64,000 nucleotides of DNA, taken from positions 496,001 to 560,000 of the forward strand of contig JAROAZ010000001.1 of NCBI GenBank assembly GCA_029432775.1, read 5' to 3'. Shown here piece after piece: positions 1 to 64,000 of this stretch; positions within the stretch are counted from its first letter, which is position 1, and the number at the start of each line of letters is the position of its first letter. Source of the stretch: Pontiellaceae bacterium B12227 (GTDB taxonomy: Bacteria; Verrucomicrobiota; Kiritimatiellia; Kiritimatiellales; Pontiellaceae). Position numbers and translations under genes: made by a program. Under the pieces are notes generated by a model that did no database searches, had not been told where the DNA came from, and saw nothing but the letters and a program-made list of their open reading frames with translations.

Positions 1-216
1 CGGAGCCAAGGTCGCCAACGTGAAGGATTGCCCCACCACATACTGCTGGGTATCGGTGCGAATGACCTCACGCGAACGGTTATCAGAACCGACTCCCGCC
101 CCCTCAAGCTTGTTATTTCCAGTGATTGGATCAGTCGATCCAACATTTGTAATCACCCCTGCCTGCGCGCTGATGGCGGCGACAGAGACCAGTGCAATGA
201 GTACTGTTTTTTTCAT
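1..216 (-). CDS. Small secreted protein, N-terminal part only (gene runs off the window)
   Basis: The reading frame is open from an ATG at 216 to the window edge (72 codons) and has an AGGAG ribosome site 7 nt upstream. It starts with a signal peptide (MKKTVLIAL..., probable cleavage after AQA). The mature part, with a stretch ending VVGQSFTL, matches the second beta-sandwich module of the 648-aa protein encoded just upstream at 293-2239 (shared SREx-IR-D-Q and VVGQSFTL patterns). It lies 76 nt downstream of that gene and is probably co-transcribed with it. The gene occupies the same relative position as the PEP-CTERM gene at 34243-35010, whose N-terminus also reads MKK...AQAGVIT, so a C-terminal PEP-CTERM tag outside the window is plausible but not seen. 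Function unknown. Confidence 0.75.
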   Translation of the reverse strand, partial: MKKTVLIALVSVAAISAQAGVITNVGSTDPITGNNKLEGAGVGSDNRSREVIRTDTQQYVVGQSFTLATLAP

Positions 217-292
217 GTTTATTACTCCTTTTCTCTGCCCTCCAGCTGGCGCCCCGCCTTACACGGAACGTTGCCTTGGGAGACCAAATCAA

Positions 293-2239
293 TTAATCAG
301 CCAGTTCAACCTTGAGCTTCATGAACTGTGAACCTTCTACCGTTGTGGAAATCCGGTTGGTTACGGATTCAAAGCCGTCGACCACCGGGGATGCATCAAC
401 AAATTCGGTGACGTTGGTGATTTGGCCATGGACCAGATCAATAGAGGAAAAGACATCGTAGATCAGACCACGATCGACCGCATCGTAGCGACGGTTGTAG
501 ACATAGTACATCCAACCGCCATCCGCAGTGGCTACCGGCATGATGGTGGCAACGTCATTGGTGGTAGGATCACCGCCCAGTGCATATTCAAGGAGCTCAG
601 ACATGCCGTCTAAGTCGGTATCATCCAACATATCAGCTACATTCGCACCGTTCGCTCCTGCCCACGTGGCATAGAGTTCAGAGGGGGTAACCGTCGTTGC
701 ACCGGTGTTAATGAAGAAGCACAGGTCGTCGTTATCATCTGCAGCAATCAAAGCCCAAGGATCGGTGTCCCATTGAGGATAGGCATCGCCAGACTGGGTG
801 ATGTATTCATACTGTTTCCCACCCCCATAGATCCCCGTGTCGCTGCGCCGGAGCCCCCATTTATTGCCTGCACCTTTTTCAGACCAATGCACAAGAAAAC
901 TGTTTTCACCCTCCGGCAGAACGACACCGCTGTCCTGTAAAACGAAACGCACCCAATCATTATTGACAACTTCGTTACCATCGCCCTGGTCGTTGGCCGC
1001 ACCATTGAAAATAGAAACGTGTTCCAGTGTGGCGGAAGCACCCACTCCGGAAAAGATCTTGATTTCTACGCTGCCCGTATAGGTGCCGAAGTCCTCGGTG
1101 CTAGCCGACTTCAGATAGATTTCGGTCACGTTTGTGGATGCGGACAGGGTGAAGGACTGTCCAACCACAAAGGTCTGGGAGTCGGAGCGAATAAATTCCC
1201 GTGAACGGGAGGTGACTGCATCATCCCCTCCAATAAGGCCCGACGGAACATTGGTGCCGACATTGGACATCATGCCGGACCCGGCAAGCACAGTAATGGT
1301 TACCGTACCCAGCTCGCTATTTGTTTCTCCATCGCTGGCAAAATAGGTAAAGATGTCCGTACCGCTGAATCCCGGGTCAGCCGAGTACGTAAGATCAGGG
1401 GACGTTCCGCTTAACGTGCCGTTAGTCGGCGAATGAACGGTAAAGGTCAGTGGATCACCGTTGGCATCGCTGCCGGTCAGAGTAAAATCCACCGCATTGG
1501 TGAGAATAGTAGTTTTACTGATGTCATCGACGACCGGGGGGAGGTTTTCAGTAATCAGTTCGTTAACTGAAAAGCGCATGTCCGCGTTAGCAATGGCAAC
1601 CACCTCACCGCCGGCACCTTGTGGGGCGTCAGTATCCCACGGATCCGTATCAAAGTTAGCTGCATCATAATCATTTGCACTTGATGCCGGGCGGAGTTCA
1701 TCGCCGCCGGTATACCGATCGTTGCTGGTATTCCGTTGGAAATTCAACCGGTGATCAGCATCGAGCGATGCAAACGTAAGGATAAAGCTGTAGGTGCTCC
1801 CATTGGTCATCGAGATCCCTGAACCCAGCCCAAACTCAAGCCAAACATCGTCAAGACCATCGCCGAGCGTTTTTGCATCATAAGAGTACGAACCCAGCTC
1901 GACTGCTGTTGCCGCCGTCGCGCCACTGAACACTTTCAGTTTGAAGGTCACCGGCGAAGCATATGCTGAGGCAAAGTCCTCGGGAGAAGTCAGAAACAGC
2001 GAGATGCTTTCGGCCACCCCATCCTTTGTAGCGACAAACGACTGTCCATTCTGCGAATGAATGGTCGCACTCCTCCAGGAGAGTTCCCTATTGCCTATAT
2101 TTTCTGTTGATAGATTCTGGGCGATGGCTGTCGCTGACGAAGGAGTGCTATTTCCCCCATTCGAAAGATCCGCGCCCTGTACGGTAGTTAGTGCCAGTGC
2201 ACTGATGGCTGTCATTACAATATATAGTCTGCTTTCCAT
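293..2239 (-). CDS. Secreted modular protein with two related beta-sandwich modules and a LEYALGGDP-type C-terminal domain
   Basis: 648 aa with a signal peptide (cleavage near residue 22). Two related beta-sandwich modules (about 30-235 and 325-520, both ending in a DTDPWxxxAxxD-like stretch) flank a cadherin/Ig-like domain (about 240-320, SDANGDPLTFTV). The C-terminal 115 residues hold a calcium-type D-D-D-G repeat, LLEYALGGDP, YNRR and a final FMKLKVELAD, which recurs in other proteins of the window. No catalytic motif is recognised. Binding or surface display is an inference from the modules. The gene is divergent from the kinase at 2475 and parallels the 35093-36853 gene, which is divergent from the second kinase and ends in the same 10 residues. 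No TGTCC-N18-CGTCTCC promoter is visible upstream. Confidence 0.85.
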   Translation of the reverse strand: MESRLYIVMTAISALALTTVQGADLSNGGNSTPSSATAIAQNLSTENIGNRELSWRSATIHSQNGQSFVATKDGVAESISLFLTSPEDFASAYASPVTFKLKVFSGATAATAVELGSYSYDAKTLGDGLDDVWLEFGLGSGISMTNGSTYSFILTFASLDADHRLNFQRNTSNDRYTGGDELRPASSANDYDAANFDTDPWDTDAPQGAGGEVVAIANADMRFSVNELITENLPPVVDDISKTTILTNAVDFTLTGSDANGDPLTFTVHSPTNGTLSGTSPDLTYSADPGFSGTDIFTYFASDGETNSELGTVTITVLAGSGMMSNVGTNVPSGLIGGDDAVTSRSREFIRSDSQTFVVGQSFTLSASTNVTEIYLKSASTEDFGTYTGSVEIKIFSGVGASATLEHVSIFNGAANDQGDGNEVVNNDWVRFVLQDSGVVLPEGENSFLVHWSEKGAGNKWGLRRSDTGIYGGGKQYEYITQSGDAYPQWDTDPWALIAADDNDDLCFFINTGATTVTPSELYATWAGANGANVADMLDDTDLDGMSELLEYALGGDPTTNDVATIMPVATADGGWMYYVYNRRYDAVDRGLIYDVFSSIDLVHGQITNVTEFVDASPVVDGFESVTNRISTTVEGSQFMKLKVELAD

Positions 2240-2474
2240 CTCCCTGTCTCCTTTTAGTGTCTTTGGTGCGTCACGATACGTTTTAAATATATCTTTTTAT
2301 TCCGCTTTTAAGAATACATTCTCTCGCATCTATAAAACTATAAACGCCTCTCATTGCAGTATTCGTGAATTTTAATAAATTTTTTCTGATGATTACGCAA
2401 ATACGCATACCACCCACAAATTGTATCGTTTTATTTCCATTTTCTACCATTTTATGCCAAGGTTTCAGTTGACC

Positions 2475-4529
2475 ATGGAAAACGGACCAATCAATGACAA
2501 AGAGCGGTATCAGCGTAGGAAAAAAAAATTACGCGAGTTCTATGCTGCTGATCCGGACAAACCGACCCCCGAGGAGCTCGAATGGTCAACCCCCATTCTT
2601 AATTCGCTTAAAGAAACTGCAAAGCGTTACGAAGAACTGGAGCCGATTGCGGCCGGCGGTGAAAAGCGTATTCTACGTGCGCTCGACAAACGGCTGAAGC
2701 GGTGCGTAGCCATGGCTCACCCGATTAAAACCGACACCCCCGACGATTTTGAACAATTCCTACGCGAAGCCCAGTTAACCGCCAACCTGATACATCCTAA
2801 CATTGTACCTATCTACAATATGGGAATCGGGAAATCCGACACGCCCTTCTTTACGATGGAACTGGTGCCGGGCGACAGCCTGAAGGATATAATCCTAAAT
2901 CTAAAGAATGGGGATGCTTCCTATAAGACACAGTATCCGTTGGAAACTTTACTCGGCATTTTCAACAAAGTTTGCGATGCGGTGGCCTATGCGCACTCCT
3001 GCAAGGTGCTGCATCTGGATATCAAGCCAGACAATATACGCGTCGGTCAATTCGGAGAAGTGCTCCTGTGCGACTGGGGACTGGCACACGTTGGACTGGA
3101 TAACAACTCCGATGGAAAACCCGAAACCAGTGGTCTCGACGGCGAAGTTCTGAATGATATGACCCTCTCAGGAACCATGAAAGGCACGCCCGGCTTCATG
3201 GCCCCCGAACAAATTTCAGGAGATAATAAGACGCCGAAAACCGACATCTATGCGCTTGGAGCAATCTTATACTCCATCCTGACGTACGAACTCCCGGTTG
3301 AAGGAAAACACACTAAGGAGCTGCTGAAAAATACCCAGCACGGAAAAGTGATCCATCCCCGTATTCGACGGCCGTCACGGCCGGCACCGAGCAGTCTCAC
3401 GGCTGTGGCCATGAAGGCTTTGGCGACATCCCCGGAAAACCGCTATGCAGGCGTCAGGGAACTCCAGCAGGACATCAACCGTTATCAAATGGGCTACCCT
3501 ACCGAAGCGGAGCATGCCGGCATCTACACACGGATGATCCTGTTGACCCAACGCCACCGTAAGCTAAGCTTCTGGCTCATTACATTCATGGCACTGCTGG
3601 CCATTGTGATGAGCATAAACCTCTCCATTATCCACAGCGAAAAGCAGACCTCCGAAACAAACTTTTCCCTGTACAAGGAGCAGCACGAAAAAGCCGCGCG
3701 AATTAACAATGAACTGGCCACCCTCTCCTACCACGCCCAGGACGTCCGCAGCTATGTCAGCGCAAAGGAAATGATTCCCGTCACCCAACAACTGCTGGAT
3801 CGCGATGACATCGACTACGAAACCCGCCTTTCCATCCTGGCTGAAAAAGCACGCATGCATTTCATGCTGCAGCAATTCAATGCCGCTACGTCAACCATGG
3901 AACAGATGCCGAATCTGGGTAAAACAGAAACCGCCCGACTGAAACTTTCAAGACAGTATGCGGAAATCAAACCGAACGACGGAGCGCTCCTTCCCGCTGA
4001 AGATTTCGCGCGACTGCTCAGCAACGATGCCGCAGTCAACCGTGATCTTAGCATTTTCCTTTTTTTCCACTATACTCGCCGGGCTCCAAGGATCATACCT
4101 GAGGAGCATATCAACGTAGTTGCCGTAATGCTTTCCCGCCTGAACGAACTCGACCTTGAAACCATCCCCGATCTGAAGCTGACCCGGCGACCGGAGGGCT
4201 ATCACCTGAATCTATCCCATACACCCTACAGTGCTTATCTGGTAACCGTTCCGCTCGTTAACCGGCAGAATATCCTTAGACAGCTTGAACTCTATTCACT
4301 GGACATCAGCCATACACCGATCTCGCTTACCCGGGAATTGAGGCAACTGAAACTCAAGGAGCTGCGTATGGTCGGCGTCTCCATGGAACCACTCAGCATG
4401 CTGCCGTGGAGACTCCAGGGACTTGGACTGGAACGACTCATCATCGGTAAAGGTGAATATCCCGATTCGGTCATACAGAAAATCCGATCCAAAGGAATCG
4501 AAGTAGTTGAAGAGGAATACGAACGTTAA
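2475..4529 (+). CDS. Membrane-bound Ser/Thr protein kinase with atypical lysine placement (copy 1)
   Basis: About 684 aa from the ATG at 2475; an in-frame TTG at 2421 would add 18 residues but is less likely. The kinase domain spans about 55-350: loop GGEKRI, FLREAQLTANLIHPN (alpha-C Glu), HLDIKPDN (D182, N187), DWG in place of DFG (D200) and GFMAPEQ. The usual beta-3 VAxK reads VAMA (78-81), so the canonical lysine is absent; K64 in the glycine-loop strand sits 17 residues earlier. A single membrane helix follows (around 370-392, WLITFMALLAIVM), then a short helical stretch and a roughly 270-residue extracytoplasmic part ending in leucine-rich-like strands. The gene converges on the ECF sigma gene at 4612-5211, and the same pairing recurs at 37159-39904. 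Probable role: a transmembrane sensor acting on the paired sigma factor (inference). Confidence 0.9.
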   Translation: MENGPINDKERYQRRKKKLREFYAADPDKPTPEELEWSTPILNSLKETAKRYEELEPIAAGGEKRILRALDKRLKRCVAMAHPIKTDTPDDFEQFLREAQLTANLIHPNIVPIYNMGIGKSDTPFFTMELVPGDSLKDIILNLKNGDASYKTQYPLETLLGIFNKVCDAVAYAHSCKVLHLDIKPDNIRVGQFGEVLLCDWGLAHVGLDNNSDGKPETSGLDGEVLNDMTLSGTMKGTPGFMAPEQISGDNKTPKTDIYALGAILYSILTYELPVEGKHTKELLKNTQHGKVIHPRIRRPSRPAPSSLTAVAMKALATSPENRYAGVRELQQDINRYQMGYPTEAEHAGIYTRMILLTQRHRKLSFWLITFMALLAIVMSINLSIIHSEKQTSETNFSLYKEQHEKAARINNELATLSYHAQDVRSYVSAKEMIPVTQQLLDRDDIDYETRLSILAEKARMHFMLQQFNAATSTMEQMPNLGKTETARLKLSRQYAEIKPNDGALLPAEDFARLLSNDAAVNRDLSIFLFFHYTRRAPRIIPEEHINVVAVMLSRLNELDLETIPDLKLTRRPEGYHLNLSHTPYSAYLVTVPLVNRQNILRQLELYSLDISHTPISLTRELRQLKLKELRMVGVSMEPLSMLPWRLQGLGLERLIIGKGEYPDSVIQKIRSKGIEVVEEEYER

Positions 4530-4611
4530 GCACGGTTTGGGGTTTGATGGTTATGGATGGCAGATCAAGGCGAAAGAAGCCCCGGACTCCAAAATCCCAA
4601 CTTAAAAACCG

Positions 4612-5211
4612 CTATTCAAGCTCTTCCCGCAGATGGGCAATTTCCTGCACCAAACGCCGTTTAAACCGGTTCTTCTGATAGTAAACCGTGTTCTCCGACA
4701 GCTCCATTTTTGCAGCGATTTCCTTAGCGCTCAACCCTTCCAGACTCAACATGAATACCTCGATGGATTGCTCAGTGAAAAGCGACTCAATGTTTTCCAT
4801 CGCCAAATTGGTCAGATGAATTTCCCACTCGCGCTGGGCAATCTCTTCGATTTCCGGAACATCGACCGAACGCATGTGATGGAGCGACTCATCGTCCGTT
4901 GCCTTCTCCACCCGCGCGGCATCCCTGGCGGATTTTCGAAAAAAATCCCGAGCACAGTTGATCGTCACCGAGCTCAGCCAGCTGCGAAACCGATGAGAGG
5001 CCGTGAGCTCCATGCCTGAAATATTTTTCCAGACCTTGATACAGACTTGCTGAACCAGATCGTCAACATCATCCGTTGCCACATTCATGTTGCGGATAAT
5101 CGCATAGATATAGGGGCGGTAAATACGCACAAACTCCTCCCATGACCGCTCGTCATGGTTTGCCTTAATCCGCTGAATCAGCGTCTGCCGGGTATTGTAT
5201 TGATCGCTCAT
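4612..5211 (-). CDS. ECF-like RNA polymerase sigma factor (copy 1)
   Basis: 199 aa, the usual length of an ECF sigma factor. The region-2 core lies around 27-65 (IYRPYIYAIIRN, then DDLVQQVCIKVW) and region 4 around 145-190 (LEGLSAKEIAAKMELSENTV followed by basic residues), with no anti-sigma gene beside it. It converges with the membrane kinase at 2475-4529. Its closest visible relative is the sigma factor at 39302-39904 (shared YNTRxTL start, YAIIRNMN, LANMAMENI). Expected role: directing RNA polymerase to a dedicated promoter set, perhaps the TGTCC-N18-CGTCTCC promoters in this window. Control by the neighbouring kinase is inferred from conserved linkage; kinase-linked ECF groups have been described in Planctomycetes. 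Confidence 0.92.
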   Translation of the reverse strand: MSDQYNTRQTLIQRIKANHDERSWEEFVRIYRPYIYAIIRNMNVATDDVDDLVQQVCIKVWKNISGMELTASHRFRSWLSSVTINCARDFFRKSARDAARVEKATDDESLHHMRSVDVPEIEEIAQREWEIHLTNLAMENIESLFTEQSIEVFMLSLEGLSAKEIAAKMELSENTVYYQKNRFKRRLVQEIAHLREELE

Positions 5212-5258
5212 CGCTATCGCCTGCTGTAACCGGATTCTTTATTTCGAATCAAGGCCTT

Positions 5259-5287
5259 AATATAGCGATTTATTACTATTTGGACAG
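5259..5287 (-). promoter_or_regulatory. Candidate promoter of the first sigma gene
   Basis: On the minus strand CTGTCC (5287-5282) is followed after 17 nt by TATATT (5264-5259), 48 nt before the sigma ATG. The -10 is sigma-70-like, while the -35 resembles the TGTCC box of the ECF-type promoters found elsewhere in the window. Suggestive only. Confidence 0.35.
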
Positions 5288-5426
5288 CATTTCGTGCGCT
5301 GAAATCCGGCGGCACAGTCAAACGCAGAAAAATCTCCTTCCGGAAAAAATTCTTGGATACTGGTGCGGCGGACGAAGCTAACAAAACGGTGTTAGGTCAA
5401 TTTTGAAGCACGGCGTCTCAGACACG

Positions 5427-8400
5427 TTATTGAATCTCAGCCTCAACCTTGAAAAACCCGTTGGATGGGGATAGGTCGAGTTCAAGCGTATCCTCCGGCG
5501 GGGTCTGGGCAGCCGCCCAGTCGCGGGCAACATTCCAGCCGATCAAATCGGGGCTGCTCCAAATTCGGTACAACACATTGGAGCGGCTTGGCCACACGAT
5601 GTTGACTTTTCCAGTGATTGGAAGCGGTGCCGTATCGGAGATGGAAAACACGGAGTCCGGATCGCCGGGGTTGGTGCCCAATGCAATCTCCTGCGCATCG
5701 GTCAGTCCATCGGCATCGCTATCCACATCTGGATCGGCACTCAATGCCAATTGCACTGCGTCAACTCCGACAAACTTTGTATCGTTGTTGTTGGCGTTTG
5801 CCTGGCCGCCCAAGAGAACCGCCAGATAGTCATAGTCGCCGGCCAAGGTGACCACTTCACTGAACGTGGTGTATGCACTGCCAAACAGTTCTTTATCGGC
5901 AATGGTGCGTTTGGCCACCACGCTGTCGTACGAACCGCCGGTGAACGAATAGTCTCCGCCGAGGTCCACCGTGAGACCCGCAAAATCGTTAAAGCCAATC
6001 ACCTGATAGCAGGCCATATCGGTGGAGGTCAACGCCTCCCGTCCCGGTGCGGAGAAGGAGACAGCAAAATATAGATCCTTCCCTGAAACATCTAGTTCCG
6101 AAACATCTACCACCTGTATCATCCCACGTTTGGACGTGATCTGGAACATCATGGAAGTACTCCCGTCCTGCCCGGAAACCACGCCACTGACATCGGCCAG
6201 GTCCATATTGCTGTCTTCTCCTGTTTCGCGCACAACCCACTGACTGGCCATACCCGCATGCAGCTGAATATTTCCGGCGTTCGCAGCAAAAAGAAAGTTG
6301 GACGATCCGGATTCGAACGAACCGTTGACCACAAGTTCATCCCCTGAATCGACTGGAGCAATCACCGCAATCTGAACCATCGCAACCTCACTGTTGGTCG
6401 AGCCGTCTTCCACATAAAAGGTAAAACCATCAGAGCCGGTATAATCCGTATCCGGTGTATAGGTAAGGTCGGGCGCGGTTCCGCTGAGCATGCCGTTGGC
6501 GGGTTGCGAAGCCACCGTGTACGCCAGCGTGTCACCATCCGCATCGGAGCCGGTCAAGGTGATATTTACCGATCCGTTTTGATCGACCGACACGTCCTGA
6601 TCGTTCGCCACCGGAACGGCATTTCCTCCGGGAACCGAACCCGGTTCGTAGATGATGACATTGCTGATGGAACTCACGCCCGCATCACCTTCAGAAACAA
6701 ATGCCAGAAAATTCTTTATCCCCGACGCCATGTACTGTCCGACCGGAATCGTGTAATGCCGGGCGTTTGGAGCGCTGGTGTAGAGATCATCATAATCCTT
6801 GATATTGGAATAGTTTCCGGTTCCGTAGAGTTCGAAGGTTTCATAAAGCAACGGCGACATGGAAAGCGGCATCCAGTTGGTATCGTCGTCCAGCCAGACC
6901 ATATGGTGCTCGCCCTCAACCGAGGAACTGAAATCAAATTCCATCGTGGTATTCGTCGTTACCTCGAAATAGATCGGGTACGCCTTCCAAGCCTGGCCCG
7001 ACAGCTGCACCCCGTCTCCGCCGTTCAACACGGTCACCGTTCCGTCGCCATCCTTGGTGCCGTAGCTGTAGAAGGAATTCGCCGAAAAATCGACGGCGAG
7101 GTATCCGGGCGTTCCGCTGGATCCAGACGGAAGAACGGTAATCGATATTGTTGCCTCTTCGCTGTCGGAGGCCCCGTCGTTTGCCATAAACTTAAAATAG
7201 TCTGTGCCATGATAATTTGGATCAGGCATGTAGACGAGGTTGGATGAAGTTCCACTCAGGGTTCCATTAAACGGCTGACGGGTAATCGTGTAGGTCAGCG
7301 CATCTCCATCGGCATCCGATGCGCTCAGCGTAATATTGGTAAACTGATTTTCCATCACCGCAACACTCTGATCGTCGGCGACCGGCGGAACGCCGTGAAC
7401 AAAATAGGCCTCCAGCTCCATAGATTCCAGTACGTTTGTATCTACCCGCGAGGCACTGGCAAGTCCATCGCTCCACATCACGAACCGGTATCCCAGAGCG
7501 GGCACGGCCGTTACCTGTGTTGCGGAACCGCCTTCAGCTACCACCTGGTTGGTCGTTCCCGACAGGGCGTGTCCGGCACCGAGAGCATAGTTTTCGAGCT
7601 CGGCCGAACCGGCTAGGCTATAGTTGAGTTCATATAATCCATCGGACTCAAGAACGGTGATGGTGGTATCCGCCGCAGCCCGAAGGTTCCGCCCATCGCG
7701 CACGATCAGCGTGGCGGTGTAAATGCCCGGCTCGGCATAGGTGTGCTGCGGATTGGCCTCCCACGAGGTGTAGCCATCGCCAAAGTTCCAGAGGGTGGAA
7801 AAAATGTCCACGTTGTCGGTCGAGTTGCTGCTGGAAAAATTGACCGTCAGCGAGCCGGTTCCCTGCACCGCATCGGCCGACGCCACAGCCACCGGAGGAA
7901 CGGCGTCCCAGCCGTTTTCCGCAAAACGCTTGATGCGCATCGCTTCGTAGAGATTTGGCTGGTCCAGTTCGCCGGGACCGATATCGGCCTCGAACCAACG
8001 CGGTGCCGCATTCGTGACCGAATCCGCCTGCGTCCGGATGCCGACCACGTTCAGGTAACCACGACTGAAGGCCGCTCCGCTTCCGGTGTCGTAGGCCGGA
8101 AAGTCCTGCTCGATGGCACTGTCGATATTCCAGAAGGTTTCCCATGCACCGCATTGGATGCCATCGGCATTGACCCCGCTGCTCAGCCAGAACTTGCGCC
8201 CCGCCCCAGCGTCTATTTGCGTATAAAGGTTCCGCGAGGGCATGCGACGGTGGTGATCGAGTGAAAGATCCACACCCTGAATATCGGAAAAGGCCGAATT
8301 TTCTGTATCGTTGACGGTGATGTCATGCAGCGCCGGATACTTCAGCCGAATGCGTTCTGCCAAAAGATGCGAACCCGCGAGCGCAACGCCGGCATGGCCG

Positions 8401-9533
8401 CGCACATCCCAATAGTTGCTGTCGAGCGGCGTATCAAACTGCATGGCATAATCGAAGTCCAACCCGCTTTGCAGCGGAAACTCAGACTGGCTTAGACGCT
8501 CGGCCTCCAGCGTGACGTCCGTGATGGTGCATTGAATGTTTTCTCCATACATGGCAACCGCACTGCTGGCTTCTTTGATCACCACATTACGAACCCAGCA
8601 GTTGACGCAACCACGCAAATAGACTCCGTCGGTCGATGAATCCTCTTCGAAAGGTTCCCCCGGAGCCGTTCCGTTAAAGTGCTTTGCATAGGCATAATCC
8701 GGATCGAATGTGATCGTCAGATCCTCCACGCCGGAATCATGCATCGCCGGAACCAGTTTTCCTGTGCCCCATTTTTTATCACCCTGATAAGTATATTCCA
8801 GCGGTCGATCCAGCAAAACGGTATTACCGGAAATCCCGGTCACCTTGGCGTACATGCTGAACGACAAAAAGGTTTTCGACCATCCCGGAATTTCCACACC
8901 GCCAATACGCTGCTCCAGGAGATTGAGGAATCCGGCATAGGAATCGTTGATCCCCAACTGCATATAGATGAGATCGCCCGCCTGAACACCATTGGCCAGC
9001 GAAGAACTGATCAGCTGCTTGTCGCCGCGAACAAACCCCTCCATATTGGCGATTCCCTGCTTGGCTGTATCGCCATCGAGATATATCGCCGTAATTCCGT
9101 TGAGAGCACGGAGTATGGTTTTCTCTGTTCCGGCGCCGCGCAGCACCATATTGGCCTTACTGATCGTGACCGTATTGGTGATATCAAATATCCCTTCCGG
9201 AAGGTAAACCGCCGCGCCGGTGTTCGGGCAGGCATCGATTGCCGCCTGGATAGCCGCCGAATCGTCAAGACCGTCATTTGGTATCGCGCCATAGTTGGTC
9301 ACCACCACGGAAACGGGATAAAACGGGATCGGCACATCGCCGCCCTGATAGCCGGCATGCGACGCATCCGCAATCCGGGAACTGAGCGAACCGGAGGGAT
9401 AGGTGTTGTCCCACAACTCGCCGTTTGCACCCCAAAGCCCGGAAGTCGCCGCTTCGGCAAACACGGCTATAAGCAGCATGCTCACCATGCAGACATTTTT
9501 GTAAAAACAACGCGTATTTCCCAATAAACTCAT
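5427..9533 (-). CDS. Giant secreted right-handed beta-helix polysaccharide lyase (Pectate_lyase_3 type) with binding modules
   Basis: 1368 aa with a signal peptide (to about 28). Residues about 75-520 form a pectate-lyase-3-type beta-helix, opening with NYGAIPNDGLDDSAAIQAAI and VYLPEGIFDI. Then come a PKD domain (about 575-650, WNFGDG), an InlB-type repeat (GYRFVMWSDG), a cadherin-like domain, a roughly 165-aa module also present in the 30443-33898 protein (AVDFS...VIIYEP), a second cadherin-like domain, a DUF642-like sandwich (VVNGSFESG) and a calcium-type repeat (DADGLTDAQEIALGTNP) leading into the C-terminal domain that ends FFKVEAEIQ. Likely an extracellular lyase or hydrolase of a uronate-containing polysaccharide; the exact activity cannot be told, because the beta-helix fold is shared by PL and GH families. 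GGAG lies 5 nt before the ATG. The palindromes at 5609 and 7786 lie inside the gene. Confidence 0.88.
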   Translation of the reverse strand: MSLLGNTRCFYKNVCMVSMLLIAVFAEAATSGLWGANGELWDNTYPSGSLSSRIADASHAGYQGGDVPIPFYPVSVVVTNYGAIPNDGLDDSAAIQAAIDACPNTGAAVYLPEGIFDITNTVTISKANMVLRGAGTEKTILRALNGITAIYLDGDTAKQGIANMEGFVRGDKQLISSSLANGVQAGDLIYMQLGINDSYAGFLNLLEQRIGGVEIPGWSKTFLSFSMYAKVTGISGNTVLLDRPLEYTYQGDKKWGTGKLVPAMHDSGVEDLTITFDPDYAYAKHFNGTAPGEPFEEDSSTDGVYLRGCVNCWVRNVVIKEASSAVAMYGENIQCTITDVTLEAERLSQSEFPLQSGLDFDYAMQFDTPLDSNYWDVRGHAGVALAGSHLLAERIRLKYPALHDITVNDTENSAFSDIQGVDLSLDHHRRMPSRNLYTQIDAGAGRKFWLSSGVNADGIQCGAWETFWNIDSAIEQDFPAYDTGSGAAFSRGYLNVVGIRTQADSVTNAAPRWFEADIGPGELDQPNLYEAMRIKRFAENGWDAVPPVAVASADAVQGTGSLTVNFSSSNSTDNVDIFSTLWNFGDGYTSWEANPQHTYAEPGIYTATLIVRDGRNLRAAADTTITVLESDGLYELNYSLAGSAELENYALGAGHALSGTTNQVVAEGGSATQVTAVPALGYRFVMWSDGLASASRVDTNVLESMELEAYFVHGVPPVADDQSVAVMENQFTNITLSASDADGDALTYTITRQPFNGTLSGTSSNLVYMPDPNYHGTDYFKFMANDGASDSEEATISITVLPSGSSGTPGYLAVDFSANSFYSYGTKDGDGTVTVLNGGDGVQLSGQAWKAYPIYFEVTTNTTMEFDFSSSVEGEHHMVWLDDDTNWMPLSMSPLLYETFELYGTGNYSNIKDYDDLYTSAPNARHYTIPVGQYMASGIKNFLAFVSEGDAGVSSISNVIIYEPGSVPGGNAVPVANDQDVSVDQNGSVNITLTGSDADGDTLAYTVASQPANGMLSGTAPDLTYTPDTDYTGSDGFTFYVEDGSTNSEVAMVQIAVIAPVDSGDELVVNGSFESGSSNFLFAANAGNIQLHAGMASQWVVRETGEDSNMDLADVSGVVSGQDGSTSMMFQITSKRGMIQVVDVSELDVSGKDLYFAVSFSAPGREALTSTDMACYQVIGFNDFAGLTVDLGGDYSFTGGSYDSVVAKRTIADKELFGSAYTTFSEVVTLAGDYDYLAVLLGGQANANNNDTKFVGVDAVQLALSADPDVDSDADGLTDAQEIALGTNPGDPDSVFSISDTAPLPITGKVNIVWPSRSNVLYRIWSSPDLIGWNVARDWAAAQTPPEDTLELDLSPSNGFFKVEAEIQ

Positions 9534-9712
9534 TAGATCTCCAATTTTTACTTGTTGGCCGCACAGAGCGAATCCGGTCTCATGAACGTTTCACCTCTAT
9601 CTATATACGCCACAATACCGATATTTCTGATTAAAATATAACGTATTATTGCGCTCCTTGGAATTTCATGATTCTATCCCTTAACTAAAGTTGAATAATG
9701 AAGGAAACGATG

Positions 9713-11137
9713 ATGAACCTTTTGAAACCTCTGTTTATTTCCTGCCTTGCCGTTGCAGCCCTTGCTGCCGCCCAAACGCCCAACGTGGTATTGATCCTGG
9801 CCGATGACCTCGGATGGAACTCGCTGGCCTGTTTCGGCAGCGACTATTATGAAACCCCTAATCTGGATAAACTGGCAAGTCAGGGCATGCGCTTCGACAC
9901 CGGCTACTCCGCCGACCCCATCTGTGCGCCGACGCGCGCCAGCCTGATGTCCGGATGGGACGTACCCCGCCATAAGGTTCTGCGGGTCAGTGATGCTCAG
10001 CGAAAAGATATTAAAAAGGGAAACCCGCCGAAGACCCGCCTGCTCCAGCCCGAACATCAGGGCTATCTTGAGCCCGAAGTCGTCACATTGGCGGAAGCCT
10101 TCCAGTCGCAGGGATACCGAACCGGCATGTTCGGCAAATGGCACTTGGGGTATTGGAAAAATCCGGATCACCTCCCCCCGGCCCTCGGATTCGATGAATT
10201 CAAAATGAAGCGCGAATACAAACACTTCGACACCAAACTGGTTGCCGGAGGCGTCAACTCCGACGAGCAGCTTCCCGAAGGCGTCTACCTGACCGACTAC
10301 ATGTGCGATCTGGCCCTTGCCTTTATGCAGCGCAATGCTGATGAAAAACAGCCCTTCTTCCTCTATCTGCCGGACCTGCTGGTGCACTCCCCGTTTGAAA
10401 CCATCCAAAAAGACCTCGACGACTTCGAGGCCAAGCCGTGCGGCAAAATGCATCACGACCCCGCGCTGGGCGCCATGCTCAAAGCCCTCGACCGCACGGT
10501 TGGACGCGTGATGGATAAACTGGAAGAGCTCGGAGTCGCCGACAACACCCTGTTGGTCTTCACCTCCGACAACGGCGGCGTGCCGCTGAAAATCGATGGC
10601 GAATGGTGGCGAAAAATGCAACCCAACACCAGCAACGGCATCCTCAAGGGCGGCAAAGGTGCCATCGATGAAGGCGGCATCCGCGTACCCTACATCTTCC
10701 GTTTCCCCGGCCGCATTCCCGCCAACACGCTGAGCCACGAAGCCATCATTACACAGGATCTCTACCCCACCCTGCTGAAACAGGCTGGGTTGAATCTTCC
10801 GAAAAACCACAAACCGGACGGCATCGACATCTCAGCGGTTCTGGCCGACCCCAAAAAAGCGCTGCCGGAACGCACGCTCTACTGGTTCCACTCTAACTAC
10901 AGTTATGCCGGCCGCGCCGGCATGGCCATGCGCGAAGGCGACTGGAAGTTCTGCTATTATTTTGAGAACGAAGAACAGGAAATGTACAACCTCGCCGACG
11001 ACCTTGCAGAGGAACACAACCTCGTTTCAAAATATCCTGAACGCGCCAAAAAAATGCGCACCAAACTGGATGCATGGGCCAAGTCGGTCAATGCCCCGCC
11101 ACACCTGCCCAACCCTGACTACAAACCGAAAAAATAG
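9713..11137 (+). CDS. Secreted sulfatase (S1 family, Cys-type)
   Basis: 474 aa from the ATG at 9713, chosen because AAGGA lies 7 nt upstream; ATGs at 9698 and 9710 are alternatives. Signal peptide to about residue 20. The type I sulfatase core is complete: metal-binding DD (31-32), CAPTR with C71 as the residue to be matured to formylglycine, FGKWHLG, TSDNGG, and KGGKGAIDEGGIRVP. It hydrolyses sulfate esters from a saccharide or aryl substrate; the substrate cannot be deduced. Maturation needs a formylglycine-generating enzyme or anSME, not encoded here. It is divergent from the beta-helix lyase at 5427-9533 (shared 179-bp intergenic region) and is the only plus-strand sulfatase in the window. 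Confidence 0.95.
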   Translation: MNLLKPLFISCLAVAALAAAQTPNVVLILADDLGWNSLACFGSDYYETPNLDKLASQGMRFDTGYSADPICAPTRASLMSGWDVPRHKVLRVSDAQRKDIKKGNPPKTRLLQPEHQGYLEPEVVTLAEAFQSQGYRTGMFGKWHLGYWKNPDHLPPALGFDEFKMKREYKHFDTKLVAGGVNSDEQLPEGVYLTDYMCDLALAFMQRNADEKQPFFLYLPDLLVHSPFETIQKDLDDFEAKPCGKMHHDPALGAMLKALDRTVGRVMDKLEELGVADNTLLVFTSDNGGVPLKIDGEWWRKMQPNTSNGILKGGKGAIDEGGIRVPYIFRFPGRIPANTLSHEAIITQDLYPTLLKQAGLNLPKNHKPDGIDISAVLADPKKALPERTLYWFHSNYSYAGRAGMAMREGDWKFCYYFENEEQEMYNLADDLAEEHNLVSKYPERAKKMRTKLDAWAKSVNAPPHLPNPDYKPKK

Positions 11138-11138
11138 T

Positions 11139-11153
11139 TTCCAATGATTGGAA
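11139..11153. repeat. Copy of the dispersed 15-bp palindrome TTCCAATGATTGGAA
   Basis: The palindrome sits 1 bp after the stop codon of the sulfatase at 9713-11137 and is the only exact intergenic copy seen. Other exact TTCCA-N5-TGGAA copies start at 5609, 7786, 13127, 14743, 30623, 40696, 41530, 41547, 42326 and 60312, all inside genes. The 147-bp convergent region 11138-11284 holds nothing else recognisable. Confidence 0.8.
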
Positions 11154-11284
11154 CTTTCAATCGCAACTATAACCCTCGCCTAGGTGCAGAGGACGCACAG
11201 CGCATAGATTATATTTCTCAGCCTCTTTGCAGCTCTGCGAGGAATGAAACAGCAGTTTAGCCCGATCTGTTTTTGCAAATGATA

Positions 11285-12544
11285 TTAAAGATCCCATGAC
11301 AGCCCGCAATTAAAATTGAGCCGTTCATATTCTCCTGTAAAGTCATAACCCAACGAGGCCCTGCAGGAAAACGTTTTAAACAAATAACCTAGCCCCAGAC
11401 CAATGGTTTGATAACTACTGGTCGCTGACTCCTTCAGGAAGCGGGTGTCCACAATAAAGCAGCTTGCATACAATGATTTAAGATGCCCGACCGGCGCTTC
11501 AAGCAGCATTCCGTTTTTCACAATCTTTTGGTCGATCTTTGTATTCAGATCATAATCATCAACGCTCAAGGTAAGGTTGTCAAATTTGCTATATTGAGCC
11601 ACCCAGGAAATCAGGCACCGTTCGGCAAGCCTCCACTCAAACCGATTATTGAATCCATAATCGTAGAGAATGGCAGCAGTGACTCCATCAACGGACCCAA
11701 CGGCCTGAGCTCCGGCAAACGGAGTAATCTGCCATCCAAACCGATCATCCCCCAACCGGAGAACCGGACGAAACGCCAGTCCCATATCTGCACCAAATCC
11801 ATAGAACTCAGTCCCTTCCAATGAAGTACTGCTGAGACAAATTTGACCCACATAGGAAAATCGACCGCTAAAATGCAACCATAGAGGGAGCGCCACCTCG
11901 ACAAACTCCCCTTCCATCTCCCCGGCAATGGTCGTTGTTTCAATAGCCGCAGTCGAAACATCCAAACCAAAAAAAGATCCGGTCTTATATCCAAGCATAT
12001 TTAAATCCTGGGATGCACGTGGATAAAAACCAAATAGATCAAACGAAGAGTCGGCCATTCTTGCGGTAGTGGCCCCGGGATTCCCATCCGAAATGGCCGC
12101 AGTAGAAGCAAGCGCGACCGCTTCGAGGAAATTCAACGCCTCGGTATCCCCTTCCACCAATATCCAATCAACAAACTGCCGACGAAGATCCTCTTTATTC
12201 ACGGCAATAAAAGTTTGGTCCAATTGGCTTAGGGAAGATGATAGATTGATCTGATACGTGTCGTTCGGAAGCTTTGAAACATCCAGCCTGAGAATATCAG
12301 GAATCCCGAAAAAACGAATATCCCCCGAATAGACATCCTTTCCGGACAATGCGCTGAATCCACCCTTACCCGAAATAAAATCATCCATCAAATCAGGAAA
12401 AGAACTATCTTCTACGACCAGCTGTTCTATCCCGCCCGTTCCTGTATAGAAGGCATTCACCGCAAACAGCTTCACCGCGGAAGCTTGAGACGCACCGAAC
12501 ATGATTATTGAAAAAACTGTTAAAACTTTTGCCGTTGCCTTCAT
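11285..12544 (-). CDS. Predicted outer-membrane beta-barrel protein of unknown function
   Basis: 419 aa with a signal peptide (cleavage near SQASA, residue 23). The first half (about 24-170) is a soluble region with no recognised domain. From about residue 190 the chain has repeated amphipathic strands ending in aromatic residues, and it finishes with an aromatic-rich terminal strand (LNFNCGLSWDL), typical of outer-membrane barrels. No family is recognised with certainty. AAGGA lies 5 nt upstream of the ATG. It is convergent with the sulfatase at 9713 and separated by 372 bp from the next leftward gene, so it is probably its own transcription unit. A role as a porin or surface anchor for the locus would be a guess. 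Confidence 0.7.
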   Translation of the reverse strand: MKATAKVLTVFSIIMFGASQASAVKLFAVNAFYTGTGGIEQLVVEDSSFPDLMDDFISGKGGFSALSGKDVYSGDIRFFGIPDILRLDVSKLPNDTYQINLSSSLSQLDQTFIAVNKEDLRRQFVDWILVEGDTEALNFLEAVALASTAAISDGNPGATTARMADSSFDLFGFYPRASQDLNMLGYKTGSFFGLDVSTAAIETTTIAGEMEGEFVEVALPLWLHFSGRFSYVGQICLSSTSLEGTEFYGFGADMGLAFRPVLRLGDDRFGWQITPFAGAQAVGSVDGVTAAILYDYGFNNRFEWRLAERCLISWVAQYSKFDNLTLSVDDYDLNTKIDQKIVKNGMLLEAPVGHLKSLYASCFIVDTRFLKESATSSYQTIGLGLGYLFKTFSCRASLGYDFTGEYERLNFNCGLSWDL

Positions 12545-12693
12545 TTATTCCTTTTCCCCTTGAAGTTGCACACCCGCTTTTTGATAGACCACTTCTCTAC
12601 GGGACGGAGAGCTATTAGAGATTCACGCCGATGCAGTAAGATCAACGACAGCAAACCAAAGTTGAATATTCATAATGATTAGGAGGGATTATT

Positions 12694-12879
12694 ATGGAAA
12701 GCCAAATTATTATGAATGCACGCAATACAAAGACAACACAACTTGCGACCAGACAGGACTGGTCACCCGGCAACCCCATGGAACAGAACTCACAAAGAAA
12801 AACTCCCACAACCTGGATTCAAACAGAGGTTTTAACCAAAAGTCACTTAGGGCCGTCTGCAGAAGAAATACTATACTGA
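12694..12879 (+). CDS. Possible small protein (61 aa), unrecognised
   Basis: An ATG at 12694 preceded by a strong AGGAGGG ribosome site (5 nt spacing) opens a 61-codon frame ending at 12879. The product is hydrophilic, rich in Thr, Gln and Asn, has no signal peptide and resembles nothing I know. It lies alone on the plus strand in the 12545-12916 gap. An overlapping frame starting at 12675 is also open and lacks a ribosome site. The strong Shine-Dalgarno sequence is the only positive evidence; it could equally be the debris of a decayed gene. Confidence 0.3.
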   Translation: MESQIIMNARNTKTTQLATRQDWSPGNPMEQNSQRKTPTTWIQTEVLTKSHLGPSAEEILY

Positions 12880-12916
12880 GGATATTAGGATTAGATAATA
12901 TTTCACTTTGGTTCCA

Positions 12917-14413
12917 TTAATTATGAATGGTAATGGGCGCTCCGGGTTCCGGTTTCTTGCGGTTGGGTCCGGTGACAGCATGCGGAGCATACTTGCGCCC
13001 TTTCAGGCTGCTGACCAGCTCGTCGGGTAGCTTGTAATTATACTTTTCACTCGGTTCATCCAGTTCGTGCTGTCTCCCTTTCAGGAAGAGGACCGGCCCA
13101 TCTTCTCCTAAGTAGTCCCCCTGCTCTTCCAATGCCTGGAAAAGTTGCTTACGCAATCTTGCTTTGATACTGGAGACCTCTTCCCTAGCGGCAATATTTA
13201 TGAGCTCGTCCGGATCGGATTGTGTGTCATAGAGTTCTTCGGATGGTTGGCTTACATGCTTTTTAGCACCGCGTTCCAAAAAGTAGTCCGTGGGTTTTCC
13301 CGCTGCACGATCGGTCTTGATTTTCTCCATGCTGTTGAAATTAAAAATATAGTGGAAGCGCCCATCATGCACGGAGCGCTGCGGGAAGACATGGCGTTGC
13401 TGGATGCCCTGGTTATGTGCCACCCCATAGACATAATCATGATGCGTGTCGGTTTTTCCAAACAAAACCGGAAGCAGGCTCTTCCCATCGATTCCTTCAG
13501 GAGCCGTCCCGCCCGCCAACTCGACTGCAGTGGGCACGAAGTCGGCAAAACTGGCGAGGGCTTCCGTGCGCCCCGGTTTAATCTTTCCGGGCCAGCGCAC
13601 CATGAAGGCCACGTTCAGACCGGAATCATAAACCGTAAACTTGCCGCGCTTGTTGCCGTGGTCGTCGGCATAAAACACGACGGTGTTCTCGCGCAGCCCA
13701 TGTTGGTCGATTAGTTCAAGCACGGCCTGGAATTCCTTCTCCTTCTCGACGATGCTTTGGTAATACCGCGCATAGGACAACCGGGAAGCAGGTGTGTCTT
13801 CGATAAACGACTGAACGTTGACGTCATCCAGCCCAAAGGCGGTCTCTTTGATATGCGGGCTATGCGGAAACTCGCTGGCCACGATCATGCAGAAGGGCTT
13901 GTCGCCGGGGTTGGCCATGAACGCATCCATTTCCTCCACCGGAATCCAGGGACGCGGCAGTCCAGGAACCTTCACCGGCTGGAAGCGCTTGGTCCACTGA
14001 AACTGCTCATTCGGACCCACATGCGACTTGCCAGCCAGGATCACTTCGTAACCCAAGTCCCCCATATATTTGGTGATGGAGTTGATTCCGGGACGCACCT
14101 CCGTGTGGTTGAGAAAACATCCATTTCGGATAGGATTCAGCCCGGTATAGAGCATCGAGCGGCTGGGCGCACAAATAGCCTGGCCGGTATACATTCGTTC
14201 AAAAACCATACCCTCTTCTGAAAACTGCTGCGTGGTCGGAGTTGGAGCCTTTTCATTGCCATAAGCCGAGTGATCGAACTTGCTCTGGTCGTCCGCCAAA
14301 AAGAAAACAACATTCGGGCGCGACCCTTTCAGCCCCGCACAGGCCGTCTCCATGGACAAAACACACGCGATTCCAGACACCATAAGCGGCAGTATTTTCT
14401 TCCAATAATTCAT
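12917..14413 (-). CDS. Secreted sulfatase, heparan-sulfatase-like subgroup
   Basis: 498 aa from the ATG at 14413, which has an AAGG/GAAGA ribosome site; an upstream ATG at 14452 would put 13 hydrophilic residues before the signal peptide. Catalytic motifs: DD (41-42), CAPSR with C81 as the formylglycine precursor, GKSHVGP, and ADDHG for the second metal-binding pair. The GKxHVGP signature and the NHTEV stretch are shared with the sulfatase at 57473-58924 and resemble N-sulfoglucosamine sulfohydrolase-type enzymes, but the substrate is not proven. It lies 83 nt downstream of the BNR lyase gene at 14497-17826 and is probably co-transcribed with it from the ECF-type promoter at 17953. A TTCCA-N5-TGGAA copy sits at 13127. 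Confidence 0.95.
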   Translation of the reverse strand: MNYWKKILPLMVSGIACVLSMETACAGLKGSRPNVVFFLADDQSKFDHSAYGNEKAPTPTTQQFSEEGMVFERMYTGQAICAPSRSMLYTGLNPIRNGCFLNHTEVRPGINSITKYMGDLGYEVILAGKSHVGPNEQFQWTKRFQPVKVPGLPRPWIPVEEMDAFMANPGDKPFCMIVASEFPHSPHIKETAFGLDDVNVQSFIEDTPASRLSYARYYQSIVEKEKEFQAVLELIDQHGLRENTVVFYADDHGNKRGKFTVYDSGLNVAFMVRWPGKIKPGRTEALASFADFVPTAVELAGGTAPEGIDGKSLLPVLFGKTDTHHDYVYGVAHNQGIQQRHVFPQRSVHDGRFHYIFNFNSMEKIKTDRAAGKPTDYFLERGAKKHVSQPSEELYDTQSDPDELINIAAREEVSSIKARLRKQLFQALEEQGDYLGEDGPVLFLKGRQHELDEPSEKYNYKLPDELVSSLKGRKYAPHAVTGPNRKKPEPGAPITIHN

Positions 14414-14496
14414 TTCTTCACCTTGTTTTATGCGTTTGAACGTATCGTTCATTGTTAAAATATATCGTGTAATTTTCTTACCGTAAATCTGACAAT

Positions 14497-17400
14497 TTAA
14501 TCTCCGACTCCTATATCCAGTTTCATAAACTGATGTGCTTGTGAGTCGATGGATACGCGGTTGGTGACCGACTCAAATTCAGCGTCGAGGACAACGGAAC
14601 CCGCCTCTTCGGTGGCATTGCTCCATGCACCGCTCACCAGATTCGTGGTGGCAAGTACCTCGTAGGTCAGGTTGCGTGCGTAGGCATCGAGCCGGCGGTT
14701 GTAGATATAGTTGAACCAGTTGGTGCCGTCTTCTTCGTTGCTTCCAAGGATTGGAAGTTTTTCTGCGGCATCATGGACGAGCGGATCGCCGCCGAGGGCA
14801 TATTCAAGCAGGTTGTTCATACCGTCTCCCCCGCCGGGTTCGGCATCGTCGCCGTAGCCGTCTTTGGCATGGATGGCGGGATAGTAGCTTCCGGCCCACT
14901 GGTCGTAAGGTGCGATGTTGTCGCCGCCCACATCGACGACATAAGACAGCATGAATCCGCCCATACCGGATTGGGTGAGTCCGGCCGTGTCGTCGGTTGA
15001 AACGGTCATTGCCCAGTTTAAGGCGTTGTATTTCGTCAGAGCATCCAGGCCGGTGAAGGTATAGTCGATCAGGTTGTTATACAGTGAGTGATCGAAGGCC
15101 ACAATGTTGGTGCTGTTGGCACTGGCGTCGGTAAAGACCGTAGTTTCTCCGCTATTGTTTCCATAATATGGGCCGAATTTGCTTAGTTCCAACGAGGCAA
15201 GCGAGTTGCCTGGATCCACATAGGAAACCGTCAGCTGGATGGCTTCATCGAGGTTGATTCGACCGGTTTTCGGATCGGTCTGGCGAGCCGTGCTGTCCAC
15301 GCCAAGGAAGGATTTGGTCAGGGCGAGAGCGTCCCCGTTCAGCGCCACGGCGGTAATGGTGAAGACCAGGTTGGGATCTTCCGTGTCGGCAAACGAATAG
15401 GTGCCGGTGGAGCCGGTCACCGACATGCTGTCCCAGCGGGCGTCGAATTCACCGGAAAGTCCGCCGATCTGGAAGGTGGTGGCGGGTATGCCTGGGCCGG
15501 TGGCCAGCAGGTAGCAGGTGGAGGTGCGTGGGTCGGTTCCATCGGAGACGACAACCTTAAATTCATACGTGCCCAGTTCGGTGACGGATACCGTGGTGTT
15601 GGAACTCGCTGCGGTTCCGTTGACGCTAAAGGAAGCATCGCCCGGGCCGTAGGTTTTTTCCCAGGTGTAGATGAGCGGATCGCCGTCTGCATCGGTGGCT
15701 TCCACGGAAAGGTCGTACCCGTTTGCGGTTGCCGGTGCAGTGATGACCGGTGCGTGGTTCGCCGGCGCTTCTTCGGGCGGATCGATCAGGGTCATGCCGG
15801 GGCGGTCGTTGATCTCGACCTTAACCACGGTCAGCTGGCCTCCGATTTTTGAGAGACCGAGAATGTTGCCGGTCTTTTTCAGGTATTCGTAGTCGATCGT
15901 TTTGATGTAGGGCCAGGCGGCGGGCAGGTTGATCTGTTCGGGCGTTTCCGACGGGTGCCAAAAGCGGTAGAACCGGTCGAGGCTATCGGGAATGTAGCTC
16001 ATGACGCCGGCCGGGTCGTGCACGAGGCGGAAGTCGGTGGTCGCGGCCACGATTTCGCCGTAGTTGGTCCAGGCGTTTCCATCCCAGCCCAATACGATGG
16101 ATTGGTTGTCGGCATTGTTGTCGTTGGGATCATAGCTCTTCTGCCGTACAACGGTGTAGGGGTTGTTCTGGTAGTCGACAGCCATGTTGCCCAGGACGGA
16201 CAGATATCTGTCTGTCGGGGCGTTGTAGATGATATCGGCCTGGTTGGTGGTGAGATCGATGGTGGAAGGAAGGGTGATGGAGGAACCGTCGGCCTTGGCA
16301 TAATCGGTCCCGTTGGTGGACTGCGCGTAGACGATGGTGTCCACAAAATGCTGCCCGGAACCCATCCCCCATGGATTGAGCGTCGGGTTGGAGAGCAGCG
16401 GCGTAACGAGGTGCATGTGGTTGTTGCGGTCGAATACGCCATGCGGGCAGGTTTTGCTGTATTTGTTGTTCAGGTTGCCTGCATCATATTCGCGCCCGTC
16501 GTCGTAGAAGGTGCGCGGCTCACTGTCGGGGTCGGCGGGGTCAAGTCCGCCAATAATCGACCACAGCCCGGTGTCGGCATCGTAGCGGCTGTATGTGGCG
16601 CAGCGGGTGGAGTTATTTGTCCATTGGTGGGTGCGAGAGGTCATGTGCAGCTTGCCATTCAGGTCGTTGAAGAAAAACGGGTAGGTGAAGCCGTAACCGG
16701 GCGGGCACTCGCCAGTCTGGTCGCCTTTGAATGAGAAACTGGAGACATCGAGCGGATTGTCCGAGCGCCAATACATGATGTTCTTGTTGTGGTAGCGCAA
16801 CGGCAGGTGGTCTGTTGACCAGCGCGGATAGTTGTGCATATCGCCAACGAGGTGGAGATAGCCGTCTTCGTCGACGCCGAGTGAACAGGCGTGGTGGCCA
16901 TCCTCAAACTTGACGGTGTGGTAGCCCTCATTGCCGCCGTTGCCATCGTAGAACTCGTCGGGCTGGTAGAGGGTGTTATCGATAAAGGCTTCCTCCTTGA
17001 AGACGTCGTTGGTCAGATGGGCGATTTTCATGCGGTGTTCGGTGTCAACAAACAGGACAAAGGTGTCATCGCCACGGGACACGACCGGGCTGTGGTAGCT
17101 GCCCGGCAGGAAGTTGAGATCCTCCTGAGCCGGTGTGCTCCAGAGGTTGGAAAAGGTGTAGGTTTCCTGGCTCAGATCGTAGGGGGCGGCATTGCTGTAG
17201 AGCTGCGCGGCCTCGGCGTAGAGGGGGTATTGGACTGACTGGGTAAGAGTATAATCTAAAATCAATGCGCTTAGGAGTCCTTTGGTGGCTGGATATCCCC
17301 CATTCACTTTGAATTGGATGGACCATGTCGACACATTGCTTTCAGTGAGGGGCGCCAAGCCGTCCAGCTCCTTGCCGGGGCCATACTCCACCAGATCATC

Positions 17401-17826
17401 GGCAAGCTCCGCGATCACCACCGAGCTGGTTCCATCCGTGACATCGAAACCCTCTTCCATACCCAGACTTCCCACGAGGAAGGAAGCCGAGAGGCTTGCG
17501 AGGTTTCCACCGGAAACCGATAGCGTTAGCCCTAGCGACTCCGAACCATCGATCCGTGTATCGCTTGACCCGCCCTTAACGGAAAGGCCGACATTCTGCA
17601 CCGTGACATTCTGACCGGAGTTTGCTGTGGCCGTGACGGTAAAGGTGATTCCGTTCGCATCCGTGTATGAAATGGGCTGAACGTTGTTCACTCCGCTTTC
17701 ACCAGCAAGATCTAGCCACCCCGCCGTTCGGACTGCGGAGTCACCACCGAAGTGAATGGTTTCGGCATTACCCGTTATGCCGAGAAGTCCAGCGATGAAC
17801 AGCAGTGTTTTAAGTTGTTTGCGCAT
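14497..17826 (-). CDS. Secreted BNR_4-type beta-propeller protein, probable polysaccharide (ulvan-type) lyase, copy 1
   Basis: 1109 aa with a signal peptide (to about 21). An N-terminal sandwich module (22-195) is followed by a BNR_4-type propeller (about 200-690) with H311, H312, GDMHN (H331) and YWRSDNP. The 20-residue spacing H311 to H331 matches, as I recall, the catalytic histidine pair of PL25 ulvan lyase; PL24 is similar. A PKD-like domain follows (ATDADGDPLIYTW), then a second sandwich module resembling the N-terminal one (TGRINLDEAIQ... against DTRIDGSESLG...), and a LEYALGGDP C-terminal domain. Paralogues lie at 26543-30112 and 30443-33898. The start region and upstream DNA are duplicated at 33898-34250. 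Transcription is expected from the promoter at 17953. Confidence 0.85.
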   Translation of the reverse strand: MRKQLKTLLFIAGLLGITGNAETIHFGGDSAVRTAGWLDLAGESGVNNVQPISYTDANGITFTVTATANSGQNVTVQNVGLSVKGGSSDTRIDGSESLGLTLSVSGGNLASLSASFLVGSLGMEEGFDVTDGTSSVVIAELADDLVEYGPGKELDGLAPLTESNVSTWSIQFKVNGGYPATKGLLSALILDYTLTQSVQYPLYAEAAQLYSNAAPYDLSQETYTFSNLWSTPAQEDLNFLPGSYHSPVVSRGDDTFVLFVDTEHRMKIAHLTNDVFKEEAFIDNTLYQPDEFYDGNGGNEGYHTVKFEDGHHACSLGVDEDGYLHLVGDMHNYPRWSTDHLPLRYHNKNIMYWRSDNPLDVSSFSFKGDQTGECPPGYGFTYPFFFNDLNGKLHMTSRTHQWTNNSTRCATYSRYDADTGLWSIIGGLDPADPDSEPRTFYDDGREYDAGNLNNKYSKTCPHGVFDRNNHMHLVTPLLSNPTLNPWGMGSGQHFVDTIVYAQSTNGTDYAKADGSSITLPSTIDLTTNQADIIYNAPTDRYLSVLGNMAVDYQNNPYTVVRQKSYDPNDNNADNQSIVLGWDGNAWTNYGEIVAATTDFRLVHDPAGVMSYIPDSLDRFYRFWHPSETPEQINLPAAWPYIKTIDYEYLKKTGNILGLSKIGGQLTVVKVEINDRPGMTLIDPPEEAPANHAPVITAPATANGYDLSVEATDADGDPLIYTWEKTYGPGDASFSVNGTAASSNTTVSVTELGTYEFKVVVSDGTDPRTSTCYLLATGPGIPATTFQIGGLSGEFDARWDSMSVTGSTGTYSFADTEDPNLVFTITAVALNGDALALTKSFLGVDSTARQTDPKTGRINLDEAIQLTVSYVDPGNSLASLELSKFGPYYGNNSGETTVFTDASANSTNIVAFDHSLYNNLIDYTFTGLDALTKYNALNWAMTVSTDDTAGLTQSGMGGFMLSYVVDVGGDNIAPYDQWAGSYYPAIHAKDGYGDDAEPGGGDGMNNLLEYALGGDPLVHDAAEKLPILGSNEEDGTNWFNYIYNRRLDAYARNLTYEVLATTNLVSGAWSNATEEAGSVVLDAEFESVTNRVSIDSQAHQFMKLDIGVGD

Positions 17827-17952
17827 AGGGGATATTCCCTTTAAAAGCCTCTGAAATCATAAACCACATAATTTTGATTATGGGGAAATTGTGCTCAGCT
17901 TTTTTAACCTGAATTAAAGATTTCAGCGTAAAATCTACAACTGGCATCGCTT

Positions 17953-17982
17953 GGAGACGAAAAGTTGATTGTTTTTTGGACA
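17953..17982 (-). promoter_or_regulatory. ECF-type promoter TGTCC-N18-CGTCTCC of the 14497-17826 gene
   Basis: Minus strand: TGTCC at 17982-17978, 18-nt spacer, CGTCTCC at 17959-17953, 127 nt before the ATG. The -10 CGTCT is typical of ECF sigma promoters. It is identical in boxes and spacing to the sites at 26375, 34023 and 36917. Confidence 0.75.
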
Positions 17983-18134
17983 CAGGATCGCACGGTATTA
18001 CTCCTCAATATAGGTAATATGGCTTCAGTTTGTGTCAGGACAGACATCCCACAGGCATCCTGCCTGCAGAGCCCGCTAGATGCGAGCGGTACCCTGTATC
18101 GCCGACTTCCTGTCAGCCCTGATAAAGGCTACAT

Positions 18135-18246
18135 TCAATATAAGCGTTTGTAGTTTCGGGCGTGCTGGAGCACCGAGCAGACCAACACCGACATAGCGAC
18201 CAAACCGAGCGTGGTCGGTTCCGGAATAACCGAAACCGATACGTAA
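18135..18246 (-). pseudogene. 3' remnant of a PEP-CTERM protein gene
   Basis: In the minus-strand frame ending at 18135 the sequence reads SVSVIPEPTTLGLVAMSVL, matching the end of the intact PEP-CTERM protein at 34243-35010 (SVSVIPEPATLGLVAMVGV). Homology stops just before the end of the 18271-26337 gene, so the 5' part has been lost. The C-terminal basic tail is also altered. No start codon or signal peptide remains. Confidence 0.7.
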
Positions 18247-18270
18247 CAATGGCATCGGTCAACTCCGCAT

Positions 18271-21200
18271 TTATTGGATTTCTGCTTCCACCCAAAAGAA
18301 TCCGTTAGATGGGGTGAGGTCGAGTTCAAGTGCGTCCACGGGAATCGCCACCGCGTTGGTCCAATCGCGCGCAACGGACCAGGAAGTAAGGTTCGGACTT
18401 TTCCAAACCCTGTAAAGCACCCCGGTCGCGCTCGGCCAGGTGAGCTCGATTTTTCCAGATATAGGAAGCGGTTTTCCGGCAATGCCGAATCCCGAATTTG
18501 GGTCGTTGGGGTTAGTTCCAAGTGCCAATTCCTGCGCATCGGTCAGGCCGTCGCCGTCGGTATCGATATTCATATATAGGTCTTCTATTTCAGCAGGACT
18601 TAATGCCTGTCCGTAAATCCGAAGATCGTCTAATGCGGCATCCATATTCAACCCAATCGTATCCATTGGACAGGATGACGCCATATTGGCGGTAACCGAT
18701 GCCTGATAGACCCCATCGACATAGAGTTTGACTGTGGCGGTGCCATCGCCGACAAAGGTCAGATGAACCCATGTATCGGTCGGAACCGTGTACCCGAATT
18801 CCCAGTCATCGACACCGGGATGACCATAAGCGACGCTACCGGTTTCCCAATTGAACAAAGCAATATTGCTGGTGTCGCTTCGTAGAAGATCCTCGTGCCC
18901 ACCAGAGCTGACGCCGGTGGAGGTGTAGACCCAAACGGCCGCCGTCCAGTCGCCTGTCACCTGAGTTCCGTTTATTTCGACGATATCAGCGGAGGTAAGC
19001 TCCACGGCCCCGCCGATCTTTCCAGTCACCCAGCTTCCACCAGAGAGCGTTCCGTCATTGCCATGCCCGCTGCTGTCTGACGCCGTGATGCCTGCCGTCT
19101 CGTCAAACATCCAATGTGCAATCAGGTTAGGCTCGATAGATGGACCGAAGACATTCACTGTAACGGTCGCAACGTCACTCGAAGTCACGCCACTTATCAC
19201 CTTGTAAGTAAACGTGTCATCACCCGTTACATCGACATTCGGAATATAGGTAAAGCTACCATCTGCATTAAGAGTGACTGCCCCTTGACTCGCAGAGTCA
19301 ACCAATTCAGCCGTTAGGGAGGATTCCCCCATGTCGTTCCCTAACACCCCTGGTGCAACGACGGTGAGTGTTTGATTCATCGCGACTTGATAGTGGTCTG
19401 GCACCGCGACGAGTTCCGCCGAATATTCACATGCACCACGATCAGGAGCCCCTCCATACGGAACAGTTTTGCCACGCACGTCCAAACCCCCGTTATCGGC
19501 AATAACCAGGCCGGAATTCACGGCTGAAGAGTTGCTTGCGGGAATATACGCGATGAGTGAATCGAAGCCATCTGTGCCCCCTCCCGCATTAAACAACAGT
19601 GGATCGCTGGTTAAGTAATTCGCTCCCATCTGCGCATTAAGGTGCGTTCCGTAAAAGACATTGCTGTCGAATGTGAAAGAAGAATAGGAGGCAAAGTCGT
19701 TGTCGAATGTACCATCTGCATAGAAGATATTGTTTTTTACATATGTATGGCCAAGAGGGATCCCCGTCCAGGTACCTATCTTAAACAAATCTACATTGCG
19801 ATCGCTTTTACAATAAATGGTGTTGTTGTAAATATATGTATCATACGTTCCTCCAGATGATATGTGGAACACATACTTGCCGCTTTCACCATCATTTTGG
19901 CTGACGTTATAACGGATAATGGTATCACGCACACCAATGCTGCCAGGTTCGATGTCCGGCTGAACCCCGATAATCAAAAAGAACCCACCACCATTGTCAT
20001 GGCTATAGTTATATTGGAAAATATTTCCTACGCAGTTATCGTCGGAATCAAAGCCTTGACCATCTTGATTGTTCTTCATATAGCATGATTCATTGTATTG
20101 AATAATACAATTATCCGCACTCCACGTCCAAATACCTGCAGCAGGATCAGAGCACCGCTGAACGCCATAGCGTGCAATGTTATGTTCAACAATCGCCCCG
20201 TCACACGAAATAATTTTAATAACATCGCCACCAATATCTTCTAATAAATTGTTTCGGATTATAACGTTCGTACTTGGGAACCAGTTTCCTCCAACGCGCT
20301 TTTTATTGACGGCATCGTATGAATCACTTTGATAAAAATCAGATTTGATATCGATCCCATTGCGGTCACACGTCCAAATATGGCATCCCTCGATTAATAT
20401 ATCATCAAAGTTCGATTGAGCGGGGCCTTCGCATTGCAGCAATAAAGCCACCCCTTCATTGGTCTTCTTTAATAAGCTTCCATTCACATCATGAATATCA
20501 AGGTTTTTAAGATGAATGTGGTGCAACGTACCAATATTCTTTGCCGCAACGACTAGCCCACGGCGTTTGACAGCGGTTGTATAAGCCCCTTGATTCGTGA
20601 TCTCAAGATTGGATACCTCAATGTATTCTACATTCTCTAACAATACGGTGGCTTCAAAATCAGGATTTCCTTCTCCATCAATTCGAGGTTTATTACCTAC
20701 ACCATACATATCCACAATAATAGGGGCACCCGATGCTCCTGAACCCTGAAGCTTAAGCTGCCCGGTGAATACTGAATTTGCTTTAAATAAAACGGAATCA
20801 TCGGGGCCTAAAGTGATGGCATTAACGGCGGCGAGCGTTTTCCAAGGAGTACTTATATCAGTACCCTTATTGCTATCACTTCCCGCCACGGAATCAATAT
20901 AGTACGTCAGTCCATCGCTATCGGGATCTACACCCGAGAAAAGCATCTGGATAGCGGATGGATCGAGTGCCTTGTTGAAGATGCAGAGATCATCGATGAC
21001 TCCTTTATAGGAATAGCCAAATAGCAGTTCGGCAAAGTCAGTCATCGGTTTTGTTTTTCCGGTGGACGAGCTGACGACTTCGCCGTCGAGGTAGATGGTC
21101 ATCTCGCCGGTGGTGGCATTTTTAACGAAAGCCCAGTGATGTAAGGTTTCTGCGTGGTCTGCAGGAATGGACGTGGATATACGGTCATATCCGTCCGTAA

Positions 21201-24200
21201 TGTTCCCCGCATCAAAATAGACCGTGTCTCCCCAGGGGAGGTGAATATTAAGTACACGCGTTCCTTCCGGCTTGTGGTCGATTAAGCTGTTGCTACTAAG
21301 CCCCTCATCCCCCTTTATCCAGAAAGCAATGGTGAGTTCGTTGGAGATGGATTCGCCTACATGGGCTGGAACCCGAATGTCTGCCGAAGTTATGCTGAAG
21401 ACCTGTCGGTCGTCATAGGTGGTGAAGGCCGGCGCAGTGATGCTGGCGTGGTTGCCGTTGCCGCTGTGGTCCAAGGCAAGAGGTCCCTGTTGTTCATTCA
21501 GGGAGTAGTATGCAAGCAGACCGGGCATTGATTTTACGGAATTGGCCCCCAAAGGATCTAAACCGGCATGTATCTCTTCAAAATCGGTGAGTGAATCGCC
21601 ATCGCTATCGGCATCGGCTGGATCGGTCCCATACTCAATTTCATCCCAGTCGAGTAAGCCGTCACCATCAGAATCGATCTCAAGCCGGCTTTCCGGGTCG
21701 GCTGGGTCGGTTCCAGCTTGGATTTCCCAGTAATCGGTGATTCCGTCGTAATCGGTGTCCACTAAGTCGGGATGAGTGCCGTAGGTCAGTAGCTCCTCAA
21801 CATCGCTCAAGCCATCGCCATCGCTGTCAATGGAACCATCATTCATTTCAAAGGAAGCAGTAACCGTCTGATTGGAAATCGCAATATCATTTCGCGCTGC
21901 AGTGGTCAGTCCATCGGACCAGCCGGTGAAGTGATGGCCAGGATCAGGCACAGCGGTCACGGTGGCACTGCGCTCGCCCGGCGGCAGCAACTGCATCAGT
22001 GGCCCTGCCAGCGATCCGTTGGCAGTGGCGCTGTAGCTCAGAGTGAGTGGAAGTGCTTCAAAAAAGGCGGTGTAGGTGGTGTCTGCCAGCACTTGATCCT
22101 GACGTCTGGCTGAGCGAACATGATCTGACCATCCGATAAAGCGGTAACCAGCAGCAGGAACAGCCGTCACTTCGGTGGCCTGTTGATATTTTTCAAGCCC
22201 TTGTATTGCGGCGCCAATGATGGTTCCATGGGCGGGATTTGCTTGATACTGGACGGTGAATGCTGGATAGCTGGGCACTTCAACTTCGACGTTGACTGTG
22301 GCAAGCGCGGCATTCAGAACGACCGGTTCGCCATCGCCTGGCATTTGAAGGCGCACAGAGACATGGTCACCTCCGCCCGCTTCCTTCTGAAGGACCTCCA
22401 GATAGTAGGCATGACCCGCTTCTAGCGGGATTGGCGCCGACGTTTGGCTGGCAAATTTAGTGTAGTCGTCGGAGCCTGCCCAGGCGCTTAGTTCCGCAAT
22501 CTTGACTTTATTCGCCTCCGTTGCATCTGAGCTCAGCCATAGTTCGGCGGTGTCGTCGGCCGTGATTTGGAATAGATAATCTCCGCTGATGGGTGCGCGG
22601 ATCAGGCCGGTGATGCGTCGACCGTAATTACTCTGCCCTACATCCTCCAGATCAATAGTAGAAATCGATTCTGTTCGCGTTGGATTATCAGGAAAATTGG
22701 CATGTCCAGTTAGGTCGACAATTTCATTGCCGCCGATGCCTTCCCAGGTTTCTAGAGTGAATCCTAAGTTATTCGCATCGGTCTCGAACTGTGCTGTGAT
22801 GCTCGTATCAGCGTGGAGATTAAATTGCTGGTGCAGAGGCGAGGAGGTGCCGTCGGACCATCCAGTAAAACGATAGCCCGCATCGGGCATAGCGAACACC
22901 GCTTGGCTATCGGCACCTGACGACAGGTGCTGAGTCGTTGCGCCTCGAATGGTTCCGCCTGTCGCTGCAAGGTAGGTCAGTTTGAAATCACTCGATATAT
23001 CTGTAAGTTCAGCCGCAAGATTTGCCGCAGGAATATCTTGATAGTCGAAGCCTGGACCGGACCACTTCAGAAAGCGGGCATAGGTCGCATCCCAGTAACT
23101 ACATTCAAGGGGATGCCAACCTTCGTGCAAATGGATCTTACCCGGCATGGGCGCGAGCGTTGCCCCCCACACATCAATCACGCGGTGTCCTGAGATATCG
23201 AGCGTAGAACTTCCACCTGACGCATACTGATAAAAGGTATACATGCCGTCCTGGGGAACATAGAGCCAGGTGGATATTTCTTGAGAAGTGCCCGCATCAG
23301 CCAGCCCGATACGTGACAAATTCGAGGCAATCTCACCATCTTTCAAGGTGACGCCCGCGGTCTGCACCGTCGCGTGGATGCCTGCTGGCGACTTTGCATA
23401 GACTTCGGTCTGAGCCTGATCCTGCATCACGCCCCCGACGTTCGCCAAGCGATACGTCGCTTCCATGTCGTCCGTAATAACGGTATTCGCAGCAAAAGGA
23501 ATGTCAGAAGTGCCACCATTGCTGTTATATATTATAGGTGTATTCAGAGGCAGGGTCGTGATTTCCGGGTGTAGCGTGCCATCTGTAAATCCTGGAGCGA
23601 CAGGCTGAAGTGACTCAACATCCCATCGGTCTTTTTCTTGCTCAATATAAGCAAAGTGTGGAACCGAACTACATGATGAAATAAAGCGCGCTTGGCAATC
23701 GGCATAGGTGCCGTAGGGGTAATAGAGAAACTCAACGCCACCACCATTCAAAAGCAAGGCTCCTGAGTCTTGACGTGTCAACACCAGACACTGCCCGTTC
23801 GATGGCCCTGCTTGTATTTCTGATATTTCGAAAGCATTCACCACCTGACGCGCACCTGCGTCATCAAAGCCATCAATGTAAAGCATTTGCCCACGCAGCT
23901 CCATACCCACGGGCAGATCCATATCCAGTACAAAACCATCCGCCACATCCCCATTGAGGGTGCGGCGCACCTCCAGAATATCCCCCGATATTTTTCCTGA
24001 TTCTGTAACCAAAGCGCGATTCGAGGTCGAGGCCAAGGTGCCGCCAGCCATCCAAATATCTGTTCCCGTACCCGTTTTAGCTTCTGAAAAGGCAGCAACC
24101 ATCGCGTTCGCCCGATAATCGCCAAAGACCATGGTCTGAGCTTCATTAAGCGCAATCAGATAGGTGTCGGTGCGATCGGAGAGTTCGACCACCACCGCAA

Positions 24201-26337
24201 GGGTGTCCGCACTGAGTTGATGCCTGGTCACCGATTCAATAAAGGGTTGCCCCTTATAGGCTTCGTGAACCGTTACAAAACAAGAGTCCAGATTATCTGT
24301 CGTTACCTCGGCATTGCCGCGCCGAATCATCAAATGCGGACGGTGCGCCACCTGATCCACTTCCAAATAAACATTCGGCTTTTTTGAGAGTCGACTCAGA
24401 AGCAGCTCATCCCCGACATGACCCGCCAAATGAATGCGAGCCGCGCCCTCATGGCCATCATCAAAGGTAAAATCAACGTAGGTGTTTTCAGTAATCGTTG
24501 CAGAGGAAGCTGTATGATAATATTGCCAGTCTCCCTCGCCATACGGATACGCTTCGCCGACGTCCATTAGTGGTATGTTGGCTGTCGCCGTTTGTTCGTA
24601 GAACATCGAACCGCCTAGCAAATATTCGTGAATGTCACCACCATGCACGTCGAAGATATCCAGGACATAGGGCCGTTCAATATCGCTGGTATTCTGAATG
24701 ATCGTGCGGCAATAGCGCTTCGTCTGCGTGCTTCCGAAAGAGATGTAATCCGCCTCGACGCGAGCCATCTTCACGCCAGGTGCCAGTGGTGTATAAAACT
24801 CCATCAATCCTCGACTAGGATTGCGCTCCTGCGAACGATGATTCACCACCACCGCATTTTTATTCACCGTTGTTCTGAAATAATCCTGATGACCTGAAAA
24901 CTCGAATAATGGGCGTTCATGAGCATACAGCTGATAGGTTAAGCTATCGTTGGCAGAATGCCCACCCCAATTGGAGAAATGAAATTGTGTCTGCACCTGC
25001 TGGCCACGCATGCCATCGCCAAAGGTCAAATGTCCAAAACCTGGGAGAATACGCGACCGGCACTCGGTGGTATGGGTTCCCTCCTTGGCTGTGTTACGGT
25101 TATCGTGCACACCTGCCATGGTGCCATTCGGTAAATTGATCCTTTCACTGCTTTGTTTGAGCGAAAAGGCACGCTGCGAGAAAGGGTGGTATAAATCTTC
25201 TAATTCCACGGGCCCTGAAAAAGAGGTTCCATCCATCGCATCCACATAACCATCCGGCTCCTGATACCCGATCAACGCCAACGTCCGGTAAACCGAACTA
25301 TCAAACCAAAGATTGTGATAACTCGGCCCCTCGATGCTCATCCCATCGTAACTGGTCTGATAGCCATAGAACATATCCGTATTCGTATAACGGTGGATGA
25401 AATGCGCCGCTTCAGGTCGATCATGATCGAGAGCAAGACCCGTCATGAACTGCGGCGCTTGTCCCAGATTATTCATCACAGAAAACTGGACTGGATACGC
25501 CATCATGAACTTGGCGAGGTAACCAAAAAATTGTTCGTTGATGTGGTCTTTGTAACTTTCTCCGTTGATCAACGACGAAAAGGCAGCCGAGTCCTTTACT
25601 TGGAAGAAAGCCCAAGAGAGAGTGCGCGTCTCAATAAATCGAAATGGATAGCCCCAATGCTGATTGGGCCAGATTGATTGATTGCTCGATGTGAAATCGC
25701 AGTCTTCATAACCGCTATTAGACACGCAGGGCCAGCTCTGTATTTCTGGAATATAGGTCATAAATGCAGTTCGGCAGGCCTCCGCAAAACGTTCATCGCC
25801 CGTTTCCTCGTAGGTATAGGCGGTATATTCCGCGATACGTTTCATGTAATAAAACTTAAAAGCGTCCGTCATCCCTGTGACATAGACCTTCTGTCCATCA
25901 GGGCGCAGGAAATAAGAAACGTTCACGGTCCCACCCTCCCAGTGCTGGAGCGTCTGGACTTCGGATTCGGGAAATGCGTCTGTTGAGATTACCGTGGAGC
26001 AACTGACACAAGTGCACTGATCTGGAAAATTCGGGTCCCAGCGCATCTCCGTCTCATCACAATCGGGGCACAGAAAGCCCCCGTCGCCGGCATCTTGAAG
26101 TCGGTATGCATCTGTATCGATATTACCACCACCATCGTCTTCAGATAGCTCATACATCTTGTAGTAATCAATTCCCAAGGTCGTCGGCGTAAAACGCTCA
26201 ATATACCCCGGCCCTTGATCGACCAGTTGTTGAGCAAAGACCTGCGCTTCATCGTTCGTGTCGATTGCTGCAAATGCGGAGCAACTGAACAAAAATAGCC
26301 CCAATAAAATTTTATATCGTTTAATCGATCTTTTCAT
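18271..26337 (-). CDS. 2688-aa secreted double-catalytic protein: heparinase II/III-like lyase plus right-handed beta-helix
   Basis: A signal peptide (to about 23) precedes an alpha-toroid plus beta-sandwich of heparinase II/III type (about 30-900), carrying an unusual cysteine cluster C-x2-C...C-x-C-x2-C near residues 94-117, which resembles a zinc ribbon. Then come a PA14-like module (about 970-1115), an InlB-type repeat, a clear PA14 domain (about 1190-1350), two further InlB repeats, a triple calcium-type repeat (about 1500-1590), a LamG domain (about 1605-1800), a right-handed beta-helix opening YYIDSVAGSDSNKGT (about 1815-2310), a cadherin-like domain, a second LamG domain (about 2400-2580), a calcium repeat and the FFWVEAEIQ C-terminal domain. 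Two catalytic folds in one chain suggest processive attack on one polymer (inference). The beta-helix portion looks AT-richer than its flanks, which may reflect module acquisition. Confidence 0.85.
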   Translation of the reverse strand: MKRSIKRYKILLGLFLFSCSAFAAIDTNDEAQVFAQQLVDQGPGYIERFTPTTLGIDYYKMYELSEDDGGGNIDTDAYRLQDAGDGGFLCPDCDETEMRWDPNFPDQCTCVSCSTVISTDAFPESEVQTLQHWEGGTVNVSYFLRPDGQKVYVTGMTDAFKFYYMKRIAEYTAYTYEETGDERFAEACRTAFMTYIPEIQSWPCVSNSGYEDCDFTSSNQSIWPNQHWGYPFRFIETRTLSWAFFQVKDSAAFSSLINGESYKDHINEQFFGYLAKFMMAYPVQFSVMNNLGQAPQFMTGLALDHDRPEAAHFIHRYTNTDMFYGYQTSYDGMSIEGPSYHNLWFDSSVYRTLALIGYQEPDGYVDAMDGTSFSGPVELEDLYHPFSQRAFSLKQSSERINLPNGTMAGVHDNRNTAKEGTHTTECRSRILPGFGHLTFGDGMRGQQVQTQFHFSNWGGHSANDSLTYQLYAHERPLFEFSGHQDYFRTTVNKNAVVVNHRSQERNPSRGLMEFYTPLAPGVKMARVEADYISFGSTQTKRYCRTIIQNTSDIERPYVLDIFDVHGGDIHEYLLGGSMFYEQTATANIPLMDVGEAYPYGEGDWQYYHTASSATITENTYVDFTFDDGHEGAARIHLAGHVGDELLLSRLSKKPNVYLEVDQVAHRPHLMIRRGNAEVTTDNLDSCFVTVHEAYKGQPFIESVTRHQLSADTLAVVVELSDRTDTYLIALNEAQTMVFGDYRANAMVAAFSEAKTGTGTDIWMAGGTLASTSNRALVTESGKISGDILEVRRTLNGDVADGFVLDMDLPVGMELRGQMLYIDGFDDAGARQVVNAFEISEIQAGPSNGQCLVLTRQDSGALLLNGGGVEFLYYPYGTYADCQARFISSCSSVPHFAYIEQEKDRWDVESLQPVAPGFTDGTLHPEITTLPLNTPIIYNSNGGTSDIPFAANTVITDDMEATYRLANVGGVMQDQAQTEVYAKSPAGIHATVQTAGVTLKDGEIASNLSRIGLADAGTSQEISTWLYVPQDGMYTFYQYASGGSSTLDISGHRVIDVWGATLAPMPGKIHLHEGWHPLECSYWDATYARFLKWSGPGFDYQDIPAANLAAELTDISSDFKLTYLAATGGTIRGATTQHLSSGADSQAVFAMPDAGYRFTGWSDGTSSPLHQQFNLHADTSITAQFETDANNLGFTLETWEGIGGNEIVDLTGHANFPDNPTRTESISTIDLEDVGQSNYGRRITGLIRAPISGDYLFQITADDTAELWLSSDATEANKVKIAELSAWAGSDDYTKFASQTSAPIPLEAGHAYYLEVLQKEAGGGDHVSVRLQMPGDGEPVVLNAALATVNVEVEVPSYPAFTVQYQANPAHGTIIGAAIQGLEKYQQATEVTAVPAAGYRFIGWSDHVRSARRQDQVLADTTYTAFFEALPLTLSYSATANGSLAGPLMQLLPPGERSATVTAVPDPGHHFTGWSDGLTTAARNDIAISNQTVTASFEMNDGSIDSDGDGLSDVEELLTYGTHPDLVDTDYDGITDYWEIQAGTDPADPESRLEIDSDGDGLLDWDEIEYGTDPADADSDGDSLTDFEEIHAGLDPLGANSVKSMPGLLAYYSLNEQQGPLALDHSGNGNHASITAPAFTTYDDRQVFSITSADIRVPAHVGESISNELTIAFWIKGDEGLSSNSLIDHKPEGTRVLNIHLPWGDTVYFDAGNITDGYDRISTSIPADHAETLHHWAFVKNATTGEMTIYLDGEVVSSSTGKTKPMTDFAELLFGYSYKGVIDDLCIFNKALDPSAIQMLFSGVDPDSDGLTYYIDSVAGSDSNKGTDISTPWKTLAAVNAITLGPDDSVLFKANSVFTGQLKLQGSGASGAPIIVDMYGVGNKPRIDGEGNPDFEATVLLENVEYIEVSNLEITNQGAYTTAVKRRGLVVAAKNIGTLHHIHLKNLDIHDVNGSLLKKTNEGVALLLQCEGPAQSNFDDILIEGCHIWTCDRNGIDIKSDFYQSDSYDAVNKKRVGGNWFPSTNVIIRNNLLEDIGGDVIKIISCDGAIVEHNIARYGVQRCSDPAAGIWTWSADNCIIQYNESCYMKNNQDGQGFDSDDNCVGNIFQYNYSHDNGGGFFLIIGVQPDIEPGSIGVRDTIIRYNVSQNDGESGKYVFHISSGGTYDTYIYNNTIYCKSDRNVDLFKIGTWTGIPLGHTYVKNNIFYADGTFDNDFASYSSFTFDSNVFYGTHLNAQMGANYLTSDPLLFNAGGGTDGFDSLIAYIPASNSSAVNSGLVIADNGGLDVRGKTVPYGGAPDRGACEYSAELVAVPDHYQVAMNQTLTVVAPGVLGNDMGESSLTAELVDSASQGAVTLNADGSFTYIPNVDVTGDDTFTYKVISGVTSSDVATVTVNVFGPSIEPNLIAHWMFDETAGITASDSSGHGNDGTLSGGSWVTGKIGGAVELTSADIVEINGTQVTGDWTAAVWVYTSTGVSSGGHEDLLRSDTSNIALFNWETGSVAYGHPGVDDWEFGYTVPTDTWVHLTFVGDGTATVKLYVDGVYQASVTANMASSCPMDTIGLNMDAALDDLRIYGQALSPAEIEDLYMNIDTDGDGLTDAQELALGTNPNDPNSGFGIAGKPLPISGKIELTWPSATGVLYRVWKSPNLTSWSVARDWTNAVAIPVDALELDLTPSNGFFWVEAEIQ

Positions 26338-26374
26338 GCGTCGGATCCTTTCACCTTCGATTTAATATTTCAAT

Positions 26375-26404
26375 GGAGACGGGGAAGTTGGGTATTCGTG
26401 GACA
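26375..26404 (-). promoter_or_regulatory. ECF-type promoter TGTCC-N18-CGTCTCC of the 18271-26337 gene
   Basis: Minus strand: TGTCC at 26404-26400, 18-nt spacer, CGTCTCC at 26381-26375, 38 nt before the ATG. The surrounding DNA is unrelated to the sites at 17953 and 34023, so the conservation is not simply shared ancestry of the flanks. Confidence 0.75.
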
Positions 26405-26542
26405 TGCGAAAGTGGTTTCGTATCGCATCCATAAACAAACCGGCCTGATGGCGTTAGACCGGCTTATTACATTTACGCTTCCACCCCGCAGAAACTGATG
26501 GACGGCATGATGTTGAGCGACCTCAGGAGAACGGTCTTTTTA

Positions 26543-29500
26543 TCATTCGTTGATTTCCAGTTTAAGTCTCATGAATGCTTGATCTTTCCCGTCGGAGGAA
26601 ATGCGGTTGGTGACGGATTCGTAGTCGGTGTCGATGATTGCGGAACCGGCTTTCTCTGCGTTGTTTGTCCAGGCATTGGAAGTCAGGTTGGTGGCAGTCT
26701 GCACTTCGTAGGTCAGATTGCGCACGTCGGCATCACGGCGGCGCTTGTAGATGTAGTTGAACCAATTGGTGCCGCCGGCCTCGCTTATGGAGTAGATGGG
26801 CATGATGTCCGCAACATCGTTTGTGTTCGGGTTTCCGCCGAGGGCGTATTCGCCAAGGTTGTTGATTCCATCGCCGTCGGGATCGGCGGAGTATGCCGCA
26901 GCCTGGCCGTAAAGGTTGTTGTATTCCGCCCAGAACGTGTAGGGCTTAGATGCGATCGTTACATCATCGATGAACAGCATGTCCCAGGAGCCGGTGTTGT
27001 CGCTCGTCCGGAAACGGATCTCGGTTACCGTTCCGTAGGCGCTTAGATCCACCGAAGCACGCTGTAAGTTGTCGGGTGAATTGTCGGCATCGACTCCGTT
27101 GCCGCTGTCGTTCATCGACCAGACCGTATGCCAGGAGCCATCATAGATTTCAGCATAACCGAATTCCGTGTCGCTATTCAGCGTATCGACATCCCACGTG
27201 AACGTCAGCGTTCCATTGGCAATGCCGTTGGCCAGCGTGCGGGTGATGCTTTGGTTGTTTTTTCCCTCGCGCAGACGAACGGCATAGTTACCCGAGAGTT
27301 CAACGATATCCGGCGGGGTATCTCCCCCGGCTGTAACGGTCCAGCCGCCGTCCCATCCCGTACCCCCGACCCAGTCGTTGCTCTGAAAATCGTCGGATGA
27401 TATGTCGCCGGCAAAGGCGGTCACGGTGCAGAAAGAGAGCGCGATGCCTGCGTTGTTGATGATAGAAACTTGCAACTCATAGGTTCCAAGCGCGCTGAAT
27501 GAAGCGACGGTGTTCGAGCTTGCCGCCGTACCGTTGACGCTGAAGGAGACATCACCGGGCCCACTGACTTTGCTCCAGGTGTAGGTGGCGGTTCCTCCGG
27601 CGGCGTTGGTGGCAGTAACTGAGAGGGTGGATGTTCCCTGCAGGGTGACCGTATCGGGTGATGCGCCTGCTTCGGTGATGACGACTGGAGAGTCAGGCGA
27701 GACATACAGGTAGGCCGTGCAGGTTGAGATGCGCATTGAATGGCCGTCTGATATCGCGACCTTTATTTCATAAGAGCCCTCTGCACTGACGGAGAGGGTT
27801 GTGTTGGAGCTCGCTTCGGTACCGTTCGCGGAAAACAAAACGGCACCCGGGCCATAAGATTTGCTCCACGTATAGGTCAGTGGATCTCCATCGGCATCGC
27901 TTGCGGTCACCGCAAGGGTGGTTCCGTTGAACGCGGCCGCGGTCGTGATTTCCGGCGGGTGGTTGGTTGGGGTTTCTGCTGTCGGCACGATCAGATCCAG
28001 ACCGGGGCGACCGATGATTACCTTGGAGATATAGATGTCCGTGGTTGTGGCGGCAACTCCGAGAATGTTGCCGGTCTGTTTGGCGTATTCCGCATCCATT
28101 TTTTTGAATGACCACGGCAGGGTAATTGTAACCGGCGTGCTGGCGGGGTGCCAGAAACGATGCATTTCGCTGGAGTCGTCATTGAACCAGTTCAGTACGC
28201 CGGCGGGGTCGGCCTGCAGGATAAAATCTGCGGCTCCCCGGGTGGAGGGGTTGGGGTGCTTGATCCAGCTGTTCTGCGTTTGATCCCATTCCATGATGTA
28301 GGTGATGTCCGGATTGCTGTTGGTGAATATTTGCTGCATTTCAACGAACGGGATTTCACGGTAGTCGGTTGCCAGCGAAACGCCGGTGCTGATGTATTCA
28401 GGCGTGCTGTTGGTCACGTTGACCGCATAGACAAAGTCGGCCTGGTTGGCACTGGGGACCACGCGGGCCGGCATGACAATAGGGGTCGAACCGTCGGCCT
28501 TTACGAAGGAGGTGCCGCCATCGTCGGAGCGTGCATAGAGGATGTGTGTTGTGTGATGGAAGTTATATATAGCGTCCGGGATGACGGGATAGACGATGTC
28601 ATACCCCACCGTCGGCGCAGAACAGTGCATGTTGTTGTTGCGGTCGAACTGGCCGGCCAGACTGGTTTTGCTGTAGTCGCCCGGAATGCGCGAGGCGTCT
28701 TCATAGAAAAAGCGCGGGTGGTTCGGCTCGCCGGGCACCGTTCCCCCGACCACCGACCAGTTGCCGGTTTGCGCATCGTAGCGCGACATGGCGATACAGC
28801 GCTTGGAGCTGGCCTGCATGGCGCGTGATCCCATGAAAAGTTCGCCGTTCCAGTCGTTGAAAAAAGTGTAGTAGGTGAATCCAGATCCCTGCGGGCATTT
28901 CAAGGCCTGGTCGCCATAGTAGCTGAAGCTGGAAATGTCGTAGGGATTGTCGGAGCGCCAATACATAATCTGATTGTCATAGTAGCGAAGCGGCAGGTGC
29001 TCCATAGATTGCTTGGGATAGTTGTGCATGTCTCCGACGATATGCAGGTAGCCCTGCTTGTCCATGCCTATGGAAAAGTTGTGATGGTTGTCATTGTGAA
29101 GTGCGCTGTAATATCGCGCCACGCCGCTGTTGCTGTAGAACTCGGATGGCTGATAGACCATGTTGTCGATGTAGCCCGACTCATGGGTTCCATCCGCGTG
29201 GATCTGCGTTACGACGGGGCGGAAGTCGTCATCGACATAGACGATAAACGTGTTGGTTCCGCGCGAGACGATCGGGGTTTTTCCCATGTAGTCTAGCATG
29301 TTGGTGGAGGACGATCGGGGGACGCTCCACAGTTCCTCGAACTGATAGGTTTCCTGCGTCAGATCGTAGGAGGTATCGTTCATCAGCAGATTGTTTACGC
29401 GTGGATAGAGCGGGTATTTAGGAGGCGGAATCACGGTGATCTCATAACCCAAATTCACATCGAGGTCGTTAATTCTAACATAAAAGTCACTAACCGACGT

Positions 29501-30112
29501 CATGTCGGCAGTCGACGTATAGACATAGTTCGTGGTGAAAGCACCCCAGGTCAGAGTCATGTCAAACGTATTAGCAGCGGTGTGAGCAACGGTCAGATTG
29601 AACGCGGCCGTGTCACCAGCAAATTTCAACTTATCCGCATTCGTGAGCCCCGCCGAAGTGAGCTCACCCGACTTGTCTAAGTTCCCATCCAACTTAAAGT
29701 TACCAGCGGAGGTAGCGGCATCATCGCCACCAAATTCGACCTTCGGATTGAAATCCTTCAAGTCAAACTGAAGCGCCAGTGCCTGAACCCCATCACCAAA
29801 CCCGAGTTTTAAACTGTCATTAAGCGCCCAACCGGTGCCACCATACCCAATTTTAGCACCATCCGCGGTCGGATCAACCGCCAGGGTCTGAATCGTAAAA
29901 TCGATATTAAACGTCTCACCAATTGCCAGCGAAACCGCCGAGCTCGTTTCCGAATCTGTGAGAGCATAAGTACTCGCAATATCCCGGCTGCCATTAGCAT
30001 TAGTTATCGATCCAGAAACACTTGAACCTCCATCGAGGAGGATTTCCCCGTTGGCCACGACCGCGACTGACATAACGACTAGCAACGTCAACATAGTTAT
30101 TATTATTTTCAT
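26543..30112 (-). CDS. Secreted BNR_4-type beta-propeller protein, probable polysaccharide lyase, copy 2
   Basis: 1189 aa with a signal peptide. The N-terminal module (about 24-228) starts ILLDGGSSVSGSITNANG and is nearly identical to that of the 586-aa protein at 35093-36853, while the rest of that protein is different. The propeller (about 235-690) carries DNHHN, GDMHNYP and YWRSDNPYDISSF, the same histidine pattern as the other two BNR proteins. Two PKD-like domains follow, then a jelly-roll module (about 920-1060) and a LEYALGGNP C-terminal domain with YKRR and FMRLKLEINE. AAAGGA lies upstream of the ATG. It lies 30 nt downstream of the pseudogene at 30143-30443 and should be in the operon starting at 33898. 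Its fusion of module and propeller points to domain shuffling. Confidence 0.85.
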   Translation of the reverse strand: MKIIITMLTLLVVMSVAVVANGEILLDGGSSVSGSITNANGSRDIASTYALTDSETSSAVSLAIGETFNIDFTIQTLAVDPTADGAKIGYGGTGWALNDSLKLGFGDGVQALALQFDLKDFNPKVEFGGDDAATSAGNFKLDGNLDKSGELTSAGLTNADKLKFAGDTAAFNLTVAHTAANTFDMTLTWGAFTTNYVYTSTADMTSVSDFYVRINDLDVNLGYEITVIPPPKYPLYPRVNNLLMNDTSYDLTQETYQFEELWSVPRSSSTNMLDYMGKTPIVSRGTNTFIVYVDDDFRPVVTQIHADGTHESGYIDNMVYQPSEFYSNSGVARYYSALHNDNHHNFSIGMDKQGYLHIVGDMHNYPKQSMEHLPLRYYDNQIMYWRSDNPYDISSFSYYGDQALKCPQGSGFTYYTFFNDWNGELFMGSRAMQASSKRCIAMSRYDAQTGNWSVVGGTVPGEPNHPRFFYEDASRIPGDYSKTSLAGQFDRNNNMHCSAPTVGYDIVYPVIPDAIYNFHHTTHILYARSDDGGTSFVKADGSTPIVMPARVVPSANQADFVYAVNVTNSTPEYISTGVSLATDYREIPFVEMQQIFTNSNPDITYIMEWDQTQNSWIKHPNPSTRGAADFILQADPAGVLNWFNDDSSEMHRFWHPASTPVTITLPWSFKKMDAEYAKQTGNILGVAATTTDIYISKVIIGRPGLDLIVPTAETPTNHPPEITTAAAFNGTTLAVTASDADGDPLTYTWSKSYGPGAVLFSANGTEASSNTTLSVSAEGSYEIKVAISDGHSMRISTCTAYLYVSPDSPVVITEAGASPDTVTLQGTSTLSVTATNAAGGTATYTWSKVSGPGDVSFSVNGTAASSNTVASFSALGTYELQVSIINNAGIALSFCTVTAFAGDISSDDFQSNDWVGGTGWDGGWTVTAGGDTPPDIVELSGNYAVRLREGKNNQSITRTLANGIANGTLTFTWDVDTLNSDTEFGYAEIYDGSWHTVWSMNDSGNGVDADNSPDNLQRASVDLSAYGTVTEIRFRTSDNTGSWDMLFIDDVTIASKPYTFWAEYNNLYGQAAAYSADPDGDGINNLGEYALGGNPNTNDVADIMPIYSISEAGGTNWFNYIYKRRRDADVRNLTYEVQTATNLTSNAWTNNAEKAGSAIIDTDYESVTNRISSDGKDQAFMRLKLEINE
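29437..30050. repeat. Near-identical N-terminal module DNA, copy 1
   Basis: About 600 bp encoding the N-terminal module of the 26543-30112 protein align with 36186-36790 with long identical runs and few indels (for example the segment encoding NDLDVNLGYEIT). Similarity falls off on both sides, as expected after recombination or gene conversion of one module. Confidence 0.75.
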
Positions 30113-30142
30113 CGGCTCAGTCCTTTTCTGTTTAAAAATTGG

Positions 30143-30443
30143 TTATTCGTCGGTACCGATTTCAAGCCGCAAGAACTGCTGCATTTCAATCTCGGTAGAG
30201 ATGCGATCGGTGACCGATTCGGAGTCGGTATCCATGATTTCAGTTCCAGCTTCCTCGGTATTGTTTGTCCAGAAGCTGGAACCCAGATTGATGGTGGACG
30301 TTGTTCACGCCGCTTTCTCCCGCAAGATCAAACCACCCCGCCGTTCGAACCGCGATATCGCCATCCAATTGAATGGTTGCGGCATGGGCAGCGGCACAAA
30401 GGAGTCCCGCGATGAACAGAAGAGCTTTACGTCTGTTTTTCAT
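30143..30443 (-). pseudogene. Internally deleted BNR-lyase-family gene
   Basis: The ATG at 30443 starts a signal peptide and about 50 residues almost identical to the start of the 30443-33898 protein (TIQLDGDIAVRTAGW, LAGESGVNNV). The frame then shifts and an early stop follows. In another minus-strand frame the downstream DNA encodes the very end of a LEYALGGDP-type protein (FWTNNTEEAGTEI, then ESVTDRIST and QQFLRLEIGTDE) ending in the TAA at 30143-30145. This is what remains of a gene of over 3 kb after a large internal deletion. Its ATG overlaps the stop of the upstream gene (TAATG). Confidence 0.85.
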
Positions 30444-33400
30444 TATCGAATCTCCGCTTCCACCTTGAAGAAGGCGTTGGACGGTGTGAGATCGAATTCA
30501 ACCTCGTCGTCCGGCGGGGTCTGGGCGACGGTCCAGTCGCGCGCCACGCTCCAACCGGTCAGATCGGGACTTTGCTGGATACGGTAGCGCACGCCAGCCT
30601 GGCTGGGCCACGAGATGCGGACTTTTCCAAGGTCTGGAAGAACGGTTCCCCCGTTGATGCCGAACATGGACGCGGGATCTTCCGGGTCGGTGCCGAGACG
30701 AATTTCCGCTAGGTTGCTCTGGCCATCGCCATCCTTGTCGCCGTTAGGTTCGTAGATGATCACGTTGGCGAAAGTGCTTTGTGCATCGGGGTTGATTTCC
30801 CCCGAGTTGTCGGCGTTGACAAAATCCAGATAGTTTTTCTGCTCGGTGTTGAGCGCGAGCAGCTGGCCGATCGCAATCGAATACCGATTGGTTCCGCCAG
30901 CGTATTCCCCGTCGCGGTCCATGATGTAGAGGCCGTTGTCGCTGCCGTGCAACTTGATCAGGTCATAGCGGCCGCCGCTAAAGTCCCAGCTGGGGGTATC
31001 GGTCATGGCAATCGCATGAAGCTCTCCTTCATTGGGACAACTGAAGTCGAATTCGATCACGGTGTCCGGCGTCATCAGATAGTCGATGGGAAAGGCTTTC
31101 CACAGGTCGCCGATGAAGCGAACCCCCGCCCCACCCTCGACTACCTCGACGGTTCCGGTGCGGTCGAAAAAGTCATTGTCGTTCACGAAGCTTTCGAAGG
31201 CCTGCGAGGAGAAGTCGATCGCAACGTATCCATTGGCCAGAACGGGAGGAAGGCCATTCACATCAACGGTGCAGCTGGAGCTCGCGCTACCCGCGCTATT
31301 CGAGACGATGACCTGCAGTTCATAGGTACCGGTTGCATCGAAGGAGGCTTCGGTGGTTGAGCTGGCGGTGGTGCCATTGATGCTGAAGGAAACGCTTCCC
31401 GGCCCGCTCGACTTAAACCAGGTGTAGGTTGCATTTCCGCCTGCCGCCGCGTTGGTGGCACTGACCGTAAGAGTGGTTGTTTCCCCCAGCGTGAGCGTGT
31501 CTGGTGATGCATGGGAATCGGTCGTGATATGCGGAACATTTGGATCGCCGACCACATGGCGGAACGTGCAAGTGGAGATGCGCGTTTCGATGCCGTCGGA
31601 CACAGCCACTTTTAACTCGTAACTTCCAGACTGCGTAAACGTGGCTACCGTGTTGGAGCTGGCCTCGGTTCCGTTCTGGGAAAACGAAACGTCGGCAGGA
31701 CCATAGGCCATGGACCAGGTGTAGGTGAGCGGGTCGCCATCGGCATCGGTTGCGGCGACCGAAAGGGCCGTTCCGTTGAACGCGGCAGCTCCTGTTATTT
31801 CCGGCGGGTGATTGGTTACAGGATCTGTCGGAGGTGTGATCAGGCCGAGTCCCGGACGCGTGATCTCCATACGTTTTACAACCAGCTCGCCGGTCGCGGC
31901 ATCCTCGCAGAGCACCTGAAGATTGCCGGTCATTTTCACATACTCGCGGTCGTACGCTTTCACCCGATTCCAATCGGCCGTAACCACCGTGTTGGAAACA
32001 GTATCCCAGAAACGGGTCACCTTGCTTTCATTAATGACCGTCATGACTCCAGCCGGGTCGGTGAAAAAATATTGATAGTCGGAAACCACGTCTTCGTAAC
32101 CGGTCCATCCGTCGGCGGCGCTCCAGCCGAAAAGCTGCGTCGGCCCCTGCGAGAGAATGGTCAGTCCATCCGTATGCTTGGGCTTACAAAGCACATACGG
32201 ATTGTTGGAGATGTCGTGTGCAACCTGTACGGAGGCGTTGAGATATTCCTGGTTGTCCGGATCGGACAAATAATCGGTTGTATAGATGACCTCCGCCTGG
32301 TTGGCGCCGGCTTCTGCGCGGGCGGGCATGCTGACGACGGAACCATCCGTTTTTTTCATGGTAACGCCGCCGTCGGTGGATTGAAGATACAACAGGTCGG
32401 TCAGGACGGCCCAAACTGTCTGCACGACATCGGCATCATAATTCAGAATTCCCGTTGCCATATGCATTCTGTTCTGGCGGTCGAAACTGAGATCGCCGTA
32501 CATTTTCACATAAGTGCCGCCGTTTTCGGCATTGTCTTCCCAGAAGGTGACATCGTAGCCGTCGGGTTCGAAGGCTTTGCCACCGACGATGCTCCACGTA
32601 CCATTTTCGGCATCATAGCGACTGGTGGTCTGTGCACGCCGCCCCATTTTGAGCGGGTCGCCTTGAAAGGTGCGCGAGCTGAAAAAGAGTTCGCCTTCCA
32701 GATCCTTATGAAACTGCAGATAGGTGAACCCATATCCCTGAGGGCAGGTGGTCGGATCGTCGCCTCTGAAGCTGAAACTGGAAATATCACCTGGGTTGTC
32801 GGAGCGCCAGTAGAGGCAGTTCGAATTGAAATAACGCATGGGCAAATGATCCATATTACCCGCTACATCAGGAAAGTTATGCATGTCGCCGGCAATATGA
32901 ATGTAGCCGTCTTTATCAATGCTCATGCATAAATCGTGATGACCGTCGGCTTCGATCATGCGGTAAAAATCGGGGCCGACGATATCATTGTCTGGATCGG
33001 CATCTGAATTGGCATAAAAATCCTCGGTCTGATATTCCACATTATCAAGATAGGCTTCTTCAACCGTATCACCCGTTATTTTTGCAATTTTAACCCGTCG
33101 TTCGGCGTCTGCAAACACCACAAACGTGCTGTCGTTCCAGGAAACAAGCGGGGTGCCGTGGCTATCGTTAAAGACGGGATATGGGTAGGTAGCGGTACGG
33201 AAGATTTCGGAATAGGAATAACTTTCACTAGTCAGGTCATAAGCCACCTTATTACTGTAGAGTTGGGCGGCCTCGGCGTAGAGGGGGTATTGGACAGGCG
33301 GGTTGGTTTCCGCTGCAACGGTATAGTCCAGGAGCAGTGCATTCAGGATTCCTTTTGTGTTTGGATATCCCACGTTCACGCTGTAGTTGATCAACCAGGT

Positions 33401-33898
33401 CGACACATTGTTTTCAGTAAGAGGAATCAAGCCATCCAGCTCCTTGCCGGCACCATACTCCACCAGCGAATCGGCAAGCTCCGCGATCACCACGGTGCTG
33501 ATTCCGTCAGAAACGTCGAATCCCTCTCCCGTGCCCAGGCTTCCCACCAGGAAGGAAGCCGACAGACTTTCAAGATTTCCACCGGAAATCGAAAGGGTCA
33601 GATCGAGCGACTCCGAACCATCGATCCGCGTATCGCTTGACCCTCCTGTAACGGAAAGGCCGACATTCTGCACCGTAACATGCTGCCCGGCGTTTGCCGT
33701 GGCCGTGACGGTAAAGGTGATCCCGTTCGTATCGGTATAGGAGATCGGCTGCACGTTATTCACACCGCTTTCGCCAGCAAGATCAAGCCACCCCGCCGTT
33801 CGAACTGCGATATCACCGCCCAGCTGAATGGTTTCGGCATGGACCGTTATACATAGGAGTCCAGCGATGAATAGCAGGGCTGTAAGTTGTTTGCGCAT
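30443..33898 (-). CDS. Secreted BNR_4-type beta-propeller protein, probable polysaccharide lyase, copy 3
   Basis: 1151 aa with a signal peptide. The N-terminal sandwich module is close to that of the 14497-17826 protein, and a BNR_4-type propeller follows with DGHHD, GDMHNFP and YWRSDNPGDISSF. Two PKD-like domains come next, then the roughly 165-aa module shared with the beta-helix lyase at 5427-9533 (AIDFS...VIIYEP), a calcium-type repeat (DKDGDGQSNLAEIRLGTDP) and the second kind of C-terminal domain, ending FFKVEAEIR. It therefore pairs the front of one paralogue group with the tail of another. Transcription is expected from the promoter at 34023; the stop overlaps the start of the pseudogene downstream. 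An ulvan-lyase-like activity is suggested by the histidine spacing only. Confidence 0.85.
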   Translation of the reverse strand: MRKQLTALLFIAGLLCITVHAETIQLGGDIAVRTAGWLDLAGESGVNNVQPISYTDTNGITFTVTATANAGQHVTVQNVGLSVTGGSSDTRIDGSESLDLTLSISGGNLESLSASFLVGSLGTGEGFDVSDGISTVVIAELADSLVEYGAGKELDGLIPLTENNVSTWLINYSVNVGYPNTKGILNALLLDYTVAAETNPPVQYPLYAEAAQLYSNKVAYDLTSESYSYSEIFRTATYPYPVFNDSHGTPLVSWNDSTFVVFADAERRVKIAKITGDTVEEAYLDNVEYQTEDFYANSDADPDNDIVGPDFYRMIEADGHHDLCMSIDKDGYIHIAGDMHNFPDVAGNMDHLPMRYFNSNCLYWRSDNPGDISSFSFRGDDPTTCPQGYGFTYLQFHKDLEGELFFSSRTFQGDPLKMGRRAQTTSRYDAENGTWSIVGGKAFEPDGYDVTFWEDNAENGGTYVKMYGDLSFDRQNRMHMATGILNYDADVVQTVWAVLTDLLYLQSTDGGVTMKKTDGSVVSMPARAEAGANQAEVIYTTDYLSDPDNQEYLNASVQVAHDISNNPYVLCKPKHTDGLTILSQGPTQLFGWSAADGWTGYEDVVSDYQYFFTDPAGVMTVINESKVTRFWDTVSNTVVTADWNRVKAYDREYVKMTGNLQVLCEDAATGELVVKRMEITRPGLGLITPPTDPVTNHPPEITGAAAFNGTALSVAATDADGDPLTYTWSMAYGPADVSFSQNGTEASSNTVATFTQSGSYELKVAVSDGIETRISTCTFRHVVGDPNVPHITTDSHASPDTLTLGETTTLTVSATNAAAGGNATYTWFKSSGPGSVSFSINGTTASSTTEASFDATGTYELQVIVSNSAGSASSSCTVDVNGLPPVLANGYVAIDFSSQAFESFVNDNDFFDRTGTVEVVEGGAGVRFIGDLWKAFPIDYLMTPDTVIEFDFSCPNEGELHAIAMTDTPSWDFSGGRYDLIKLHGSDNGLYIMDRDGEYAGGTNRYSIAIGQLLALNTEQKNYLDFVNADNSGEINPDAQSTFANVIIYEPNGDKDGDGQSNLAEIRLGTDPEDPASMFGINGGTVLPDLGKVRISWPSQAGVRYRIQQSPDLTGWSVARDWTVAQTPPDDEVEFDLTPSNAFFKVEAEIR

Positions 33899-34022
33899 AG
33901 GGGAAATTTCCTTTTAAAAGCATTTAACCCAGGCCACATTATTTTGTTTATGTGGAAATTGAGTTCAGCGTTTTTTGCCTAAGTTCGAGATTTCAGCATG
34001 AAACCTATTGGTAGCATCGCGT

Positions 34023-34052
34023 GGAGACGCAAAGTTGTTTGTTTTTTGGACA
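34023..34052 (-). promoter_or_regulatory. ECF-type promoter TGTCC-N18-CGTCTCC of the 30443-33898 operon
   Basis: Minus strand: TGTCC at 34052-34048, 18-nt spacer, CGTCTCC at 34029-34023, 125 nt before the ATG. It lies downstream of the terminator at 34192, so it gives the BNR operon its own start. The spacer is similar to that at 17953 because the whole region is duplicated. Confidence 0.75.
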
Positions 34053-34191
34053 CGGAATCACTAGGTAATAGCCCGAAAGATGCGGGTGCTACCCTGTAGC
34101 GCAGGCCTCCAGTCGACCCTGATAAAAACTGTATTCAATATAAGCTTTTTTCGTTTTGGGCGTCCCGCAGCGCCTAGCAGGATCCGGGTAC

Positions 34192-34222
34192 AAAAAAGCC
34201 CCGCCAAAAACGACAGGGCTTC
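34192..34222 (-). terminator. Rho-independent terminator after the PEP-CTERM gene
   Basis: Read on the minus strand, AAGCCC and GGGCTT form a stem followed by a run of T residues, starting about 20 nt after the stop codon of the 34243-35010 gene. Confidence 0.7.
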
Positions 34223-34242
34223 GCTCAATCGTGAGGATTGAT

Positions 34243-35010
34243 CTAGATCGTGAAGGTACGGCGAATAGCAACCATACCAACACCAACCATCGCAACCAGT
34301 CCCAACGTGGCTGGTTCCGGAATAACAGAAACAGACATATTGCTGACCGTGAAGTTATTGTCATGACCAGCAACAGCGTTGATGCGGATACCGATTCCAC
34401 TGATGAAATCCATCCCGTCTGCCGTTGCATTGGCAAGGCCGGTGGTTCCAAACGTCATGTCGTCCCATGTGAGGGATACATCAAACAGGTTTGCGGCCGT
34501 CTTGGTCACGGAATACGAGACATCCACAACAGAACCGCTAGTATCGAACGCGCTGGTAGGTATAAGAGCATCCGACAATACAGACTGATCGTATGATCCG
34601 ATGGCTGTCGGGCTCATGTTGTCACCCACGCCAATACCTGCGACGTTGGCTGCAGTTAAAGGACCCCAGTCCATTCTGACACTCGCGCCGCCCTGACCGC
34701 TTTCATCCCACATCGCGAAGCGAAAATCCTGAGGGTCACTCAGTGCATCTGCGTTCATCGTGGTGGTAAAGGACATGGTTACGGTATCGCCGATCCCGAA
34801 AGCTTCAGCGGTAAAATCACCCGATGATGCCAACTGATAGGCCCATGCGCCTTTCGAGGTCGCTGCGGTGAACCCGGTGGCGGACTCGCCGGTCAGGCTG
34901 ATTGAGCTAGCGTTGGCTGTGCCTGTCTGCCACGTATTGCCCAATGTAATCACTCCTGCCTGGGCACCGAGTGCTATCGCAGAAGCTGCTACTAGTAATA
35001 ATTTTTTCAT
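34243..35010 (-). CDS. PEP-CTERM sorting-domain protein
   Basis: 255 aa with a signal peptide (MKKLLLVAASAIALGAQAG). The middle is a single beta-rich module without known catalytic residues; its layout (FxxGDTVTMSF..., SMWDES-like stretch, SNMSVSVI) resembles the second module of the 586-aa protein encoded upstream. The C-terminus is a textbook PEP-CTERM tag: IPEPATLGLVAMVGVGMVAI followed by RR. Such proteins are processed by an exosortase, not encoded here, and delivered to the cell surface or matrix. It is followed by a terminator. The gene's 3' end is the intact partner of the remnant at 18135-18246. Function of the exported domain unknown. Confidence 0.9.
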   Translation of the reverse strand: MKKLLLVAASAIALGAQAGVITLGNTWQTGTANASSISLTGESATGFTAATSKGAWAYQLASSGDFTAEAFGIGDTVTMSFTTTMNADALSDPQDFRFAMWDESGQGGASVRMDWGPLTAANVAGIGVGDNMSPTAIGSYDQSVLSDALIPTSAFDTSGSVVDVSYSVTKTAANLFDVSLTWDDMTFGTTGLANATADGMDFISGIGIRINAVAGHDNNFTVSNMSVSVIPEPATLGLVAMVGVGMVAIRRTFTI

Positions 35011-35050
35011 CTATTTCTCCTTTTGTCCTTCTGTTGTTCTTCCGAGCCGC

Positions 35051-35069
35051 ACCCCGCCAAATGCGGGGT
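35051..35069. other. Perfect 7-bp inverted repeat between two co-directional genes
   Basis: ACCCCGC-CAAAT-GCGGGGT lies in the 82-bp gap between 35093-36853 and 34243-35010. No T-run follows on the transcribed strand, so it is more likely an mRNA stem that stabilises or separates the two coding parts than a terminator. Confidence 0.5.
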
Positions 35070-35092
35070 ACTGCGCGGGAAAATCCAATCTG

Positions 35093-36853
35093 TTAATCGG
35101 CCAATTCTACCTTCAGTTTCATGAACTGCTTGCCTTCAGTGGCCGTTGAAACGGTGTTGGTCACGGTTTCGAATCCATTGGCCACTGCGGAAACGGTTTC
35201 GGACGTATTCGTGTTATCCAAACCACCAGTCACCAAGTCTGTTCCGTCGAGCACCGTGTAGGTCAGCTTAGGATCAGCCGGATTCTGGCGGTTATAGACA
35301 TGGTGCAGGAAGCCACCATTCACTTCAGATTTCGGCAGGTAAACATCCGCATCATCCACTAGCGGATCGCCACCCAGAGCATATTCGAGCAGGTTGTTCA
35401 TGCCATCGCCTAATCCGCCATTCTCAGCATCATAGCCGAGGCCATCATTCACACCTGCCGTAAGGCCGTTGTCGGTGGCCCAACTATCATATCCTTCGAA
35501 GTTCGGGTTGGAGATTACGAGCTTCATGTTGCTGATGATCAGGGCATTGTCGTCGGTCTGCCTGAAGCGGAAACCCAGTTCGTTCAGCGAGTCCATATTC
35601 GCCGAGATGGTCAAATCGTTCGTCACCGACAGGTCATCATAGCTCATAATGGCCACCACGTCGGTCAGCGAAGTACGCGTCATGGAGATCACGAAATCCG
35701 CTGACTGACCGATTCCATTAATTACAGTGCTCGGGGTTCCAACCGAGTCAACCGCACCGGCTACGGAACCGATATCCGCCGGGCCCGACACACTGTCACT
35801 CCCAAGCCGCATATACACTGTGTCCACCGCACCCCAATCGATCTGGAAAGAGACCGCGTTATCGCTTTCGATACCCGAATCCCACATAGATCCCTGGAGG
35901 CCCGCACTTTCGGCATTGAAGGCCATGGTCGAACCCGCACCCGCCGTAAACGACCATGTTGCGGTTTCCCCCACCTGGAACGGAGCATCAAAGGAATTCG
36001 CATCCATCTGATACATAAAGCGCTTATCGTTGGTGGCGAGGCTGTTTGTCATTTCAACCGAGAACCCGTCGGCGGAGGATGCCAGCACGGCCATGTTGCT
36101 CGAACCATCCCGGAACTCCCAGTCGGCGGCAAATTCGACATTGCCAACCGGAGGATTTGTAGATGTTGGCTGCCCGGGAATGATGGTGATCTCATAACCC
36201 AAATTCACATCGAGATCGTTAATTCTCACATAAAAGTCACTAACCGACGCCATGTCAACAGTGGACGTATAGGCATAGTTAGCTTCCCAACCACCCCAGT
36301 CCAATGTCATGTCAAACGTATTAGCAGCGGTGTGATCCACGGTCAGGTTGAACGTGGCCGTATCGCCGACAAACTTCAACTTTTCCGCATTCGTAAGCCC
36401 CGCCGATGTGATCTCAGCCGATCCGCTTTCAAACTTAAAGTCACCAGCAGAGGTAGCAGCAGAATCGCCACCAAGTTGGAGCTTCGGGTTAAAATCTTTC
36501 AATTGAAACTGAAGCGCCAGTGCCTGAGCCCCATCGCCAAAACCGAGTTTCAGACCGTCATTAAGCGCCCAACCGGTGCCACCATATCCAATTTTAGTGC
36601 CCAGCGGCGTGTTGGTATCAACTGACAGGGTCTGAATCGTAAAACCCATATTAAACGTCTCACCAATGGCCAACGAAACCGCCGACCCCCCATCCGTGAG
36701 AGCATAACTGTCCGAAATATCCCTGCCACCATTAGCATTGGTTATCGATCCGGAAACACTTGAGCCTCCATCAAGCTGGATCGCTCCCTGCGCCGCCGAA
36801 GCCGCCAAAGCGGCTAAACTCGCCATCATTATTCCTATCTTTTTATTCATCAT
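35093..36853 (-). CDS. Secreted modular protein with LEYALGGDP-type C-terminal domain, paralogue-cassette partner of 293-2239
   Basis: 586 aa with a signal peptide (to about 23). The first module (about 24-228) is nearly identical to that of the BNR protein at 26543-30112. The second (about 240-455) is a beta-sandwich resembling the PEP-CTERM protein encoded downstream. The last 110 residues hold LLEYALGGDP, VYNRQ and the terminal FMKLKVELAD, the same end as the 648-aa protein at 293-2239. No catalytic residues are recognised, so a surface-binding role is inferred. It is divergent from the second kinase and carries the ECF-type promoter at 36917, which makes it a likely direct target of the neighbouring sigma factor. 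Confidence 0.85.
   Translation of the reverse strand: MMNKKIGIMMASLAALAASAAQGAIQLDGGSSVSGSITNANGGRDISDSYALTDGGSAVSLAIGETFNMGFTIQTLSVDTNTPLGTKIGYGGTGWALNDGLKLGFGDGAQALALQFQLKDFNPKLQLGGDSAATSAGDFKFESGSAEITSAGLTNAEKLKFVGDTATFNLTVDHTAANTFDMTLDWGGWEANYAYTSTVDMASVSDFYVRINDLDVNLGYEITIIPGQPTSTNPPVGNVEFAADWEFRDGSSNMAVLASSADGFSVEMTNSLATNDKRFMYQMDANSFDAPFQVGETATWSFTAGAGSTMAFNAESAGLQGSMWDSGIESDNAVSFQIDWGAVDTVYMRLGSDSVSGPADIGSVAGAVDSVGTPSTVINGIGQSADFVISMTRTSLTDVVAIMSYDDLSVTNDLTISANMDSLNELGFRFRQTDDNALIISNMKLVISNPNFEGYDSWATDNGLTAGVNDGLGYDAENGGLGDGMNNLLEYALGGDPLVDDADVYLPKSEVNGGFLHHVYNRQNPADPKLTYTVLDGTDLVTGGLDNTNTSETVSAVANGFETVTNTVSTATEGKQFMKLKVELAD
36186..36790. repeat. Near-identical N-terminal module DNA, copy 2
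   Basis: Counterpart of 29437-30050. The copies differ mainly at scattered positions and in a short indel near the SGELTSAG/SAEITSAG stretch. Confidence 0.75.
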
Positions 36854-36916
36854 TTTCTCATCTCCTAGTTATCTGATTCTCAGCGTATAGACCCTCTGTC
36901 TTCCTTCAGTTACGGT

Positions 36917-36946
36917 GGAGACGGAAAACCCATCAGAAGTTGGACA
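36917..36946 (-). promoter_or_regulatory. ECF-type promoter TGTCC-N18-CGTCTCC of the 35093-36853 gene
   Basis: Minus strand: TGTCC at 36946-36942, 18-nt spacer, CGTCTCC at 36923-36917, 64 nt before the ATG. It lies in the 305-bp divergent region shared with the second kinase (36854-37158). No clear kinase promoter was recognised in the rest of that region. Confidence 0.78.
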
Positions 36947-37158
36947 CAAAATAATATGTTTTATTTTCGTACAATCATTCAATACCTCGGTTTTTACAGA
37001 AACTGCCCCATTTTTCTTAAAAAATGGCTAAATCATTCTCCCCGTATGCCCTCCACTATAGTAGATTTTTCTCGGCAAAAGAAATATGCCTGCGATTTCG
37101 CTCGTAACCGCCAATACCAATAAAACGAAATGTAGTCGTGAAAACAAGCGGAGAACAT

Positions 37159-39234
37159 ATGGACGACACCCCCGAAAAAGGCATGGAAAAGGATTTTCAA
37201 CAACGTCAGGACACCCTCTACAACTTTTATAAGCCTGCTCAGCCTCTCCTTTCTGAAGAAGAAATCGAATCGTTGACCCCGATCTATAATTCGTTATTGA
37301 CGACCGACTCGCGCTATGGCGAACAGAACCTGCTGGCTGAAGGGGGCGAAAAGCGCATTTTCCGGACCTATGACCGCCGGCTAGATCGCTTTGTTGCCAT
37401 GGCCTTCGCCGTTCATGGCGAGAGCATCGAAAAGCAGGAGCAGTTTCTGCGAGAAGCCCGCCTTACTGCCAACCTGATCCATCCGAACATTGTACCGATC
37501 CATAACATGGGTATCGATACCGAGGGAAAGCCCTTTTTCTCTATGGAACTCGTTCCCGGCGACAGCCTGGGCGACATTCTGAAAAAAATAGAGCGCAACG
37601 AGACCGACTACCGGGAAAAATATACGCTCGATGTTCTGCTGGGGCTATACCTGAAGGTTTGCGACGCCATCGCTTATGCCCATTCCCGAAAAGTGCTCCA
37701 TCTTGATATCAAACCCGACAATATACGGGTTGGGCAGTTTGGCGAAGTGCTGGTGTGCGACTGGGGTTTGGCAAGAATCATCCATGAAAAGGACGAAGAG
37801 ACCCAACCCGGAGAGTTAGACGGCGACATACTTAACGATATGACTCTTTCCGGAACCATGAAAGGCACGCCGGGATTCATGGCCCCCGAACAAACCATGC
37901 AAGGCGGCGAAAAGGCCCCTCAAACCGATATTTATGCACTGGGAGCCCTGCTCTATAAAATTCTGACGAACGAAATCCCCGTTGAAGGATCCAGTGCCAA
38001 CGAAGTCGTTGAAAACACCGGGGTCGGAAAAATCATTCCGCCCCGTAAACGATGCCCGGACCGGCACGTACCAAAGGGCCTGGCCGCTGTGACCATGAAA
38101 GCATTAGCCCTCGCGCCGGCCGACCGCTACAGAAGTGTTCAAACGCTCCAGAAGGAAATCCGGCGCTATCTGACGGGTTTTCCCACGCATGCCGAACGGG
38201 CGGGCCCGATGGATCGTCTAAGCCTTTTCACGCTGCGGCATCGCGACCTTACCGTTTGGCTCCTGTTCTTCTTCATGGTATTGAGCACCGTTGTCAGCGT
38301 CAACCTGCTGGTTATTCGGGAAAAGAAAATGGAGGCGGAGGAAGCGCGGCAAACGGCAGAACGGAATTTTGCGTTATACCAGAAAAAGCACTCCGAAGCG
38401 GAGACCCTCGATGCCGAACTCGAAAAAGCATCCATTCTCACCTCGAAATTCCTTGGCGTACTCTATCCCGAAGAGCGGCTCCGTTTACTGGAAAAAATTG
38501 ATCTGACGCGAATGGGGCCGGATAGAGTCCGGGAAATCTTATTAAGCAAGAGCCACCTCAGGTTCATGCTGCAGGAATTCAATGCAGCCGCAACCTCCTA
38601 TGGAAACATGGGAGACGACCCCGAAATCCAGGCCTTGCTTGAAATGGCGAAATACTACGGTTCAATCAAACCCAGGGATCGGAACCGTCTAACAGACGGG
38701 CAGCTGGCCGACTTGCTTGCGAATAAGGAGACCGTGAAACAGTTTATGGCCTATCCGATCTACCACTATCATACGGAAAGAAAGCAGCAAGCCGCTCCGG
38801 AAAGCTACCTGCCTCTGGCCAGCATCATGCTGGCCAGGGTAAACGGAATCCATGACGAAATTATCGACCCGCTAAAGCTGACCAAAACGGAAAACGGCTA
38901 CCATCTGGATTTCTCCGAAACCCCGTATACGACCTATTCCGTCCCGATTGCCGGCTCCTACCGCAAAAACATTCTGCAACCGCTGCACTTGCATTCCCTG
39001 GACATCAGCCATTCCCGAATGGCGTTGGTGAAAGAACTGGCCAATCTAGAGATCAACGAACTGCGCATGATCGGCGTTATGCTCGAACCCAGGAATGGCC
39101 TGCCCGGCATGCTTAGGCGAATGGGGGTGCAACGGGTTGTTATCGAACAAGGGCAATACCCGCAAACAACCATCGCCGCGATCCGGAAAAGTGGAATAGA
39201 GGTCGTGGAAGACGTTTCAAAGATCGAACATTGA
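37159..39234 (+). CDS. Membrane-bound Ser/Thr protein kinase with atypical lysine placement (copy 2)
   Basis: 691 aa from the ATG at 37159, preceded by GGAGA at 5 nt; an in-frame GTG lies at 37138. Same architecture as the kinase at 2475: EGGEKRI with K65, VAMA (79-82) replacing VAxK, FLREARLTANLIHPN, HLDIKPDN, DWG and GFMAPEQ, with a conserved activation loop LNDMTLSGTMKGTP. A membrane helix (about 372-395, LLFFFMVLSTVVSV) precedes a helical stretch and an extracytoplasmic part ending in the same leucine-rich-like strands (LHSLDISHSRMAL). It converges on the sigma gene at 39302. Retention of the substituted lysine pattern in two diverged copies argues for an active enzyme rather than a decayed one. 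Confidence 0.9.
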   Translation: MDDTPEKGMEKDFQQRQDTLYNFYKPAQPLLSEEEIESLTPIYNSLLTTDSRYGEQNLLAEGGEKRIFRTYDRRLDRFVAMAFAVHGESIEKQEQFLREARLTANLIHPNIVPIHNMGIDTEGKPFFSMELVPGDSLGDILKKIERNETDYREKYTLDVLLGLYLKVCDAIAYAHSRKVLHLDIKPDNIRVGQFGEVLVCDWGLARIIHEKDEETQPGELDGDILNDMTLSGTMKGTPGFMAPEQTMQGGEKAPQTDIYALGALLYKILTNEIPVEGSSANEVVENTGVGKIIPPRKRCPDRHVPKGLAAVTMKALALAPADRYRSVQTLQKEIRRYLTGFPTHAERAGPMDRLSLFTLRHRDLTVWLLFFFMVLSTVVSVNLLVIREKKMEAEEARQTAERNFALYQKKHSEAETLDAELEKASILTSKFLGVLYPEERLRLLEKIDLTRMGPDRVREILLSKSHLRFMLQEFNAAATSYGNMGDDPEIQALLEMAKYYGSIKPRDRNRLTDGQLADLLANKETVKQFMAYPIYHYHTERKQQAAPESYLPLASIMLARVNGIHDEIIDPLKLTKTENGYHLDFSETPYTTYSVPIAGSYRKNILQPLHLHSLDISHSRMALVKELANLEINELRMIGVMLEPRNGLPGMLRRMGVQRVVIEQGQYPQTTIAAIRKSGIEVVEDVSKIEH

Positions 39235-39301
39235 ACTTCCACTATCGAAAAAAAACGGTCGGCTACTTCAACGTTGTCGGTTCGGAGTTCAACGTTTGTA
39301 T

Positions 39302-39904
39302 TTATTCGTATTCCTTGCGCAACTCCTCAATCTCGCTGATCAACCGGGCCTTGACCCGGTTCCTCAGCCGATACACGGAGTTTTCCTTCAGATTCATCTT
39401 CTTTGCGATTTCTGCAATTTCCACTCCATCCAGATTCAACTGGAAAACCTTGATCGCTTTCCCAGAAAAAAGCGGTTTGATATTCTCCATCGCCATGTTG
39501 GCCAGATGAACGCCCCACTCCCGCTCGGCAATCTGCTCAATATCCGGTAAACGAATGTCCTTCAGGTACGCCATCTCATCTTCCTTGACGGCCATTTCGA
39601 AGCGCTCTGCTTCCATCGAGCGCTTCCGGATAAAATCAATTACGCAGTTTCGGGTCATCGTACTCAGCCAACTCCTGAAGCGTCGTATTTCACCCATGTC
39701 CTGCTTTGAACAGCTGTCCATCAGCTTAATCAGAACGGTTTGAACCAGATCATCGGCATCGGCCTCGGATATATTCATATTCCGAATGATCGCATAGATA
39801 TAGCGACGGTAGATCTGGACAAATTCCTCCCAGGCCTCGTCATCGTCACGATCCCTTATCCGACTGATCAGCGTTCGCCGTGTATTGTATTCGTCCACTT
39901 TCAC
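39302..39904 (-). CDS. ECF-like RNA polymerase sigma factor (copy 2)
   Basis: 200 aa from a GTG at 39904; a second GTG at 39898 is better spaced from GAGG and aligns with the start of the other sigma factor, so the true protein may be two residues shorter. Region 2 (IYRRYIYAIIRNMNISEADADDLVQTV) and region 4 (VEIAEIAKKMNLKENSVYRLRN) are present; no zinc-binding anti-sigma domain or fused sensor is seen. It is convergent with kinase 37159-39234. As the sigma factor nearest the promoter at 36917, it is the best candidate reader of TGTCC-N18-CGTCTCC. Confidence 0.92.
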   Translation of the reverse strand: MKVDEYNTRRTLISRIRDRDDDEAWEEFVQIYRRYIYAIIRNMNISEADADDLVQTVLIKLMDSCSKQDMGEIRRFRSWLSTMTRNCVIDFIRKRSMEAERFEMAVKEDEMAYLKDIRLPDIEQIAEREWGVHLANMAMENIKPLFSGKAIKVFQLNLDGVEIAEIAKKMNLKENSVYRLRNRVKARLISEIEELRKEYE

Positions 39905-39925
39905 ATCCTCTTCTTAGACAAAAGC

Positions 39926-39954
39926 AATATAATCCCCTCAGCTTGAAAAACCAA
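39926..39954 (-). promoter_or_regulatory. Candidate sigma-70-type promoter of the second sigma gene
   Basis: Minus strand: TTGGTT (39954-39949), 17-nt spacer, TATATT (39931-39926), about 22 nt before the start codon. It looks like a housekeeping promoter, not the ECF type. Confidence 0.45.
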
Positions 39955-40004
39955 GAAAAAGACCCGAAACGAATGAGGGATTTTCTAGAGAGAAGAGACG
40001 GCAA

Positions 40005-42212
40005 CTACATTGCCCTGATCCGAAAAGTTTCTCCCCGGGAAAGCCGAACCCGATAGGTCGTGAATGCCCCGTCTCGGGAAACAGCCTCCAGTTCATTATT
40101 CGTTATCGGCTTGAAAAGGTCGGTTTTAATCAACACATCTCCAGTCTTGCCCGCAATCAATTCTAACCACTCCGTTTTGCCATCGACGCGTTTAGCGGAA
40201 ACCATGTGTGCGCCCTCGCAGAGCAGGTCGCGATATTCCACGTTCTTCCATTTCGACGGCACCGCCGGAAAGATGCGAACCACTCCGCCCCAGGACTGGA
40301 GCAGTAGATGGTTGACCGATTCCACCACGGAGAGCGGTGTTTCGATAACCGGCCCGCCGCCTTCGCGATACATGGTGTTGGGTTTCAGGCGACCCGGCAG
40401 CTGATCGAGCAACTCCAGTGCACGATCGCCCTGCCCCAACAAGGCATACATGGCACACCCTCCGGTGAAGGTATACCCGGCAGATCCTTTGCCGCCAAAG
40501 CTATGCCAGTTATCCACGCTTTTCTGAATCAGCGCCCGGGCTTCCGGCCCCTGATCTACATTGACGCTGTGATAGGGATAGATGGAAAGCAGGTGCGAGT
40601 AGTGCCGGTGCCCATGATCAAACTCCGTATTCCCGCTGACCATGAATCCGGTTTTTTTCGCAACGGGAAGAGGCGTTAGATCGGCCAGCGTCTTTTTCCA
40701 ATCCTTGGAAGCCGGATCGTCAAAGCCCAGCTCTTCGTTCATTTCGATGGCGGTCCGCAGTGCCCAATCGAGCGACATCAACGCATAGTTGCTGTCCTCT
40801 CGCATGGCTTCATTGTCCCCCGTCACATTCTCATATTCCGGCGAGCGTGACTTCTGCATATGCAGCTTGCCGTCCTCCTTCATTTCAAGAAAGTGCGTCA
40901 GGAAAATAATATTGTCTTTCAACATCGGGAAGAGATCGCGGCCGATCTCATCATCGCCACTATACTGCCAATATTTCCAATAGTTGTTGAGCACCCAGGC
41001 CAGGTTGCCGAACTCGCGGCTCCAACCCTGGTCCTTGCGTCCCCGGTAGTCGGAGCTGCGCCCGACGGTAATGCCCGGCCAGTCATTGTGAGCGGCGTTG
41101 GCGTGTAGCGTGCCGTCTTTGTACATGCGATTGATGCCGTTGATCATCGATCGGCCGGCGTCGAGGCGGTTGGCTGAACACATCGGAAAATAGGAGAGCT
41201 GCACGTTGAGGTTCCACCACGTACCCGCCCAGCCGCAGTGCCACGGCCACAGCCCCTGGTTATCAATCAGGTAAGGTGAGTTTTCCGCGCTGGCGCTGCC
41301 GAACTTGTAGAGTTGGATCTGGTAGATTTTTTCCCACCGCGGATCCTCATCAATCTTCAGAACCGATTTTTCATTATAGTGTTTCCACCAGTCCACGTGA
41401 GATGCCGTCAACTTTTCAATGCCGTCCGCAGCCGCAGTCTGAATGCGCACCAACGACTGATCGGCCGCGCGGCGGATCGCCGCATCCTGGTCTTCGCCCG
41501 GATCGGCGGACAACGCCACGAGGATCCAGTTCCAATCATTGGAAGTTTCCAATCCCTGGAACGCCACGCCGAACCCGCCGCGGTTGTTCATCGGCTGTTC
41601 CAATACTTGGACGCCATCCTCGTTACGCATCGGCTTGGCCTCCGGCGCAAAAGGAATCTTATTCCACCCGTTCTTCTCATATTTCTTATGCTTTTTGAAA
41701 TAATGCCGGGTATCCACCGGACGCTCCGCACGGAAAACCGGCTTTGCTCCGGCCTCACCGCCCTGCCCGCGCACACCGACCAGCATCACATTGTGCCCGC
41801 GCTCAGCAAACGCCTTCCATTCCACCGATCCCTTGTCGGTGGTGAGCGTTCCGGAAATCACACCCGTATAAAGATCCTGCTCCATCGTGCGATCGGTCAC
41901 CGTGCCCTTCGGGCTGATGATTACGTTGCCGGCGAAGACGCGCGGCCAATATCCTTTTTCCGGATAGTCCACAATATCATAGCGGCTCAGAAGGAACCGC
42001 AAATCATTGGAGTTCACGTTGTCGAGCAGAATGCTCGCGCCCTGCTGCCCGTCGCCGATGAAACCGACGTTTTCCCAATCATCGGAAAAATCCTTATTTT
42101 CCCAAATCAGGTTGCGGGGCTTGAGCGTCTGCTCCAAGTCGATCTCGGCAGCAGCAGGCAGCACAGCGAGTGCCACCACTCCAATCATGGTCTTTATAAT
42201 CTGTTTTATCAC
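40005..42212 (-). CDS. Glycoside hydrolase family 95-like enzyme (alpha-L-fucosidase / alpha-L-galactosidase type)
   Basis: 735 aa from a GTG preceded by GGAGG at 9 nt, with a signal peptide ending near AAA. The N-terminal beta-sandwich is followed by an alpha-toroid catalytic domain. Family GH95 hallmarks are visible: WHCGWAGTWWNLNVQLSYF, HANAAHNDWPG, HRHYSHLLSIYPYH, and the C-terminal pattern LLLQSWGGVVRIFPAVPSKW. GH95 members remove terminal alpha-L-fucose or alpha-L-galactose by inversion. It lies 20 nt downstream of the sulfatase at 42233-43579 and shares its promoter, suggesting sequential desulfation and removal of an L-sugar. Three exact TTCCA-N5-TGGAA palindromes fall inside it. Confidence 0.88.
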   Translation of the reverse strand: MIKQIIKTMIGVVALAVLPAAAEIDLEQTLKPRNLIWENKDFSDDWENVGFIGDGQQGASILLDNVNSNDLRFLLSRYDIVDYPEKGYWPRVFAGNVIISPKGTVTDRTMEQDLYTGVISGTLTTDKGSVEWKAFAERGHNVMLVGVRGQGGEAGAKPVFRAERPVDTRHYFKKHKKYEKNGWNKIPFAPEAKPMRNEDGVQVLEQPMNNRGGFGVAFQGLETSNDWNWILVALSADPGEDQDAAIRRAADQSLVRIQTAAADGIEKLTASHVDWWKHYNEKSVLKIDEDPRWEKIYQIQLYKFGSASAENSPYLIDNQGLWPWHCGWAGTWWNLNVQLSYFPMCSANRLDAGRSMINGINRMYKDGTLHANAAHNDWPGITVGRSSDYRGRKDQGWSREFGNLAWVLNNYWKYWQYSGDDEIGRDLFPMLKDNIIFLTHFLEMKEDGKLHMQKSRSPEYENVTGDNEAMREDSNYALMSLDWALRTAIEMNEELGFDDPASKDWKKTLADLTPLPVAKKTGFMVSGNTEFDHGHRHYSHLLSIYPYHSVNVDQGPEARALIQKSVDNWHSFGGKGSAGYTFTGGCAMYALLGQGDRALELLDQLPGRLKPNTMYREGGGPVIETPLSVVESVNHLLLQSWGGVVRIFPAVPSKWKNVEYRDLLCEGAHMVSAKRVDGKTEWLELIAGKTGDVLIKTDLFKPITNNELEAVSRDGAFTTYRVRLSRGETFRIRAM
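41530..41561. repeat. Tandem pair of the TTCCA-N5-TGGAA palindrome
   Basis: Two exact copies, 41530-41544 (TTCCAATCATTGGAA) and 41547-41561 (TTCCAATCCCTGGAA), are separated by 2 bp within the GH95 gene, where they encode part of FQGLETSNDWNW. They occupy different codon registers, so the protein sequence does not explain the repeat. Confidence 0.8.
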
Positions 42213-42232
42213 TATTCGTATCCTCCGGTTAA

Positions 42233-43579
42233 TTACTTTTTCGGCGGCTTGGCGGAAACATCCGGATCAATCTCCGGCCCGGTAGGATTTGCTGTCACTT
42301 CAGCCCTCCAGCTTACATATTCTTTTTCCAACCGTTGGAACTGTTCCGGAAACTTTTCGGCCACATTGATCGTTTCGCGCAGGTCATCATCCAGATTGTA
42401 CAACTGCCCCTTGTTATTCTTCATTACATATTTCCACGGGCCGCGCCGCGCCGCACCCGCTTTCCCCCGATCCAAAAAGATCGTTCGCTCCGGTAGTTTT
42501 TCTCCTTTCAGAAGTAAGCCTGAAAGATCCACGCCGTCGAGTTTAACATCGTTTGGCAAAGGCGTGCCCGAAAGCGCGGCATAGGTGGGATAAAAATCGA
42601 TCAGGATGCCCGTTTCATCCGAAACCGCCGGACGGATACGTCCCGGCCACCAGGCAATGCCCGGCACGCGGTGGCCGCCCTCACTCTCGGAACCTTTAGA
42701 GCCTTTGAGCAGGGACGACTTCGACCATTTTTTTGCAGGCCCATTGTCGGAAGTGAAAAAGATAAAGGTGTTTTCAGCCAATCCGAGCTCCTCGACTTTT
42801 GCGCGAATACGGCCGATCTCGGCATCCATCGATTCAATCATTTCGCGGTAGGCGCGTTCTTCGTTTATCGACTTCTGGCTCACCTTGCCGGGACCACGCA
42901 CCGGCGGATCGTTTGGTCCCTGGATAGGTGTATGCGGCGCCCCAAATGCGACATAGGCGAAAAACGGCTGCTCCTTGTGCCGTGCGATAAAATCAACGGT
43001 ATGCGAACCGATCAACGTGGTTTGATAGCCCTTCTCCGGAACCAGCTGATCCTGCTTCCACCAATCCTCCTGCCCCACAAGGTCGAGGTGCGACTGGTAG
43101 TCGACATTGCCGCTGACAAACCCGATGTATTCGTCGAAGCCCTGGTTGACCGGATTGAACTTCGCTGAATAGCCGACATGCCATTTTCCGAACATTCCGG
43201 TACTGTAGCCGCCAGACTTCAGCATTTCAGCGATGGTAACCTCAGAGAGCGATAATCCCTGATTGCGACAATCGGCGGCTTTAACCACACCGGTGATGCC
43301 GGTGCGCTGCTGGTAGCGACCACTCAGCAGCGCAGCGCGTGTCGGGCTGCACACCACGCCGTTGGAATGCAGATCGGTGAAGCGAATGCCCTCGGCCGCC
43401 ATCCGGTCAAGATGCGGCGTCTTAATCCCGTATTCATTACCGTAACATGAGAGTCCGGCATACCCCAGATCGTCCGCCATGATAAAAATAAAATTGGGTC
43501 TTTCAGCATGCGAGAGGCCTGCCGCGGCGATCAGTACCAATACGGCCCCGATCGTTTTTTTTCGTACCCATGTTTTCAT
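42233..43579 (-). CDS. Secreted sulfatase (S1 family, Cys-type)
   Basis: 448 aa with a signal peptide to about 25. Core motifs: MADDLGY (DD 36-37), CSPTR with C77 as the formylglycine precursor, GKWHVGY, TSDNGPAKKW, KGSKGSESEGGHRVP. Arylsulfatase A-like in organisation, with a short C-terminal subdomain. AGGAGA precedes the ATG. It is the first gene of a two-gene operon with the GH95 enzyme and has the variant ECF-type promoter at 43601 only about 22 nt upstream of the start, which would give a very short leader. A palindrome copy is at 42326. Confidence 0.95.
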   Translation of the reverse strand: MKTWVRKKTIGAVLVLIAAAGLSHAERPNFIFIMADDLGYAGLSCYGNEYGIKTPHLDRMAAEGIRFTDLHSNGVVCSPTRAALLSGRYQQRTGITGVVKAADCRNQGLSLSEVTIAEMLKSGGYSTGMFGKWHVGYSAKFNPVNQGFDEYIGFVSGNVDYQSHLDLVGQEDWWKQDQLVPEKGYQTTLIGSHTVDFIARHKEQPFFAYVAFGAPHTPIQGPNDPPVRGPGKVSQKSINEERAYREMIESMDAEIGRIRAKVEELGLAENTFIFFTSDNGPAKKWSKSSLLKGSKGSESEGGHRVPGIAWWPGRIRPAVSDETGILIDFYPTYAALSGTPLPNDVKLDGVDLSGLLLKGEKLPERTIFLDRGKAGAARRGPWKYVMKNNKGQLYNLDDDLRETINVAEKFPEQFQRLEKEYVSWRAEVTANPTGPEIDPDVSAKPPKK

Positions 43580-43600
43580 ACCTTATTTCTCCTATAAAAC

Positions 43601-43629
43601 GAATCGACGGTTCAAAGCCCATGTGGACA
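43601..43629 (-). promoter_or_regulatory. Variant ECF-type promoter TGTCC-N18-CGATTC of the sulfatase-GH95 operon
   Basis: Minus strand: TGTCC at 43629-43625, 18-nt spacer, CGATTC at 43606-43601. Same -35 box and spacing as the four CGTCTCC promoters with a different -10, like the site at 63755. It may belong to the second sigma factor. Confidence 0.5.
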
Positions 43630-43663
43630 CCTAGGGAACACCCCCAAACAAGGTTAGACACAT

Positions 43664-46600
43664 TTATTTTATAACCGGTCGAACAAAGAGCTGGGGCGGA
43701 TCCTGCGAAACCCGATTCGTAACGTAGCCCAACTCCCCATCCCCGCTGCTTGTAGATACCACCTGATAACCTGCATTGCTCCAGATCCCATCAACGAGAT
43801 CATCCGTTGTTTCCAGATAATAAATGAGAGATGTATCGTTGGTGCGCTTCGCATACACATAGACCAGATTCGTGCCGGACCATCCAAAGGTTGGAAGGAG
43901 TCCCTTCACCTGAGGATTTGTTGGGTTTCCACCCCACCCATATTCATACAGGTTGTTCACACCATCCCCGTCAAAGTCATGGGTCAGAGCACCGATATCC
44001 TGCCCCCAGGAACCGGCCCAAAGAGCCCTCAACGTAATCGGATTTACCTCCTCAACAACTTCAGGATAAATTTCTATCAAAGGGCGATCATTTGAGGATG
44101 CGGCCTCTTTAGAGTGATAGGCGGAACAGCCACTCCCGTCTGTATCCATAATAAGCAGGCTCAGCAGGCCGTCGCCTGTGCGCTCCGTTTCCAGCTGCGA
44201 GGTAATATCAAATTCGACCCACTCTCCAGCATTGGAAAACAACTTCGAATCCAGCGGCGCGCCCGGTTCCGGCTTGTTGTTCCAGACCAGCTCCGTTTCG
44301 GTCCACGTATCGTCTTCGACCCAATGGATCTGATGCCGGGTAGACAATTTATTGATGCTCTGAACCTTCAACCGAAGCAGAGCCCGGGAAACATTGCCGC
44401 TAATGCCGGACACATCAAACTTCAGGTAGGCGTGATGGTTGTAGCCTGCAACTCCGGTTTTAGCTGCCAAAATCTGGGCATTGCCAAAGTTTCCGGAGAC
44501 CGGATCCCCGTCATGCACAGCCGCATCCGCTGCCGGCGAAAGCTGAGCAGACGGAAGAGCAACCGGATCGATGTGATGCGCATCAAGCCCGTGAAAAATA
44601 TAAAAATCATCAAACCAGGCATCTCCGCTGGAACCGGAATCCCCGGGACTCTTCAGCATCAATGAGACCAGATCATTGGTTGCCATCCCGTTACGGAACT
44701 CCTTATTCACCGCAATTAGAAACTGGTTGCTTCCATCCGGCCTGATGTAGGCGCTGAAGGTGTCGTCCGCATTATCCACAACACACCACACATCGTACCA
44801 CTTGGCTTCGTCAAGAATCGTATCGCCTATAAACGTCATATTAGAAGAGCCATCACTCGCAAGGTCCATGACAACCTTCGGATCCTCGGAAGCCACGATC
44901 CGGCGATTGCCGATGATGAGGATGTCGTTGAGATAAGCCCCCTTGGAATTATCCGCGGCCCCTTCGCTATACAGGTTAAACGCGGTGATTACTCCATCGA
45001 ACCCGGTCGCATAGCTGAGGCCGGTAAAAGCCGACCCGTTCCAGTCGAGGTCCCAGCCGGTTTGTCCAAACAGGATATGAACATTCTGAACCTTATCCGA
45101 TGTTGAGTCCCAGTTTCCCGAAGTCATCTGCGCATCCGTAAGAGTGGATACAGTGCCCACGGTCGTGCCGTTCACCACCAGCGACCCGTCGTTCTGCCAA
45201 ATAATCCGTATGGCTTCCGCGGAGCTGCCGTCGTGAAAAACATACATGAGGTTTTTTCCAACATTCTTGCGGGACGTTCCCGTTTCGAAGGTCATGCTGC
45301 AACTGCGATCGGGCGCCGACACAACATCCACAGGGGTATCGAAGGTCAGTGTTGCGAAAAGGAGTTCCCCGGCATTGCCTCCACTCGAATCATCCGCCAG
45401 AAAGGCCTGATCATTCGCACCGCCATTATCTGCCTGAATGCTGTAAACCGCCCCCCGGTCCAGATTCAGCGTCCAGCTTCCGCCAATCGTTGCGGCGGAA
45501 AGATCCGCCTCTGTGGCGACCGATAGGGATTCGAAATCAACTGCTATTTCGGCTGCGCCAGATGCCGATTCCGTGTCTGAATCCGAAGCGTCCTCCATCA
45601 GTGCCGTCCGAACCAGAAGGTTCGACCCGCCCAGCTCTACCGGCATACCGCGCATGCGGAAGAACAGTGTGCTGGTGGTATCGTTGGTGATGCGCAATGC
45701 ACTGGCATTCAAGGATACATCAGCATCTGTTCCCTGATTGAAAAACAGTACCTGATTGGAAGGGTCATTCGGTTCCTGACTCACAACAAATTCAGTGGCG
45801 GAAGAGGAATCACCCTCCCAATCCCCCTGCCCGCTGATCGCAGCCCCCAAAGAACGCGACTCAAAATCCTCAAGTAAATTATAGGCGGCTTTCGGCGGGA
45901 GAGAAGGCAACGGTTCCGGCAGCGGACCGGGCTCGGGAAGCAGATCCACAAAGTCGGCCCCGATGGCATGAAACCCGTCAATGGTCTGGGCGCGGAGCTC
46001 CAGTAGCTTCGCACTGAATTCTGCATTGAAAGCCAGATTCGTTAATTCCTCCGGATCAGTCTGCAAATCATAGAGTTCTTCCATATGGTTCTCAGCCATG
46101 TAGCGCGTGTATTTGTACCGGCCGTCATGCGTCATAATCCAGTAAGGGGTTCCCTCGGGAGAATTCTGATTCCAATCGAGACCGTCCCAGTCCTCATCAG
46201 CCAGACGTTGCTCGATCACCTCCGAGCCATAGGCATTTTCCGTGAAGATCTGAACCATCGGCGCATCCGACCAGGACTCATCGTGCTCCGGCTGCACCAG
46301 CAGTTGCGAGAAATCCCGTCCATCCATCGGAATAACCGGATCAACCTCTGCCAAGGTATGAATTGTGCGGACAATATCCGGGCCATTGACCGGATGATTA
46401 CACCATGAATTGGTGGCAAAGCGATCCGGTGCATAGAAAATTAACGGACTGCGCAAGGCGGCCTCGTACGGGAACCGCTTATCCACCAGACCATGATTCC
46501 CCCAGGCATACCCCTGATCGGCACTGAAAATGATAATGGTATTCTCCAACTGCCCGCTGGCCTCCAATGCAGCAAAAATCCGCCCCACGCCTTCGTCGAT

Positions 46601-47419
46601 CGCCGCCACCGCTTCGGTATACTGCTTCACCGCCAAATCAAACGGTTGTGTGCCCTTGTATGGAACCCCGTTCTGATCGGTCCACCGAGTAAACGTATTG
46701 ATATAATCCGGCTTACCCGGACGCGGCCCGTAAATATCAGCAGGAACCGGTGTTTGCTCTGCATTCGTTAGTGCCCCAACATGGCGATCCGCCGGCGTAT
46801 AAGGCCCATGTACAGCACCGAAGCAAAGCCACATAAACCAGGGCTTAGTGGCACCTTCCTGCTCTTCAAGGAACTGAAGCGTATAGTCTGTGTAGCGGTC
46901 GGTGCTGTAGCCTCCGAGTGGAGTCTGCTCAGCGCCGTCGATCATGACGAACTGGTCATAGTAGTAACCGCCGGCATCAGGGGCACCATGATCCCAGACT
47001 ATGGACCAATCCCAGGCCGTCCCGTGCTGGTGGGCTTCTGCGCCAGCTCCCCAATGCCATTTACCAATCATCGCGGTCGTATAACCGTCCGCTCTGAAAT
47101 CCTGAGGCCAATAGCGGGTCTCTTCTTTCTCCACATTTATTTGCAAACGGCCCGTTAACATCGATGCGCGCGACGGCACACATCGCGCACCCACATACGC
47201 ATTTTCAAAACTAACCCCATGTTCAGCCAGCTTGTCGATATTCGGTGTGTTTGCATATGGGTATGAGCCCGGATACGCGCTGACCGTCCGGGGACTGTGA
47301 TCATCCGAAAAGATATATAGAATATTTGGTCTCTCCGCAGCGGCACTCACCGTCATAACCATCAACAGTATTACGATGCCGCAACTTAAGACCCTTTTGA
47401 TTGGATTTTTCTTTTTCAC
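43664..47419 (-). CDS. Sulfatase fused to carbohydrate-binding modules and a C-terminal surface domain
   Basis: 1251 aa, more than twice the usual sulfatase length. Signal peptide to about 28, then a complete sulfatase domain (about 29-520): SDD (39-40), CVPSR with C80 as the formylglycine precursor, GKWHWG, SADQGYAWGNHG. A pair of laminin-G-like sandwiches follows (about 535-930), then a DNRLRE/CBM96-type module (about 955-1120, YLKFDVSGISG) and a calcium-type repeat with YEYGWGGNP, a relative of the LEYALGGDP tail. Tethering a sulfatase to the polymer through CBMs is the obvious role (inference). The enzyme lies downstream of decayed-gene debris and the GH123-like gene, reading the same way. 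Confidence 0.9.
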   Translation of the reverse strand: MKKKNPIKRVLSCGIVILLMVMTVSAAAERPNILYIFSDDHSPRTVSAYPGSYPYANTPNIDKLAEHGVSFENAYVGARCVPSRASMLTGRLQINVEKEETRYWPQDFRADGYTTAMIGKWHWGAGAEAHQHGTAWDWSIVWDHGAPDAGGYYYDQFVMIDGAEQTPLGGYSTDRYTDYTLQFLEEQEGATKPWFMWLCFGAVHGPYTPADRHVGALTNAEQTPVPADIYGPRPGKPDYINTFTRWTDQNGVPYKGTQPFDLAVKQYTEAVAAIDEGVGRIFAALEASGQLENTIIIFSADQGYAWGNHGLVDKRFPYEAALRSPLIFYAPDRFATNSWCNHPVNGPDIVRTIHTLAEVDPVIPMDGRDFSQLLVQPEHDESWSDAPMVQIFTENAYGSEVIEQRLADEDWDGLDWNQNSPEGTPYWIMTHDGRYKYTRYMAENHMEELYDLQTDPEELTNLAFNAEFSAKLLELRAQTIDGFHAIGADFVDLLPEPGPLPEPLPSLPPKAAYNLLEDFESRSLGAAISGQGDWEGDSSSATEFVVSQEPNDPSNQVLFFNQGTDADVSLNASALRITNDTTSTLFFRMRGMPVELGGSNLLVRTALMEDASDSDTESASGAAEIAVDFESLSVATEADLSAATIGGSWTLNLDRGAVYSIQADNGGANDQAFLADDSSGGNAGELLFATLTFDTPVDVVSAPDRSCSMTFETGTSRKNVGKNLMYVFHDGSSAEAIRIIWQNDGSLVVNGTTVGTVSTLTDAQMTSGNWDSTSDKVQNVHILFGQTGWDLDWNGSAFTGLSYATGFDGVITAFNLYSEGAADNSKGAYLNDILIIGNRRIVASEDPKVVMDLASDGSSNMTFIGDTILDEAKWYDVWCVVDNADDTFSAYIRPDGSNQFLIAVNKEFRNGMATNDLVSLMLKSPGDSGSSGDAWFDDFYIFHGLDAHHIDPVALPSAQLSPAADAAVHDGDPVSGNFGNAQILAAKTGVAGYNHHAYLKFDVSGISGNVSRALLRLKVQSINKLSTRHQIHWVEDDTWTETELVWNNKPEPGAPLDSKLFSNAGEWVEFDITSQLETERTGDGLLSLLIMDTDGSGCSAYHSKEAASSNDRPLIEIYPEVVEEVNPITLRALWAGSWGQDIGALTHDFDGDGVNNLYEYGWGGNPTNPQVKGLLPTFGWSGTNLVYVYAKRTNDTSLIYYLETTDDLVDGIWSNAGYQVVSTSSGDGELGYVTNRVSQDPPQLFVRPVIK

Positions 47420-47427
47420 ATTTACTC

Positions 47428-47577
47428 CTACTGACCGATGAGAACTCGCTTTTCAGGCTCCACATTCATGCAATGCCCGCCGCCCGGAGATTTCAACTCC
47501 ACATCCGGAGAAGCCGCGACCGGCAGAACGCTAAATGCAACCGCCCCGACAAGGATGTTAACAATCCGGTTTTTCAT
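47428..47577 (-). pseudogene. 49-codon frame with a signal peptide, probable internal-deletion remnant
   Basis: The ATG at 47577 opens MKNRIVNILVGAVAFSVLPV, a good signal peptide, then ASPDVELKSPGGG and a stop after 49 residues. The segment after the signal resembles the start of a secreted glycosidase such as GH97 (VELKSPDG), which would normally continue for hundreds of residues. The short length and the neighbouring fragment suggest decay, but a real secreted peptide cannot be excluded. Confidence 0.4.
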
Positions 47578-47593
47578 CGTTCCAAAACTCCAC

Positions 47594-47719
47594 TTACTTC
47601 GTTTTAGAATCTATCAGGCGGATTTCTTTCGATTCTGGTTTAAACGTAATGACATCGCTCGTGTTGTATGTTTTTCCACCCTCTGGAAGATGCCCTTGAG
47701 TAGCGAGGCCGCAGGCCAT
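47594..47719 (-). pseudogene. 41-codon frame resembling the 3' end of a lost gene
   Basis: Minus-strand frame ending in TAA at 47594, starting at an ATG at 47719 only 10 nt after the stop of the 47730 gene. It encodes a hydrophilic stretch ending KPESKEIRLIDSKTK that looks like the end of a larger protein. Together with 47428-47577 it accounts for most of the 310-bp gap 47420-47729. Confidence 0.35.
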
Positions 47720-47729
47720 ATTCGTTGAA

Positions 47730-50700
47730 TTACCTTTGTTCAATAACAACAATGGCACCTTTATCCGGCTCCACCGGAATAGGATCCTTCAGCGAAACTG
47801 CGGGCTGTCCGTCCTGAAACCCATCAATTTCCGGCAAGTAAACCCGCACGGCTTTAGGATCCAGCCCGAGCCCCTTCCAATCAATATTAAGATGCACCTT
47901 CACCGATTCATCCGCCCAACTCGCCAGCGTGATCGCAGTGGCCTCACCCGATTTAACATAGGCCGTTGCCCGGATACGAGGATGGTCGGTTTGTGCGGGA
48001 CAAGCGTCGTCCCAGAACCCAATGGTTCGGCTGGGCTTGATATCGAACTCATCCCACCATTTCCAGAGACCGCGCGGATCTCCTCCGCACCAACCATAGC
48101 GGCGCGCCATCCCATAGAGCATCGCCCGGTACGGGCTTGCGCTGTTTTTCAGGGTCTCTCCGCTCAGCCCGAACGGAATGCCCGAAACCTCGATCAGCCA
48201 ATAGTCTTCGTCCAGATCATAATCGGCACCTTCTCCGATCCAGACACTGTCCATATACGGCATGTGTTCGAGCACCGGAATCAAACTGGAGCTATGGTAA
48301 TCAATCAGCGCATCCGGGTTGCTGCGGATCAGGGTTTTTCGTAATCGTTTCATGATTTCCCGGTCATACCCAATACCATCCAGATAGATCCCAGCAATCC
48401 CCGTGTTCTCCAGCAACCAACGCAGTCCTTCAATGTAGTAATTGTGCCAACGGGAAAGTCCCTGCACGCTGATCGACGCATCGTAATTATTCTTGTCCTC
48501 ATCCACGAAGGTGTGCCAGCGATTGATGTAGTTACTCACCAGATGCTCGCAGCTCCAGGGAAATCCGGTGCGGTTATAATGTGACTTTTTGAAAGCATCC
48601 GGCTTTTCGAGTAATTCGCGATAGCCGTTACCCGGCATGATGATTTCATCCCCGAGGCTCTGCAATGCCCAAAGCTCCGGTGCGTAGACACTGAGTTCCC
48701 GCACCGTGTAATAAATCTTCTGCCCCAGACCTTTTTCTTCTGCGGCGAGGGTAGATTCCCGCAACGCATCGGCGGCCAGGAAGGGATAGTTAAGGTTCGG
48801 ATTCTGCACACTACCATGGTGGGCGGTAATGTAACGGGCGCCGCCCTCTACCCCGGTTTGAAGCTTCGGAGTGGTTCCATGCAGGGTGTGGTAGTATCGA
48901 AAATCCCAATGATCCGCACGAACGGGTTTGAACGGCGTAATAAACAGGGCAAAATTAAACCGAATTTCTTCGCCCTTTTCCAACGTATGATCCCCAGAAT
49001 CGACAATCAGATAGACCGCATCATCCCGTTCTTCGATGCGATACTCGCCCGTTTTATCGTTGGACCAAACCTTCGCGATCGGTGTTCGGCCCTTTGAACC
49101 GTTGTCCCCGTTCCACTCGTCTTCGTCGTTTTTCGGGCGACACGCAATCCCCGCGTTATAATCCCCCATCCACGCAAAATTATAAAACAGCCCCCCACTC
49201 AGCGAAGCTTTCTTGGGTCCCTTCGCCAAAGATCCGCCCTTGATCTTCGATAATTTAGAATAGCGCGCCACATCTTTATCCATCGGAATGATCAATTTTG
49301 CCCCCTTCAGCACCGTGTCCTGATCGGCCTTGAGGGTAATACGATAGCGCATATAGCCATCCATCTCGGCCGCGACATCCGTTTGCCACATGCCCCGCTG
49401 CCACGATCCTTCGGACTTTAACGCGATTTTCCCGGCGGTTTTTTCGCCCAGCTTCAGTCCGGTTGATTTCAACGCAATCGGTTCATCGCCCAGCAGGACA
49501 TCGAACCGAATTGGTTCTGCCAGCATTTCGCGCCCCTCATCCTTAATGTCACTAAAATCAATAAAACTCTTCACACTTTGCGGCATGCCGAAGTCGTTCA
49601 ACAGAATCTCGCGACCCAAAATGGACAGCGTTTGGTTTTCATATTCAACCGCCGTAAACGGCGCAACGACATCCGTATCAAACCCGATATCCGAATTAAG
49701 CCAGCGCAATCGGGAATGCCTCCATATTTCCGAGTCACCGCGATCCGCAATCCGCTCCTCGCCAACACGAATCGTGAGAGCTACCGTTTCCTTCACTCCG
49801 TTTTCGGCGGCGAACACCACCTTGCCCCGATACGTTCCTGCTGCGATTTCATCCGCGACATCTACTCCGAACCAGAGCGCCTGAACACGAGATGCTGGAA
49901 TATCCACGGTTTTGCTAAAGTCGCGGTCGAGCCAGTCCGTCCCGCCATTGTTAAAACAGGTCAGAGCCGTTGCAGGAATTTTCCGACCCTTGGAATCCAC
50001 CAAATCGGAGAACGTAGCCCGCAGACCCGAAACCGGCTTCAGCGCATAAACACCCACCTGAAATGCAAAATATTCATTGCGAAGGGCGTTCCCCACAAAC
50101 TGGTTCGATGCCCCTTTTTTGATCCAGCGAAGGGGCAGGTCTTCGGTCATACGAATCGGGAATTCACGCGATTCGGGAAACAGCACGAACGCCTTATCTC
50201 CAGCTTTTTTCTTTAGCGCTTCCGTTTCGGCGGCCGTTGCAATTACTTCCATGGGATAAAAACTGTCGAACTCCGTACGCGATTCGATCCGTTCCAGCCG
50301 AGCTTGCGGAAGTTCTTTATTCTTTCTTCCGTAGGTCGCCGCCCAATCCGCATTCGCGCTATGGGTCGGGGCAACATATCGCGTCAGCGGAAAGTGGTGA
50401 TTCACATTAAATCCACTTTTATAGAAATGCTCCGGCGTGAGGGTCGGCAAATAATACGCATAGTAGGTTCCCGCACCGGAAGCCGGCTCAAATACAATAT
50501 CGCCGGACTCGCGCGAGGCCTGCTCGATCAGACGGTTTTCAATCCGCGTTTCGTCCTTCGCGGAGACAATGACCACATCGATATTTTGCGGGGCATCATC
50601 GCGCCGCCGCCAGGGAAGATGAACCGCAACCGCCGGCGCGGCTTGATCCACTTGAATCACCGCGCGATGGTTACCCAGTTCGTTGTACGTTTTGTTTTCG

Positions 50701-50831
50701 ATAAACGCCGGCCAGTTTCCAACGCCGTACTCCACGGCGTCGACGGAGCCGTGCTCAACCTGACCATCGGCATACCCTGCCATCAGACAGACGCACATGC
50801 CTACCCACATTATTTTCATTATTTTGACCAT
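47730..50831 (-). CDS. GH123-like / DUF6067-type putative glycoside hydrolase
   Basis: 1033 aa; start at 50831 or, giving a cleaner signal peptide, at 50819. Beta-sandwich regions (about 30-600) precede a TIM-barrel-like region (about 640-930) with IAGIYLDGIGYDREIMKRLR, DYHSSS and WIGEGADYDLDEDYWLIE, the pattern I associate with the DUF6067/GH123-like family. Acidic candidates are the D of YLDG and the E of GEGA. Activity is unproven; GH123 proper removes N-acetylgalactosamine, but this branch may differ. The ATG is 2 nt after the stop of the GH89 gene (TAAGGATG), so translation is probably coupled. Confidence 0.7.
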   Translation of the reverse strand: MVKIMKIMWVGMCVCLMAGYADGQVEHGSVDAVEYGVGNWPAFIENKTYNELGNHRAVIQVDQAAPAVAVHLPWRRRDDAPQNIDVVIVSAKDETRIENRLIEQASRESGDIVFEPASGAGTYYAYYLPTLTPEHFYKSGFNVNHHFPLTRYVAPTHSANADWAATYGRKNKELPQARLERIESRTEFDSFYPMEVIATAAETEALKKKAGDKAFVLFPESREFPIRMTEDLPLRWIKKGASNQFVGNALRNEYFAFQVGVYALKPVSGLRATFSDLVDSKGRKIPATALTCFNNGGTDWLDRDFSKTVDIPASRVQALWFGVDVADEIAAGTYRGKVVFAAENGVKETVALTIRVGEERIADRGDSEIWRHSRLRWLNSDIGFDTDVVAPFTAVEYENQTLSILGREILLNDFGMPQSVKSFIDFSDIKDEGREMLAEPIRFDVLLGDEPIALKSTGLKLGEKTAGKIALKSEGSWQRGMWQTDVAAEMDGYMRYRITLKADQDTVLKGAKLIIPMDKDVARYSKLSKIKGGSLAKGPKKASLSGGLFYNFAWMGDYNAGIACRPKNDEDEWNGDNGSKGRTPIAKVWSNDKTGEYRIEERDDAVYLIVDSGDHTLEKGEEIRFNFALFITPFKPVRADHWDFRYYHTLHGTTPKLQTGVEGGARYITAHHGSVQNPNLNYPFLAADALRESTLAAEEKGLGQKIYYTVRELSVYAPELWALQSLGDEIIMPGNGYRELLEKPDAFKKSHYNRTGFPWSCEHLVSNYINRWHTFVDEDKNNYDASISVQGLSRWHNYYIEGLRWLLENTGIAGIYLDGIGYDREIMKRLRKTLIRSNPDALIDYHSSSLIPVLEHMPYMDSVWIGEGADYDLDEDYWLIEVSGIPFGLSGETLKNSASPYRAMLYGMARRYGWCGGDPRGLWKWWDEFDIKPSRTIGFWDDACPAQTDHPRIRATAYVKSGEATAITLASWADESVKVHLNIDWKGLGLDPKAVRVYLPEIDGFQDGQPAVSLKDPIPVEPDKGAIVVIEQR

Positions 50832-50833
50832 CC

Positions 50834-53491
50834 TTACTTCGCTTTAATCCAAAGATTACAGCTATTGTTTCTATAGTTCTTTTCCTCAAACCGGATCTGT
50901 AAGTAATATTTCGTGCCGAAGGCATGCTCCTTTATCTCAACCACATAGGTGCCCCTTTCTACACACAAGCTTGACCCTTTGTGCGCATCGCGCATCACTT
51001 CCCGCTTATTCTGCAGCAATGCCACCGATGTCATCGATAAGGTACGTTGTCCGGGTTCGGATAGCAGTGTTACCGCGTATTCACCTTCCTGATTAACATA
51101 TTTCGTAATATCCACCGTCAAATCATACGGTTTGCCATCCCATTTTTCAGGAAAGTCCGCCTTCGTAATGGCCTGCACTTTTTCGCCATAGTTGGCCTGA
51201 TCATATTTCGCATTCGCATTTGCAACATAGTCATGATGCTTATCCGAATAATAGAATGCTAAATGCCGTTTATATTTCTGAGCCAACTTCTTCACAAGTG
51301 CCCCTGTGTTTCCGATCGGTTTCTCACTGATGTCATGACTGCGATGAATCCAGTCAATCTCCCAGTCGGCCAGCTCCTTATAAAATTCGTTAGCACGAAA
51401 GGCCTGCCGACCATAGCTGGTCGGGGCTGCATCCCTATAGCCCTCGCCCTTTTCGAGTTTGTCGCCGAGATAGGCATAGAACTTTTCCCACCGCGGGAGA
51501 TAGTAAAGACGGATCAGACCGGCCCATTCGCGCCACGCATAATCGAAGATTCCCGGATCCGGATCCGGCCCCCAGATCGTAACCAGCATGGCGGCGTTGT
51601 ATTCATACTGTTTTTTCTCTTCCGGGGTGGTCGCCCAACCTCGGGCGTCATTGTACCACGTACCAAAGTTATATTCGCTACGACTTGCAAGCAGCCGATC
51701 CACATCGTTCAACATCTCAAGGAATACGGCCGAATGCCCCGCAAAACGTTTTCGGTCGCCCTCTTTGAAGCTCGCAGAAACTTCTTTATGCACCTCTTGT
51801 CCCAGGTTGCTCAGCACCTGCCGGGTCACATCCATCAGATCGAACAAATACGCATCGGAATCCTTCAGCAAATCATAATCGGCCAGCAACAGCTCCCACG
51901 CCTTGATCAGGTTTTCCGGCTTGTAGGGAATATCGAAACCGCTATTGGGACCGGACTTAATCGGATCAAGTGCCGGCCGGGCCGCAATGATGGAACTTTT
52001 TTCTGTGCCGGTCGTGTAGGGTTGATACGGCCCGTCCTTGACCATCAACTGCCACGCCTCCGCCGCATGCTCAGACAGCGCTCCGTAGCGCCGCTCGGCA
52101 TAGTCGGCCAGCCAGACATCCGGTTGTGTCGGTTCACTGCGCCAGATCTGATCAAACACCGAAGCGTAGAAGACAGGATTCTGTTCGATGGCCTCCATGA
52201 ACAATCCCATCCCGTATGACTTCCCGGTCTTTTTTGCTACATCAGCAAAGGGGTTGGATAACATAAATTTAATATCCCCATGCATGTTGATGCGTCCACC
52301 AAAGTTATGCAACTGGCCCTTGATAAAGTTATGGCCCCAGAAACTGTTGTCATCTTTAGAACGGCCGCCGCTGAGGTCGAGCACCAACAGCCTTCCTTTG
52401 GGAACGGCACAGGCGATGTGCTCGCGGATCGACCAGGCCTGCATCGCCCACGTTGCCTCCGGGTCGACATCGGTCATCAATTTAAAGATCGCTTCCCCAA
52501 CCTTCTTCAGATAGTCGTCGCCCGGTTTGGGCGGATGGCCTTCATGAAAGGGATCCGCTGCGTAAACATGACTGGTACCGAACAGACGCGTCTGCGTTTC
52601 AATCAAGGTTCGGCCGAATTCAGCAAAGAGCGGATCGAGCGGATCAAGCTGCGCCGTGCCCGGAAAACCGAGCCAACTCTTTTCCAACACCACATCGGCA
52701 TCCGGAAACTTTTCTTTGAATTCGGACGGTACGCAGCCGGAGAACCCCTGTTGGATCGGGGTCATGCCCAGTGCGAGCTGGCGCTGGATGATTTTTCGGC
52801 CCAACTTGATTCGCTTATCGATCCAGCTCTTCGGCAACGGCCCGCCGTGGCCCTGAATATTGGTCATCCACTGCCATGCAAAGTAAGTGGGTCCCACCAG
52901 AAACGTGCGCGCCTCTTCGTCGCTGAAACCGTGTTCGAGCAGCGCATGATACCAGACCCCTTCAAGACCAATCACGGAGAGTGGCATGTTGATGCCATTC
53001 ATGGCCATGATGTCGATCTCGCGCTCCCAGCGCTCCCAATCCCACCAGCTGGCGGTATAGTTCAATGTACAGTAGTTGAAATAGACGCGGTGCTTATGCA
53101 GATTCACAATGCGGATTTTTTCTTTTGGAAGCGGCATCTTTTTAGGAAGGGCCAGCTGACTGCCGCACCACGAAACATCGCAGCGGCAGAACTCCTTCAG
53201 ATAATGATAGTAGGCCGAAGCAATCGAACCGCCGGTATTGCCGCGCAGCACCACCCTTTTACCGACCGTTTCGATTTCAAAGACATCCATTCCGTCTTTC
53301 GCGGAAATCATTTCCAGCTTGAAGAAACTCTTCAGCGACGGTGTGGTTCTTACAATCACACCCCGCGCGGCCTCAACCTGCCTTATCTCCAATGAAACCG
53401 GAGGCTTCGCAGCCGCCGCAATATTACAAATCGTACCGACCCAGAGAGCCGCAAAAATCGTAAAATCACGCATCACCAAATTTAACTTCAT
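50834..53491 (-). CDS. Alpha-N-acetylglucosaminidase, glycoside hydrolase family 89
   Basis: 885 aa with a signal peptide to about 27. GH89 features are unmistakable: an N-terminal domain, then FNYCTLNYTASWWDWERWER (about 138-157) and GINMPLSVIGLEGVW, the acid/base region DPFHEGHPP (E317) and the second carboxylate region FMEAIEQNPVFY (E433), followed by the helical C-terminal domain. Family members release terminal alpha-N-acetylglucosamine by retention, for example from heparan-type or mucin-type glycans. AGGAG precedes the start. It is coupled to the GH123-like gene downstream. Its presence suggests that the target glycan contains amino sugars, which plain ulvan does not. Confidence 0.93.
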   Translation of the reverse strand: MKLNLVMRDFTIFAALWVGTICNIAAAAKPPVSLEIRQVEAARGVIVRTTPSLKSFFKLEMISAKDGMDVFEIETVGKRVVLRGNTGGSIASAYYHYLKEFCRCDVSWCGSQLALPKKMPLPKEKIRIVNLHKHRVYFNYCTLNYTASWWDWERWEREIDIMAMNGINMPLSVIGLEGVWYHALLEHGFSDEEARTFLVGPTYFAWQWMTNIQGHGGPLPKSWIDKRIKLGRKIIQRQLALGMTPIQQGFSGCVPSEFKEKFPDADVVLEKSWLGFPGTAQLDPLDPLFAEFGRTLIETQTRLFGTSHVYAADPFHEGHPPKPGDDYLKKVGEAIFKLMTDVDPEATWAMQAWSIREHIACAVPKGRLLVLDLSGGRSKDDNSFWGHNFIKGQLHNFGGRINMHGDIKFMLSNPFADVAKKTGKSYGMGLFMEAIEQNPVFYASVFDQIWRSEPTQPDVWLADYAERRYGALSEHAAEAWQLMVKDGPYQPYTTGTEKSSIIAARPALDPIKSGPNSGFDIPYKPENLIKAWELLLADYDLLKDSDAYLFDLMDVTRQVLSNLGQEVHKEVSASFKEGDRKRFAGHSAVFLEMLNDVDRLLASRSEYNFGTWYNDARGWATTPEEKKQYEYNAAMLVTIWGPDPDPGIFDYAWREWAGLIRLYYLPRWEKFYAYLGDKLEKGEGYRDAAPTSYGRQAFRANEFYKELADWEIDWIHRSHDISEKPIGNTGALVKKLAQKYKRHLAFYYSDKHHDYVANANAKYDQANYGEKVQAITKADFPEKWDGKPYDLTVDITKYVNQEGEYAVTLLSEPGQRTLSMTSVALLQNKREVMRDAHKGSSLCVERGTYVVEIKEHAFGTKYYLQIRFEEKNYRNNSCNLWIKAK

Positions 53492-53704
53492 ATCGCACTC
53501 CTTTTCTTAAAATCAACTCAGTCGACCGGGATCGGTTTCGCTCGTTTCTTTTTTCACCACTCCGCTCTTTCGGCCAACGCTATGTGGTCGTATCCAATCA
53601 ACTTCTGAGTCGGTCTTGTCAGCATTAATAGAACGATATATTACCACACCAAAGGCTATCTCGGGATAGTTATGATTATTATTTTTCCAGCAGTTCTTAT
53701 CGCA

Positions 53705-55591
<1,887 letters not shown>

Positions 55592-55964
55592 CCGTCTTCC
55601 TTTATCTCTCTCGTTTTAAATCATCAGGCCATCGATTTTCGGGATAGGCCACCGCAACGTTGCAAATCAAATCGGCAGAATAGTAACAAACAAACCAAAT
55701 TCCCTCCCCATCCTATTTCTGCTGAGTCGCATATGCAAAAACCGACCGATGGATAAAGAGAAGTTCCTTAATAAACCAGAATGCATCATTTCAGGTTGTT
55801 TAATCATCTCCCCACCCGGATGGAGTTATATCTTATATACGACAGGTAATATGGTCGATTTGCGCCAAGCATAAAGCACAATAAATTGTTATATCCGGCT
55901 GCCATTTAACTATTCCAACTAGATATCGACCGCGTATGAAAGTGAGCCGTTGACTTTCCGACTA
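55592..55964. other. 373-bp intergenic region, nothing firm
   Basis: AT-rich spacer between the sulfatase operon and the symporter. It contains TATATACGACAGGTAATA near 55838, similar to other AT-rich intergenic segments of the window, but no TGTCC box, ORF, or terminator was recognised. Confidence 0.5.
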
Positions 55965-57452
55965 TCACTTATCCTGCTTGAACAGATCGATTTCGATATC
56001 GTTCGACTGCGGTGCACCGGGCGTGCTGCGGCCATCGGCCACCTGTTTTTTCATCAATGCAATCAGCTGTTCAACCTTTTCGGGATGCTGTGTCGCCAGA
56101 TTGGTGGTTTCGGCCACATCCTTCTCCATATCGTAAAGTTGGTATTCGGGAAGGCCCTGTTTGCGGGCATCCGGATCTTTCAGGTTGCTCCATCCACCGG
56201 ACCCAGGGTGCAGGCAGAGCTTCCACTTGCCTTGCCGGATGGAAAACTTGCCGCAGATGGAGTGATGGATCACGGCATCATAGACCGGCGCATCGTTTTG
56301 GCTCATCAGCAGCGGCAGGATGCTGATCGAATCCTCGCCTTCGTGGTCGGCCAGTTTCTGACCTGTAATTTCGGCACACGTTGCCAACAAGGCAGTATGG
56401 CAGATCAACTCCGAATTTGTCGCGCCGGCCTTCACCCTGCCGGGCCAGCGAACAATGAATGGGACGCGGTGGCCGCCATCCCACCCGTCGGACTTGTAGC
56501 CGCGCAGGTTTGCGCTCGGGTAGTGGCCGTATTTTTTGATTAGGTCGGCGGCGTGAGCCGGGCCAGCCGAGCAGCCGTTGTCGGAGGTAAAGATGACCAG
56601 TATGTTGTCGGCCTTGCCGCTTTCTTCCAATGCCTGGAGAACGCGACCGACCACATCGTCGGTTTCCATCAGGAAATCGCAGTAAGCACCCATCCCGCTT
56701 TTTCCGATCCAATCTTTGGAAGGCGCGATCGGCGTATGCGGCGAGTTCAGCGCCAGGTAGAGGAAGAACGGATTCTCCGTTTCGGCTTGTTCGCCGATAT
56801 AGTTCACGGCCTGCGTGCCGAGGAACTGAAGAACCTCGTCCATCGGCTTGTCGCCGACCACGCGATCATTTTCAACATAGGTTTCAATGATGGCTGAATG
56901 ATGGAAACCGGAATAATAATCGAATCCGCGGGTGGTCGGACCATCTACCACCCGGGTCCCGGCAGGAATGCCGGCACTCCATTTTTTCTTTTCCTTCGGC
57001 TTAATTTTATTGCCTACCTCATCAACAAAGCTATAGGTCAGATGCCACTTTCCGATGCAGGCGGAATGGTAGCCGGACTTCTTTAACAGCCCGGGAACGG
57101 TTAGCCGATCAGCAGCAATCATGGCTTGCCCATTATGATGCACCACGCCTGACTGCAACCGGGTACGCCAGGCGTAGCGACCGGTCAGTACGCCGTAGCG
57201 CGTCGGCGTGCAGACGGCTGAACCCGAATGCGCGTCAGTGAAAACCATGCCCTGCGATGCCAACTTGTCCACATGCGGCGTCGGCACTTTGCTTCGTTCA
57301 GGGTTCAGACACTGGATTTCTCCGTAACCCAGGTCATCGCAGATGATGTAGATAATATTCGGATACTTTTCTGCTGCCGCGCCATGCAACATGAAAGCCG
57401 ACACGAGACCTACGACGAAGCCTGTTCGCCCCCTCTTTACTCTACTGATCAT
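55965..57452 (-). CDS. Secreted sulfatase, last gene of the five-gene operon
   Basis: 495 aa with a signal peptide to about 27. Core: CDD (39-40), CTPTR with C81 as the formylglycine precursor, GKWHL, TSDNGCSAGP. The stretch SPHTPIAPSKDW, GKSGMGAYCDF and VGRVLQALEESG is shared with the sulfatase at 62130-63653, so the two are paralogues of one subfamily at opposite ends of the operon. Retention of both suggests action on two sulfate positions of the same polymer (inference). It lies 20 nt after the 57473-58924 gene. Confidence 0.95.
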   Translation of the reverse strand: MISRVKRGRTGFVVGLVSAFMLHGAAAEKYPNIIYIICDDLGYGEIQCLNPERSKVPTPHVDKLASQGMVFTDAHSGSAVCTPTRYGVLTGRYAWRTRLQSGVVHHNGQAMIAADRLTVPGLLKKSGYHSACIGKWHLTYSFVDEVGNKIKPKEKKKWSAGIPAGTRVVDGPTTRGFDYYSGFHHSAIIETYVENDRVVGDKPMDEVLQFLGTQAVNYIGEQAETENPFFLYLALNSPHTPIAPSKDWIGKSGMGAYCDFLMETDDVVGRVLQALEESGKADNILVIFTSDNGCSAGPAHAADLIKKYGHYPSANLRGYKSDGWDGGHRVPFIVRWPGRVKAGATNSELICHTALLATCAEITGQKLADHEGEDSISILPLLMSQNDAPVYDAVIHHSICGKFSIRQGKWKLCLHPGSGGWSNLKDPDARKQGLPEYQLYDMEKDVAETTNLATQHPEKVEQLIALMKKQVADGRSTPGAPQSNDIEIDLFKQDK

Positions 57453-57472
57453 TATGCCACCGCTCTCCTGTT

Positions 57473-58924
57473 CTATTCCGAAGGCCTTTTGTCGTTCTTC
57501 CAGCCTTTTCCATCCAGCTTGGTGCAGCGATACTTTGCATCCAATTCCGTCTGAGCCCCCTTATCGCCCTGCTGCTTCATCCAGCCATCCAATTCGCCAG
57601 ACAACTCTTTCATGACGGCGGCATATTCGGGGTTGCCTGCCAGATTCTTTCGGCAGTAGGGATCGGCAATGATGTCGTACAGTTCATCTGCAGGACGGTG
57701 GATATAATTCTCAACTAACGCCCGGGCATTTTCATCACCGGCATCCGCGCGTACCATCCATTCTCCAATATAGCCGGAAGCTTCTTTCCCCGCGGAAATC
57801 CGCCGGGTTGGACCCACTGTAAACTTACCCTCCGGTGTTAGGTTGCGTATGTAGCGGTAACGCTTTGAAACAACCGACCGCGTTCCGTAGGGCTCCTTGA
57901 ATCCGTTGACGCCCACGGTGGTATGCAGCGAATAGGCATACTCCTTGTGAGCCGCCGATTGACCGGTCAGCACCGGGAGGAACGAGCGCCCCTCGACGGC
58001 ATCCGGAACGGGAGCCCCTGCCACATCAAGCAGCGTCGGCACAACATCGGTGTATTCCACGATTGCATCGCTCTTGCTTCCCTCCGCAATTTTCCCCGGC
58101 CACCGCGCCACCAACCCACTGGCCACGCCGTTTTCATAGGTGGTCCATTTTCCATACGGGAACGAACTGCCCTGCTCCGTGGCAACCATGACGAGGGTTT
58201 TATCTTTTACTCCGTGTTTGGAAAGCATCGAAAGGCACTCGCCAACCTGCCCATCGAAATAGGTGATTTCCGCCAGATAGCGCGCATATTCCTCGCGCGT
58301 CATCGGGGTATCGACTAGATTGGCCGGCATCTTGAACTTCCCTTTTCGGTACGGTTCGGCATCGCCCCGGTCATACGGGCTGTGCGGCTCGTTGGACGCA
58401 GCAAAAATACAGAACGGCGTTCCCGATTCCGTGCACTCCTTCACAAAGGCATCGAACTGTGGATACCGCACGGGGCGGCTCAGCTCATCCTCCCCTTCGG
58501 GCATGGCACCGTGTTCGCCAAAATCTTTGATGTATTCAAATGGAAAGTTTTTTGTCGGACCAACGTGCACCTTGCCGATCAATGCCACGCGGTAGCCCTG
58601 CTTTTTCAGGTAGTGCGGTATGCTTTTTACATCGGAATAGACAAACGTGTGGTTTGGATACGCACCGCTCTTCACCGGATAGACACCCGTATAAAGATTA
58701 TTTCTCGTCGGCGAGCACATCGGCGCGGCCTGGTAGCAACGTGAAAAGGTCATGCCTTCTTTTGCCAGTTTATTAATATGCGGCGTCTTGGCCGGGCCGC
58801 CATAAAGTTCCAGATCCCGGAACGTGCAGTCGTCCGCCAGAATAAACATCATGTTCGGCCGCTTATCCGCCATTGCGGACATCACGCCAACCGCTAAAGC
58901 TATTAGTATAATCGTCTTTTTCAT
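57473..58924 (-). CDS. Secreted sulfatase, heparan-sulfatase-like subgroup
   Basis: 483 aa with a signal peptide to about 19. Core: ADD (31-32), CSPTR with C70 as the formylglycine precursor, GKVHVGP. The second metal/catalytic segment reads ATEQGSSFPYGKW instead of the usual DNG, a substitution typical of some divergent sulfatase subgroups. The GKxHVGP and NHT signatures link it to the sulfatase at 12917-14413. AAGGA precedes the ATG. It lies 33 nt downstream of the esterase gene and 20 nt before the next sulfatase. Confidence 0.93.
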   Translation of the reverse strand: MKKTIILIALAVGVMSAMADKRPNMMFILADDCTFRDLELYGGPAKTPHINKLAKEGMTFSRCYQAAPMCSPTRNNLYTGVYPVKSGAYPNHTFVYSDVKSIPHYLKKQGYRVALIGKVHVGPTKNFPFEYIKDFGEHGAMPEGEDELSRPVRYPQFDAFVKECTESGTPFCIFAASNEPHSPYDRGDAEPYRKGKFKMPANLVDTPMTREEYARYLAEITYFDGQVGECLSMLSKHGVKDKTLVMVATEQGSSFPYGKWTTYENGVASGLVARWPGKIAEGSKSDAIVEYTDVVPTLLDVAGAPVPDAVEGRSFLPVLTGQSAAHKEYAYSLHTTVGVNGFKEPYGTRSVVSKRYRYIRNLTPEGKFTVGPTRRISAGKEASGYIGEWMVRADAGDENARALVENYIHRPADELYDIIADPYCRKNLAGNPEYAAVMKELSGELDGWMKQQGDKGAQTELDAKYRCTKLDGKGWKNDKRPSE

Positions 58925-58957
58925 TAGAGTTCCTTCAGTAGAGTTTGTGCAAACCTA

Positions 58958-60526
58958 TTATCGAATAACCAAAACTTTCCCGTCCAGTTTTCCTTCGCTA
59001 ACACACGGCCAGTCGTCGGTACGAAAAGGTACTGCTGGAAGGCCTGCCTGATTATACAAATTGCATCCGGTCGGGTTGTCGGCCCAGGCGTATCGGACGG
59101 CAACGGGTTTCGCCACGGCATCGCAAGCAACCACGATTCTGCCTTGATCGATCATGGCTTTAGCCGGATGAAATTTCCGATCAGCACCCGCCACGGCAAA
59201 GTGGGCCAGAGGTTCTTCCACCGCTTCCACCACCACACTCGTCGGTGTTGCGCGCTTGCCCACCATCAGACCGTCCGCATGATCGAAAATGAGATGCACC
59301 TGGCGTCCTTTGATTTTTATTTCGCGGAAAAGCGGTCCGCTGTATTCAACGTCCTTCCCATAGTCCTTTGCCAACGCGATCCGCGCCAGGCGGTCGCCGG
59401 GCAGCTGCTTGTTCTTGGGATGCAGGTTGCCCTGCGGATCGGTGTCGATGATCACGGCCATTTCCATCAGCGGATCATGCTGCACCGTCAACCACTGGGC
59501 TTCGCGCAGCTCGGCAAACGGACTGTCATTTCCGGATTGCTCTGGGGTTTTCCCCATCTCAGGAAGCTGCACGACATAAAATTTAAGATCGTCCTGCCCG
59601 AAGCGCTCGCGCCATTCACCGACCATGGCCGGAAAGAGTTCGCGGTACTGCTGCCCACGGAACCGGTTGGCCTCACCCTGATACCAAACGACGCCTTTGA
59701 GGGCAAACGGGAAGAGCGGATGCAGCATGGTGTTGTAGCAGGAGGAGGGATAGGTGCGGGCTTCCGATGGTTGGATGGCATCGGGATCTTTGACCGACTT
59801 GTGTATATGTTTTTTTCGAACCTGGGGGTTATCCCAATTGGCCTCCACCTCTCGCCATTTTTTTACGGCCGGCGCGAACAATTTGGTCTCGATCGTATCC
59901 TTCGAAACCCAGCATTCGACGCTCGAGCTGCCCTTAGCACATTCAATCAATCCGATCGGAACCCCGCTCTCCATATGAATACGCTGACCGAAAAGAAAGC
60001 CGACGCCGGAAAAGGTAGCCGCAGCTTCCGGCGAGGCGGAATTCCAGCTCGCATCGAAACTCTCGCCCGGTTGAGCAACCATTTTCCTACCCGGCACCTC
60101 CAGCAGGCGCAATGACGGGTGGTCGGCTGACTGCAGCAGCGCCTCGGATTCCAGCGTATTTTTCAGCGTGAACTCCATATTGGACTGGCCGCTGCACAGC
60201 CAGACGTCGCCGACAAGAAGATTGGATAATTGGATAACTGGATTTTTGGAACTCCCGGAGACGGTCATTTTCCGAGGTTTGGAAGAAGCCGACATCGGTT
60301 TAAGCACAACCTTCCAATGGTTGGAAGAATCCGCCAAAGCTGTTTTTTTCTGACCGGCAAACGCCACCGTAATTTTCTCACCCGGTTCGGCCGTGCCCCA
60401 AACCGGAACCGGTTTTCCACGTTGTAACACCATGTGGTCGCTAAACACAGAAGCTAACTGCACCTCGCCAAAAACTGCGGATCCCGCGAGGAAACATGAA
60501 AATAATATAATCCATAAACTGCGCAT
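58958..60526 (-). CDS. Sialate O-acetylesterase-type SGNH carbohydrate esterase
   Basis: 522 aa with a signal peptide to about 20. Family signature SDHMVLQRGKPVPVWG, then LCSGQSNMEF with catalytic S115, GVVWYQGEAN and the C-terminal sandwich typical of the 9-O-acetylesterase-like family (SASA/DUF303). These enzymes remove O-acetyl groups from acidic or other sugars; here the substrate is more likely an acetylated algal or matrix glycan than sialic acid. It lies between two sulfatase genes in a tight operon (4 nt from 60531, 33 nt from 58924), which suggests that acetyl and sulfate decorations are removed together. A palindrome copy is at 60312. Confidence 0.92.
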   Translation of the reverse strand: MRSLWIILFSCFLAGSAVFGEVQLASVFSDHMVLQRGKPVPVWGTAEPGEKITVAFAGQKKTALADSSNHWKVVLKPMSASSKPRKMTVSGSSKNPVIQLSNLLVGDVWLCSGQSNMEFTLKNTLESEALLQSADHPSLRLLEVPGRKMVAQPGESFDASWNSASPEAAATFSGVGFLFGQRIHMESGVPIGLIECAKGSSSVECWVSKDTIETKLFAPAVKKWREVEANWDNPQVRKKHIHKSVKDPDAIQPSEARTYPSSCYNTMLHPLFPFALKGVVWYQGEANRFRGQQYRELFPAMVGEWRERFGQDDLKFYVVQLPEMGKTPEQSGNDSPFAELREAQWLTVQHDPLMEMAVIIDTDPQGNLHPKNKQLPGDRLARIALAKDYGKDVEYSGPLFREIKIKGRQVHLIFDHADGLMVGKRATPTSVVVEAVEEPLAHFAVAGADRKFHPAKAMIDQGRIVVACDAVAKPVAVRYAWADNPTGCNLYNQAGLPAVPFRTDDWPCVSEGKLDGKVLVIR

Positions 60527-60530
60527 AACT

Positions 60531-62126
60531 CTATTTCTCTTTACCCAAAGCGATTTTCTGTTCCTGCACCGCGCGTTCCTTCATGGCGAGTTCGCGCTCT
60601 GTCCGTTTATTGATGACGTTCTTTTTGTCCTTATATTTTTTGCTCCAGCCTTTGTTGGCACCCTGAGCGTGCAGCTCCAGCGTGCGGCGGCCCTCTTCGC
60701 TATCCGCGCGAATGGGGCGTTCCGCATCGACCCCGTCAAGGAAGGCATCCAGTTTTTTGGCGAGCTGCTGAACGGTTTCCGGATTCGTATCGCACAGATC
60801 ATTCTGCTCATACGGATCCTCTTCGAGGTTAAACAAGGCATAGCCGCCCTCTTCATCGTTGTAGTAGCGCAACAGCTTATAGCCGCCATCAATGATTACC
60901 GAATGCGGGCTGCTGGCGTGCGTGTAGTGCGGATGATGGAAATAGAGCGGGCGCTCCGGCAGGCAGGGCCCTTCCTTCCCCTTGGTAAATTCACCCATCA
61001 GCGACAGCCCGTCCACATGCTGCTTGGGGTTCGGCGGCAGATTGGCGGTCTGGAGAAGGGTCGGATAAAGATCCGTTCCGATCACACGCGTATCATTGAT
61101 CTGGCCCGGTTCGATGCGGCCCTTCCAGTTTGCGATGAACGGTACGCGATAGGCACCCTCATACGCAAAGCTCTTACCGCCCATCAATGGATAGTTGGAG
61201 GTGACTTCCTTCCAGGTCAATCCGCCATTGTCGGCGGTAAAAATGACGAGCGTATTTTCGAGAAGCCCCAGCTTTTCGAGTCGTTCCATGATCTGCCCGA
61301 CGGAGTCATCCATGGTTTCAACCATCGCGGCATAGTCGCAGTTGTCTTGATCAGTTTGTACTGTTTCAAGGCGCTCGGCGTACTGTTCCGACAGCCCTTT
61401 TTTGGGCACCATCGGCCCATGTACCAGATAATGGCACAGGTGCAGGAGGAATGGTTTATCGGCCTTCGCCTGTTCCGCCATAAAGTCGCAGGCCTGGTCA
61501 GTCATAATCTCAGAAAGATAGTCGCCGGGCTTGGCATTCGGCAGGCCCACCATTTGGTCGATATCACCCTGGGTCAGGTAATGCGGATAGAGTCCTCCAT
61601 CCCTGTTGGGAAAAAAAGCATGCACCTCGTCGTAGCCGCGATCCTGCGGAGCGTAGCCGGGTCTACTGCCGCAGTGCCACTTTCCAAGGAAACAGGTTTT
61701 ATATCCGGCCTCCCGGAGTTGCTCGGCAAAGATGGTTTCCGTGCTCGGAACCACATGCCGATCCTTCGCTTCGATACAGGTGTTGCCTACGCCCAGTGCC
61801 TTGCTTTGCGTCCAGAGAGAATCGTCCTTACCGCCGCCGGAGATGCTGGTGTATTTCGTACGGGCGGGGTATTTCCCCGTCAGCACCGCACCGCGGGATG
61901 GGGCACAGAGCGGCGCGGCCGAATAACTTCGGGTGAAGCGGATGCCTTGAGCGGCCAGACGGTCGATGTTCGGGGTTTTGTAAAACGTGCTGCCAGCGCA
62001 ACCAATATCCTTCCAGCCCAGATCGTCCATATAGATGAGTACAATATTCGGTTTTTCTGTCGCGGCCTGAATGCCCGAGGCCATCGCTGCAATGAGCACT
62101 GCAGTCATCATCGTAGTTTTTTTCAT
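60531..62126 (-). CDS. Secreted sulfatase (arylsulfatase A-like)
   Basis: 531 aa with a signal peptide to about 21. Core: MDDLGW (DD 34-35), CAPSR with C74 as the formylglycine precursor, GKWHCG, TADNGGLTW, and GKSFAYEGAYRVP. A lysine/arginine-rich C-terminal helix follows the domain (residues about 490-531), which is unusual for a secreted sulfatase and might bind a polyanion. It starts 3 nt after the stop of the 62130 gene and ends 4 nt before the esterase gene. Substrate unknown. Confidence 0.95.
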   Translation of the reverse strand: MKKTTMMTAVLIAAMASGIQAATEKPNIVLIYMDDLGWKDIGCAGSTFYKTPNIDRLAAQGIRFTRSYSAAPLCAPSRGAVLTGKYPARTKYTSISGGGKDDSLWTQSKALGVGNTCIEAKDRHVVPSTETIFAEQLREAGYKTCFLGKWHCGSRPGYAPQDRGYDEVHAFFPNRDGGLYPHYLTQGDIDQMVGLPNAKPGDYLSEIMTDQACDFMAEQAKADKPFLLHLCHYLVHGPMVPKKGLSEQYAERLETVQTDQDNCDYAAMVETMDDSVGQIMERLEKLGLLENTLVIFTADNGGLTWKEVTSNYPLMGGKSFAYEGAYRVPFIANWKGRIEPGQINDTRVIGTDLYPTLLQTANLPPNPKQHVDGLSLMGEFTKGKEGPCLPERPLYFHHPHYTHASSPHSVIIDGGYKLLRYYNDEEGGYALFNLEEDPYEQNDLCDTNPETVQQLAKKLDAFLDGVDAERPIRADSEEGRRTLELHAQGANKGWSKKYKDKKNVINKRTERELAMKERAVQEQKIALGKEK

Positions 62127-62129
62127 CGT

Positions 62130-63653
62130 TTATTTACCTTTATGTAAATGTTTCTTGTAGAGATCGATTTCGGCATCGTTCGTGAGTGGTTTGCCCGGCA
62201 TTGTTCTGCCCCGCGCCACACTGGAGACTAGTTTTTCGGTCATTGTTTGGACACGCTCGGGGTAGATATTCGCTAAATTGGTGATTTCGGCCACATCGTC
62301 TTGCAGATTATAGAGCTGCACCATGGGGTCGCCGCGCTGGATGGCCTCGGCATTGGATGGCCCGCCGCCGAATCCCTGCCCGTTGCCCGGTGCTAGAATC
62401 AACTTATAGGAGCCGTCGCGGAATGCAAATTCGCCATAGTAATTGTGCAGGATCAATGTCTTGCGCAGCGGGGTCGCCTGCGGGTCTTTCAGCAGCGGAA
62501 GAAAACTGATGCTGTCCACTCCGGCTTCTTCAGGCATTTTAATGCCCAGCACGTCGGCCACCGTGGCCATGTAATCAATATGACAGACCATCTTATCGCA
62601 AACGGAACCGGCCGGCACAACGCCGGGCCAACGGACGATGAACGGAACACGGGTGCCGCCCTCAAAGCTGGAGCCTTTATGCCCGCGCAGGTTGGCGCTG
62701 GTATAGTGGCCGTATTCCCTGGCCAGCTTAACCGATTTTGACGGACCGCTCGAACAGCCGTTATCGCTGGAGAAAAAGATCAGTGTATTTTTATCCAGCC
62801 CGCTTTTTTCCAATGCCTGGAGAACCTGTCCAACCGTGTGATCTGTTTCGAGCACAAAGTCGCAATACGCCCCCATACCGCTTTTTCCTTGCCAATCCTT
62901 GGAAGGAACAATCGGCGTGTGCGGCGAGGTCAGGCCGAAATAGAGAAAGAATGGCATCTGATCGTTTGCGCGCGCCTTGAAATATTCGGCGGTCTTGTCT
63001 GCCATCTTCGAGAGCATCGCTTCCGGCTCCCAGCCCGGCACCAGCGGCCCGCCGCGTCCACCGCGCGGATCCGGTTTGCTGTTTTCCGTCGGCATCGCGG
63101 TGAGCCGATCGTTTTCGATCCAGGCAAACGGCGGAAAATCCGGCACGTCGGGGCCGAAGTAATAATCGTAGCCGTGATCGACCGGGCCGCCGCGCACCGG
63201 TTCGTCGAATACCCACAGGCCATCACTCTTCTGCCAGTCCCAGCCGAGGTGCCACTTGCCGATCGCTGCGGTGAGATAGCCCTTGGATCGAATCAATTCC
63301 GGCATCGTGATGCGTTCCGGCTTGACCAAATCCTCGCCCCACGGGTTGAGCACCCCCTTCTGCAGCTTGCTGCGCCAGGAATAACGCCCCGTCAGCATGC
63401 TGTAACGCGAGGGCGTACAGACCGCAGAAGAGCTGTGCCCATCGGTGAACACCATGCCGTCACGCGCGAGTGAATCAATCGCCGGTGTTTCCAGCCGGCA
63501 GCGATTAGGATTGAGCGCCTTCACTTCGCCATAGCCCAGATCATCAGCATAGATTATAATAACATTGGGACTCTGCGCCGAAACACAAACCGACGCCAGC
63601 AATGCCAACCCGACACTGAACAAAAATGAAAATCCAGTACTTCTCACGATCAT
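62130..63653 (-). CDS. Secreted sulfatase, first gene of the five-gene operon
   Basis: 507 aa from the ATG at 63653, where the signal peptide begins; the longer frame from 63752 would add a cysteine-rich non-signal leader. Core: ADD (37-38), CTPSR with C79 as the formylglycine precursor, GKWHLGWDW, SSDNGCSSGPSK. Closest relative in the window is the sulfatase at 55965-57452 (shared CTPxRYxxLTGRY, SPHTPI-PSKDW). It carries a Gly/Pro/Arg-rich insert (PRGGRGGPLVPG) that the paralogue lacks. Variant ECF-type promoter at 63755, about 100 nt upstream of the start. Confidence 0.95.
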   Translation of the reverse strand: MIVRSTGFSFLFSVGLALLASVCVSAQSPNVIIIYADDLGYGEVKALNPNRCRLETPAIDSLARDGMVFTDGHSSSAVCTPSRYSMLTGRYSWRSKLQKGVLNPWGEDLVKPERITMPELIRSKGYLTAAIGKWHLGWDWQKSDGLWVFDEPVRGGPVDHGYDYYFGPDVPDFPPFAWIENDRLTAMPTENSKPDPRGGRGGPLVPGWEPEAMLSKMADKTAEYFKARANDQMPFFLYFGLTSPHTPIVPSKDWQGKSGMGAYCDFVLETDHTVGQVLQALEKSGLDKNTLIFFSSDNGCSSGPSKSVKLAREYGHYTSANLRGHKGSSFEGGTRVPFIVRWPGVVPAGSVCDKMVCHIDYMATVADVLGIKMPEEAGVDSISFLPLLKDPQATPLRKTLILHNYYGEFAFRDGSYKLILAPGNGQGFGGGPSNAEAIQRGDPMVQLYNLQDDVAEITNLANIYPERVQTMTEKLVSSVARGRTMPGKPLTNDAEIDLYKKHLHKGK

Positions 63654-63754
63654 GCCTATTCCCGTCCTCTCAACGCTTCCTGCGCATTCCCAACTACACG
63701 CACATGCACACAAATCTAAATGCTCCATCGCAACTCTAAACCACGTCATCAATA

Positions 63755-63784
63755 TAAATCGTATTATTTACGTGTTTTTGGACA
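63755..63784 (-). promoter_or_regulatory. Variant ECF-type promoter TGTCC-N18-CGATTTA of the five-gene sulfatase operon
   Basis: Minus strand: TGTCC at 63784-63780, 18-nt spacer, CGATTTA at 63761-63755. Same -35 box and spacing as the other five sites. It lies in the 258-bp divergent region with the gene starting at 63912. Confidence 0.5.
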
Positions 63785-63911
63785 TGTCATCCAGCTTTTA
63801 TCGTTTTTTGTTGGGCAGCTGACATCAAAATAGTGAATACTAACAACTAACGCTTTACAGCTTGAATATACTGTTTTATTTATAACTCAACCTACCACTG
63901 GAGATGATTGA

Positions 63912-64000
63912 ATGAAACTCGCGACCCTGTTTCTGTCTTTTTTTGCCGTCGGCTCCCTCTGCGCCGCACCAACGATTGAAAACGATTATATGCGGATTGA
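63912..64000 (+). CDS. Secreted protein, N-terminal fragment at window edge
   Basis: GGAG 8-9 nt upstream of the ATG at 63912. The product opens MKLATLFLSFFAVGSLCAAP, a signal peptide, then TIENDYMRI before the window ends. The frame is open to the last base. An ENDYxRI start is seen in some sugar-binding or epimerase-like proteins, but too little is visible to assign a function. Confidence 0.75.
   Translation, partial: MKLATLFLSFFAVGSLCAAPTIENDYMRI

What the first reader, a model, noticed from the sequence alone, without database searches (positions are those of the whole stretch)
29437..36790. Recent exchange of one N-terminal module between two different proteins
The 26543-30112 lyase and the 35093-36853 protein share a nearly identical first 200 residues and about 600 bp of DNA, yet nothing else between that module and their tails. 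Its close BNR relatives at 14497 and 30443 carry a different N-terminal module. Gene conversion or fusion by homologous recombination is the simplest explanation.
Basis: seen in the sequence. Interest (0 to 1): 0.5.

Follow-up and report, generated by a model that had tools for sequence, protein, structure and literature searches.

The report
Swapped sugar-binding fronts on lyases
In a marine bacterium that probably degrades seaweed sugars, neighbouring secreted enzymes and a non-enzyme neighbour have exchanged their front-end module, probably a sugar-binding part, while keeping very different bodies; the exchange is about as old as the split between two related species, and a dead gene fragment lies between two of the genes.

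Summary
The 26543-30112 lyase (A) and the 35093-36853 protein (B) share one ~205-residue module (N1) just behind different signal peptides: 80% amino acids, 84% DNA, not "nearly identical". The rest is unrelated until the tails, which are 32% identical. C (14497) and D (30443) share another module (N2).

Outside the window there is a third N1 copy in this genome (lyase E) and three more in Pontiella sulfatireligans F21. The exchange is not recent: N1 dS between A and B is 0.38, like orthologous propellers of the two species (0.30-0.47), while paralogous propellers are near saturation. At DNA level N1 groups by species rather than by gene, which suggests later gene conversion; protein-level and mosaicism tests are weaker.

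The strip between D and A (30146-30443) is a gene fossil: a signal peptide with the start of N2, joined to a T1 tail end. N1 is most likely a carbohydrate-binding-like module exchanged within a clustered family of ulvan-lyase-like genes. New variant of a known kind.

The parts
29426..30043 (-). N1 module in lyase A (residues 24-229 of 26543-30112)
   Evidence: 83.9% DNA / 79.6% aa to B, 90.3% aa to E; alignment edges
36176..36781 (-). N1 module in protein B (residues 25-226 of 35093-36853)
26543..30112 (-). Lyase A: signal peptide, N1, BNR_4 propeller (residues 233-715), two PKD domains, T1 tail
35093..36853 (-). Protein B: signal peptide, N1, B-body (233-453), T1 tail; no Pfam or NCBIfam match at E<=0.1
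30443..33898 (-). Lyase D: signal peptide, N2, BNR_4 propeller, two PKD domains, T2 tail
14497..17826 (-). Lyase C: signal peptide, N2, BNR_4 propeller, PKD-like domain, further C-terminal module, T1 tail
30295..30443 (-). Remnant gene X, 5' part: start codon overlapping D's stop, signal peptide and the first ~28 residues of N2 (about 49 residues in all)
   Evidence: 81% DNA to D over 144 bp, E 4.5e-34; family D4
30146..30294 (-). Remnant gene X, 3' part: last ~49 residues of a T1 tail with its stop codon, in another frame than the N2 head
   Evidence: 74.8% DNA to A's tail, 73.6% to Cp's tail; found independently by the T1 search, E 3.7e-10, 1 TGA
33304..33838 (-). N2 slot of D, bounded by a short near-repeat: GCCGAAACCA (33829-33838) and GCGGAAACCA (33304-33313)
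   Evidence: N2 comparisons
34243..35010 (-). PEP-CTERM protein between B and D; part of its body is distantly similar to N1
   Evidence: TIGR02595 16.6 bits, cut-off 16; PF07589 17.9 bits, below the 20.7 cut-off, but 22.2; hhalign to N1 probability 85% over 56 columns

Best explanation
A family of secreted beta-propeller enzymes (ulvan-lyase / rhamnosyl-glucuronate type fold), clustered as paralogues in Pontiella-like bacteria, has an exchangeable N-terminal slot between signal peptide and propeller. The slot holds N1, N2, a CBM96-like module (N3) or nothing. N1 also sits in the neighbouring protein B, which has no recognised enzyme domain, and was most likely acquired by the lyases from such propeller-less proteins around the time the window's species and P. 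sulfatireligans split; later copies were probably partly homogenised by gene conversion. Genes of the family also lose pieces by deletion, which leaves fossils such as gene X between D and A. N1 most likely works as a carbohydrate-binding-like module that places enzyme and partner on the same polysaccharide. Shown: the sharing, the variation of the slot, the tree conflict, the fossil. Inferred: donor direction, gene conversion as mechanism, sugar binding, enzyme specificity.
For: N1 at E<=2e-94 in 6 places in 2 of 345 class genomes. N1 dS 0.25-0.45 among A, B, E, Ep, Bp. Slot contents on 11 propellers: N1 in A, E, Ep; N2 in C, D, Dp; N3 in F, G1, G3; none in Cp, G24, needing 5 changes on the propeller tree where 3 is the least for four states. 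D and F propellers are 86.9% identical but carry N2 and N3; C and Cp are 90.0% identical but carry N2 and none. N2 dS between C and D 0.60, propeller dS 2.24. Gene X fossil; N2 remnant upstream of E, and a short T1-like end upstream of Ep. N3 matches CBM96 over the cut-off in 2 of 3 sequences given. N1's weak model finds L-type lectin domains first. N1 lies in three propeller-less proteins: B, Bp and the diverged Gp.
Against: Direction is not proven: Gp's N1 is only 35-40% identical, and the B-type protein of G003 carries a CBM96-like front, not N1. Conversion tests are mixed: protein-tree p 0.076 for B+Bp; PHI below 0.05 at 1 of 3 settings; informative sites 16 for the species split, 9 for orthology, 7 for a B,Ep split that fits neither; dS(A,B) is below dS(B,Bp) in only 67% of bootstraps. 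The T2-tail test did not reject orthology. N1 and propeller models are weak (pLDDT 57.7 and 56.6). N1 has no Pfam match at E<=0.1. N1 evolves fast (omega up to 0.96), which could distort trees.
Confidence: 0.67

Rival explanations
1. One old spread, then simple vertical descent: N1 came to sit in both B and the lyases before the two species split and has since only diverged, with no later gene conversion.
For: N1 dS among all five close copies is about that of the species split; species-split and orthology site patterns are both present (16 and 9); the protein AU test does not reject B+Bp (0.076).
Against: DNA trees reject B+Bp (0.0097) and E+Ep (0.0009); dS(Ep,Bp) is below dS(B,Bp) in 99.55% of 2000 codon bootstraps and below dS(E,Ep) in 90%; B and Ep share two indels that fit neither history.
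Confidence: 0.23
2. Protein B is a lyase that lost its propeller: the module stayed in place and the enzyme part was deleted, so the direction is lyase to B.
For: Internal deletions do occur here: gene X is an N2 head joined to a T1 tail, and Cp and G24 lack an N-terminal module. A and B both end in T1.
Against: B's body shows no similarity to the propeller, and is conserved in Bp and in the B-type protein of G003 (E 1.8e-33). The T1 tails of A and B are 31.7% identical while N1 is 79.6%, so they did not travel together recently.
Confidence: 0.08
3. Strong constraint rather than exchange: N1 is as old in both genes as the propellers and merely conserved.
For: None found beyond the similarity itself.
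Against: N1 synonymous divergence is low (A-B 0.38) where paralogous propellers are at or near saturation, and N1 is among the least constrained modules: omega 0.32-0.96 in nine of ten pairs (0.17 for A-E) against 0.09-0.13 for orthologous propellers.
Confidence: 0.02

Closest known systems
PL24 / PL25 / PL42 lyases and the BT3686-type alpha-L-rhamnosidases (GH145; that number is recalled)
   Same: The propeller model of A finds 5mvh, 5mum, 5muk/5mul and 4irt first, then 7esk-7esn (rhamnose-glucuronate lyase), PL24 LOR107 and PL25; a profile of four propellers hits the same four glycosidase-type chains at E 9.4e-6 to 5.5e-5; BNR_4 over its cut-off.
   Different: 10-17% identity in the structural alignments, low-confidence model; the profile match covers about 120 of 494 positions and the same list holds three designed TIM barrels at E 1.3e-4 to 1.7e-3; NF052497 (BT3686 rhamnosidase) scores 17-24 bits against a cut-off of 700. 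Activity and catalytic residues untested; these are longer, multi-domain proteins.
CBM96 (alginate-binding module; PMC9971899, abstract and outline seen)
   Same: Occupies the same slot in relatives F and G1 (over the cut-off) and, just below it, the front of the B-type protein of G003.
   Different: N1 (from A) and N2 (from C) give no CBM96 match.
PEP-CTERM exported proteins
   Same: The N1 profile finds the body of an own-genome PEP-CTERM protein (E 3.1e-6) and matches part of the neighbour 34243-35010. By eye N1 ends in '(V/I)IP' where those proteins read 'VIPEPATL'.
   Different: A and B carry no PEP-CTERM anchor; the similarity is partial.
Accessory-module shuffling and concerted evolution in multi-domain CAZyme families (recalled as a general phenomenon)
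   Same: Clustered paralogues, exchangeable accessory modules, gene remnants.
   Different: Here the module is shared with a neighbour that has no recognised enzyme domain, and a deleted gene is still readable between the copies.

Membership tests
BNR_4 / PL24-PL25-rhamnosidase-like propeller enzymes | BNR_4 (PF15892) match over curated cut-off | tested here: met
   A 47.9, C 64.8, D 66.8 bits; cut-off 27.3
BNR_4 / PL24-PL25-rhamnosidase-like propeller enzymes | Seven-bladed propeller fold | tested here: inconclusive
   Foldseek TMq 0.54-0.59 to these families, but model pLDDT 56.6
BNR_4 / PL24-PL25-rhamnosidase-like propeller enzymes | Catalytic residues and beta-elimination activity | not tested
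   residues not mapped; activity needs the bench
Carbohydrate-binding module (N1) | Match to a known CBM family | tested here: not met
   no Pfam hit over N1 at E<=0.1; best CBM_35, E 0.19, 12.5 of 28 bits
Carbohydrate-binding module (N1) | Beta-sandwich / jelly-roll fold | tested here: inconclusive
   top hits L-type lectin domains, best E 1.3e-4, TMq 0.38, rmsd 13.7; pLDDT 57.7
Carbohydrate-binding module (N1) | Binds a glycan | not testable with these tools
   needs protein
CBM96 (N3 of F, G1, B3) | PF24517 over cut-off of 26 bits | tested here: met
   met in 2 of 3 given: F 31.1, G1 26.8; B3 24.6 is below; G3 was not given
PEP-CTERM protein (A and B) | C-terminal PEP anchor | tested here: not met
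   no PEP-CTERM hit for A or B at E<=0.1
Gene conversion | Copies in one genome closer than orthologues | tested here: inconclusive
   DNA tree yes, protein tree partly, PHI at 1 of 3 settings

The most novel reading that the evidence does not exclude
The front slot is a matched address tag: a lyase and its kinase-linked neighbour without an enzyme domain need the same module, and recombination keeps them matched, so the pair re-targets together. In the window and F21, B and one or more lyases carry N1; in G003 both the B-type protein and the nearby lyase carry a CBM96-like front. Against it: G003's two copies are no closer to each other (36.0%) than B3 is to G1 (36.8%); C, D, Cp and Dp beside B and Bp carry N2 or nothing; and the lyase next to F21's Gp has no N1.
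Probability: 0.1. Interest if true: 0.6.

Novelty: new variant of a known kind. Interest (0 to 1): 0.38.

Why it matters
How bacteria re-target polysaccharide-degrading enzymes is usually inferred from finished architectures. Here one gene family shows the slot filled four different ways across close relatives, a readable deleted gene between two members, and dS values that date the exchanges against a species split. N1 and N2 match no Pfam family and are candidate sugar-binding modules next to lyases that may act on ulvan-like polymers, which is directly testable.

Tried and rejected
I first read the N2 remnant upstream of A as A's own former front, replaced by N1. One search changed that: in A's upstream strip the N2 head is joined to a T1 tail end with a stop, so it is the fossil of a separate gene. 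The N1 and propeller models were too weak to map fast-changing sites. Plasmid records held no match to B. PDB sequence search gave one weak PKD-type hit for C and two chance-level hits for B. No inverted repeat of 40 bp or more was found in the window; mobile-element genes were not searched for. The T2-tail test for homogenisation did not reject orthology (p-AU 0.12 and 0.089; site counts 19, 12, 8). Paper searches on Pontiella lyases, domain or module shuffling, gene conversion and concerted evolution in such enzymes and on Kiritimatiellota with PEP-CTERM (no paper) listed nothing on this family by title or start of abstract; they cover open-licence PMC papers only. Ulvan-lyase papers were seen in the listing only; CBM96; Pontiella papers (passages).

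Coverage: N1 was searched in 345 class genomes, the propeller and the B-body in 29 family genomes each. Of the 12 propeller matches, the weakest (H, G028:C1:738832) was left out of the propeller tree and tables. Pairwise tables print mainly pairs above 60% identity.
Full report
SETTING. The window is G000:C111:496001-560000 of a 6.29 Mb, 206-contig genome. Its N1 modules recur in Pontiella sulfatireligans F21 (the same record as G028 contig C1). Names used here: A = 26543-30112, B = 35093-36853, C = 14497-17826, D = 30443-33898 in the window. E (C111:418828-422370) and F (open frame C111:412605-418337) lie elsewhere on the same contig. Bp, Cp, Dp, Ep are the F21 counterparts. Gp is a further F21 protein with N1. 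G1, G3, G24 are propeller genes of other relatives; B3 is a B-type protein beside G3.

THE OBSERVATION. A and B align over one DNA stretch of about 605-620 bp. It covers A residues 24-229 and B residues 25-226, 79.6% identical in amino acids and 83.9% in DNA. The edges are sharp: the signal peptides before it are 43% identical, and beyond it sliding identity drops to background until the last ~130 residues, where the T1 tails are 31.7% identical. C and D carry N2 instead, 81.8% identical to each other. So the pattern is real; 'nearly identical' overstates it.

MORE COPIES. A third N1 sits in E, a lyase with a similar plan. F21 has N1 in Ep, Bp and, diverged (35-40% identity), in Gp. Of 345 class genomes 3 had a match at E<=0.001; the six strong matches (E<=2e-94) lie in two genomes, and the three weak ones (E 2.0e-8 to 3.1e-6) include a PEP-CTERM protein of this genome. 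That the arrangement recurs in a cultured type strain makes an assembly artefact unlikely. B's own middle domain is distantly related to N1 too: B3's matches N1 of Bp, A and E at E 8.6e-8, 5.6e-6 and 3.8e-5.

HOW OLD. By Nei-Gojobori counts, N1 dS is A-B 0.38, A-E 0.32, E-B 0.45, Ep-Bp 0.25, E-Ep 0.33, B-Bp 0.42. Orthologous propellers of the two species give C-Cp 0.40, D-Dp 0.30, E-Ep 0.47, and the B-body gives 0.32. Propeller pairs A-C, A-D, A-E and C-D give 1.38, 2.39, 2.05 and 2.24, at or near saturation. So the sharing is far younger than the propeller paralogues and about as old as the species split. It is not recent in any absolute sense.

MODULE TREES AGAINST PROPELLER TREES. On the tree of 11 propellers the slot contents (N1: A, E, Ep; N2: C, D, Dp; N3: F, G1, G3; none: Cp, G24) need 5 changes, where 3 is the least for 4 states. 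The N2 carriers cannot be one clade (p-AU 2.7e-48). The N1 carriers are rejected at 0.018, with A a long branch and a long-branch warning on the tree. Close pairs make the point without a tree: D and F propellers are 86.9% identical but carry N2 and N3; C and Cp are 90.0% identical but carry N2 and nothing. N2 is also much younger (C-D dS 0.60) than the propellers behind it (2.24).

GENE CONVERSION. On N1 DNA (five rows) the unrooted tree is (Ep,Bp),(B,(A,E)), both inner branches starred. It rejects the orthologue pairs B+Bp (0.0097) and E+Ep (0.0009). The protein tree (six rows) rejects E+Ep (0.036) but not B+Bp (0.076); Ep+Bp is not in the best protein tree and is not rejected (0.17). No correction for the number of tests was made. 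Of 59 two-state informative sites, 16 fit A,E,B against Ep,Bp; 12 fit A,E against the rest; 9 fit orthology; 7 fit B,Ep against the rest; six other splits have 1 to 3 each. dS(Ep,Bp) is below dS(B,Bp) in 99.55% of 2000 codon bootstraps and below dS(E,Ep) in 90%; dS(A,B) is below dS(B,Bp) in 67%. A PHI-type test on 74 sites gave p 0.007, 0.09 and 0.17 at three settings. I take conversion as likely, not proven. The first joining was not homologous in any way I can see, since A and B share no sequence flanking N1.

FOSSILS. Between D and A the 330 bp strip is not plain spacer. From a start codon overlapping D's stop (30443) it reads a signal peptide and about 28 residues of N2 (81% DNA to D over 144 bp). 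At 30295/30294 it jumps to the last ~49 residues of a T1 tail with its stop, in another frame (74.8% DNA to A's tail, 73.6% to Cp's). A genome-wide T1 search found the same remnant independently. Upstream of E, residues 1-100 of the signal peptide plus N2 stretch remain, with two changes of frame. Upstream of Ep there is only a short piece like the end of gene X (40 bp, 82.5%, E 1.6e-5), reading like a T1 end; the direct protein search of that strip did not report T1. So a lyase gene with N2 and T1 probably once stood before the N1 lyases and was deleted to different extents.

SLOT EDGES. In D, N2 is bounded by GCCGAAACCA at the signal-peptide end and GCGGAAACCA in the linker. Cp lacks N2, and its junction reads GCCGCAACCAAT before a similar linker. 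Deletion between short repeats would explain Cp; this is inference from a few bases.

WHAT THE PARTS DO. A, C and D pass the BNR_4 cut-off. A weak propeller model finds BT3686-type glycosidases, rhamnose-glucuronate lyase, PL24 and PL25 first, and a propeller profile finds the first of these by sequence, over about a quarter of its length and in a list that also holds three designed proteins. I therefore think these enzymes cut rhamnose-glucuronate type linkages, as in ulvan. F21 grows on rhamnose (passage of PMC10880615); growth on ulvan is not stated in the passages I saw. N1 has no Pfam family; its weak model resembles L-type lectin domains. The slot in relatives F and G1 holds a CBM96-like module over the cut-off, a family founded on an alginate-binding domain (abstract of PMC9971899). 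Hence N1 is most likely a sugar-binding module. N1 changes fast in protein: omega is 0.65 for E-Ep and 0.96 for Ep-Bp, against 0.09-0.13 for orthologous propellers; B-Bp is 0.53, close to 0.44 for the B-body, and A-E is 0.17. Relaxed constraint and diversifying selection are not separated.

DIRECTION. Three propeller-less proteins carry N1 (B, Bp, Gp), the last diverged, while lyases carry it only in A, E and Ep. That favours transfer from such proteins to the lyases. B3, the B-type protein of G003, carries a CBM96-like front instead, so B's own front slot changes too.

VERDICT. A real exchange of front modules, in several events, within a clustered enzyme family and its neighbour: known in kind, unusually well preserved.

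Noticed in passing
C-termini of A, B, C (T1) and D (T2); genome-wide: The T1 tail (~137 aa) has 63 matches at E<=0.001 in this genome and the T2 tail (~98 aa) has 34 at E<=0.01. In the proteins read here both run to the very C-terminus, so they may be export or anchoring signals.
   Followed up: partly
2421-4529 and 37138-39234: Two genes sharing a 93 bp stretch that read like serine/threonine kinases (motif recalled; no family search run). Genes with the same motif stand beside Bp and near Gp in F21.
   Followed up: partly
34243-35010: PEP-CTERM protein; the genome has 57 PF07589 matches at E<=10, 30 of them marked over the cut-off (three of these only with neighbours counted); of 14 control genomes 13 ring but 0 pass the cut-off.
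   Followed up: partly
L026:1-18001 (C111:405000-423000) and L006: A second lyase locus with F, an N2 remnant, E and a gene resembling 5427-9533, partly repeating the window's order.
   Followed up: partly
D tail (window 30443 to about 31534) and E tail: D and E share their last ~363 residues at 89-91% DNA identity though their propellers are 41% identical in protein, so the tail has been exchanged too.
   Followed up: yes
L033:11599-11680: By eye, Ep's signal peptide resembles Dp's, while E's resembles A's (73% aa; E-Ep 36%), so signal peptides may also be swapped.
   Followed up: no
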